Virus record (IMG/VR): IMGVR_UViG_3300002519_000024
Coordinates: 1 to 30,756 of that record
Direction: 5' to 3' (one strand)
Origin: a virus
DNA length: 30,756 bases
Numbering within the stretch: position 1 is the stretch's first letter; every line of letters starts with the position of its first letter. The notes beneath the pieces were generated by a model. The model was not told the origin of the DNA, did no database searches, and saw nothing but the letters and a program-made list of their open reading frames with translations. Shown here piece by piece: positions 1-30,756 of this stretch. The position numbers and the translations under genes were made by a program.

Positions 1-563
1 CGTCCCTTCAGCTTGTCGAGGCGGTGTTGCGCCGCCTGGGCCAAGGCCAAACGCCAAGCCGGGATGGCCTGGTCAGCGGGAGCCACGTCAGCGGAAGGCG
101 CGGTGGCCGTCTTGGCTTCCGCTTTCTCCTTCGTCTCCGACTGAGAGGCGTACAGCTTGCGCACGGGCGCCATCTGACGAGCCGGCTTGGTCTCCACCTT
201 GGGGGCGGTGGGCGTCGTGGTGCCGAGCACGGGCTCGGCGATGCGCTCCCAGGAGCGGGCGGTCTCGAGCTCGGCCAAGAACGCGTCCTGCTTGGCGTCC
301 TCTTCCTCGGTGTCCATGAGGACCTCGCTGCGAGAGTTCTCCTGGATCATCTGGTCCCAGCAAGAGGGGTCCTCGTCAGACCACTCTTCGATCCCCTTGT
401 AAGCTCCGGGGTTGACGGCCACGGCGTTGGTCTTGTCGCTGCTCCACCGGTAACCGGTGTCAGCAGGCGTGTTGCAGTCGTCGTCGCTGAAGGGGATGAC
501 GATGGGGGTGAAGGACTGACCCACGATGGAGTCAGTGGCGATCTCTGTGTATGCGTCGTACAT
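1..563 (-). CDS. Hypothetical protein, partial (3' end outside window)
   Basis: The frame is open from ATG at 563 to the window edge (187 codons plus two bases) with no stop, so the C-terminus lies outside. The start is one base after the TAG of the upstream gene (565-840), with GAGGAA about nine bases before it, which suggests translational coupling. The N-terminal half is acidic and Trp-containing (DEDPSCWDQMIQENS near residues 63-77). The second half is rich in Ala, Pro, Lys and Thr and looks like a flexible linker. No catalytic motif, signal peptide or membrane segment is visible. Opposite-strand and other-frame readings of this stretch are Arg/Gly-rich artefacts of the high G+C content. 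I do not recognise the family. Confidence 0.75.
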   Translation of the reverse strand, partial: MYDAYTEIATDSIVGQSFTPIVIPFSDDDCNTPADTGYRWSSDKTNAVAVNPGAYKGIEEWSDEDPSCWDQMIQENSRSEVLMDTEEEDAKQDAFLAELETARSWERIAEPVLGTTTPTAPKVETKPARQMAPVRKLYASQSETKEKAEAKTATAPSADVAPADQAIPAWRLALAQAAQHRLDKLKG

Positions 564-564
564 G

Positions 565-840
565 CTAGCTGTTCCTCGAGTGAGACCAGATCCCGCTGTG
601 GGGATCGTCGGCGGGCAGAACCATGCCCGTATTCTGGTAGCGCTCTGCAACGTCACCGAAGTTGGCGACATGGACCCAACGACCCAGGCCACCATCCGCG
701 ATGCGAGTCACCCCTTTCAAGGTGGAGGCGAGGCGCCAGCCCCACGTTCCATCCTCGAAGCGGCTATCGATGGCCTGAACGACCACCCCGCTAGGGGTAG
801 TCCAGGTCTGCTGCACGAACTGAGCTGTCAAAATGGACAT
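565..840 (-). CDS. Small hypothetical protein, paralogue of 1440-1715
   Basis: A 91-residue protein of unknown function. The start ATG is preceded by AAGGATAGG, a plausible ribosome binding site. Its C-terminal third contains GRWVHVANFGDVAERYQNT. The protein at 1440-1715, also 91 residues, has GMWSLIANFGDVAER at the equivalent place, so the two are paralogues. The shared part is also conserved in DNA (around 639-666 and 1468-1495). The N-terminal half has short beta-like segments (VVVQAIDSRF, WGWRLAST), which suggests a small beta-sheet domain. The next gene starts one base after this stop, so the two are probably co-translated. No known domain is recognised. Confidence 0.75.
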   Translation of the reverse strand: MSILTAQFVQQTWTTPSGVVVQAIDSRFEDGTWGWRLASTLKGVTRIADGGLGRWVHVANFGDVAERYQNTGMVLPADDPHSGIWSHSRNS

Positions 841-855
841 GCGTACCTATCCTTT

Positions 856-876
856 CCTATGTACAAAGCCCATAGG
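856..876 (-). promoter_or_regulatory. Leader hairpin upstream of the 91-aa gene
   Basis: The spacer at 841-887 contains a perfect 6-bp stem, CCTATG (856-861) with CATAGG (871-876), and a 9-nt loop. It ends a few bases before the ribosome binding site of the gene at 565-840. It could stabilise or mark the 5' end of a processed leftward transcript. There is no T tract on the leftward strand, so a simple terminator is unlikely. Confidence 0.45.
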
Positions 877-887
877 AGGCAGTTCTT

Positions 888-1352
888 TCAGGCTGCTGCG
901 AGCCTGAGATTGTTGATGCCGCGCACCTCGGGAGCCTCACCGAAGAGCTCACGCTCGAGACGGAGGAGGCGCTCCGTCAGGGTCTCGGGGCAGGGCTCGA
1001 GATCGAAGACGGGAGGCGTGGAGATGGGAACGAGGGAGGTGGTCTGGACCATGAGCTCTGACAGCCCCTTGGATGCGGCCTTGGTCTCTTCCTTGACGCT
1101 CATCTCTACGTTCGCAGCGTCCCACTCTTCCATGATGAGAGCACGCCGCTCTGCATCACGCTTTGCATGCAACTCTCGGGCATGACGAGCAGCCCAAGCT
1201 TCGAGTCCGGTGGGCAGGTCAGCGAGGACGAGATCCAGGCTGATACCATACCAGTGGCTCTCCTGCATGGAGGGCCGGTAGTGGGTGAAGACCATCACCA
1301 AAGCGATGACCATGAGGAAGAGAACGGCGAGCATGAGAATGATTGCGGACAT
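888..1352 (-). CDS. Membrane-anchored hypothetical protein
   Basis: A 154-residue protein. The first about 23 residues form one hydrophobic helix (MSAIILMLAVLFLMVIALVM) and the rest is soluble, so it is probably a type I or III single-pass membrane protein. The body is Ala/Glu/Arg-rich and likely helical: residues about 50-85 contain AWAARHARELHAKRDAERRA, a probable coiled coil. A second helix near the C-terminus contains ETLTERLLRLERELFGEAPE. The start is well supported by AATAGGAG seven bases or so upstream. No enzymatic motif is visible. Small membrane proteins with a cytoplasmic coiled coil can be spanin- or exclusion-like in phages, but nothing here establishes either role. Confidence 0.8.
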   Translation of the reverse strand: MSAIILMLAVLFLMVIALVMVFTHYRPSMQESHWYGISLDLVLADLPTGLEAWAARHARELHAKRDAERRALIMEEWDAANVEMSVKEETKAASKGLSELMVQTTSLVPISTPPVFDLEPCPETLTERLLRLERELFGEAPEVRGINNLRLAAA

Positions 1353-1375
1353 GGCTTACTCCTATTGTGAAGCCG

Positions 1376-1414
1376 TGGGTAGAATTACCCATCCTGCCAC
1401 ACCGCGCTTTGCGG
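1376..1414 (-). promoter_or_regulatory. Two leader hairpins upstream of the membrane protein gene
   Basis: The 87-bp spacer 1353-1439 contains TGGGTA (1376-1381) pairing with TACCCA (1386-1391) around a 4-nt loop. It also has CCGC (1402-1405) pairing with GCGG (1411-1414). The first hairpin sits just before the AATAGGAG ribosome binding site of the 888-1352 gene. It may be a degenerate relative of the hairpin cassettes found further upstream in this gene set. Confidence 0.4.
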
Positions 1415-1439
1415 CGGGCAGACGGGGCGCCTGAGCTGT

Positions 1440-1715
1440 TTAACTCAGGCTCTTGTCTCCGTACTTTCGCTCTGCAACGTCACCGAAGTTGGCGATCAAA
1501 GACCACATTCCCTGACCGCAGTCAAGAACCTGGGTCTTACCGTTGAGCTCCGAACAGATCCTCCACGTCACTCTGACGCGGTCGCTATCATTCCAGATGG
1601 TCTCCACCACCCAGATATGGATTTCGTCCATTCCATGATACAGAATACACTCTTGAAGAATGTTATCCTGCAGCCAGCCCATGCAGAACCTCTCGCGTAT
1701 AACTCCCTCGCACAT
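1440..1715 (-). CDS. Small hypothetical protein, paralogue of 565-840
   Basis: A 91-residue protein of unknown function whose C-terminal region (GMWSLIANFGDVAER) matches the protein at 565-840. The middle has alternating beta-like stretches (IHIWVVETIW, VRVTWRIC). The ATG at 1715 lies exactly at the junction of a 15-nt tandem duplication (1699-1728), so the first codons are repeated DNA. The GAGGGAG in front of it is very close to the ATG. An alternative start is the ATG at 1682, preceded by GAGAGG with good spacing, which would give 80 residues. The gene is probably real because the conserved block is shared with a paralogue. The exact start is uncertain. Confidence 0.65.
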   Translation of the reverse strand: MCEGVIRERFCMGWLQDNILQECILYHGMDEIHIWVVETIWNDSDRVRVTWRICSELNGKTQVLDCGQGMWSLIANFGDVAERKYGDKSLS

Positions 1716-1728
1716 AACTCCCTCGCAC
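1699..1728. repeat. 15-nt perfect tandem repeat over a start codon
   Basis: ATAACTCCCTCGCAC occurs twice head to tail at 1699-1713 and 1714-1728 (+ strand reading). On the coding (-) strand the junction of the two copies creates the ATG at 1715, and each copy carries a GAGGGAG Shine-Dalgarno-like string. The unit is five codons long, so the duplication keeps frame. Confidence 0.85.
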
Positions 1729-1763
1729 GCTTGTCGCCTACCTGCAGAGACATTCCACAGGTA

Positions 1764-1820
1764 CCCGTCTATTCGGGCAGGGAGCCCAGCATCAGGGCTA
1801 TGCTACCTACAGGAAGTAGG
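1764..1820 (-). ncRNA. Three-hairpin intergenic cassette A
   Basis: Three short stems follow one another in the spacer 1716-1823, just after the stop of the 1824-2396 gene. In + coordinates they are: CCTAC/GTAGG (1806-1810 with 1816-1820, 5-nt loop); AGCCC/GGGCT (1783-1787 with 1795-1799, 7-nt loop AGCATCA); and CCCG/CGGG (1764-1767 with 1774-1777), flanked by GTAC at 1761. The same order, spacing and loop bases recur in the spacer at 2927-2983, with different stem bases that still pair. That compensatory pattern supports a structured RNA. The function is unknown: RNA processing, mRNA stabilisation or partial termination are possible. Confidence 0.55.
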
Positions 1821-1823
1821 ATT

Positions 1824-2396
1824 TTAGATCTCGAACAGGTACACCCGCATCGGGTCTGGGTCGCCCCAGTAGTCCCGGCAGAACTCGTACCCGAAGCCGA
1901 ACTCCCGCAGGTGCTTGTCCAGCCTGGCGATGAGCTCCCGCTTCACGTAGAAGCCGGACAGCGTGTCGACGCAGAAGAGGTTGAAGAGCTCTCGCCCTGT
2001 GACCTCTAGCACCGACGCGCAGTTGGAGCTCCACTCACCCCTGTGGCCGGGAGCCTTGGCAGCGTCGTGACTGCGGAACCCGAAGGTGAACATCTCCGGA
2101 CACTCATCCACAACTGAGACACGCGTGATGCCCTCGCCACCGTCGACCAGCTCCAGCACGGTGCAGTCGAACTCGAAGTCCACCACGGGGATGAGCGTGA
2201 GCCTGGCCTCAGTGTGCCAGGTGAAGCCGGTTTCCACCGACCCCTCCTCCGACGCCCACCTATGTCTGTTGGTGAATTTGCCACCTTTGCTGGCGAACAG
2301 GTGGAACTCCTGTCCCCCGATCTCAACCACACCACAGCGGGTGGTTCGACCTGGGAAACGCTCCATGCTCTCCAGCTGGCGCTTTAGCCTATCCAT
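1824..2396 (-). CDS. Hypothetical protein, 190 aa
   Basis: A 190-residue soluble protein with no recognised domain. I chose the ATG at 2396 over the GTG at 2441 because GAGGAGAG sits at the right distance before it. The sequence is mixed alpha/beta: a short N-terminal helix (MDRLKRQLESMERFPG), then several beta-like stretches (VVEIGGQEFHLFAS, RLTLIPVVDFEFDCTVLELV), and a C-terminal helix (VKRELIARLDKHLREFGFG) followed by FCRDYWGDPDPMRVYLFEI. Aromatic residues are frequent in the last third. It lies in the leftward gene set between two hairpin-bearing spacers. A regulatory or host-takeover role is possible from position alone, but there is no direct evidence. Confidence 0.78.
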   Translation of the reverse strand: MDRLKRQLESMERFPGRTTRCGVVEIGGQEFHLFASKGGKFTNRHRWASEEGSVETGFTWHTEARLTLIPVVDFEFDCTVLELVDGGEGITRVSVVDECPEMFTFGFRSHDAAKAPGHRGEWSSNCASVLEVTGRELFNLFCVDTLSGFYVKRELIARLDKHLREFGFGYEFCRDYWGDPDPMRVYLFEI

Positions 2397-2488
2397 CTCT
2401 ATCTCTCCTCTAGCTTTGAACCCTGCCTCACGGTTCACCACGATATATGGTGCCCAGCACTTGACGAACTGGGTGTACGTTTACGGGT

Positions 2489-2505
2489 GGTCCAGCATCA
2501 GGACC
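2489..2505 (-). ncRNA. Intergenic hairpin with the conserved AGCATCA loop (partial cassette)
   Basis: In the 121-bp spacer 2397-2517, GGTCC (2489-2493) pairs with GGACC (2501-2505) around the 7-nt loop AGCATCA. That loop is identical to the middle hairpin of the cassette at 1783-1799, while the stem bases differ. The flanking GTAC-containing third stem is degenerate here (around 2475-2487) and no first stem is convincing. Apart from this element the spacer holds only the ribosome binding site of the next gene. Confidence 0.5.
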
Positions 2506-2517
2506 ATGCTTTACTGC

Positions 2518-2907
2518 TTACTTGCGCTCAGCCTTCTTGAAAGCCTTGAACGCCTCCTTGATGTAGAGGGCTTCCGCCCTCCAGCCCATCTTCGCCGCCT
2601 CATTCCGCACCCAGTGTGCCAGCTCGGTGAGCTTGGCCATATCAGCGCGCTGCCTGTGACACGTGGACATCTCGAAGACATCGAACAGCCCGTAGGGCGC
2701 CGGCAGGTCATAGACCCGCTTCGCCATTGCGTTCATCTCCGAGCGGAAGTCGAAAGCAGCTTTCTCACCGAGATTGCTCGCCTTGTGCCTCACCTCCTCC
2801 CTCTTATTCGCCCACTTCCTCTGGGCGTTGTTGAGCATGGACCCAACGCCAAAGTCCTTGAAGTACTTCACCTTCATCTCCTCCGCACGATTCACACGCC
2901 TACTCAC
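2518..2907 (-). CDS. Hypothetical helical basic protein
   Basis: A 129-residue protein if translated from GTG at 2907, or 119 residues from ATG at 2877. Neither start has an ideal ribosome binding site: GGAGG precedes the ATG by only two bases and the GTG has none. The protein is Lys/Arg/Ala-rich and almost entirely helical by eye (NNAQRKWANKREEVRHKASN; AKMGWRAEALYIKEAFKAFK), and it ends in a basic tail. It could bind nucleic acid, but there is no recognisable helix-turn-helix. It lies between the HAD phosphatase gene and the 190-aa gene, separated from both by spacers that hold hairpins. Confidence 0.7.
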   Translation of the reverse strand: MSRRVNRAEEMKVKYFKDFGVGSMLNNAQRKWANKREEVRHKASNLGEKAAFDFRSEMNAMAKRVYDLPAPYGLFDVFEMSTCHRQRADMAKLTELAHWVRNEAAKMGWRAEALYIKEAFKAFKKAERK

Positions 2908-2926
2908 AGCTGTCTAACTGCAAGTA

Positions 2927-2983
2927 CCCTTAGAAAGGGCGAGGAGCCTGGGCATCACAGGCTTGCCACCTACTGAATGTAGG
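2927..2983 (-). ncRNA. Three-hairpin intergenic cassette B
   Basis: The spacer 2908-2988 follows the stop of the HAD gene. It holds CCTAC/GTAGG (2969-2973 with 2979-2983), AGCCTG/CAGGCT (2945-2950 with 2958-2963, 7-nt loop GGCATCA) and CCCT/AGGG (2927-2930 with 2936-2939), flanked by AGTAC. Order and loop sequence match the cassette at 1764-1820 while several stem base pairs have changed together. The element fills most of the spacer and precedes the start of the next gene. Confidence 0.55.
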
Positions 2984-2988
2984 ATTTG

Positions 2989-3342
2989 TTACCGTATGAA
3001 CGGTCGGACACACACACTGGCAAGGTGTGCCTGGTCGTCGATCGTCCATCCACGGGAGGGCTTCTCTTTCCTGCCCTCATGGAATTGGTGGTCACTGAAC
3101 AGGTACCACCACACGCCTAGATTGCGCTTGGTAGCAGTCTTGTTCACGAGACCACGATTGGTCCACAGCACAAGCCGGAACCCGATGACGCGCAGCATCA
3201 GCAGCACCACCAACAACCAGTGCCTCTTAGGCAGGTTGTCTATGGACTGTTGCTCATACCACTGGACACCATGTATTGCGAACATGATGTCCAGGTCATT
3301 GGACAGGAGTGTGCCGTCGACATCTACGTACAAAGTACGCAT
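2989..3342 (-). CDS. HAD-superfamily phosphatase
   Basis: A 117-residue protein with the haloacid dehalogenase hydrolase motifs. Motif I is LYVDVDGTLL (Asp7 nucleophile, Asp9 acid/base). Motif II is LVLWTNRG (Thr61). A Lys-rich stretch (RKEKPSRG, 91-98) could supply motif III, and motif IV is WTIDDQ (Asp102, Asp103). Enzymes of this superfamily form an aspartyl-phosphate and usually dephosphorylate small molecules or nucleic acid ends. The small size leaves almost no cap domain, as in many phage HAD proteins that act on nucleotides or polynucleotide 5'/3' ends. The ATG at 3342 is preceded by GGAGGAGGACAT, so it is preferred over the upstream ATG at 3405. The substrate cannot be deduced. Confidence 0.85.
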   Translation of the reverse strand: MRTLYVDVDGTLLSNDLDIMFAIHGVQWYEQQSIDNLPKRHWLLVVLLMLRVIGFRLVLWTNRGLVNKTATKRNLGVWWYLFSDHQFHEGRKEKPSRGWTIDDQAHLASVCVRPFIR

Positions 3343-3364
3343 ATGTCCTCCTCCTACTACGGTA

Positions 3365-3443
3365 CCCCTCCCATAGGGGCACCTCCAACTCTGCACCACG
3401 ACCACATTGGTCGCGGGCAGAAGTGGCGACCGACCTAAGTCGG
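3365..3443 (-). ncRNA. Three-hairpin intergenic cassette D
   Basis: The spacer 3343-3444 holds three successive stems: CCGAC/GTCGG (3430-3434 with 3439-3443, directly after the stop of the upstream gene), CGACCA/TGGTCG (3399-3404 with 3408-3413) and CCCC/GGGG (3365-3368 with 3376-3379), preceded by GTAC at 3362. The order of stems and the GTACCC-type third stem match the cassettes at 1764-1820 and 2927-2983, but the middle loop is different (CAT). It ends just before the very strong ribosome binding site of the HAD gene. Confidence 0.5.
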
Positions 3444-3444
3444 C

Positions 3445-3606
3445 CTAGTAGATGTAGACCACCCCACGCTCCTGCTTAGGAGGCGTGGGCTGGGGGCGAG
3501 GGGTCCAGTACGGGGAGGGGAGAGGCAGCTCCAGTTGGGGCCGCTCCTCCTTCTTCCGCTCCTTCTCCCTCACCCACTCGATCACGACGGGGTGAGGTAG
3601 ATGCAT
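3445..3606 (-). CDS. Small proline-rich hypothetical protein
   Basis: A 53-residue protein whose ATG (3604-3606) lies one base after the TAG of the upstream gene at 3608, so it is probably translated by coupling; AAGGAG lies within the end of the upstream gene. The N-terminus is a charged helix (VVIEWVREKERKKEERPQ) and the C-terminal half is a proline-rich tail (PLPSPYWTPRPQPTPPK). It could be a short adaptor or a peptide accessory to the preceding membrane protein. The longer reading of this frame that begins at 3780 overlaps the upstream gene by 173 bases and is not credible. Confidence 0.6.
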   Translation of the reverse strand: MHLPHPVVIEWVREKERKKEERPQLELPLPSPYWTPRPQPTPPKQERGVVYIY

Positions 3607-3607
3607 C

Positions 3608-4954
3608 CTATCGCTTCTCCTTACGACCGGCGATACGGTCGACCTGCAGCTGTGCCGCCTTGACGCGCAGCTGTGCCGTCTGGACAGCAGCCAGAGCCCA
3701 CCTGCTGTCAGGCAGGTTCCGGTAGATGGACACTGCGTAACGCACTTCCTGGCTGGCCAAGTCAAGGACCCGCTGTGCACGAGCAGGGGTCATGGTCTTC
3801 CAGGCCACGCCCTTGCGGTTGTGGTCGAGGAGCACCTTGTCAGCGACCTCAGGGCTGATGTTCGAAGGCGGATCTATCTCGTAGACGGGGTTGGCGTACG
3901 TCCGCTCTGTCTTGGACAGGGCGCCCTTCACCTGAGTAGCCCGCTTACGGATCTGAGGCCCCTCGTCGTCCTGCTCCGTAGAGGAGACGGTCCCCTCCAT
4001 CACGTACTCGTTGGGCGGGAGGTCGGGGCAGTACTCGAAGTGGCCGTTGTGCTCCTGGTAGCACCAGTTGCAGGCCCAAGGGGTGGAAGGGCAGCCGTGG
4101 TCGTGGCCGTAGAGCTCGATCCACGCCATCATGCAATGGCAGTCCTCACACGACTCGGAGGTCGACCCGTAGTGGATGTCGTTGTCGTGAATCATAGAGT
4201 ACTTGCAGTGACGGTCGTCACTATCATGTCCATCCTCGGGGCCGCAGCACTCAGCGCAGCTCTCGTACTCGCGCTCTGCCCGCCGAAGCGCCTCTTCACG
4301 CTCCCTGTCCTCTCGGTCGAGGTCCTCGAACTGAGAAGCCAGCTCCTCCTGGTAGGAGGCGTTGTCCTCAGCAGCCTGCTCACTGTAGTCATGGTGGTTG
4401 GCACCGTCGAGGTACGAGTCCAGGGCGTCCCACATGGGGTGATCGGCAGGGGTGGCAGGGGTAGTAGTGAGGGTAGCCGTTGGTGAGAAGATGGGCCTAT
4501 GGCAGCGGACACAGAGACACTGGTTGCTGTCCATATGGACCATCTGCCTGGCCACGTAGTGAGGGTAGCCTTTGGAGACCAGCTTCTGGATGGTGATACG
4601 CCACGCCTTGGGCGTGGCCACCTTGGTCACCTTGCGACCCTTGGTCACGGGCAAGGAGAGCAGGTACGACAGGCACCTGCTGCAGAACAGCCGCACACGA
4701 CGCATGTCCCTGTTGAAGGGGGTGGTCACGTCTGCATGTGTGAAGTACCCCTTGATGGTACGGCACACATGCAGCATACGGCTGTACGTACGCATGATGC
4801 GCTCGCTCACCCATGAGGGCAAGCTCAGGGCCACGTGCATGGAGGGGTAGTGCCCCATCACACACTTGTAGATGTACAGGCGCAGGCCTGTACGCACGAT
4901 GTATCCCACCACCAGAAGGGCGATGAGAAGGAGAGCGGCATTCAAGTGTTGCAT
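3608..4954 (-). CDS. Membrane-anchored Cys/His-rich protein
   Basis: A 448-residue protein from ATG 4954, where AATAGGATAG precedes the start; an upstream ATG at 5014 would add 20 residues inside a palindrome-rich leader. Residues about 5-30 are a single hydrophobic segment (AALLLIALLVVGYIVRTGLR). The cytosolic part has two CxxC pairs (CSRC near 91-94, CVRC near 148-151) that could form one zinc ribbon. An acidic coiled coil (LDREDREREEALRRAEREYE) follows. A second Cys/His cluster near 230-310 includes CAECC, CEDCHC and CNWC. The C-terminus (about 375-448) is a helical, Ala/Gln-rich basic domain. Several metal sites are likely, but I recognise no family or enzymatic signature. It is the largest gene of the leftward set. 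Confidence 0.78.
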   Translation of the reverse strand: MQHLNAALLLIALLVVGYIVRTGLRLYIYKCVMGHYPSMHVALSLPSWVSERIMRTYSRMLHVCRTIKGYFTHADVTTPFNRDMRRVRLFCSRCLSYLLSLPVTKGRKVTKVATPKAWRITIQKLVSKGYPHYVARQMVHMDSNQCLCVRCHRPIFSPTATLTTTPATPADHPMWDALDSYLDGANHHDYSEQAAEDNASYQEELASQFEDLDREDREREEALRRAEREYESCAECCGPEDGHDSDDRHCKYSMIHDNDIHYGSTSESCEDCHCMMAWIELYGHDHGCPSTPWACNWCYQEHNGHFEYCPDLPPNEYVMEGTVSSTEQDDEGPQIRKRATQVKGALSKTERTYANPVYEIDPPSNISPEVADKVLLDHNRKGVAWKTMTPARAQRVLDLASQEVRYAVSIYRNLPDSRWALAAVQTAQLRVKAAQLQVDRIAGRKEKR

Positions 4955-4970
4955 GTCTATCCTATTGGTG

Positions 4971-5000
4971 TGTACGTACACGTGTATGTGTGTACGTACG
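4971..5000. promoter_or_regulatory. Overlapping palindromes, operator-like
   Basis: In the leader of the membrane-anchored Cys-rich gene, the palindrome GTACGTAC occurs at 4972-4979 and 4992-4999. The spacing is exactly 20 bp, about two helical turns. A further palindrome, TACACGTGTA, overlaps at 4977-4986. Such same-face palindrome pairs are typical of operators bound by dimeric regulators, but no regulator or promoter is assigned. Confidence 0.4.
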
Positions 5001-5011
5001 TGTATAGAGGG

Positions 5012-5048
5012 CACCCCTATATGAGGTACCCCCTATGTAGTAGGGGTG
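5012..5048 (-). ncRNA. Intergenic hairpin with two competing pairings (cassette E)
   Basis: Directly after the stop of the membrane protein gene (5051), CCCCTA (5030-5035) pairs with TAGGGG (5041-5046) around a 5-nt loop, again with GGTAC before it. The same right arm, extended to TAGGGGTG (5041-5048), also pairs perfectly with CACCCCTA at 5012-5019. The two structures exclude each other. The GTACCC-type stem relates it to the other spacer hairpins in this gene set. Confidence 0.5.
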
Positions 5049-5050
5049 TG

Positions 5051-5581
5051 CTAGCAGGTGCCTGCCATCATGGACGACACAAACAGCACGATGCTGACCA
5101 GGTTCATGCCACCCATGATGATGATGAGGGGGGCGTCGCCGTTGAGCAGGGAGATGAAAAAGAACATGCTGGCGATGACAGCCAGCATCCCCGACATGAC
5201 CATGAGCCACGTAACACACGTACCCAGCGCCCAGATGCAGGCGATGAAGATGGCCGTGGTGTACACGAGGGTGAGCCCGGGGGCAACCTTAGCCGTCCAC
5301 ACCCACAGGCAGCAAGCCATGTAGCTCATGATGCCAATGATGAAGGAGGAGGACAACACGAGCTGGCCCATGTACCCCTCATCACCGAAGGTAAGGAAGG
5401 CCAAGAAGAGACCGAACGTACCCAACAGGGTAAGGGCACTACCCCTGTACTCACGCAGCTGAGGGGCGATCGAGTGGATCATCCCACACGTGATCAGGGT
5501 CATGATGACCAAGATCATCATGCCACTACCGTGAGCGTCAACGAAGGAAGAGAAGAAAGAGATTAAGGAAGAGTAACTCAT
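5051..5581 (-). CDS. Polytopic membrane protein
   Basis: A 176-residue, very hydrophobic protein with about six membrane segments: ILVIMTLITCGMIHSIA, ALTLLGTFGLFLAFLTF, QLVLSSSFIIGIMSYMACCL, LTLVYTTAIFIACIWALG, VTWLMVMSGMLAVIASMFFF and PLIIIMGGMNLVSIVLFV. ATG 5581 is preferred because TTAGGA lies upstream; the ATG at 5605 has no ribosome binding site. It is the first gene transcribed leftward from the divergent region. No transporter signature is visible. A holin is possible on hydrophobicity alone, but it has more segments than most holins. Function is unknown. Confidence 0.8.
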   Translation of the reverse strand: MSYSSLISFFSSFVDAHGSGMMILVIMTLITCGMIHSIAPQLREYRGSALTLLGTFGLFLAFLTFGDEGYMGQLVLSSSFIIGIMSYMACCLWVWTAKVAPGLTLVYTTAIFIACIWALGTCVTWLMVMSGMLAVIASMFFFISLLNGDAPLIIIMGGMNLVSIVLFVSSMMAGTC

Positions 5582-5659
5582 GTGATATTGTCCTAACAAG
5601 AGCATGACACATATACGAACACAGGGAACACCCCCGGGCTCGCATGGGCCATTAGTGGC

Positions 5660-5676
5660 AACATACCTACTATGTT
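5660..5676. repeat. Inverted repeat, operator candidate (leftward side)
   Basis: AACATA (5660-5665) and TATGTT (5671-5676) are perfect inverted arms around CCTAC. The element lies about 80 bp upstream of the leftward membrane protein start, where a regulator could act. Confidence 0.45.
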
Positions 5677-5717
5677 AACCAGGTCCTCTCACATTTTTCT
5701 CTAAATTCATATAATTC

Positions 5718-5745
5718 TCTAGGCCCTAGAAGTCTACAAGACTTC
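5718..5745. repeat. Two adjoining inverted repeats
   Basis: TCTAGG/CCTAGA (5718-5723 with 5725-5730, one-base centre) is followed by GAAGTCT/AGACTTC (5729-5735 with 5739-5745, three-base centre). The two share their boundary bases, so they could be alternative structures or adjacent protein sites. Confidence 0.5.
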
Positions 5746-5785
5746 CACGGACCAGAGACCCCTCAAATAATTTTCTAATTCTTCT

Positions 5786-5829
5786 TCTCCTCCAGCTCCT
5801 CAAACATCTTATGACTCTCCTCCAGCTCC
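5786..5829. repeat. 14-nt direct repeat
   Basis: TCTCCTCCAGCTCC occurs at 5786-5799 and again at 5816-5829, 30 bp apart, near three helical turns. The interval lies inside the divergent region in a pyrimidine-rich stretch. Confidence 0.6.
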
Positions 5830-5915
5830 CAAGCCACTCTGCTCTCTTTTATATATATTTTCCCCTATTTTGGACAGAGTCCCTTTATTACACGCACGCG
5901 GGTGTTATTTATATA

Positions 5916-5938
5916 TGAAGGCTCCGCTTGGACCTTCA
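5916..5938 (+). promoter_or_regulatory. Leader hairpin before the rightward operon
   Basis: TGAAGG (5916-5921) pairs with CCTTCA (5933-5938). The inner TCC/GGA pairing (5923-5925 with 5930-5932) closes a GCTT tetraloop, with one bulged C. It sits immediately downstream of a TATATA tract and 40 bp before the first rightward start codon, so it is probably in the 5' leader of the structural transcript. Confidence 0.45.
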
Positions 5939-5977
5939 CCTATATTTGGGACTCAACCAAACCAACAGGAGACAGAC

Positions 5978-6184
5978 ATGAATTATCTGGAACTACAGCT
6001 AGTTGATGACTCTAAGCTTATGGTGCAAAATGCTCTTGCGAGTGCATTGAGGGAGTTCGAGGGTGTGGACGCGCGTTATATTGACCTGGACAAGGTCAAG
6101 GCCAACCTGGAAGCCGCACTCCCTGGAACAACCTTCACCGTATCTGTGGAGTACGACGAACTTAACATCAAGCTCTCGCAGTAA
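5978..6184 (+). CDS. Small hypothetical protein, first gene of rightward operon
   Basis: A 68-residue acidic protein. ATG 5978 is supported by ACAGGAGACAGAC just before it; the upstream in-frame ATG at 5870 would read through the leader hairpin and is rejected. The sequence reads as a helix (KLMVQNALASALREFEGVDA), a second helix (DLDKVKANLEAALP) and a beta strand (TTFTVSVEYDELNIKLS). No family is recognised. As the first rightward gene, it could be regulatory or a small virion-assembly protein. Confidence 0.7.
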   Translation: MNYLELQLVDDSKLMVQNALASALREFEGVDARYIDLDKVKANLEAALPGTTFTVSVEYDELNIKLSQ

Positions 6185-6195
6185 GGAGAACTGAA

Positions 6196-6528
6196 TTGAA
6201 TAGGCATCAGGAGGAAGTATGCCAGAAGCTTGGAATAGATTGGGAGACGTTTGACCTGATCATGGAGAAGCTTGGTGGTATACTACAAAGAAAGGACCTG
6301 TTGGAGAAGTACCTTGCGCTCAAGCGCAACTCCGATATGGGTGACAATTGCTACTATGCCGGCATCGCCGCGAACATGCTTGTCACCCATGGAACCTTTG
6401 ACGAGTTGAAGGAGTTGATAGTTGGGCTCAAAGAACTTACCGAAGAGACTAGACCCCAAACGGGTGAGGTCGAAGGCGGAGAAGAAGATACCGAAACACA
6501 AGCGGTACCCGGACATCTATCACTTTAA
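6196..6528 (+). CDS. Hypothetical helical protein, TTG start
   Basis: A 110-residue protein that starts at TTG 6196; AAGGAG lies seven bases upstream, overlapping the end of the previous gene. The first about 85 residues are helical and amphipathic (QEEVCQKLGIDWETFDLIME, FDELKELIVGLKELTEE). The last 25 residues (TGEVEGGEEDTETQAVPGHL) are acidic and low-complexity and lie in the 107-nt overlap with the next gene. The first part resembles small DNA-packaging or scaffolding-type helical proteins only in general character. A small terminase role is conceivable from its place in front of the packaging genes, but no helix-turn-helix is clear. Confidence 0.65.
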   Translation: MNRHQEEVCQKLGIDWETFDLIMEKLGGILQRKDLLEKYLALKRNSDMGDNCYYAGIAANMLVTHGTFDELKELIVGLKELTEETRPQTGEVEGGEEDTETQAVPGHLSL

Positions 6529-7414
6529 TACGTGGTTCAAGCAGAAGAGCAACGTACACAAACCCCTACACCCCGATTACAAGAGAATGAAGGAGAAGCT
6601 TCAATTGGACGCTATAACCAAGATGGATGATTTGGAAGAGGACGCACTCAAGAACGTGCAGAAGAGATTGGATGAGATAAAGGTGGAGGAGGAGCGGCAG
6701 GTCGCCTTGGCGGTCAAGCCATCGGACACCTGGTTCCAGACGTTGAATCTGGCCATAGATGAGTATCCCGACCTGCAGCTCACCCCTGAGGAGCAGCGAA
6801 GGGTTCACAAGTCGGCCCGCCTGACAAGAACCGGACTCGCCTCACAGGTTCCCATGACATGTCCCACACGAGAGAGATGTCCGTTCGCCAAGGGATGGCA
6901 GAACGGTGGAGGACATTGTGAGTATGCCAAGCTCCGCAAGGAGCCCATCGGAAAGCCCTGCATAGTGGAGATGGACCTTATCGCCTACAAGACCAAGGAG
7001 TATGCCGACCAGTTCGAGGTGGGCTCTACACCTGAGGAGGCGACCGACAGGTTGCAATGCATGGAGCTTGCCGAGTACGACGTGTATGAACGTAGAGTGA
7101 CCCTGCTTCTGGGTGGGAAGGAGCGCTCCGATCTGACGGAGGAGAATGTCATAGGTGTGGATGAGGCGGAAAATCCTATATATGCGAGACAGATCGCCTT
7201 GCCTTGGCATCTCAAGATTCAGATAAAGAACCGCCGGGACCGCGTCCTGCAGCAGATGGTGGCGACACGCAGGGAGAAGTATAAGAGAGCTGCCGCCATG
7301 GGCAAGCTGGAAGAGGGAGACGCCAACCTGGGCTTCGCCGGGGTCATGGGCAAGTTCGAGAGACTCCAGAAGGAAGGGGTCATAGACATCAACGTCTTCG
7401 AAGAGAATGAGTAA
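6422..7414 (+). CDS. Cys-motif phage protein, possible packaging or DNA-binding factor
   Basis: A 330-residue protein from TTG 6422, with GGAG and a 7-nt spacer upstream, overlapping the preceding gene by 107 nt. The N-terminus is very basic (KRLDPKRVRSKAEKKIPKHK). Residues 147-183 hold four cysteines in the pattern C147-x5-C153-PFA, C166 and PIGKPC180-xVE, which probably bind zinc or an iron-sulfur cluster. From memory, this CP...CPFA...PIGKpC.vE arrangement occurs in an uncharacterised protein encoded upstream of structural genes in other tailed phages. After it the protein is helical and charged. No catalytic motif is seen. A small terminase or other DNA-handling role is inference only. 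Its stop overlaps the start of the giant protein by one base. Confidence 0.72.
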   Translation: MGSKNLPKRLDPKRVRSKAEKKIPKHKRYPDIYHFNTWFKQKSNVHKPLHPDYKRMKEKLQLDAITKMDDLEEDALKNVQKRLDEIKVEEERQVALAVKPSDTWFQTLNLAIDEYPDLQLTPEEQRRVHKSARLTRTGLASQVPMTCPTRERCPFAKGWQNGGGHCEYAKLRKEPIGKPCIVEMDLIAYKTKEYADQFEVGSTPEEATDRLQCMELAEYDVYERRVTLLLGGKERSDLTEENVIGVDEAENPIYARQIALPWHLKIQIKNRRDRVLQQMVATRREKYKRAAAMGKLEEGDANLGFAGVMGKFERLQKEGVIDINVFEENE

Positions 7415-10400
7415 TGATCAAGGACTTCCTATCAAGGGCTAGCTTCTTCGATATCGAGACTACCGGTCTCGATCCCAGAAAATCCAGCACTTCGATTTGG
7501 GAAGGGGCCATCTATCATGAGGGCCGCAACACGGTTTGGAAGAGAGCCAAGCCCATCTCCCCCAATACAGGTCGGGTCATTCCGATCTCTCAGATGTCCC
7601 CGTGGACTCAAGCCTCTCTCAGTCAAGGAAGCACACCTATCACAGATGAGATCCTGAGCAAGGGTCTCAACCGCAAGCCTTTCATCAGCCGTATGCTCGG
7701 AGAGATGAAGGGAAGGGACGTGTGGGTCCAGAACCTGCCGTTCGAATCACGCCATTTGGCCGCCAACATGAGCGACCGCACCTACACAGACTTCATCAAG
7801 TCAGCCAGACTTCAGACCTTCTCTGTAAACAAGGACCCCATTACAGGCAAGCTCGCCTCAAGGCGTCTGTTCACCACCTCACCCATCGTAGAGCAGGCCG
7901 TGTCAAAGGCATGGGGAGCTGCGCCTGGCGACAGCTCGATGAAAGCATGGGGCGGTGTATGGGGTGCTATCAAGAAGGAGCTCACCCAAGGGGTTCCTGA
8001 TGATGTGACACGTATCTTCGACATCCAGGACGTATCCAGATCCTTGTTCGCAAAGGCTCAGATGGAAGGCTACATGAGACGTAGCGGTGACATCTTCACG
8101 GGCACCTCGGTGGAGACCTACTCCCAGTTGATGGAAGGTATGGCCGAGTCACACAGGGCCCCTGTCGATATCAAGGCACAGTCTCGAATGCTCAAGTCCT
8201 ATATGGGCATGCTCGAGAAGATGGATTCGGGTACTGGTCTCTCCATCAAGGAGAAGGACTATCTCATGTCCGTCTCTCTGCTCCAGCCCAAGTTGAAGAG
8301 ACAGAATGCCGCGAAGACCCTCTCTTCCGCCTATGCTCAGATCATGGACTTCAGAAGCAACCAGGGTCCTGGATATCCTGTGGCGATCGGAAGACGGATC
8401 AAGGACATCGAAGCAGGACACTACACCGGAAAGACGATCTCAAAGACCATTCCGGAGATGACGTACAAGCATCTGACGGACATGGAAGATGTAGTCGCAC
8501 AGCTGACAAGGTCTCAGGACAGGAACGTTCGGATCGGCCGGATGCACAGAGCGCAGAAGGTCGACTATCAATCTATGTGGGGCTCGATGAGAGGTGCTCT
8601 CAGAGGAAAGGAGAACTGGCAAGGTGCTCTGCATGAGTGGGAGAAGGGTTACAAGGTCAGTGATGAGGTCTATGGCTCATTGAGATCTGGAAAGGGTCTT
8701 CCTGGCGCAAGGGCTGGCAATGTCGGAGACAAGGCGTTCTCCTGGGCGAAGAAGAACTGGAAGGCTATTGCAGTGGGAGGAGCGGGAATCCTTGCGTTGC
8801 ATGCTCTGACCGGCGGGCCCAACAACGATCCTCTATACGGTGTTGATGTAGACGATCCCTATCCGGGAGACACCACGTCTCCTCCGTCTTTCAGTCCAAG
8901 CGGAAAGTTCGGCGGAGTCATTCACAGGAAGACTGATTCAAGCATGGCCATGTATGTTCCCGATTCCAAGGATACGATTCAGATCGAGGATGCTGACACC
9001 GCCATCCTCCACCTTGCAAAGGGAGGCACGCATGCCATTCGTATGGCTGGTATCGATGCTCCTGAGGTAGGCCACAAAGATGAGTATGCTGAGGGCAGAG
9101 TCCTTCAAGAGCAGCCGTATGGACAGGAGGCTACAGAGACTCTGAACCGACTTATGGGAGAGATGGACAGCGTAGGTGTACTGTTTGACGAAGCCGGCCG
9201 TACATCCTATGGCCGTACAGTCGGTGTCCTCATGGGAGAGAGAGACGGACAGCAGTTCAATCTGAATGAGATGCTTGTCAAGGCGGGTTCGGCAAAGTTC
9301 CTGCCATTCGGAAAGAGACGTGACTCCATCATCGACAGAGGCGCATTCCAAAGAGCGGAGAATGAGGCCTACGCAGCACACAGAGGCATGTGGGACGAAG
9401 AGGGGTGGAGAAGGGTAAGACAGGCAGAGGGTGACAAGGACACTGTCACAAACGTTTCGTTCACCAACATGGAAAGAATGAGCAACGACTTCAGGATCGC
9501 AGCACTTCTTCGTAGACAAAGAGACATGACCGTATCCTACAACCTCGCCGCTGGTGGCAAGGACGACCACAACGTCATCGAGGGTCTGCCCCATGGTTGG
9601 TTCGGCAGCAAGCGTAAGTACAACACCGACTTCGGCTCTGGTTACCAGGGAGAGAGCTTCGGTGTCGGAGACGCCATCTTCATGGCAGGCTCCGCGCTTA
9701 CAGGATTCGACAGGTTTGGAGGCAAGGGTGGAGCCATCGGTGCTGCGATCGGACTTGGCTGGACAGCTCTTACAAAGGGAACGTCTTCAGTACTGGGAGA
9801 CAGCACTGCGGGAGACGCCTGGAGGTTCTTGAGTGGTGGTATCACAGCTTCGGCAGCAACCTCCATGTTTGCATCATCCATGATGAAGGGTGGTCTTTTG
9901 GAGCCTGTTGGAAAGGAGATGTCTAAGGGCTTCTCGAGCTTGGTTGGAGGAACGACAAAGAAGTTCCTTGGGACCAGCTCTGGAGAGGCTTACCTGAAGA
10001 GTAGAGGTATGGCGAGAGAGCCTGCAGAGAAAGAGCTCCTGTCCTTCCTTGAGAGAACAAAGGATGACCCTCGTGGCTTCTTTGCTGTAATTCAAGAGGG
10101 TGGTGAGACATTGTCAGAGCTGGGTGGCTTCATGAGGAAGTCCGACTCAATTGGAACTAAGGGAGTCGGTGGCCTCCTCGGGTCACTTACAAATCCCTAT
10201 GTCCAAGGTTTCCTTGGCTCTCCGAAGCTGGCAGGTGCGATCAAGCATCACGGTACCAGAAAGGGTTTGACTGAGCACTTCGAAAAGGAGATGCCGTGGT
10301 TGGGTGTGACCAAGAACGATATTGAATACATAGCAGGAGAGGGTTTCTCCAAGCCAAGGTATATGGAGACTCTTAGGATGAGAGGCTTCAGGGACAAGAT

Positions 10401-13400
10401 CCATGAGCAGGCCTCTGTAGGTACGAGGAATGAGGTATTCACGAAGGTTAGAAAAGAGGTGTCCAAGGGGTATTCTTATGAGTACGGAGGCAAGACGTCT
10501 CACTTATTAAAGTCGAACGACGGCTTTGTTTCGGGCATGGGTCTTACCCATCGTGGACGAGCTGTCGCTGACAAAAAGATCGCTCCGTATGAACATGGTA
10601 AATGGGTTTCGGAAGGCAAGCCAGGTAAGTCCAAGCATTTCAGCCCGCATGAGATAGATCGGTTCCTAAAGTATGACAAGAACATTCTTGAACATGCACA
10701 GACAAGAGCCTCAATAAGAAAGGAAGTGGGAGAGGACACCTGGAAAAAGTGGACAGAGGGTCCTCTGGATGAGTATGGCAGCAATCCATTTACAGGTATG
10801 CTTGGACTCGCGGAGGGACTGACCAAGCAAAAGGAGGCTCTTGGTTGGAAATCATTGAATGTAAAGGACCTTGTCGAGAGCTCTTTTACGAAGAGCACGT
10901 ATGCAGACAGTTATAGGTATATTCCATCCAATCATGCTAGAGGACTTAGGGAAGCAGGGCTGAAAGACGCTATGTATGCGAAGGCTAATAGAATCTCCAT
11001 GGAGGAAGGAGGGATTGGAGCCATCCGTAAGGAGATGAAGGGTAAGTTCGCAGCCAGCGAAGGTGAGATGAGCACTCACTTCCTTGATGCAAGTGCAGGT
11101 CTGAAAGACATCCCAGCAGAAGAATATTTCAAGGCGAATGCTCTTGACCTTTATTACGGAGCGGCTGGTGGTCTTATGTTGGGTGGTGCTGTCGGCGCTC
11201 TAAATATGGGTTACGATGCGCTCTTCGGAAGAAGCACCTTCTCTGGGCACGATGACAACTACAACACAATCGAGGGCCTCTCTCACAAGGGAATGGCAGG
11301 AGCATCACGTAGGCGCAATACTGGCTTCGGATCTGGCTGGAAGGGAATCTTTGGAGGCTATAAGAAGTTCATGGCTGCCAGCAGGGAGGAGATCGGCTCT
11401 GCACTTAGAGGGTGGGCTGGTAAGAGATCTGTGGTCCAGAAGGGTCTCCTCGGTCAGCCTGCTGCATTGCAAATGGCGTTGACCAGTGAAGGATTGTCCG
11501 GCGCTATTTTTCAAGATCCCCATGCGATAAGTTTTTTTTCTCGTCATCTTAAAGTTAATCCAAAAATTCTTGAGGAAGTTACTGTAGCACATGAGGTATC
11601 AGAGCTTTACCATGGTTTACGGATTGGAGAGAAGACTCTTGCTGGCATGGGGTCTCCAAAGAGATCTATTATAGACAGACTTTTTGGAAGGAATAAGACT
11701 CATTCAGAAGAGGCTATTAAGAGTGCTCTTAATTCATCTTTACAACCTACATTTGGCTCTCACTTTAGTCCCTCTGTTATCGCTGATGAATTAATTTATG
11801 GCGCAAAGATGGGTCCAGAGCATTATGATGTTGTAAAACGAATGCGTATGTGGGAGATTGCCAATCAGCCTGACAAGGCATACGCAACAAGAACTCGAAA
11901 GATAATCGCTGCATTTGAAAAGAACCAACTGCCAAAGTTCTCTGGATTCGATGATGCCTATAACACCATTCGGGGCCTTCCTCATAATGGAAAGGCAGGG
12001 GCATCACGTCGACGTAACACACACTTTGGATCTGGATATAAGGGAGATGAAGGGCTTACTGTCGGAGGTATTCTTTCTGGCGCAAACAAGCTCTTTATGG
12101 TTGGTGCCTCTGCCATTACAGGGTACGATCGCTTTGGTGTTCGAGGAGCAATTGGTGGGGCAGCCCTTGGTATCGGCCTTGGCTTTGGAATGGAGCTTGG
12201 CAAGTTTGACCACGCAGAAGGAAATCTTGGAAAGACTCTTTGGAACGTAGGACTTGAGGGCATAGGAACATCTGCAGGAGCCTCCATGCTTGCATCGTCG
12301 ATGATGAAAGGGGCATTCTTCAGAGGGAAGCTGGGAAAGTACGGTACAGATGAGCAGCTTGTGGGCATGGCTGAGAGCCTAGGTCTTTCTCCTGAAATAG
12401 GAAAGGCAGGTGGCATGTATGGGATGTTGGGGAGATCTTATAGGCAAAAGATTGAAACTGCACTCCCAGGTAAGCTTGGAGAGATTCTGGGAAGAGGAGT
12501 GGAGGCTCAAACAGGATCTCCTCACATGTTGGATGCAGTTCTTCAGCATGGTTCCATTCAAGCGATTCCTCCTCAAGAGTTCTTTATTGCGAATGCAAGA
12601 GATGTTATGTCTGGTGCTGCTGCGGGCTTTGTGGCATCAAGTCCCATTGCATTCGGTTCGTACCTGTTCTCTGGAAAAGACGATGCTTACAACTCGATCG
12701 AAGGTCTTCCTCATAAGGGGATGGCTGGGGCCAGTCGTAGACAAAGAACCGACTTCGGGTCTGGTTATCAAGGAGAAGATCAGGTTGGAGCCTTTGGCGG
12801 TATGGTGGGACTCGGAGCCACCCTCTATGCAGGTCGTGGCGCATACAGTGTTCGTGGAAACTTGATGATGGCTCGTGGCCACTGGCGTGGATACATGGAC
12901 TTCTTCCATGGTACTCCGATTGCGAACAGAGCGAATATCTTGGCGGAAGGTCTTGTGCCCAATGCCAAGGACTGGGACAAGATCAAGCATCTGACTCCTA
13001 CAGACCCTGCTCAGAAGGCTCTGTTCGCTCAAATTAGAGAGAAGGGAGAGAGGGTATTCTTCTCTGGTGAATCTTGGATTGCAAGAGCACATGCAAGTCA
13101 ACAGGTAAAGCAGAACATTGGTCCTTTTATGGAAAACATGGGAAAGGCCAAAGGTATGCTGGGTTATTTCCACCCTTCTGTTCATGGAGGAAAAGCAGAG
13201 GGAGCGATATTCAAGTTCCGCCTTCCGATGGAAGAGATCGCTTCTCAGACTGGCCTCTTGGCTCAGTATGAAGCCATTACAGGGAGTGAAGGAGTTTCTA
13301 AGTTTCTCAAGGGATGGGGAGATGCATTTGCTTCTCATACAGGTCCTTCTATTGACCTATCAAGAGCAGGAGGGGTGGCTCCTGAACTCTTTAATGAGGT

Positions 13401-13671
13401 AATTCCGACAAGAGGAGGAGAGATTCTCTGGGGAGAGAAGGAGGTCCTAAGGGCTGCAGAAACCACAGGCTTTAAGCCCAATAAGGCAAAGGCTGCTGGA
13501 AGATTTGCTCTTGCAATGGCTCCAATAGTATTGGCAGGCTGGGGAGTGAACAAGATGTGGAATGCGATGCATACAGACGCGACTACAGACATGAAGAAGA
13601 AGATGTCCAGGAAGAATATTCAAGGACATGCTAATATGGATCCAAAGAGGCATATGAATATTTATGGCTAA
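7414..13671 (+). CDS. Giant multi-domain polyvalent-type protein (exonuclease, SNase, ART)
   Basis: A 2085-residue protein starting in a TAATG overlap. Residues 11-20 read FFDIETTGLD, the first motif of DnaQ-type exonucleases (Asp13, Glu15). A weaker second motif, WVQNLPFESRHLA, is near 105-115, and a HRAQKVD string near 378-384 may or may not be the third. Residues about 517-675 are a staphylococcal-nuclease domain: RMAGIDAPE (Arg543, Asp548, Glu551), YGR with Arg601, LVKAGSAKF and the closing AYAAHRGMW. Four copies of GASRRRNTxFGSGY-like motifs begin near 717, 1280, 1513 and 1756. Residues about 1365-1510 carry HEVSE...SHFSPSV, a possible metal site. Residues about 1828-2015 resemble ADP-ribosyltransferases (FFHGT, VFFSGESWIARAHA, GGE). 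Several Gly/Ala hydrophobic segments suggest membrane contact. It is likely packed in the virion and delivered with DNA, by analogy with phage polyvalent proteins. Confidence 0.85.
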   Translation: MIKDFLSRASFFDIETTGLDPRKSSTSIWEGAIYHEGRNTVWKRAKPISPNTGRVIPISQMSPWTQASLSQGSTPITDEILSKGLNRKPFISRMLGEMKGRDVWVQNLPFESRHLAANMSDRTYTDFIKSARLQTFSVNKDPITGKLASRRLFTTSPIVEQAVSKAWGAAPGDSSMKAWGGVWGAIKKELTQGVPDDVTRIFDIQDVSRSLFAKAQMEGYMRRSGDIFTGTSVETYSQLMEGMAESHRAPVDIKAQSRMLKSYMGMLEKMDSGTGLSIKEKDYLMSVSLLQPKLKRQNAAKTLSSAYAQIMDFRSNQGPGYPVAIGRRIKDIEAGHYTGKTISKTIPEMTYKHLTDMEDVVAQLTRSQDRNVRIGRMHRAQKVDYQSMWGSMRGALRGKENWQGALHEWEKGYKVSDEVYGSLRSGKGLPGARAGNVGDKAFSWAKKNWKAIAVGGAGILALHALTGGPNNDPLYGVDVDDPYPGDTTSPPSFSPSGKFGGVIHRKTDSSMAMYVPDSKDTIQIEDADTAILHLAKGGTHAIRMAGIDAPEVGHKDEYAEGRVLQEQPYGQEATETLNRLMGEMDSVGVLFDEAGRTSYGRTVGVLMGERDGQQFNLNEMLVKAGSAKFLPFGKRRDSIIDRGAFQRAENEAYAAHRGMWDEEGWRRVRQAEGDKDTVTNVSFTNMERMSNDFRIAALLRRQRDMTVSYNLAAGGKDDHNVIEGLPHGWFGSKRKYNTDFGSGYQGESFGVGDAIFMAGSALTGFDRFGGKGGAIGAAIGLGWTALTKGTSSVLGDSTAGDAWRFLSGGITASAATSMFASSMMKGGLLEPVGKEMSKGFSSLVGGTTKKFLGTSSGEAYLKSRGMAREPAEKELLSFLERTKDDPRGFFAVIQEGGETLSELGGFMRKSDSIGTKGVGGLLGSLTNPYVQGFLGSPKLAGAIKHHGTRKGLTEHFEKEMPWLGVTKNDIEYIAGEGFSKPRYMETLRMRGFRDKIHEQASVGTRNEVFTKVRKEVSKGYSYEYGGKTSHLLKSNDGFVSGMGLTHRGRAVADKKIAPYEHGKWVSEGKPGKSKHFSPHEIDRFLKYDKNILEHAQTRASIRKEVGEDTWKKWTEGPLDEYGSNPFTGMLGLAEGLTKQKEALGWKSLNVKDLVESSFTKSTYADSYRYIPSNHARGLREAGLKDAMYAKANRISMEEGGIGAIRKEMKGKFAASEGEMSTHFLDASAGLKDIPAEEYFKANALDLYYGAAGGLMLGGAVGALNMGYDALFGRSTFSGHDDNYNTIEGLSHKGMAGASRRRNTGFGSGWKGIFGGYKKFMAASREEIGSALRGWAGKRSVVQKGLLGQPAALQMALTSEGLSGAIFQDPHAISFFSRHLKVNPKILEEVTVAHEVSELYHGLRIGEKTLAGMGSPKRSIIDRLFGRNKTHSEEAIKSALNSSLQPTFGSHFSPSVIADELIYGAKMGPEHYDVVKRMRMWEIANQPDKAYATRTRKIIAAFEKNQLPKFSGFDDAYNTIRGLPHNGKAGASRRRNTHFGSGYKGDEGLTVGGILSGANKLFMVGASAITGYDRFGVRGAIGGAALGIGLGFGMELGKFDHAEGNLGKTLWNVGLEGIGTSAGASMLASSMMKGAFFRGKLGKYGTDEQLVGMAESLGLSPEIGKAGGMYGMLGRSYRQKIETALPGKLGEILGRGVEAQTGSPHMLDAVLQHGSIQAIPPQEFFIANARDVMSGAAAGFVASSPIAFGSYLFSGKDDAYNSIEGLPHKGMAGASRRQRTDFGSGYQGEDQVGAFGGMVGLGATLYAGRGAYSVRGNLMMARGHWRGYMDFFHGTPIANRANILAEGLVPNAKDWDKIKHLTPTDPAQKALFAQIREKGERVFFSGESWIARAHASQQVKQNIGPFMENMGKAKGMLGYFHPSVHGGKAEGAIFKFRLPMEEIASQTGLLAQYEAITGSEGVSKFLKGWGDAFASHTGPSIDLSRAGGVAPELFNEVIPTRGGEILWGEKEVLRAAETTGFKPNKAKAAGRFALAMAPIVLAGWGVNKMWNAMHTDATTDMKKKMSRKNIQGHANMDPKRHMNIYG
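9562..9663 (+). repeat. FGSG motif copy 1 (coding repeat)
   Basis: Residues about 717-750 of the giant protein read DDHNVIEGLPHGW...YNTDFGSGYQG. This is the most divergent of four copies, lacking the GMAGASRR part. It is followed by a module with TGFDRFG and ASSMMKG that recurs after copy 3. Confidence 0.75.
11251..11346 (+). repeat. FGSG motif copy 2 (coding repeat)
   Basis: Residues about 1280-1311 read DDNYNTIEGLSHKGMAGAS, then RRRNTGFGSGW. It is preceded by a hydrophobic Gly/Ala segment and a PAEEYFKANALD string that has a counterpart (PPQEFFIANARD) before copy 4. Confidence 0.8.
11950..12045 (+). repeat. FGSG motif copy 3 (coding repeat)
   Basis: Residues about 1513-1544 read DDAYNTIRGLPHNGKAGAS, then RRRNTHFGSGY. 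The following module (ITGYDRFGVRGAIGGA, LASSMMKG) matches the one after copy 1, showing a large internal duplication. Confidence 0.8.
12679..12774 (+). repeat. FGSG motif copy 4 (coding repeat)
   Basis: Residues about 1756-1787 read DDAYNSIEGLPHKGMAGAS, then RRQRTDFGSGY. It is the last copy and lies directly before the ADP-ribosyltransferase-like domain. Confidence 0.8.
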
Positions 13672-13849
13672 AAAAGAAAACATTGGTCCTATCAAGGACA
13701 GAAGGTATAGAGAGGCTACGGTGAATAGGAGGAGCGCCTTTACGAGGGTATTGTGCGACCCCACATTCGTACCCATCTTCATCAAGAGAACACTGGACAG
13801 CAAACCAGCGGAACATTTATTGGATCCGTTCGGTTTTAGGAATGCATAA
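13664..13849 (+). CDS. Small basic hypothetical protein
   Basis: A 61-residue protein whose ATG overlaps the last codons of the giant protein (8-nt overlap) and whose stop overlaps the next start by one base. This tight packing on both sides supports a real gene. It is basic at the N-terminus (MAKKENIGPIKDRRYREATV), with a hydrophobic middle (VLCDPTFVPIFIKRTL) and a short C-terminal tail ending DPFGFRNA. No family is recognised. It may be an accessory to the giant protein or to the glycine-rich proteins that follow. Confidence 0.7.
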   Translation: MAKKENIGPIKDRRYREATVNRRSAFTRVLCDPTFVPIFIKRTLDSKPAEHLLDPFGFRNA

Positions 13850-14733
13850 TGATCCCACAAGAACTATGGACCGATAGGGCGCTCGAGTATGAGGGCGCAG
13901 GTAGAATGCAGAATGCAATGATGGCCCGTGCCACAGGCACAGGTCGGATTGGCCGGATGAGAGTTCGTCAAGGACTTTCGGCAGCTCGCAAAGGGTGGGC
14001 AACGATGGCAAACAAAGGTCAGGCCTGGGCGGCAGGAGAGTTCAGCGCCGGAGCTTGGCATGGAGCAGATGGTAAGAAGATCTCTCAACGAGCTCTGTGG
14101 AAATCTGATAGTCCTTTAGCAATGCTGCAAGAAGCGAAGTACACCAAGCCTGGTCAGCGGCGTGCCTTTGACAAATGGGGTAAGGGTGTAAATCCTGAGA
14201 AGTTCTTTGGAAGAGGAGCGGCTGGTCACCTGTCTAGGGGCGCTAGCAATACTGTCAAGAACACTGGCAGTGCCTTTGCGATGGGTGCACTCGGAGGCGG
14301 CTACGGGGCTCTTCTTGGGGGAATCTTTCTTCATGGCGGAGCCATGGGAATGTCAGGTAACAATGTAGCATCTCCATACGATGGATTCGTTCGAGGAGCT
14401 GTCCATACGGCAGCTGGATTCCTTGGATTCGATTTAGGTATGAGTGCAGGCGCGGCAGTCGGTGCGACATTAGGTTCGGTGCTTGGGCCCGCAGGTACCG
14501 TTATTGGTGCAGCAGTAGGCGGGCTCGCAGGCGCTATGGGCTTGGAAGCTGCATCAGATCTTCCTTGGAAGATTGCAGAGATGGGATATGCGGCGACCAA
14601 ACCGTTCGCTTCTCCTTTCCTAGATTCACAAAGAGCTGCTACAATGAGACAGAGGTCTATGAATATGATAAACCAGTCTGCCATGAATGCCAGAAGTGCA
14701 TTGAGTATGGAAGCAGCTGGGTATCACCTATAA
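13849..14733 (+). CDS. Glycine-zipper membrane protein, probable virion/ejection protein
   Basis: A 294-residue protein that starts in a TAATG overlap. The N-terminal about 135 residues are soluble, basic and helical (RIGRMRVRQGLSAARKGWAT). Residues about 140-170 and 185-235 are Gly/Ala-rich hydrophobic segments with repeated GxxxG spacing (FAMGALGGGYGALLGGIFLH; AAVGATLGSVLGPAGTVIGA; VGGLAGAMG), typical of glycine zippers that pack in membranes or form pores. The C-terminus is Met/Arg/Ser/Asn-rich (MRQRSMNMINQSAMNARSAL). Its position between the giant protein and two more glycine-rich proteins, ahead of the terminase, suggests a virion component that helps DNA or the giant protein cross the host membrane. 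That role is inferred from composition and context only. Confidence 0.75.
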   Translation: MIPQELWTDRALEYEGAGRMQNAMMARATGTGRIGRMRVRQGLSAARKGWATMANKGQAWAAGEFSAGAWHGADGKKISQRALWKSDSPLAMLQEAKYTKPGQRRAFDKWGKGVNPEKFFGRGAAGHLSRGASNTVKNTGSAFAMGALGGGYGALLGGIFLHGGAMGMSGNNVASPYDGFVRGAVHTAAGFLGFDLGMSAGAAVGATLGSVLGPAGTVIGAAVGGLAGAMGLEAASDLPWKIAEMGYAATKPFASPFLDSQRAATMRQRSMNMINQSAMNARSALSMEAAGYHL

Positions 14734-14743
14734 GAGGTATAGT

Positions 14744-15115
14744 ATGTGGAATAAAATGACAGACGCACTCAACAGTGCAAACGATTGGATGAGAGCTCCA
14801 GAGAACAGGAACGTCGCTCTTGGTCTTGCTGGCGCGGCAGCTATTCCAGCTCTTTACATGGCCGGTCCTACCGGAACAGGCATGGCTGCTGGTGGTTACT
14901 TTGGTGCACGCTCAGCGATGAGCGGCATGGCAAGGCCTCTTGCTGGGAAGATGGGAGCCACAATGCTCAAGGCGAGTGGAAGGGCTGGCTATATGCGTGG
15001 CGCACACTCTCTTGGTGTGTTTAGTGGCAATGCTCTAAGAGGTGGTATCGGTGGAGTCGCAGGAGCCGTCGGTGGAGGAATCGCTGGTGCAGCTCTCGGA
15101 GCCCTCTGGGATTAA
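14744..15115 (+). CDS. Small glycine-zipper membrane protein
   Basis: A 123-residue Gly/Ala-rich protein; ATG 14744 has AAGAGG six bases before it. It begins MWNKMTDALNSANDWM and has two hydrophobic Gly/Ala stretches (VALGLAGAAAIPALYMAGPT; GGIGGVAGAVGGGIAGAALG), the second with strict GxxxG periodicity. The opening MWN and the overall plan are shared with the next gene (15117-15416), which suggests tandem duplication. Likely a membrane-active virion protein. A holin is an alternative, but the location among the head genes argues against lysis. Confidence 0.75.
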   Translation: MWNKMTDALNSANDWMRAPENRNVALGLAGAAAIPALYMAGPTGTGMAAGGYFGARSAMSGMARPLAGKMGATMLKASGRAGYMRGAHSLGVFSGNALRGGIGGVAGAVGGGIAGAALGALWD

Positions 15116-15116
15116 G

Positions 15117-15416
15117 ATGTGGAATACACTTAAAACTAATGCGGAGCCTATCATGCAGGCAGTGAAAGCAAACCCGATGAAGGCTCTTGGCTACAGTGCT
15201 GTGGGCCTTGGCTCTATCGCTGGTGTAACAGGGATAAATGCCTTGGCGTATGAGCATGCAGGTGGTTTCTGGGGCGCAGCAGGTACAGGAGGTATCGCTA
15301 GTGCAATCACCGGCTATGCCGGTGGTGGTGGTGTGCGAGGAGCTATCGCTGGAGGGATCGCAGGGGGACTCTTTACTGGGTTCACGGCAATGGGGTCTCA
15401 CGCTCTTTGGTACTAA
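15117..15416 (+). CDS. Small glycine-zipper membrane protein, paralogue of preceding gene
   Basis: A 99-residue protein whose ATG is one base after the upstream TAA. It starts MWNTLKTNAEPIMQAVKANP and continues with a Gly/Ala hydrophobic body (LGYSAVGLGSIAGVTGINAL; GGGGVRGAIAGGIAGGLFTG) with glycine-zipper spacing. It ends HALWY, with no soluble domain. The first ten bases (ATGTGGAATA) match the start of the preceding gene. The HNH gene begins directly after its stop. It probably acts with the two glycine-rich neighbours. Confidence 0.75.
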   Translation: MWNTLKTNAEPIMQAVKANPMKALGYSAVGLGSIAGVTGINALAYEHAGGFWGAAGTGGIASAITGYAGGGGVRGAIAGGIAGGLFTGFTAMGSHALWY

Positions 15417-15908
15417 ATGGCCTATTGTAAGTTCAGAAAAATAAAGAGAAGGACAAAGGATATACTGGACCCCATGGGGACCCGACTTCCTTTGACAAAG
15501 AGGCGTAGTCGTAACAGAAAAGCTCGCCTCATGTCTCACCTCAAAAGACTAAGTTTTCAAAAGAAATCAGCAGCGATGAAGCGAATCTACAACTCTCCGG
15601 AGTACAAGGCCTGGCGCAGGTCTGTCTTTGTCAGAGATAACTTCGCTTGTATCATGTGTGGCAGCGACGGATACGTTGAGGGACATCATATCCTTAGAAA
15701 ATGGGACTACCCTGCATTGGTCTTCAACATGCATAACGGAGTCACTCTTTGTGGCCCGTCTACCAACAAGAAGTCCTGCCATGGCAAGGTCACGGGAAAA
15801 GAATACAAGTACATCACTAAGATCATGAGTAAGATGGGTGATCTTCAGAGAGCTCAGTTCAGACACATCTTAAAAAAGAAAGGAGTGAAACATGGACCGA
15901 GAAAGTAA
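15417..15908 (+). CDS. HNH endonuclease beside terminase
   Basis: A 163-residue protein with a full HNH signature: C78-x2-C81 and C112...C121 for the structural zinc, GHH (His90-His91) and Asn107, closing with SCHGK (His122). The first 50 residues are strongly basic (RRTKDILDP, TKRRSRNRKARLM) and should bind DNA. HNH proteins encoded beside the large terminase are common in tailed phages, where they are known to assist the terminase in making DNA ends at cos or pac sites. A freestanding homing role is the alternative. The position directly upstream of the terminase and the normal base composition favour the packaging role. Confidence 0.88.
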   Translation: MAYCKFRKIKRRTKDILDPMGTRLPLTKRRSRNRKARLMSHLKRLSFQKKSAAMKRIYNSPEYKAWRRSVFVRDNFACIMCGSDGYVEGHHILRKWDYPALVFNMHNGVTLCGPSTNKKSCHGKVTGKEYKYITKIMSKMGDLQRAQFRHILKKKGVKHGPRK

Positions 15909-15945
15909 GTATTATGTCTATGAGCTCTATTCAGAGAATGCTTAG
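15892..15945 (+). CDS. 17-residue mini-ORF before the terminase
   Basis: AAAGGAGTGAAAC is an excellent ribosome binding site for ATG 15892. It opens a 17-codon frame (MDRESKYYVYELYSENA) that overlaps the end of the HNH gene in another frame and ends in TAG exactly one codon before the terminase ATG at 15946. The terminase has no good ribosome binding site of its own. The mini-ORF therefore probably serves to deliver ribosomes to the terminase by coupling, and the peptide itself may have no role. Confidence 0.5.
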   Translation: MDRESKYYVYELYSENA

Positions 15946-17988
15946 ATGGAAGGATTAACTCTTCACCCAGCATGCATCCGTTGTAAGAAGAAGAATACCC
16001 TCGAGAAGGATATTGTTCTGGAAGACGGGACCACGGTGTTCAAAGCCGGAGAGTTCCCCATCCAATGCAAAGGTATCCCTGCTGATTTCGGCCAGGTGGT
16101 AGACAAGGTCCTTGGTGACAAAAGAAGCTTCTTTGATAAGAATGAAGTTGAGATGCTTGAAGAAGGTCTCGACGCTACCAAGTGGGCAAAGAAGTGGTTG
16201 CTCGTTGATAAGGGTGGCTGGGAGCCGAGAGGTTGTACCCCACCCAACAAGCTTAAGTATGACCTTGATGACGATGCTGATATCTACCAAGAGATCATGC
16301 TCAAGTGTACTGCGAAGCGTAAGGTCTTCAGGATTGGACGACGTGGTGGAAAGACAGAGTCCATCTGTGTCAAGATGCTTCATCTCATTGACACCTGGCC
16401 TACGGGTCACTGTAAGATCCTTCTTGTCTGTCCTTTCAGATCACAGATCGATATTATCTACAAAAGACTCAATGAGTTGATCGCAGACTCTCCACGTCTG
16501 AAGAACCTCATCAAGCGCAAGGTCTCCAATCCATATCACGAGATCGAGTTTACCAATGGTTCCTACATCCGTGGCTTCTCAGCAGGCACCAACTCTGGTG
16601 CTAATGCTTCTTCCGTACGTGGACAGGGTGGTGACGTTATCGTTCTTGACGAGACGGACTACATGAACCCTGGAGATATCGACTCCATCGCAGCTATCCT
16701 GATGGACCACGAAGACACTCAGCTATGGGCCTCATCTACACCCACAGGTCGTAGGGACAAGTTCTATGAGTGGAGCTTCGACCCAGAATACAAGAACTTC
16801 CACTTCCCATCGATGGCGAACCCAAACTGGACCCACCGTATGGACCTTGAGTTCCGACGTACCCTTACCAAGGGCGGTTATATTCATGAGGTCCTTGCAG
16901 AGTTCGGAGACGACGATGCCGGAGTCTTCAGAAAGAAGGACATCGACTATGCCCTCAAGTGGGGCGGCAACTATGACTATGATGACAGCTACCATAGTCA
17001 GATCAATGCTCCAGGATGGGCCTATACGATCGGAGTGGACTGGAACCCGGTAAAGGGTACAGAGGTCATGGTCCTTGGTATTCATAGGTACACAAAAGAA
17101 GAGGCAGAGCTCGAAGGTGATTCTGCTCTTGAGGGAGAAGCATTCTTCAGGGTCGTTGACTCAAAGACCGTAGAAAGACAAGAGTTTACTGAAAGAGCGG
17201 CCAACCTGGAGATCATTCGTATGAATAGAAAGTGGGCACCGTTCGCTATCTATCTTGACTACGGTGGTGGTGGTGTCAATCACTTAGAGCAACTTAGAAT
17301 CTTCTCTGCGACAAAGCCCGATGGAACTGCTGACGGTAGAATCAAACACATCACCAAGAGCATCAACTTCTCTGGAAACATCGAAGCTTACGACCCTTGG
17401 TCCAAGAAGAAGACCAAGAAGCGTGCGAAGCAGATGATGATTGAAAATGCTCAGCGAAAGTTTGAGCAGCACAAGATTCAGTTGACGCAAGCAGATCCCA
17501 TTTTGACAAAGCAACTAGAGAACTATATTATCTCTCGTGTGACTCAGACCGGAATTCCGGTTTATGAAATGCAATCAGATGCGGTCGGAGACCACAAGCT
17601 TGATGCACTAGTTCTAGCATTGTTAGCAGTTCAGATGGAAGCGACCCAGTTCGGCAAGCCACGGCATGACGCAAAGATGCGTGTCGCCCCTGGTCTCGGA
17701 CAGGACATAGAGACTTCCGTAATAGAAGAACTTGGCAAGGCTGGAGTCAGCACCAAGCAACAGTTGAAGCTGGAGTTAGCCCCACAGCCTCGTGCTGTCA
17801 ACGAAATGATCACACCGCGAACGGTGGTAAGGAGGAGTGACCATACTCATCGGTTCGCAAACGATAGAGATCATGAAAAGGACTGGGACAGAAGATTATT
17901 AGCGCAACGCAAATCCAAGGTCAATAGAGGCAAGGGGTTTGGCAGGTTAAGAAATTCTCGAGGTCCACCAAGAAGATCGAACTTTTAA
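15946..17988 (+). CDS. terL: Large terminase subunit (TerL), DNA-packaging ATPase/nuclease
   Basis: A 680-residue protein with both terminase domains. ATPase: Walker A RIGRRGGKTES (Lys136, Thr137), Walker B VIVLDETDYM (Asp235, Glu236), coupling motif SSTPTG (263-268). Nuclease, RNase H-like: Asp365 in GVDWNP, Asp438 in YLDYGGGG, and the pair Asp549/Asp553 in GDHKLDALVLAL. The N-terminus has an extra CIRC...CKG segment (Cys10, Cys13, Cys41) that might bind metal. TerL pumps DNA into the prohead through the portal and cuts it. The C-terminal tail is basic (RKSKVNRGKGFGRLRNSRGP) and could contact DNA. Its start directly follows a mini-ORF, which suggests coupled translation. Confidence 0.96.
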   Translation: MEGLTLHPACIRCKKKNTLEKDIVLEDGTTVFKAGEFPIQCKGIPADFGQVVDKVLGDKRSFFDKNEVEMLEEGLDATKWAKKWLLVDKGGWEPRGCTPPNKLKYDLDDDADIYQEIMLKCTAKRKVFRIGRRGGKTESICVKMLHLIDTWPTGHCKILLVCPFRSQIDIIYKRLNELIADSPRLKNLIKRKVSNPYHEIEFTNGSYIRGFSAGTNSGANASSVRGQGGDVIVLDETDYMNPGDIDSIAAILMDHEDTQLWASSTPTGRRDKFYEWSFDPEYKNFHFPSMANPNWTHRMDLEFRRTLTKGGYIHEVLAEFGDDDAGVFRKKDIDYALKWGGNYDYDDSYHSQINAPGWAYTIGVDWNPVKGTEVMVLGIHRYTKEEAELEGDSALEGEAFFRVVDSKTVERQEFTERAANLEIIRMNRKWAPFAIYLDYGGGGVNHLEQLRIFSATKPDGTADGRIKHITKSINFSGNIEAYDPWSKKKTKKRAKQMMIENAQRKFEQHKIQLTQADPILTKQLENYIISRVTQTGIPVYEMQSDAVGDHKLDALVLALLAVQMEATQFGKPRHDAKMRVAPGLGQDIETSVIEELGKAGVSTKQQLKLELAPQPRAVNEMITPRTVVRRSDHTHRFANDRDHEKDWDRRLLAQRKSKVNRGKGFGRLRNSRGPPRRSNF

Positions 17989-17997
17989 AGTTCCCTC

Positions 17998-18050
17998 GGC
18001 ATCCTCTCTGCAGGTTTTCCTCCTCCTCCTTTTCCTGTGGAGAGGGTGCC
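17998..18050 (+). promoter_or_regulatory. 17-bp hairpin with mirror-repeat CCTCC loop
   Basis: GGCATCCTCTCTGCAGG (17998-18014) pairs along all 17 positions with 18034-18050 (14 Watson-Crick and 3 G-U pairs). The 19-nt loop, TTTTCCTCCTCCTCCTTTT, reads the same in both directions. It lies between the terminase stop and the AGGAG of the next gene. No run of T follows the stem, so it is not a standard intrinsic terminator. The CCTCC loop is complementary to AGGAG/GGAGG ribosome binding sites such as the one at 18062-18066. Confidence 0.65.
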
Positions 18051-18070
18051 ACTTTATTCTTAGGAGAATC

Positions 18071-18553
18071 ATGGCCTTAAAGCTATACGAATACAATGAG
18101 GACACCAATCAGTTTGATGAGATTACAGCGATCAATCCGATCTCAAGCTCACACAACGGTGTTGACGGAGAGACTGTAACTCAAAAGCTCTTCATCAGAA
18201 ACGACGACCTAACCAAATGGTATTCTGGAATTACCATCCTACCTACATCTACGCCTGACGACCTGGTCAGTGCGGGTAACGTGGCGGGATGGGAGGTGAA
18301 GTTGCTCGGTGGAGACACTGCGCCCACAGAGGGACAGTGGACGAATCGAGTTTCTGGAACGGTCCTGCCAAGCACAGCGAACATGGCGACAGCCTCTCCT
18401 CGCATTCACTTCCTTCCACAAATAGGAACAGCGGTTGCACCAGATGATAACTACTATCCATTCTGGCTCCGCATCGTAGTTCCAGTAAATACAAGAAATA
18501 GAACAGAAAACGGAATCAGTCTTACGGTTGATGAAACGGAGAACGCAATCTAA
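18071..18553 (+). CDS. Hypothetical beta-rich virion protein
   Basis: A 160-residue protein with a clean start (TTAGGAGAATC before ATG). It is rich in Thr, Asn, Val and Ile with short beta-like strands (ETVTQKLFIRNDD, WLRIVVPVNTRN, GISLTVDETENAI). This composition matches small phage virion proteins such as those that decorate or connect the head, and the C-terminal strand resembles the edge of a beta sandwich. No named family is recognised. It starts downstream of the strong 17-bp hairpin, so its translation may be set separately from the terminase. Its stop overlaps the next start by one base. Confidence 0.75.
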   Translation: MALKLYEYNEDTNQFDEITAINPISSSHNGVDGETVTQKLFIRNDDLTKWYSGITILPTSTPDDLVSAGNVAGWEVKLLGGDTAPTEGQWTNRVSGTVLPSTANMATASPRIHFLPQIGTAVAPDDNYYPFWLRIVVPVNTRNRTENGISLTVDETENAI

Positions 18554-18666
18554 TGGTGAGCTACTCTGTCGTGGTAACCATAAACTCCGCTCTCTCTGCT
18601 GCCATCAAGCAGTTGAAGAGAAAAGATCTCAGAATCTTAAGGAGCAAAGGTCTGAGGAGTAAGTAA
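18553..18666 (+). CDS. 37-residue small protein, N-terminus like next gene
   Basis: A short frame tied to both neighbours by TAATG overlaps (18551-18555 and 18664-18668). The peptide starts MVSYSVVVTINSALS and ends with a basic helix (AIKQLKRKDLRILRSKGLRS). Its first eleven residues match the start of the following protein (MINYAVQVTIQ) at six positions, as does the DNA (both contain GGTAACCAT). This suggests a partial tandem duplication, of which only the start remains, joined to a new basic tail. The tight overlaps support real translation. Confidence 0.6.
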   Translation: MVSYSVVVTINSALSAAIKQLKRKDLRILRSKGLRSK

Positions 18667-19091
18667 TGATTAACTATGCTGTTCAGGTAACCATCCAAGG
18701 AGACTCCTCTCAGGAAGACCTGTCTTCCGGAGACAAGAAGGTCTTGCACTCTCGTCCGTCTTTTAATGGAGACAGGCCCATCGTTCCGCTGGATACTCTT
18801 GCCAGCCATGAGAAACCAGCCCAGCCACTCGGTACAACACCCACAGTAAGAGAGATACTTGAAGGCTATCGTGAAGTCGATCGAAGAAGCCAGGAGGCGC
18901 TTGATCTTCTGGAGAGAAGAAGCCAGGGTCTCATCATGCCCATTGACCCCGCTACGCAACCAGACTTGTTCAAGACAGTCAACAACCTCTTCGAGTCAAA
19001 GGAACCTATAGTAGAGGTGACCTATTCAATGTATAGAAAGATCGTAGAGTATGCTAAAGACCTGGGTCTTCTATTAGGAGCAGAGGCCTAA
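18666..19091 (+). CDS. Hypothetical protein, 141 aa
   Basis: A 141-residue protein of unknown function. The N-terminal strand (INYAVQVTIQGDSS) is followed by a disordered, charged linker (to about residue 55). A helical C-terminal half includes EILEGYREVDRRSQEALDLL, ERRSQGL and YSMYRKIVEYAKDLGLLL. The helices could form a coiled coil. It is packed between two TAATG overlaps and probably made in fixed ratio with its neighbours. Its place between terminase and portal suggests a head-assembly or virion protein. Confidence 0.72.
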   Translation: MINYAVQVTIQGDSSQEDLSSGDKKVLHSRPSFNGDRPIVPLDTLASHEKPAQPLGTTPTVREILEGYREVDRRSQEALDLLERRSQGLIMPIDPATQPDLFKTVNNLFESKEPIVEVTYSMYRKIVEYAKDLGLLLGAEA

Positions 19092-19471
19092 TGTCACAAC
19101 TAACACCCGCACAGATTCTTGAGTTGGAAAGAAGTGAAACAGATCGTCGTCAGGCACAGCTGCGAGAGCTATACCAAGAGATCTATCCTTTTCTTCTTGA
19201 GGACTTTGCACACAAAGAAGATGTAAGCACTGCAATCAAGAGACTGTCTGCAGGTCTTTCTACCCATTCACATGCAGTATCCGTAGCGGGAACCGCCGTT
19301 AAGCAGGAGGGCTTGACCACCTCAGTCATCTGGCTTGAGGGCTCTGTGTCTCTCTTGGAAGCGATTGCAACGAGTCTGATCAAGAGTGTCAGGGAAGGCA
19401 TAGAGTTCTTCACTGCCAGAGTTGATTTTGAGGGAAAGGAAAAGAAGAAGCCTTTCAGTTTGGTGGATTAA
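19091..19471 (+). CDS. Hypothetical helical protein, 126 aa
   Basis: A 126-residue, mostly helical protein. Residues about 5-35 (LTPAQILELERSETDRRQAQ onward) look like a coiled coil; residues about 75-110 are amphipathic (SVIWLEGSVSLLEAIATSLI). It ends in a basic tail (FEGKEKKKPFSLVD). It starts in a TAATG overlap and the next gene starts directly after its stop, so the genes from 18071 to 23044 appear to be one translational chain. No family is recognised. Confidence 0.72.
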   Translation: MSQLTPAQILELERSETDRRQAQLRELYQEIYPFLLEDFAHKEDVSTAIKRLSAGLSTHSHAVSVAGTAVKQEGLTTSVIWLEGSVSLLEAIATSLIKSVREGIEFFTARVDFEGKEKKKPFSLVD

Positions 19472-20953
19472 ATGGCAGCGCCACAAATTGTACTTGCTCA
19501 GATACAACAAGCAGGTGTTCTGGTAACCGCTTACGAAGAGTTCCTCTTTGGCAAGGTCCTTTCTGGATCTCTTCATGCAGAGCCTGCCCTTGATGCACTT
19601 CATACAAGAACCATTGTAAAGCACATGGAGGCTGCAACGGCCATCGGAACCGCCTTCAAAGAGGTAGAGAACAAAGACAAGACCGATCCTTTACAGGTCG
19701 TGGATACAGCGGAGAGAGATGCGGAAGAGGGAACAGACTCCGATCCGGTAATCGTCTCTCCTGCTGCAAGTCCCAATCCTGGAAAAGAGGATAGGCGTCC
19801 CAATATGGGGCTCGACTCTTGGGCAGGAGACATCTTTACTGGAGATACCGCTGAGGTTGAAAAGAAGCTTAGACAACTTTGGGCAAATTGTATTCCCTGT
19901 GATAGACCGACATTGGCTGGGGTCGATTGGGGAAACGTACTGGAGGCATTCGATCTAGACTGGAAGGCTCGTCTTCTTTGGTTGGATGAGCTATTTGATT
20001 TCCTTGGTCGTCTTGATGAGTTGATTGATCTTTGTGATGTGCTCAACTTCCTCAATGGCATGTGTGTTCCAGACATCATTGCAATGATAGGAGTGCTTAA
20101 GTTCTTGCTTTCCAATCTGGCAAACTCATTGAAGGATGTTTCTCTTGGAGACTTGCTTAATGGGCTGCTTGGGTCCATGCTTCAGCCATATACAAATATG
20201 CTTATGGCTATCTTGAGAAAATGGATGGGCCTTATCTTTCAGCCTATCGAATGTATTATAACCTCTCTGATCACTGAGATGGAAAAGATCCCAGGCACAG
20301 AGGGAGCAAGGCACTGCTTAAGAGAAGTCAATAAGTCCAACAAGAGGTTGGTACAGTCTACCCTTACTGGAGATACAAAGAAGTTTCAGGGCGGTCTGAC
20401 AAAGCTAGATGACTGCACTGGATTAGGGTTGGCCTATACATCTACTCTCGGTTCGTTAGGTCAAAAGCTTCTAGAAGGCGAGGCTCTGGCGAGAGACAAG
20501 TTATTGTTAGTAGAGAAGTTTTTGAAAGAGATCCTTATTTCAGATTCACAGTCTTCGGGTTTCTTTCTTAAAATCACTTTGCAGATCAAGCATCTTCTTA
20601 GGTTGCTGGCTTTTATGGGCGCGTTCCTTATCGTAGCGGTAAACTCTGAGAACATAGATGAGTATTGCAATGGAAAGGATCTCAGCGAAGATGCGATTGA
20701 GTCTTTTGTCGCTGCGTTGAGTCCGTCTATGCCGGGTGATGTTACAGTAAAGAGAGACGCCGACGGTGCTCTTGCAGGATTTATCTGGGGTGGCCTCGAG
20801 CTTGGCAGCAGCTCTGGTGGATCTGACAAGAACGCACAAGGGCAAGAGACACAAGAAGTGTTCTCTTCCTTTGCCAAGTGCACTAGAGGACATCAAAGCC
20901 TCGATCTAAGTCGTATGCAGGCTTGGATTCTAGAACAAGAGAAGGAGTTGTAA
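19472..20953 (+). CDS. Large helical hypothetical protein preceding portal
   Basis: A 493-residue protein directly upstream of the portal (stop and start adjoin). After a helical N-terminus and an acidic linker (about 75-125, SPNPGKEDRRP region) come an NCIPC pair (about 139-143) and a long hydrophobic-amphipathic helical stretch (LFDFLGRLDELIDLCDVLNF; VGDLLNGL-like repeats; MLMAILRKWMGLIFQPIECI). Another helix with strong hydrophobicity is HLLRLLAFMGAFLIVAVNS. The C-terminal 60 residues are Gly/Ser-rich and then charged. It could be a portal-associated, membrane-contacting or internal virion protein. Nothing identifies a family. Confidence 0.72.
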   Translation: MAAPQIVLAQIQQAGVLVTAYEEFLFGKVLSGSLHAEPALDALHTRTIVKHMEAATAIGTAFKEVENKDKTDPLQVVDTAERDAEEGTDSDPVIVSPAASPNPGKEDRRPNMGLDSWAGDIFTGDTAEVEKKLRQLWANCIPCDRPTLAGVDWGNVLEAFDLDWKARLLWLDELFDFLGRLDELIDLCDVLNFLNGMCVPDIIAMIGVLKFLLSNLANSLKDVSLGDLLNGLLGSMLQPYTNMLMAILRKWMGLIFQPIECIITSLITEMEKIPGTEGARHCLREVNKSNKRLVQSTLTGDTKKFQGGLTKLDDCTGLGLAYTSTLGSLGQKLLEGEALARDKLLLVEKFLKEILISDSQSSGFFLKITLQIKHLLRLLAFMGAFLIVAVNSENIDEYCNGKDLSEDAIESFVAALSPSMPGDVTVKRDADGALAGFIWGGLELGSSSGGSDKNAQGQETQEVFSSFAKCTRGHQSLDLSRMQAWILEQEKEL

Positions 20954-23044
20954 ATGGCTTTTTGGGACGATTGGTTCAAAAGTACAGACGCTAAGAAGCA
21001 GAGATCCAAGACGATTAGGATCTCTCGTGTCCGCACATTGATAGACCCTACACTCAATTACCCCCAAGCTCTGGGCGGTGGTCGTTGGTCAGGCGATGGC
21101 TTCAACGTACCTGAATACAACTTCCTTGAGATAGGTCAGGCAGAAGACACAGAGTCTTATGTAATGCAGGCTCATCTAAAGAAGCTTGCACTGATGTTTA
21201 AGGAGGGCTTCGACTTCGTTGGTCAAGATGAGCAGTCTGTCCAGTATATCCTGAAGAGGATCTCTCAAATAGAAAGGGCCTGCTGTCATTCATTCTGGAA
21301 TCTCCTTGTGGGTGTCGGTCATGACCTGATCAGATACTCCAACTCCTTCATGGTAAAGGTTCGCAAAGAATTCGATAACAAAGGCAGACCTGTCTCTGGA
21401 GGGCTGGTTCGAACAACTCCTGATGGAAAGAAACTTGAACCTATCGCTGCCTACTTCCGCCTCTCCCCTGAAACCGTAGAGATCAAAAGAAACAAGTCCA
21501 ATGGAAAGGTAGAAAGATATCGTCAGGTAATGCCAGATGGATCCAAGAAGGAGTATCCAGCTCACGACGTCATTCACTTCCACTTCAATCGCAAAGGTCA
21601 CTTTGACGTGGGGACTCCTTCAATCATTCCAGTACTAGATGATATCCGTGCTCTTCGTAGAATCGAACAGAACGTAGAGATCCTGGTCTACCAACACCTC
21701 TTCCCGCTATACCAATACACAGTCGGCACAGAGGACGCTCCCGCACAGGTCTATACAGACGGAGAGTCTGAGATTGACCTTGTACGCAAAGAGATTGAGA
21801 TGCTCCCTGCAGAAGGAATGCTCGTAACTCCAGAGAGACATGAGATCAAGCCTGTCGGAGCAGAGGGCAGTGCTCTAAAGGTAGAGGGATACCTAGAGCA
21901 CTTCAAGAAAAGAATTATTGCTGGACTAGGAGTTTCCGCTGTAGACTTCGGTGACGGAAACACTGCCAACAGAGCTACGGCAGATAATATGTCAAGGCTC
22001 TTAATCGACAATGTTAAGTTTTATCAACAGGTTCTCTCTGATCAGATCAAGACGTTTGTGTTAGATGAACTGTTATTGGAAAGCACCTTTGATGGCGACA
22101 AGCTATCTTTGGACAGAGCGGTACGTCACCGCTTCAATGAGATTGATACTGAACAACAGATCAAGGTAGATACGCATGCCTCCTTGATGTACCAGTCGAA
22201 TGTCTGGACACTGAATGAGGCAAGAGAACGAATGAACAGGAATCCTCTTTCTCCTGGTGACGAGAGTGATCTTCACTTAGAGAAGGTTGAGAAGAGCATG
22301 CTTCAAGAGACCGCAAGGTTGGCTCCTTCTCCTGCAGCGGGGTCTTCTTCGGACGATCCTGCAAAGAAGGCTACGGCTACAAAGACCAGACCTTCTAATC
22401 AGCATGGGACCAAGAGTGGCCCAGAGAAGAAGCGTAGCTTTGTGGACATGGGGCTAGGTGAACAGTTCGACGAGATCAGAGACGACGTAATCTCTTTGAT
22501 CAAGAGAGATGGAGATAGACTTAACCAAGGCTTGATTCGACAGACCATCCTTGCTGGAGCGACAGCTTCAAAACAAGAGTATAAGAGCAAGGTCTTTAAC
22601 GCGATGGTCAGAGGAGCTAGAGCTGGTGGTCTTTCTCATAGCGACGCAGAGCAATTGGTCGGTAGGCGTATGACGCCTATGATCACACGGTTCGATTCAG
22701 ACATAGATCGTCTTTATAGACAGGTCAGTCATCTGATTGGAAATCTAGTTTCACAAAGAGGAGACAAGTCTCCGGAGGTGAGGCTGGCATTCAACTCATT
22801 GAGGTACAGAACAAAGTTCATTGCTGCAACCGACATGCATCGTGCAGAGAACTTTGGAAAGGGTATCGCCATGAATGCTCTTGGGCACGAAGTCGCGATC
22901 TCAACACAGCACAGTGATGAGGATGATATCTGTAAGGAACGCCACGGACAGGAAATACAGCTCTTGGCTTTGGGAATCGATGAGGTTCCTCCCTACCATC
23001 CCATGTGCCAATGTGATCTCACCCCAAAGAGGACAGATGATTAA
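20954..23044 (+). CDS. Portal protein fused to MuF-type head morphogenesis domain
   Basis: A 696-residue protein with a ribosome binding site (AAGGAG) in the end of the previous gene. Residues about 1-460 fit a tailed-phage portal: GDGFNVPEYNFLEIGQ, the HFHFNRKGHFDVGTPSIIPV region where portals carry their conserved clip and crown entry, and FKKRIIAGLGVSAVDFGDG. A disordered linker (about 455-490, SSSDDPAKKATATKTRPSNQ) leads to a C-terminal helical domain that ends AATDMHRAENFGKG, then PPYHPMCQCDLTP (His682, Cys685, Cys687), the hallmark of the phage Mu gpF-like family. The portal is the dodecameric DNA channel; MuF-type domains act in early head assembly or are injected. Fusion of the two in one chain is known in some phages. 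Confidence 0.92.
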   Translation: MAFWDDWFKSTDAKKQRSKTIRISRVRTLIDPTLNYPQALGGGRWSGDGFNVPEYNFLEIGQAEDTESYVMQAHLKKLALMFKEGFDFVGQDEQSVQYILKRISQIERACCHSFWNLLVGVGHDLIRYSNSFMVKVRKEFDNKGRPVSGGLVRTTPDGKKLEPIAAYFRLSPETVEIKRNKSNGKVERYRQVMPDGSKKEYPAHDVIHFHFNRKGHFDVGTPSIIPVLDDIRALRRIEQNVEILVYQHLFPLYQYTVGTEDAPAQVYTDGESEIDLVRKEIEMLPAEGMLVTPERHEIKPVGAEGSALKVEGYLEHFKKRIIAGLGVSAVDFGDGNTANRATADNMSRLLIDNVKFYQQVLSDQIKTFVLDELLLESTFDGDKLSLDRAVRHRFNEIDTEQQIKVDTHASLMYQSNVWTLNEARERMNRNPLSPGDESDLHLEKVEKSMLQETARLAPSPAAGSSSDDPAKKATATKTRPSNQHGTKSGPEKKRSFVDMGLGEQFDEIRDDVISLIKRDGDRLNQGLIRQTILAGATASKQEYKSKVFNAMVRGARAGGLSHSDAEQLVGRRMTPMITRFDSDIDRLYRQVSHLIGNLVSQRGDKSPEVRLAFNSLRYRTKFIAATDMHRAENFGKGIAMNALGHEVAISTQHSDEDDICKERHGQEIQLLALGIDEVPPYHPMCQCDLTPKRTDD

Positions 23045-23459
23045 CGAAGTTCTTCGAGAGCAAAAGAGGTTGGCTCAGCAAAGATATCGGGAGAATCACC
23101 CTGATAGAGTCAAGGCTCAGAAAGCGGCTTATTACGAAAAGAATAAAGAACGTGAACAAGAAAAACAGAAAAGATATCGAGATCTTACCAAAGAGGAAAG
23201 AAAGCTTTATGATCGTAAATATAGAGTTAAGAGTAAATATGGCCTTGATTGGGATAAGTATAAAGAATTGATTTCTTCTGGTTGTGAAATATGTGGATCT
23301 ATGCCCGAAGAAACTATTATGCACCTTGATCACGATCACTTATCTGGTAAGATTCGGGGCCCTCTGTGTATCCATTGCAATACTGCTTTGGGATCATTCA
23401 AAGATGATATTGCTTTATTGAAAAAAGCAGTTCAGTACTTAGAGAAGCAAGATGCGTAA
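23037..23459 (+). CDS. Endonuclease VII-type nuclease, probable homing endonuclease
   Basis: A 140-residue protein; ATG 23037 overlaps the portal stop by eight bases, with AGAGGA upstream. The N-terminus is a basic helical stretch like small DNA-binding repeats (QRYRENHPDRVKAQKAAYYE). The C-terminal half has the recombination endonuclease VII signature: C83-x2-C86, LDHDH (98-101), RGPLC-x2-CN (Cys111, Cys114) and NTALGSF. T4 endonuclease VII resolves branched DNA; many stand-alone relatives in phages act as homing endonucleases. The DNA is clearly more A+T-rich than the portal and protease genes around it. It sits wedged between two conserved head genes, which favours an inserted mobile gene. 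Confidence 0.88.
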   Translation: MINEVLREQKRLAQQRYRENHPDRVKAQKAAYYEKNKEREQEKQKRYRDLTKEERKLYDRKYRVKSKYGLDWDKYKELISSGCEICGSMPEETIMHLDHDHLSGKIRGPLCIHCNTALGSFKDDIALLKKAVQYLEKQDA

Positions 23460-23490
23460 GCGCCTGAGTAGGAAATTGGAGAAAAAGAGA

Positions 23491-25308
23491 ATGGATAAGT
23501 TTATTAGGTTCAGAGACTATATCGAGATCAAGCCAGTCAAGCTCACTGATGGTAGGCTCGCGCAGAAGTTTGCAGACAACCACCTTGGAGCAGGACAGTC
23601 CTTGGAGGTCCTTGCAGACCTGACATTCGCAGGACTGAAGACAAAGAACCGCGCTCTCTACCTGCCAGACGAAGTCGCCAGAGGAGTGAAGTCTTGGCTC
23701 AAGCCATACGGAAAGCCAATCCAGCTACACCATGAGGATCACTTAGATCCCATTGGCAGGATCATCGACGCCAGATACATCAACACCATGGACCAGGTCA
23801 TGCACGCCAACGACTCTGTAAGGGACTACGTAAAGCTTAATGACTTTTGGAAGGTCAAGGACAAGGCTGCGGTCTTTGGAGAGATGCTAAGACTTTCCAA
23901 GGATGAGACCTATCAAGGTCTTGGCCGTATCCGTGGACACCTGAGAATCACTGATAGAGATGCAATTGAGAAATTGGCAGACGGAAGATACCTTACTGGT
24001 TCTGCTGGCTTCAGAGCGGCACATGCCTGGTGTTCTACCTGCATGATCAACGATGAACCGACCGACTGGGCAGACGATGGTCCTTGCGACCACTCTCCTG
24101 GTGAAGACTACAAGGGTCTTGAGTGTGTACTTATTCCTGGTGGAATCGCCTACGATGAGTACTCTTTCGTCAACCACCCAGCTCTCGTTCATTCTCAGGT
24201 CGTAGAGCTCGGAACTGCAGGGTTTGCGGACAAGCGCGTTGATATCAAGATGGATGACAAGGAAATCCCTAAAGGATTCTATGAGCTTTTTGTTCGTAAT
24301 AAGGATGAAAATGGGGATGTGTCTGTTATTAATATAGAGGACGAGGAAGACAATAATATCCTCGACTTCCAAACAAGATTTACCGACATGCTGATGCTTC
24401 TAGACAAGAAGACAGAATCGGCAGAGGATATCGATCCGACAATTAAGGATCCAGAACAGAGGGAGACAAATATGCTAAGCCTCATGAACATTACCAAGGA
24501 CACAGCGACTAACTATGCAACGCTGGTCGAACACCTACCAGAGGACGCAAAGCTGACTGATGAGAAGTTAGCTGAGCTAGATGACTCCGCCTTCATTGGC
24601 GTAGGTAGAACATTCCCAGTGCCAGACGCTGCTCACGCAGAAGCCGTGAGAAAGGTCCTTGACCAGGTTGAGGAGGGAGAGGGGCTAAAGACCCTGCTTC
24701 TTTCTGAGCTTGACAAGGCTGAGAAGAAGTTTGATGATTCTCAGGGAAATACAGATACTTCCGATGACGCAGGAGTTATTGGAGAGGGAGATGGGGAAAC
24801 TGACCCCGTCACCAAGCTACAGGATGAGATTGAAGATCTAAAGGTTAAGCTTTCTGAGAAAGATCAGATGGTTGAGCTACTTCGTAGAAACCTCACCTCC
24901 GTAGAAGACGAGCTTAACCGAGCCAACGAGGCAGCTCTTGAGTTTAACAAGAGAGCTCATGATCTCGTGGCCGAGAAGATCGTTGACAAGAAGGTCGCTC
25001 TCGGAGAGACTGTTGAAGACAGAGATACCGTGATTAAGGATTTTGCATCCAGAACATGGGAGTCACTGTCTGACACGCTAAAGGATCTGGAAGGAAGAAC
25101 CTCCACTCCTGGTCTTGCCAGAGACACTGTAGAAGATGCAATCGTCGACGATCCGACGAACGAGACTGAGGCTGACCTCACCAAGTTCGCAGCAATCGTT
25201 GAACAATACAAGGATCATAAGCTCTATAAGGGCGCAGCCTGGGCCGAAATGTGGCTCCAGAACGTCAAGCATCAGGGACTTTTCCCAGCTGACGCAAAGA
25301 TCCAATAA
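23491..25308 (+). CDS. Prohead protease fused to scaffold-like C-terminus
   Basis: A 605-residue protein from ATG 23491, with GGAG nine bases before it; ATG 23452, overlapping the nuclease gene, is an alternative. Residues about 1-250 resemble phage prohead maturation proteases: KPIQLHHEDHLDPIGRII (candidate catalytic His80/81) and LTGSAGF (Ser171). A Cys/His insert follows (CSTC at 181-184, Cys199, His201, Cys212) that probably binds zinc. After an acidic linker comes a long coiled coil at about 435-505 (KLQDEIEDLKVKLSEKDQMV; LTSVEDELNRANEAALEFNK), typical of scaffolds that fill the prohead core. A protease joined to a scaffold would remove itself after assembly. Position between portal and capsid genes supports this. 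Confidence 0.82.
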   Translation: MDKFIRFRDYIEIKPVKLTDGRLAQKFADNHLGAGQSLEVLADLTFAGLKTKNRALYLPDEVARGVKSWLKPYGKPIQLHHEDHLDPIGRIIDARYINTMDQVMHANDSVRDYVKLNDFWKVKDKAAVFGEMLRLSKDETYQGLGRIRGHLRITDRDAIEKLADGRYLTGSAGFRAAHAWCSTCMINDEPTDWADDGPCDHSPGEDYKGLECVLIPGGIAYDEYSFVNHPALVHSQVVELGTAGFADKRVDIKMDDKEIPKGFYELFVRNKDENGDVSVINIEDEEDNNILDFQTRFTDMLMLLDKKTESAEDIDPTIKDPEQRETNMLSLMNITKDTATNYATLVEHLPEDAKLTDEKLAELDDSAFIGVGRTFPVPDAAHAEAVRKVLDQVEEGEGLKTLLLSELDKAEKKFDDSQGNTDTSDDAGVIGEGDGETDPVTKLQDEIEDLKVKLSEKDQMVELLRRNLTSVEDELNRANEAALEFNKRAHDLVAEKIVDKKVALGETVEDRDTVIKDFASRTWESLSDTLKDLEGRTSTPGLARDTVEDAIVDDPTNETEADLTKFAAIVEQYKDHKLYKGAAWAEMWLQNVKHQGLFPADAKIQ

Positions 25309-25325
25309 TTAGGAGAATCTAAGAA

Positions 25326-26618
25326 ATGGTTAGACTCTATACACCAATCCACAGAAGGTATTCAGACCAGGGAATTATTGTCCCGAACGTTGAGCTATCA
25401 GAGGGCATTCGTCCCTTTATCGGCACAGAGGTAGCCCCGTACCTTCCAGTACAGCAGCTAGAAGAGTATCATGGCGATCACTACTCTATCCTAACGGGTA
25501 AGGCAGTTTCCATGGACAGCTTGGGCTTCGTAACCCTGGCAGGACTCAGACTACAGATGGACGCAGTCCGTGACGACCCAGAGTATGCAAACGGTGCAGC
25601 CGGCAGCCTTGACTTCGGTGTTGCAGACGCTGATGGAATCATCGCAGGCGGCGCACTTACCCTGTATGACGCAACTGACGTTGCTCAGGCAGTTTGGGAT
25701 GCGCGTGGCGCAGCAGCCGTGGCTAACGAGCCTGTCATCTGGGCATTCCTCAGAGACACGCTAGGCAACTGTCCAATGGACTTCGGAGCAGGCGACAACA
25801 CGACTGCATTCAATCCAGCAGGCGTTGTTGACCCGTCCGGCACAATCGTCAACACTGACGTTTACAACTTCGAGTTCGTAGACTCAGTCACCGTCGGTTA
25901 TCCACAGGGTGTCGCACCTTACTCATACTACAGAAGCTCTCGTAACTTGACGGCAGCAACTGCAGCAGCAGTAGGTCTGACCAGACCTTTCGGTGCCAAC
26001 GTGAACTTCTCTGTCTTCAGCCCAACCGGTCTGAGGCAGCACAACTACAACAAGCAGGGTCGTGTTGCGATCCTTTGTGACTATGCATGTGAGTACCCTT
26101 GGGTCACCACAGCAGCTAACGTTCTCATTGAGGGCATGGCAGTATTCCAGGGAGCTCTTCAGGCTGACGCTGGTGTAGGTCCTCGCCCTGGTGACTTTGT
26201 CACCATCAATGCAGCTTCCAACCTAGTCCTAGAAGGACGTGTTGGTGGCAACGCAAACAACAATGGTGGATGGGAGCAGGCTCCAGTAGTCGAGGGTCTT
26301 GATCTTGGAAACGGTGACGCAGGTCTCGTAGCCAACCAGAGAGCTCTTGAGAATAGGCTGGGACGCTTCGCTGGCTACCGCATGGGACAGCTACTAAGAG
26401 TACAGGATGCTCATGTTGATACCGCATATCTGACGCGAGTTAGGTCTAGGTTTGAAGACAACGGCGGATTCGCCGGAGCAACGTCCGACTTTACGGACAT
26501 TGACAGACTGCCAGGTACGGCGACGGGCGGACAGCCTTGGAACGTATGGGCAGCAGGACGCACAGACGCGGCTCCAGCAGAGACTGGAAGCGTAATCGTT
26601 AACTTGATTTCTCGCTAA
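25326..26618 (+). CDS. Capsid-locus structural protein upstream of MCP
   Basis: A 430-residue protein with TTAGGAG upstream, between the protease/scaffold gene and the major capsid gene. It is neutral to acidic, with low Lys and much Ala, Asn, Gly and Val, a composition typical of abundant virion proteins. Visible features are YLPVQQLEEYHGDHYSIL, GKAVSMDSLGFVTLAGLRLQ and a middle of beta-like repeats (VTVGYPQGVAPYSYYRSSRN). The segment VSMDSLGFVTLAG suggests a surface-exposed beta domain. No family is recognised. It may be a minor capsid, vertex or decoration protein, or a second shell component made with the major capsid protein. Confidence 0.75.
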   Translation: MVRLYTPIHRRYSDQGIIVPNVELSEGIRPFIGTEVAPYLPVQQLEEYHGDHYSILTGKAVSMDSLGFVTLAGLRLQMDAVRDDPEYANGAAGSLDFGVADADGIIAGGALTLYDATDVAQAVWDARGAAAVANEPVIWAFLRDTLGNCPMDFGAGDNTTAFNPAGVVDPSGTIVNTDVYNFEFVDSVTVGYPQGVAPYSYYRSSRNLTAATAAAVGLTRPFGANVNFSVFSPTGLRQHNYNKQGRVAILCDYACEYPWVTTAANVLIEGMAVFQGALQADAGVGPRPGDFVTINAASNLVLEGRVGGNANNNGGWEQAPVVEGLDLGNGDAGLVANQRALENRLGRFAGYRMGQLLRVQDAHVDTAYLTRVRSRFEDNGGFAGATSDFTDIDRLPGTATGGQPWNVWAAGRTDAAPAETGSVIVNLISR

Positions 26619-26646
26619 AAAGAGGAGAATCAGATAGGAGATACAA

Positions 26647-27891
26647 ATGCCAAAGGGTAAGAGCTTTAAGGATGATTTCAGAGGCTACGAATATATGTGG
26701 AGGCATCAGGGTAAGTGCCTTGATGGTGACAAGCTTTCTTTCGAGGATGCATTGGCCACACCAGAAGCCGGATACTTTATTCCTCGTGTAATCACAAACG
26801 CAATTCAAGAAGCAGTGGAGCCGCTGCTAATCGGTCCTAGCCTTCTAACTAGGCTACAGTTCCAGCCTGGAACGTTCATCAACCTTCCGATCATGGGAGC
26901 ACTTGACGGTGACTTCGATATGGGTGAGGAAGAAGAATACCAGGAGATCAGGGTCACGTTAGGCCCAGGAACGGCAATCACCAGCGTCGGAAAGACCGGT
27001 GTAGCCGTTAAGTTCTCTGAGGAAATTCTTCGTTACTCGTCATTCGACGTAGTCACGATGCACACCAGTGCAGCAGGCAAGGCGCTAGCCAGATATAAGG
27101 AGCGCAAAATCTTTGAGCTTCTTCTCAATGAGGGCACTGTCACTCACGACAACGCCGCTCCTGCGACTGCGCAGTTCGGTACAACTACCGGACGTAACTT
27201 GGTCGGAGCAGCTAACGGCTCTGTTAGAATGGAGGACCTCTTCGAGGCTTACTCTGTACTAGTGGCCAATGGTTTCATTCCCAACCTGCTTATCGTTCAC
27301 CCACTCACCTGGCTGATGTTTGTACAGGACCCAGTCCTGAGAGCATTCGCACTACAGAATGGTGGTGGAGCGATGTTCCAGGGATGGACAGGCAATCCTG
27401 GCAACATGGACTTCCCGTCTCAGTTTGGCGGACAGGGCGCTGCAGGCGGTAACTATCTGGTTCCGTCTCACGCTGGTCAGCACGCTGGTGCACAGGATGT
27501 TCCATCCGCACTGACGAACTACTCTCAGAACCTAACCAGCGCTCCACAGCTACCTGGTTACTTCGGGTTCCCAATGAGTGTTCTAGTCAGCCCGTTCATG
27601 GCATTCAACACCGCAAACAACACGACTGACATCATCATGGCGTCAGCTGACGAGCTTGGTTACTTCATTGAAGACCATGGCTTGGTGGTTGAGGACTGGA
27701 CCGACCCAAGGAACGATATCCTTAAGGTCAAGATGAAGGAACGTTACAGCTTGGCTGTTAAGAATGAGGGTCTTGGTATCGCCGTACTAAGAAACGTTGA
27801 GGTTACACCTAACGAGATCGTTCTGCCTGCTCAGGCTCACATTGATGTTGGTGGTGCTATTGACGCGATCAACCGTGGCGTAGCGATCTAA
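26647..27891 (+). CDS. Major capsid protein, HK97 fold
   Basis: A 414-residue protein with GATAGGAG before its ATG. The N-terminus is basic and extended, then reads EAGYFIPRVITNAIQEAVEP and LLTRLQFQPGTFINLPIMGA. A spine-helix region follows (VAVKFSEEILRYSSFDVVTM; ALARYKERKIFELLLNEG) and an A-domain region contains LLIVHPLTWLMFVQDPVLR. The order, the loaded 'VKFSEEILRYSSFD' helix and the location after protease/scaffold are those of HK97-fold major capsid proteins. It forms the icosahedral shell. The protease upstream probably trims its N-terminus or the scaffold. The segment after residue about 235 is Gly/Gln-rich and probably loop-like. Confidence 0.9.
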   Translation: MPKGKSFKDDFRGYEYMWRHQGKCLDGDKLSFEDALATPEAGYFIPRVITNAIQEAVEPLLIGPSLLTRLQFQPGTFINLPIMGALDGDFDMGEEEEYQEIRVTLGPGTAITSVGKTGVAVKFSEEILRYSSFDVVTMHTSAAGKALARYKERKIFELLLNEGTVTHDNAAPATAQFGTTTGRNLVGAANGSVRMEDLFEAYSVLVANGFIPNLLIVHPLTWLMFVQDPVLRAFALQNGGGAMFQGWTGNPGNMDFPSQFGGQGAAGGNYLVPSHAGQHAGAQDVPSALTNYSQNLTSAPQLPGYFGFPMSVLVSPFMAFNTANNTTDIIMASADELGYFIEDHGLVVEDWTDPRNDILKVKMKERYSLAVKNEGLGIAVLRNVEVTPNEIVLPAQAHIDVGGAIDAINRGVAI

Positions 27892-27934
27892 TAACATCGC
27901 ACTGACCTTATCGGTTAGTACATAGGAGATAACA

Positions 27935-28501
27935 ATGCCAGATTGGAGCAAGGAAGCACTTGTAAATAGAGGATGGTCACAGACTGTTCTTCCGCCAGGA
28001 AACTGGTCCGGAATTTCAGGCGTGTGGACTGAGTCTTACGACGATGTCGCGAACCTATTCCGTCTTCGTAGAGGCCTTGATGCAGCAGTGACAGAATTTG
28101 TCATCTGCGCACCAATGGAGGGAAGATCCAGACTTGGATCAGACGCCGCTACAAGCAAGGGATTAAGGTTGGTAAGTGTGGAACTCAACTATGAGGTAAG
28201 AACTGCAGATCTTCAAAATGTGACTGTTCTTCCTCTCAGGTATACACCACCTGCTAATGGTGTAGTCGCAGCCTCTACAGCAATCGTGGGAGCATATGAT
28301 GCAGCCCATGACCTTGCAGCAGAGAGAGGGTTGGATACCGCCAATCCTGAATTGCATACTCTGCTATTCACTCTGACGACAGCAGATTACTTTGACGCTG
28401 ACGAAGCGCTCTTGGTAAGGGTGGCTGTTGATGGCGATGCAGGCGCAGCGGGCATCTTCGACTGGAGAAGCCTTGTCCTTCATTGGGACGCAGGAGCATA
28501 A
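27935..28501 (+). CDS. Hypothetical virion protein downstream of MCP
   Basis: A 188-residue protein with CATAGGAGATAAC before ATG. It is acidic and beta-rich (LRLVSVELNYEVRTADLQNV; VTVLPLRYTPPANG; LLFTLTTADYFDADEALLVR) and ends in a strand with VLHWDAG. Composition and place directly after the major capsid gene fit a head decoration, stabilising or head-completion protein. The pattern of a C-terminal 'DADEALLVRVAVDGD' with a final beta strand suggests a jelly-roll or Ig-like sandwich. No family is recognised. Confidence 0.78.
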   Translation: MPDWSKEALVNRGWSQTVLPPGNWSGISGVWTESYDDVANLFRLRRGLDAAVTEFVICAPMEGRSRLGSDAATSKGLRLVSVELNYEVRTADLQNVTVLPLRYTPPANGVVAASTAIVGAYDAAHDLAAERGLDTANPELHTLLFTLTTADYFDADEALLVRVAVDGDAGAAGIFDWRSLVLHWDAGA

Positions 28502-28504
28502 ACA

Positions 28505-28999
28505 ATGGCAGATATTACTACCAAGGTTGCTGGTGCAGCGTTTGATCTCGCTGGAACAGACACTGGAGAAGCAGCACAATTAGACATTCTTGATGCGGCA
28601 GCATCGATGGTTGCAGCACAGGTGGAAGCAGCTCTTGCTGAGCTTTCCACTCCTGTTACACTCAGTGCAGCTGCAGAGGGTGGCGATGCTATAGTCGTGA
28701 CTCTGGCAGGCCCTGCTCACGCAGCACAGTACTTTGCACAGGTTTACGATGCAGCTGGTCTCGAAGCTCTCGTTGGCGTATGGACTATCACAATCGGTGG
28801 TGGCGCGTCAGCAGTCTCGACAAACGTAAAGCCTGGCGTCGTATTCACCTCAAGCGCAGGTGGAGCAGCCACGCTGACTGTCACAGACGTTGCAACAGGA
28901 ACAGGAGCGACTGTTTATCTCGAAGTAAGACCGGCAAGCGTACAGGCCGGATCAAAAGCAGGACCAGCAGCGCTGATCCCACTTACCTTCGCGGTATAA
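28505..28999 (+). CDS. Hypothetical Ala-rich Ig-like virion protein
   Basis: A 164-residue protein that starts three bases after the previous stop. The N-terminal 55 residues are helical and Ala-rich (QLDILDAAASMVAAQVEAAL). The rest looks like an immunoglobulin-like beta sandwich: VVTLAGPAHAAQYFAQVYDA, VWTITIGGGASAVSTNVKPG, and the closing AATLTVTDVATGTGATVYLE. Ig-like domains are common on phage head and tail surfaces, where they bind host or environmental glycans. The assignment is by general pattern only. Confidence 0.72.
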   Translation: MADITTKVAGAAFDLAGTDTGEAAQLDILDAAASMVAAQVEAALAELSTPVTLSAAAEGGDAIVVTLAGPAHAAQYFAQVYDAAGLEALVGVWTITIGGGASAVSTNVKPGVVFTSSAGGAATLTVTDVATGTGATVYLEVRPASVQAGSKAGPAALIPLTFAV

Positions 29000-29010
29000 A
29001 ATTACACGGA

Positions 29011-29039
29011 TTGACTGAACTATAGAATTTGGTTATTCT
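29011..29039 (+). promoter_or_regulatory. Candidate promoter before frameshifted small gene
   Basis: TTGACT (29011-29016) and TATTCT (29034-29039) are separated by 17 bp and match the housekeeping consensus at five and four of six positions. Transcription from here would begin near 29046, inside the ribosome binding site hairpin. A chance match in this short spacer cannot be excluded. Confidence 0.35.
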
Positions 29040-29057
29040 CTCGGAGGAGGAGAGAAT
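29035..29057 (+). promoter_or_regulatory. Hairpin presenting the ribosome binding site in its loop
   Basis: ATTCTCTC (29035-29042) pairs perfectly with GAGAGAAT (29050-29057). The 7-nt loop is exactly GGAGGAG, the Shine-Dalgarno sequence, and the right arm includes the first two bases of the start codon. Such a structure could regulate how often the 29056 gene is started. Confidence 0.7.
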
Positions 29058-29355
29058 GGGTACAATTGTCACTAGAGTAGTTGGTGGTGTCTCTATTAGA
29101 GCCGGCTCTGACGTTATCCTGGATTCAGGAGAAGACGTTGGATCCGTATCTAGAGGCTTCCTTGCTCTAACTGAAAATTTACAAGTATCAGATTCAGTCA
29201 CAGTAGACACAGTGCAGTTCTTGGGGGGTGGCTCTAGCCCCTATAGACAATCAGTTCCTGATAGCTGCAACAGCATTGGGAACCGTAGCGAACTTAGCTG
29301 CAGCCATAACCTCGGCGTCTTTCTCGATGGCATTGTAATTGACCTAAGAGATTAG
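29056..29355 (+). CDS. Small virion-like protein, apparently frameshifted at a G run
   Basis: ATG 29056 follows GGAGGAGGAGAGA; an upstream in-frame TTG at 29029 is less likely. The frame gives 99 residues. The first 56 look natural and beta-rich (VVGGVSIRAGSDVILDSGED; DSVTVDTVQFLG). After the run of six G at 29223-29228 the reading becomes Ser/Cys-rich and unlike its neighbours. Moving by +1 there (equivalent to one G fewer) continues with GVALAPIDNQFLIAATALGT and a stop at 29338, giving about 93 residues of far more protein-like sequence. This is either a sequencing error in a homopolymer, a real mutation or a slippage site. Function is unknown; it is probably a head or connector component. 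Confidence 0.55.
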   Translation: MGTIVTRVVGGVSIRAGSDVILDSGEDVGSVSRGFLALTENLQVSDSVTVDTVQFLGGGSSPYRQSVPDSCNSIGNRSELSCSHNLGVFLDGIVIDLRD

Positions 29356-29386
29356 AACACATACCATGTCCGTAAAGGAGAATGGT

Positions 29387-29971
29387 ATGAGAATTAGACT
29401 AGGATCGAGCTTTATGTGGAGTCTCCCAAGTTGGGAGAGGGATGAGTGTCTTAACAAATCTCAGCCCTTACGAGATATAGAGTTCGATGAACTCTCTGAG
29501 GAAGAGAAAGCAATAGTTGCAATGAGTCTCAAGGCTGGCACCATAACTGATGCCACAAATGAGGATGGCTCTGGGCTTGGTCAGCTAGGTGAATCAGAGG
29601 AAGCCATCCAGAGTTATCTAGAGCTCTCTGTTCCCAAGTTTCGTAAGCAGGTCGTCAAGAACATCCAACCAGAGCAGATCGCTCTTGTAGACAATCTAAT
29701 CAAAGCAATCAAGGCTTCTTCTCATCCAGGGAAGAGGCCTTTGTTGCAAATGCTTCTCCCGTTAAAAAAGGGTATGATAAGTCCTAAGGATCCGTTTATT
29801 GGTGATATAGGAGTTGACTCTAAGTGGGCAACACTCGAAAAGATCGAGATTGAGGAGCCCACGAAGTCCATGGACGCAGGCAAGCTTATAACTAAGTTCG
29901 AGACCTGGGCGAAGGACAATAACAAAGAGCTTGGTGAATCAGAATTCACAGAGTTCATGGAGACATTATAA
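29387..29971 (+). CDS. Hypothetical helical protein, 194 aa
   Basis: A 194-residue protein. ATG 29387 has AAAGGAG six bases before it, so it is preferred over ATG 29366. The N-terminus reads MRIRLGSSFMWSLPSWERDE; then an acidic helical section (FDELSEEEKAIVAMSLKAG), a middle with KFRKQVVKNIQPEQIALVDN and basic LLQMLLPLKKGM, and a C-terminal helical acidic tail (LITKFETWAKDNNKELGESE). No family is recognised. Its placement between two small beta-rich virion proteins suggests a connector, head-tail adaptor or chaperone role, with no direct evidence. Confidence 0.72.
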   Translation: MRIRLGSSFMWSLPSWERDECLNKSQPLRDIEFDELSEEEKAIVAMSLKAGTITDATNEDGSGLGQLGESEEAIQSYLELSVPKFRKQVVKNIQPEQIALVDNLIKAIKASSHPGKRPLLQMLLPLKKGMISPKDPFIGDIGVDSKWATLEKIEIEEPTKSMDAGKLITKFETWAKDNNKELGESEFTEFMETL

Positions 29972-30583
29972 ATGGCAGACATAACAGTAACTACCACCTT
30001 GGATGCAGTTCTTTACCAAGGCGCTCTGCTAGCTCAGAACGGACAGATGCCAATAGTGGGTTACAACCCTGAGGTTACTTTCTTCAACGCAGATTTGGTT
30101 GAGGTCGTAGAAGAGTGGGAGCGCCAAGAGTTCAACGTCGGTGGTCTCTTCAGACGAGATACATATAGAAATGCCGCAGGCGATATCGTAAGAGTTTCAG
30201 GTTGGCGAATCGAGAACCCTCCTGTAATCAGTGTGACAGCTCCGATTACCGGACAGATCAATGGCGGCAATGTGGCTCTTACATTGACAGGGACAAACTT
30301 TGGAGTCCTTGTTCCTCAGATACAGGTCCACCTGTTGTTCAGACCCTCTTACAAAAAGGGCTCTGTTCAGAGAAGGGGTGGCGGACTCAACAGAATTGCA
30401 GCAACTGTGCTCACCGTAGCGGACACTTCCATTACAGCTACCCTAAATCTCAATGAGGAATATAGGGGTGCTCAGATGTTCGATAATCAGGTCGCCTCAA
30501 TAGTTGTACAAAGACTAGATCGTGGACTTGAGAGTGATCCCATCAACTTCACTCTGACCGGTAGTCCGGACCCGGAGGCATAA
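29972..30583 (+). CDS. Virion protein with IPT/TIG-like Ig domain
   Basis: A 203-residue protein starting directly after the previous stop. The N-terminal part reads as a small alpha/beta segment (AVLYQGALLAQNGQMPIVGY; DLVEVVEEWERQEFNVGGLF). Residues about 85-195 look like an IPT/TIG domain: GQINGGNVALTLTGTNFG, with the TLTGTNFG strand-turn typical of that fold, then IAATVLTVADTSITATLNLN and INFTLTGSP near the end. Such domains occur on phage head and tail fibre surfaces and may bind sugars or other virion proteins. The start is well supported by packing, with no gap to the previous gene. Confidence 0.78.
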   Translation: MADITVTTTLDAVLYQGALLAQNGQMPIVGYNPEVTFFNADLVEVVEEWERQEFNVGGLFRRDTYRNAAGDIVRVSGWRIENPPVISVTAPITGQINGGNVALTLTGTNFGVLVPQIQVHLLFRPSYKKGSVQRRGGGLNRIAATVLTVADTSITATLNLNEEYRGAQMFDNQVASIVVQRLDRGLESDPINFTLTGSPDPEA

Positions 30584-30586
30584 GAG

Positions 30587-30756
30587 ATGGCAGATTCAAA
30601 GAATATCCCAACCAAGCTAGGTATTGATCCAAGACGAATTGATATAGAAGTCGGTTCTGATATTGAGATCGGCGCAGTTGAGATCAAGAACGCGACGACT
30701 GATGTAAGAGCAATCGTCTCAGGCGCAGGTTCTTTACATGTACTGGAAGACAACTC
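30587..30756 (+). CDS. Virion-like protein, partial (3' end outside window)
   Basis: ATG 30587 follows the preceding stop by three bases, and the frame stays open for 56 codons to the window edge. The visible part (MADSKNIPTKLGIDPRRIDI; GSDIEIGAVEIKNATTDVRA) is acidic and beta-like, with an 'AVEIKNATTDVRAIV...SLHVLED' pattern that resembles the start of small beta-stranded phage structural proteins. It shares general style with the protein at 29056. The C-terminus and family are unknown. Confidence 0.7.
   Translation, partial: MADSKNIPTKLGIDPRRIDIEVGSDIEIGAVEIKNATTDVRAIVSGAGSLHVLEDN

Follow-up and report, generated by a model that had tools for sequence, protein, structure and literature searches.

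Gene organisation at the locus

The DNA analysed here, referred to below as the window, is an IMG/VR contig of 30,756 bases and is identical to positions 89,521–120,276 of G001, a longer contig (120,396 bases) from the same phage. Its right part is matched near-identically by two more contigs, one of which adds ~62 kb. The TerL protein is 33% identical to TerL of Moorella phage MTATph1, portal- and capsid-type domains are encoded downstream of it, and the source is a large tailed phage. From base 1 to ~95 kb of G001 nearly every gene is leftward, including ~30 tRNA genes and a tmRNA gene, and the spacers with three hairpins are situated between the first leftward genes past a divergent gap at 5.6–5.9 kb of the window; the position of this gap suggests that the leftward genes constitute the early region. 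The G+C content is ~60% in the leftward genes (window 1–6000) and 46–52% in the rightward block (10000–30756). The tRNA set includes one CUA (amber-reading) anticodon (sites listed in G001 as L010:3654-3727 and L009:5373-5778), and TAG remains in use as a stop codon in leftward and rightward genes alike.

When folded as the minus strand, spacers A, C and D each form three successive hairpins, beginning 3 (A), 5 (C) and 0 (D) nt past the stop of the leftward gene upstream, and the distance from the cassette to the next start varies from 18 to ~90 nt. Cassette A (1758–1823, minus strand) and cassette C (2921–2988, minus strand) were each identified by folding, by homology to one another and by covariation. 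In A, hairpin 1 is located at 1820–1806, hairpin 2, with the loop UGAUGCU, at 1799–1783 and hairpin 3 at 1779–1762; in C the corresponding positions are 2983–2969, 2963–2945 (loop UGAUGCC) and 2940–2926. As leftward RNA, with the hairpins in brackets, A reads AAU-[CCUAC UUCCU GUAGG]-UAGCAU-[AGCCC UGAUGCU GGGCU]-CCC-[UGCCCG AAUAGA CGGGUA]-CC and C reads CAAAU-[CCUAC AUUCA GUAGG]-UGGCA-[AGCCUG UGAUGCC CAGGCU]-CCUC-[GCCCUU UCU AAGGGU]-AC. The two align over 66 nt as one three-hairpin cassette, with a similarity score of 52 that was reached by none of 2000 shuffles, and among the 231 spacer pairs compared within the final 29 kb of leftward genes two were unmistakable, A–C and one other. The likeness ends at the gene borders and the genes flanking A are not paralogues of those flanking C. 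A partial copy, B (2488–2510, minus strand), was identified by a loop and stem search and by covariation and consists only of an AGCA flank and hairpin 2 (2506–2488, loop UGAUGCU).

A 7-nt loop UGAUGCY on a stem of at least 5 pairs is present in A, B and C, and is the minus-strand form of the RGCATCA loop that the preliminary description had pointed out in three spacers. In 258 kb of the phage and its relatives one other TGATGC loop has such a stem (G001 75,329, plus strand) and lies inside a gene region. The RGCA flank ahead of hairpin 2 is complementary to the UGCY that ends the loop in each of the three copies, with A-U in A and B and G-C in C (window 1783–1804, 2488–2510 and 2945–2967, minus strand). 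A pseudoknot formed by this pairing was rejected for all three copies because zero nucleotides are left to span, and the pairing would at best give an alternative hairpin or a switch.

Covariation in the cassettes

The folding energies of A and C are only mildly better than those of shuffled sequences (z -2.0) and that of B is no better (z -0.45), and it is therefore covariation, not stability, that carries the structural case. In the A-C-B alignment, which holds two full copies and one partial, all of them paralogues from one genome, 96% of the cells pair across two helices, and in helix 2 the figure is 17 of 18. This combination of pairing and covariation was equalled by 1 of 500 shuffles, and by none once the partner was slid. 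Hairpin 1 has an invariant stem and a variable loop. In hairpin 2 both sides have changed at all six pairs among A, B and C, with the GCA flank and the UGAUGCY loop constant, so that a feature of operator type, a fixed loop on a covarying stem, is present in the three copies. These are six covarying pairs in three paralogues, the standard of R-scape being covariation beyond phylogeny over independent lineages.

In an alternative register for A and C, AGCC/GGCU is constant and one inner A pair is replaced by two in C, which keeps the pairing too but with fewer compensatory events. The comparison of A with B over flank, stem and loop (AGCAUAGCCCUGAUGCUGGGCU vs AGCAUGGUCCUGAUGCUGGACC) has no ambiguity of register, and its four changes make up two compensatory pairs.

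Hairpin 3 is common to A, C and D, where its fifth pair is G-C (A), U-A (C) and C-G (D), and its outer G-U, which pairs on the leftward transcript only, is retained in all three. The hairpin 3 motif GCCCN{7,11}GGGTAC is matched 4 times over 20 kb where 0.23 would be expected, spacers A, C and D accounting for three of these, and it is to this hairpin that the GTACCC-type bases pointed out earlier belong. The stems named in the preliminary description (AGCCC/GGGCU, AGCCUG/CAGGCU and GGUCC/GGACC) likewise all exist. Its proposal that RNA structure is selected for is supported by the two-sided changes in every pair of hairpin 2, the compensated fifth pair of hairpin 3 and the retained leftward-only G-U, which together argue that the RNA shape of the cassettes is under selection.

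The D-type spacers and spacer E

Spacer D (structure 3361–3444 within the spacer 3343–3444, minus strand) folds far better than shuffled sequence (z -5.4) and was also found by the GCCC...GGGUAC motif search. Its hairpin 1 is located at 3444–3429, a long hairpin 2 (3426–3385) in which a single U is bulged comes next, and hairpin 3 (3383–3361) is of the type found in A and C; a Shine-Dalgarno sequence, AGGAGG, falls outside the hairpins. What D has in common with A and C is hairpin 3 and the layout, hairpin 2 being different, long and U-bulged. The layout is also found in the spacer 1353–1452 (structure 1377–1450, minus strand, folding z -5.1), which the preliminary description had overlooked. 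Here hairpin 1 (1450–1429) has the stop codon UAA within its loop, the long, U-bulged hairpin 2 is located at 1426–1388 and a weak hairpin 3 (1390–1377) competes with the base of hairpin 2. Both spacers thus have three hairpins of which the long middle one carries a single bulged U on its 3' side, and hairpin 2 comprises 15–18 pairs, compared with 5–6 in the stems of the A, B and C type. The similarity between D and 1353–1452 was equalled by 4 of 2000 shuffles and had a value of 0.0013 in the spacer-pair comparison, which, with 231 pairs compared, is no more than suggestive; the latter is probably a second D-type copy.

Spacer E (4972–5062, minus strand) contains a 14-pair hairpin at 5036–5004 and a 10-pair hairpin at 4999–4972 and folds strongly (z -5.3). 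It has no similarity to A or D, and the first and middle stems of the cassette are absent from it. The five spacers initially described as one family therefore resolve into two full A-type copies (A and C), a partial one with the middle hairpin (B), one D-type spacer that probably has a partner in 1353–1452, and a structured spacer with no relation to the others (E).

Strand, coding potential and transcription signals

Folding of the spacers is better in the leftward sense than in the complementary one (p 2.5e-4; 98 vs 58 G-U pairs). This test is partly confounded, as coding stretches show some of the bias, their sense strand folding better too (by -2.7 kcal/mol per 100 nt). A coding origin of the cassettes was rejected: the minus-strand frames are broken, all three in A and two in C, and in the one frame that is open in A as well as C, on the plus strand, the differences are spread evenly over the codon positions (9, 8, 7) and the codon score is negative. 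A tRNA-like nature of the three hairpins was likewise discarded, ARAGORN finding none at the spacers. No U-tract follows the cassette hairpins, no minus-strand terminator-like site coincides with a cassette hairpin and a scan for sigma-70-like sites revealed no promoter-like site in the spacers. Leftward intrinsic termination, one of the functions first suggested for the spacers, and a role as promoter cassettes are therefore unlikely.

Searches for further copies and known families

A covariance model built from the spacers, a check proposed in the preliminary description, recovered the three training copies with scores of 62.7, 62.7 and 37.1 bits and nothing further in 257 kb, where the best non-training score was 17.2 bits (E 0.03). 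With filters off, in 20 kb around the region, the next matches were weak and included G001 85,659–85,767 and spacer E, at chance-level E-values. Viral and genome collections were scanned with the pattern GTAGGTRGCA...TGATGC, and both hairpins were present in none of the at least 165 matches listed. In Rfam 15 no family reached the gathering threshold in the window, 100 kb of G001 gave matches to tRNA and tmRNA only, and a permissive Rfam search of the spacers gave only implausible matches of microRNA type. That the element could be new, as first suggested, is supported within Rfam and the collections scanned. Structured cassettes between the cistrons of phage mRNAs are a known kind of element, and the present sequence and structure had no counterpart in these searches.

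Apart from the contigs of the same phage, one relative was found by TerL (57%), and its contig is without the cassette region. Searches with five leftward or flanking genes gave zero relatives, and the contigs contain no Y1 transposase domain and no recognisable RNase III domain.

A second repeated element outside the window

Another structured spacer element is present twice elsewhere in the leftward block, at G001 84343–84434 and 84825–84932 (L012:4343-4434 and 4825-4932), on the minus strand. The copies read GACCUAU-(GAGCGGA)-GGUC-NUUAAGUG-(UCCGCUC) and GACCUAU-(GGGUGAA)-GGUC-NUUAAGUG-(UUCACCC), that is, a seven-pair helix around an invariant 12-nt loop, GGUCNUUAAGUG, followed by the conserved hairpin CCUUARGCAAGG. 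Three of the seven pairs are altered on both sides and none is broken. The shuffle control, limited by there being two sequences, is weak (68 of 500), and the sliding control is clear. The element is a probable H-type pseudoknot, in which the invariant letters GACC and GGUC would form the closing helix. A search for its pattern found only this phage and two unrelated, coding-like matches without the pairing. Several other spacers at 66–95 kb contain long, near-perfect hairpins shortly past the stop codon, and a general pseudoknot scan mainly recovered long hairpins again.

Discussion

In the early region of T7, RNase III sites are structured elements of ~60 nt in successive spacers of the early polycistronic mRNA, and the cassettes described here resemble them in size and in their recurrence in successive spacers. 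RNase III recognises its sites by their double strand, which spans some two helical turns and often includes an internal loop or bulge, whereas the A-type stems of 5–6 pairs are too short for typical sites and carry a fixed UGAUGCY loop; the D-type hairpins are a closer fit. The PeSL elements, which Arbiol and co-workers are said to have described in 2010 as mobile regulatory cassettes of T4-type phages with an early promoter and a terminator-like stem-loop, are intergenic stem-loop cassettes copied between unrelated genes within one phage, as are A and C, but the cassettes of the present phage are without U-tract or, in the sigma-70-like scan, promoter-like site. The nut sites of lambda and put sites of HK022 are small antitermination RNA hairpins of early operons in which, as here, loop or structure is kept and the stems vary among copies; in the present phage there is no boxA, several copies occupy consecutive spacers and an action on the polymerase is putative. 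Phage mRNA structures read by proteins are exemplified in T4 by the hairpin operator of gene 43 and the pseudoknot of gene 32 (PMC3014915). The former has a fixed loop and the latter is an H-type pseudoknot, comparable to the second element. Those are single leader operators of replication genes, in contrast to the several copies found here, each past the stop of an ORFan gene and with a binder that is putative.

Weighing these observations we give about even chances to the three-hairpin spacers being cis-acting RNA cassettes at the gene ends of the leftward polycistronic mRNA. The three-hairpin unit would have been copied among non-homologous genes and retained for its structure. Hairpin 1 would mark where the upstream cistron ends on its 3' side. 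Hairpin 2, which combines a variable stem with a constant GCA flank and UGAUGCY loop, is a predicted recognition site for a host or phage protein or nuclease, and hairpin 3 may cap the downstream cistron on its 5' side. Jointly the three would determine the sites of transcript cleavage or the lifetime of each cistron. Such punctuation of the mRNA, by factor binding, processing or end protection, would suit cassettes that are compact, lie beside the stop codon, recur from one spacer to the next and keep the loop and flank of hairpin 2 constant. Other leftward spacers of the genome likewise hold strong hairpins past the stop, as well as the second covarying element, in favour of this reading. 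A role in processing or stability, as first suggested, is plausible; against processing by RNase III stand the short A-type stems and the fact that the contigs encode no recognisable RNase III.

Hairpin 2 could instead be a translational operator, whose loop is bound by a phage RNA-binding protein that represses or activates the downstream cistron. A fixed loop and flank over a variable stem is the trace expected of a protein that reads the loop, and gp43 and gp32 of T4, which act on their own mRNAs, are precedents (PMC3014915). The cassettes adjoin the upstream stop, however (0–5 nt), at varying distances from the next start, the Shine-Dalgarno sequence of D is outside the hairpins and the downstream genes are unrelated, which leaves an operator an unlikely reading. 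A polymerase signal in the manner of nut or put, where the hairpins, as they emerge, would bind the polymerase or bring in a factor and so prevent termination along the leftward operon, would agree with the location near the start of the long leftward gene block and with a conserved loop on a covarying stem, resembling boxB. It is improbable, since no boxA-like element lies beside hairpin 2, one element per operon would suffice where several are consecutive, and any terminators downstream are putative.

Equally improbable is selection at the level of DNA, in a mobile or recombination cassette like PeSL whose palindromes are kept for single-stranded DNA hairpins or for recombination. Copies between unrelated genes with homology stopping at the gene borders are as expected of such a cassette, but the retained G-U pairs are valid on the leftward strand only, the contigs have no Y1 transposase, the unit showed no early promoter in the sigma-70-like scan and there are no copies elsewhere in 257 kb or among the matches listed from the viral and genome collections. 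Very doubtful, too, is a neutral origin, with A, B and C as relics of spacer duplication that are alike by descent and pair by coincidence: the copies are few and the folding z-scores of the three modest, but 17 of the 18 helix 2 cells pair despite two-sided change at every pair, and hairpin 3 is compensated independently. The faintest prospect is a terminator on the other strand, in which rightward transcription entering the leftward genes from the left would be stopped by hairpin 1 of A and C followed by AUUUUAG or AUUUGUU. Both sites scored as terminator-like on the plus strand and A and C share the AAU ahead of hairpin 1; against this, a stem of five pairs followed by three or four T's makes a weak terminator, hairpins 2 and 3 are left unexplained, and 3.2 sites are expected by chance in the region where 8 were found.

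A wider reading is that the leftward operon is punctuated by several paralogous structured RNA modules with shared parts, read by a dedicated factor, which we regard as a rather unlikely extension. In that reading, and with no greater likelihood, the three-hairpin, U-bulged hairpin and pseudoknot modules would be families that set processing or expression cistron by cistron. For uncultured phages the usual obstacle is the lack of relatives, and paralogous cassettes that diverge within one genome with their pairing kept make it possible to argue for RNA structure in spite of it. Should the UGAUGCY loop have a binder, it would constitute a new phage RNA-protein pair, and should the cassettes be cleavage sites, they would show how transcripts are divided in a large phage without recognisable RNase III.

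Other features of the window

The same 28-nt stretch is found at 641–668 and 1468–1495, within two small leftward genes which are paralogues (58% over 33 aa). A near-tandem repeat, GTGCGAGGGAGTTAT, at 1683–1720 (minus strand) precedes the start of the gene 1440–1715 and gives it two possible start sites. The gene at 2989–3342 (minus strand) encodes a small protein starting MRTLYVDVDGTLL, with a HAD-phosphatase-like motif and a weak match to PHROG 1238. The stretch 7414–13671 encodes a protein of 2085 aa with an SNase domain, an N-terminal FFDIETTGLDP motif, DEDD exonuclease-like, and a motif resembling GLPHxGxAGxSRRxxTDFGSGYxG, apparently in ~4 repeats.

Follow-up and report, generated by a model that had tools for sequence, protein, structure and literature searches.

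A recurrent FGSG connector and shuffled modules in giant proteins encoded near the virion genes of uncultured large phages

Results

A giant gene upstream of the packaging genes

The DNA analysed here (the window) is a viral record of 30.8 kb that lies wholly inside the 120-kb record G001 at 100% identity. A gene at 7414..13671 on the plus strand, which carries all features below unless stated otherwise, encodes a giant modular protein of 2085 residues. The first-pass annotation of the window had called a single uninterrupted frame, and this is confirmed: the gene starts with ATG, contains no internal stop and encodes an identical protein in G001. Close versions are found in the records G002 (95% identity) and G003 (88% over the part present in that record). 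The gene is preceded by a conserved Cys-rich gene of 330 codons (6422..7414; the true start is probably downstream of 6422) and followed by a glycine-zipper protein of 294 residues (13849..14733; Pfam Gly-zipper, E 5e-4), which ends in the tail MRQRS...NAR.AL..EA..H. Then come two small Gly-rich reading frames (14744-15115, 123 residues; 15042-15416, 124 residues), an HNH endonuclease, the terminase large subunit TerL (15946..17988; phrog_2, E 3e-25), the portal protein (20954..23044; phrog_9232, E 4.5e-48; MTATph1 portal, E 2e-78) and a likely capsid gene. The location directly before glycine-zipper genes and packaging genes had been described correctly at first pass. HNH endonuclease genes at 15417-15908 and 22875-23459 are placed between virion genes and are possibly homing endonucleases; as the second call overlaps the end of the portal gene, its true start is likely later. 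Positions 1-5800 hold no convincing plus-strand genes, the long open reading frames there being doubtful on both strands (for example 3608-5014, minus strand).

Two nuclease domains

Residues 1 to about 315 (7414..8358) are a DEDDh (DnaQ-type) exonuclease by profile, motifs and predicted fold. The single giant protein gave a weak DnaQ match (phrog_192, E 0.05), whereas a profile built from eight relatives matched the PolC-type DnaQ structure PDB 2p1j at E 5e-5, the motifs lining up in register. The AlphaFold model of the region reached a mean pLDDT of 78.6 and a pTM of 0.79, and Foldseek paired it with DnaQ and RNase T at a probability of 1.00. Within this RNase H-like fold, motif I is formed by D13 and E15 of the segment FFDIETTG (residues 11-18), motif II by N107..E111 and motif III by H247..D252 (the H....D pattern); D13, E15, N107 and D252 are invariant across the eight relatives. 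The Asp of motif II is replaced by Glu111 in the window protein and its nearest relatives, and is present in several other members. Because of this substitution the exonuclease activity predicted for the window protein is uncertain. The DnaQ-type start recognized at first pass is therefore real, with the domain spanning residues 1 to about 315 and not 1-130. A combined alignment of residues 1-760, in which exonuclease-only rows were misplaced, was left out of the folding.

An Ala/Gly hydrophobic segment follows at residues 451-468 (8764..8817). It falls below a Kyte-Doolittle value of 1.6, so membrane insertion is uncertain. The Gly/Ala hydrophobic segments reported between the domains do exist, but they are only moderately hydrophobic, none exceeding 1.6 over 19 residues.

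Residues 517 to about 700 (8962..9513) are, by sequence, a staphylococcal nuclease (SNase) with a complete predicted active site. The match to PF00565 (E 7.2e-15; 55.8 bits against the curated Pfam cut-off of 21) lies far beyond chance and bears out the earlier reading of a complete signature (RMAGIDAPE, YGR). The segment contains a DADT motif, IRMAGIDAPE at residues 542-551 and YGR at 599-601; its catalytic set (D, R, D, E, R) is complete and is kept in about a dozen relatives.

The FGSG connector defines a family of giant proteins

The repeated FGSG motifs noted at first pass correspond to four copies of a connector, located at residues 714-746 (9553..9651; E 1e-14), 1277-1311 (11242..11346; E 3e-18), 1510-1544 (11941..12045; E 2e-17) and 1753-1787 (12670..12774; E 3e-20), with E values from an iterated profile. 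The corresponding DNA repeats are 64-90% identical. With the four 35-residue copies as seed, viral contigs were scanned and the profile was iterated, which yielded 133 copies in 55 giant proteins of uncultured large phages (non-redundant at 80% identity). These proteins have 339-2418 residues and 1-6 connectors each, and a few are truncated by contig ends. Nearly invariant are the F, G and S of FGSG, a Gly after His, an Arg and a Thr. The Glu of the IEG stretch of the connector is not invariant, being present in 74 of 102 copies. We considered the connector as a general prohead-protease site and rejected this on account of the variable Glu and the absence of the connector from the other open reading frames of FGSG loci.

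The window protein ends in a tail with a G..H signature (residues 2060-2085; 13591..13668). The tail pattern, chosen after the tails had been seen, occurs in 38 of the 54 complete FGSG proteins compared to 7% of internal 35-mers. Searches of GenBank phages and plasmids by tblastn with the whole giant protein and the connector consensus gave no match at the sensitivity used, and in one-per-species bacterial genomes none of nine pattern matches to the connector was confirmed.

Modules are shuffled between connectors

Cutting the 55 proteins at their connectors gave 169 segments, 138 of which have at least one homolog among the others; they form 23 clusters whose positions relative to the connectors vary. 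SNase domains, for example, precede the first connector in some proteins, follow the last in others and also occur between two connectors. Among 40 members compared with Pfam, 12 have SNase and nine kinase-like matches, and there are also Cas4/RecE-like, DnaJ and Ntox37 matches; exonucleases likewise belong to the module set. The compact kinase cluster covers 25 proteins and has HxD and DFG-like motifs, with little sequence after DFG in the aligned members. The cluster that unites exonuclease and SNase is composite, because linked domains merge. Judged by these comparisons, cargo modules are shuffled among FGSG proteins. The intein domains PF14890 and PF14528 each match one FGSG protein.

In the window protein, the module at residues 747-1276 (9652..11241) has no Pfam match. 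Segment clustering shows that it opens with a Gly/Ala segment that is a paralog of the first part of the Gly/Ala-rich module at residues 1545-1752 (12046..12669), which is itself homologous to residues 261-488 of member L039. The C-terminal module (residues 1788-2045; 12775..13548) is a candidate ADP-ribosyltransferase (ART), with an FFHGT...EGLVP segment whose HGT part, we assume, resembles that of known ARTs. It is 44% identical to a module that lies between connectors 1 and 2 in member L025, where the FFHGT..AN..L..GL.P pattern is conserved; a YHGTS...EGL segment occurs in member L029. Neither Pfam nor PDB profiles matched the module significantly, the PDB RNA 2'-phosphotransferase reaching only E 2.5, and its AlphaFold model (pLDDT 36.5) was not usable. 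From the ART triad (H/R-Y/S-E), the HGT motif alone was found. The ART-like C-terminus of the first-pass annotation is thus not upheld beyond the motif, and an ART at this position is possible.

A module swap bounded by connectors

Phages with about 99-100% DNA identity to each other differ by a replaced tract in the giant gene. Comparison of the window gene with that of the near-identical locus L002 revealed DNA identity of about 98-100% over the codons for residues 1-1250 and 1501-2085, and of 40-60% across most of a tract from 11268 to about 11927. This tract, which is replaced relative to G002 and G003, encodes a module (residues 1286 to 1505, approximately) with HEVSELYH and FGSH motifs. 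Its left end falls inside the DNA of connector 2, and on the right it stops about 11-14 bases short of connector 3. The two encoded versions are still recognizably homologous (FGSH..P.VI.DE). Locus L003 carries the L002 allele at 100%, and G001 carries the window allele; the assemblies with the two alleles are likely independent. We read the replaced tract, the one event dissected, as a cassette exchange by recombination at the connector repeats. The FGSG motifs, a side detail in the first-pass annotation, are the defining element of the whole family and mark where exchanged modules begin and end. At 14909-15060, within the small Gly-rich gene that follows the glycine-zipper gene, another short tract fails to align with the near-identical relatives.

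Two genomic settings and cultured counterparts

The Cys-rich upstream gene has a homolog in 37 of 45 loci, and a glycine-zipper gene and TerL follow the FGSG gene at each of the 38 loci that have sufficient flanking sequence. A second group comprises eight members that lack the upstream gene; in the two that were closely examined, the FGSG gene follows the tail sheath and neighbouring structural genes. One 204-kb record contains a member of each group. The tail-cluster FGSG genes of L068 (6930-11852) and L122 (7002-11927) occupy about the position expected for a tape measure gene and have a module of about 1250 residues. The Gly-zipper proteins encoded between the FGSG gene and TerL (in L024, L026, L036, L038, L039 and others) combine variable bodies with strongly conserved tails (NSTxGLVQGLHRGRHG; TMRQRSLQAI..S.LNGR.ALGNEA..MH), which are possibly packaging signals.

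This occurrence in two separate virion-gene clusters bears on whether the protein could be a non-packaged, membrane-associated late or counter-defence protein that acts inside the cell. Hydrophobic segments directly before the connector, found in part of the members at 15% observed compared to 1.7% expected (and not above threshold in the window protein), would suit such a protein. The virion-gene context in both clusters speaks against it, and we regard it as improbable.

The packaging cassette is also present in the cultured phages ME3, KLEB27-3 and MTATph1, including homologs of the upstream gene, which corresponds to parts of ME3_9, KLEB27-3 gp005 and MTATph1 CDS0247. In Acinetobacter phage vB_AbaM_ME3 (Metrivirus, 235 kb), the corresponding slot, upstream of TerL and the glycine-zipper protein, is taken by ME3_11, which has a homologous N-terminal exonuclease (HMM E 1.4e-11; structure match E 8e-14) and a similar C-terminus. 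Unlike the window protein, ME3_11 has 529 residues and is an exonuclease only, without FGSG connector, SNase or other cargo. The slot in KLEB27-3 holds a 257-residue protein without exonuclease that ends in ERIGHHKMGNSKFQ. By eye this end resembles the tails of the FGSG family; the tail profile gave it no score, and no significant profile link was obtained between FGSG-protein tails and cultured-phage tails.

The fixed position beside TerL and the portal gene, the predominance of nucleases among the cargo and the exonuclease-only ME3_11 would all be expected of a head or packaging nuclease. Its exonuclease, SNase and Cas4-like domains would act on DNA of the phage itself, in concatemer trimming, debranching and head completion, while connectors and hydrophobic parts would anchor it at the portal or membrane. 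A nuclease-biased cargo would also fit DNA packaging or maturation, which counts against an effector role. Kinase, DnaJ, Ntox37 and ART-like cargo and the rapid swapping of modules, however, are ill-suited to housekeeping, and the slot protein of KLEB27-3 is small and lacks the exonuclease. We consider a packaging nuclease unlikely and favour an effector, as set out below.

Discussion

The general kind of protein to which the FGSG family appears to belong is known. Polyvalent proteins, described from phages and conjugative elements (Iyer et al. 2017, PMC5512222), are giant multidomain proteins that mix nucleases, kinases lacking the C-lobe and ARTs, and they are encoded among late genes. The FGSG proteins likewise join disparate domains in one polypeptide (exonuclease and SNase here; kinase, DnaJ and Cas4-like domains in relatives) and are encoded near virion genes, with TerL downstream at every locus with enough flank. 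In contrast to polyvalent proteins, no FGSG-family Pfam match was to a polyvalent-protein-specific domain. PHROG 8809, a family of 2317 positions, also has an SNase within a giant phage protein and matches eight of 40 members; its match to the window protein is confined to the SNase part. The ejection (internal virion) proteins of T7, P22 and N4 may be a functional analogy, as they are delivered with DNA, have hydrophobic parts and would act alike, but no sequence relation to FGSG proteins was found. The papers searched did not mention the connector or a role for it in delimiting swaps, and nothing relevant to the motif or the domain combination turned up in the literature open to searching, which excludes most subscription journals. 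That literature also gave no description of the two genomic sites or of the connector-bounded swap.

Disparate effectors, late-gene context and a C-lobe-less kinase match the polyvalent concept and make a virion-carried, exchangeable effector the most likely explanation. On sequence and analogy, then, the FGSG gene probably encodes a polyvalent effector whose cargo is exchangeable, and we infer that the protein is carried in the virion and delivered with the phage DNA. The first-pass annotation had proposed a virion-borne protein with several weapons. Two nuclease domains agree with that proposal and the ART is a possible third; for virion carriage, the arguments are genomic context and the polyvalent resemblance. 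The frame of such a protein would often include an exonuclease at the N-terminus, together with FGSG connectors close to hydrophobic segments and the conserved C-terminal tail. It would hold variable cargo, here the DEDDh exonuclease, the SNase and further modules including the ART-like one, that may break down nucleic acid of the host or modify its proteins upon entry. Phages would trade this cargo by recombination, with crossovers inside the connector-encoding DNA repeats or next to them.

Connector and tail might serve in docking, as a packaging signal or as a processing site. The last of these relates to a further explanation, compatible with the effector reading, in which the protein is a polyprotein cut at the FGSG connectors by a prohead protease or a protease of its own, giving separate effectors and no lasting full-length protein. 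Polyvalent proteins are thought to undergo processing (PMC5512222), the connector is independent of the cargo, and the HEVSELYH...FGSH module might be zincin-like. The link to a protease is hypothetical, however; the connector profile matches no other virion genes in FGSG loci and the inconstant Glu of the IEG stretch also argues against cleavage, which we think rather unlikely. Returning to the virion-carried effector, we tentatively suggest, with somewhat less than even confidence, that the connector is dedicated to loading: as a short peptide it would dock or process the cargo to be packaged and ejected, and its DNA repeat would double as the recombination site at which large phages swap injected effectors. 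This would make the FGSG proteins a phage counterpart of polymorphic toxin cassettes.

The family suggests the existence of a widespread lineage of large phages in which exchangeable effector enzymes may be kept in one protein. The diagnostic connector lets such putative effectors be located from sequence and makes every newly found inter-connector module a candidate anti-host or counter-defence enzyme. ME3, with a minimal version of the protein, and KLEB27-3, with a cargo-free version in the slot, are both cultured and make the effector idea testable. Connector and tail may reveal how large phages load proteins into their particles.
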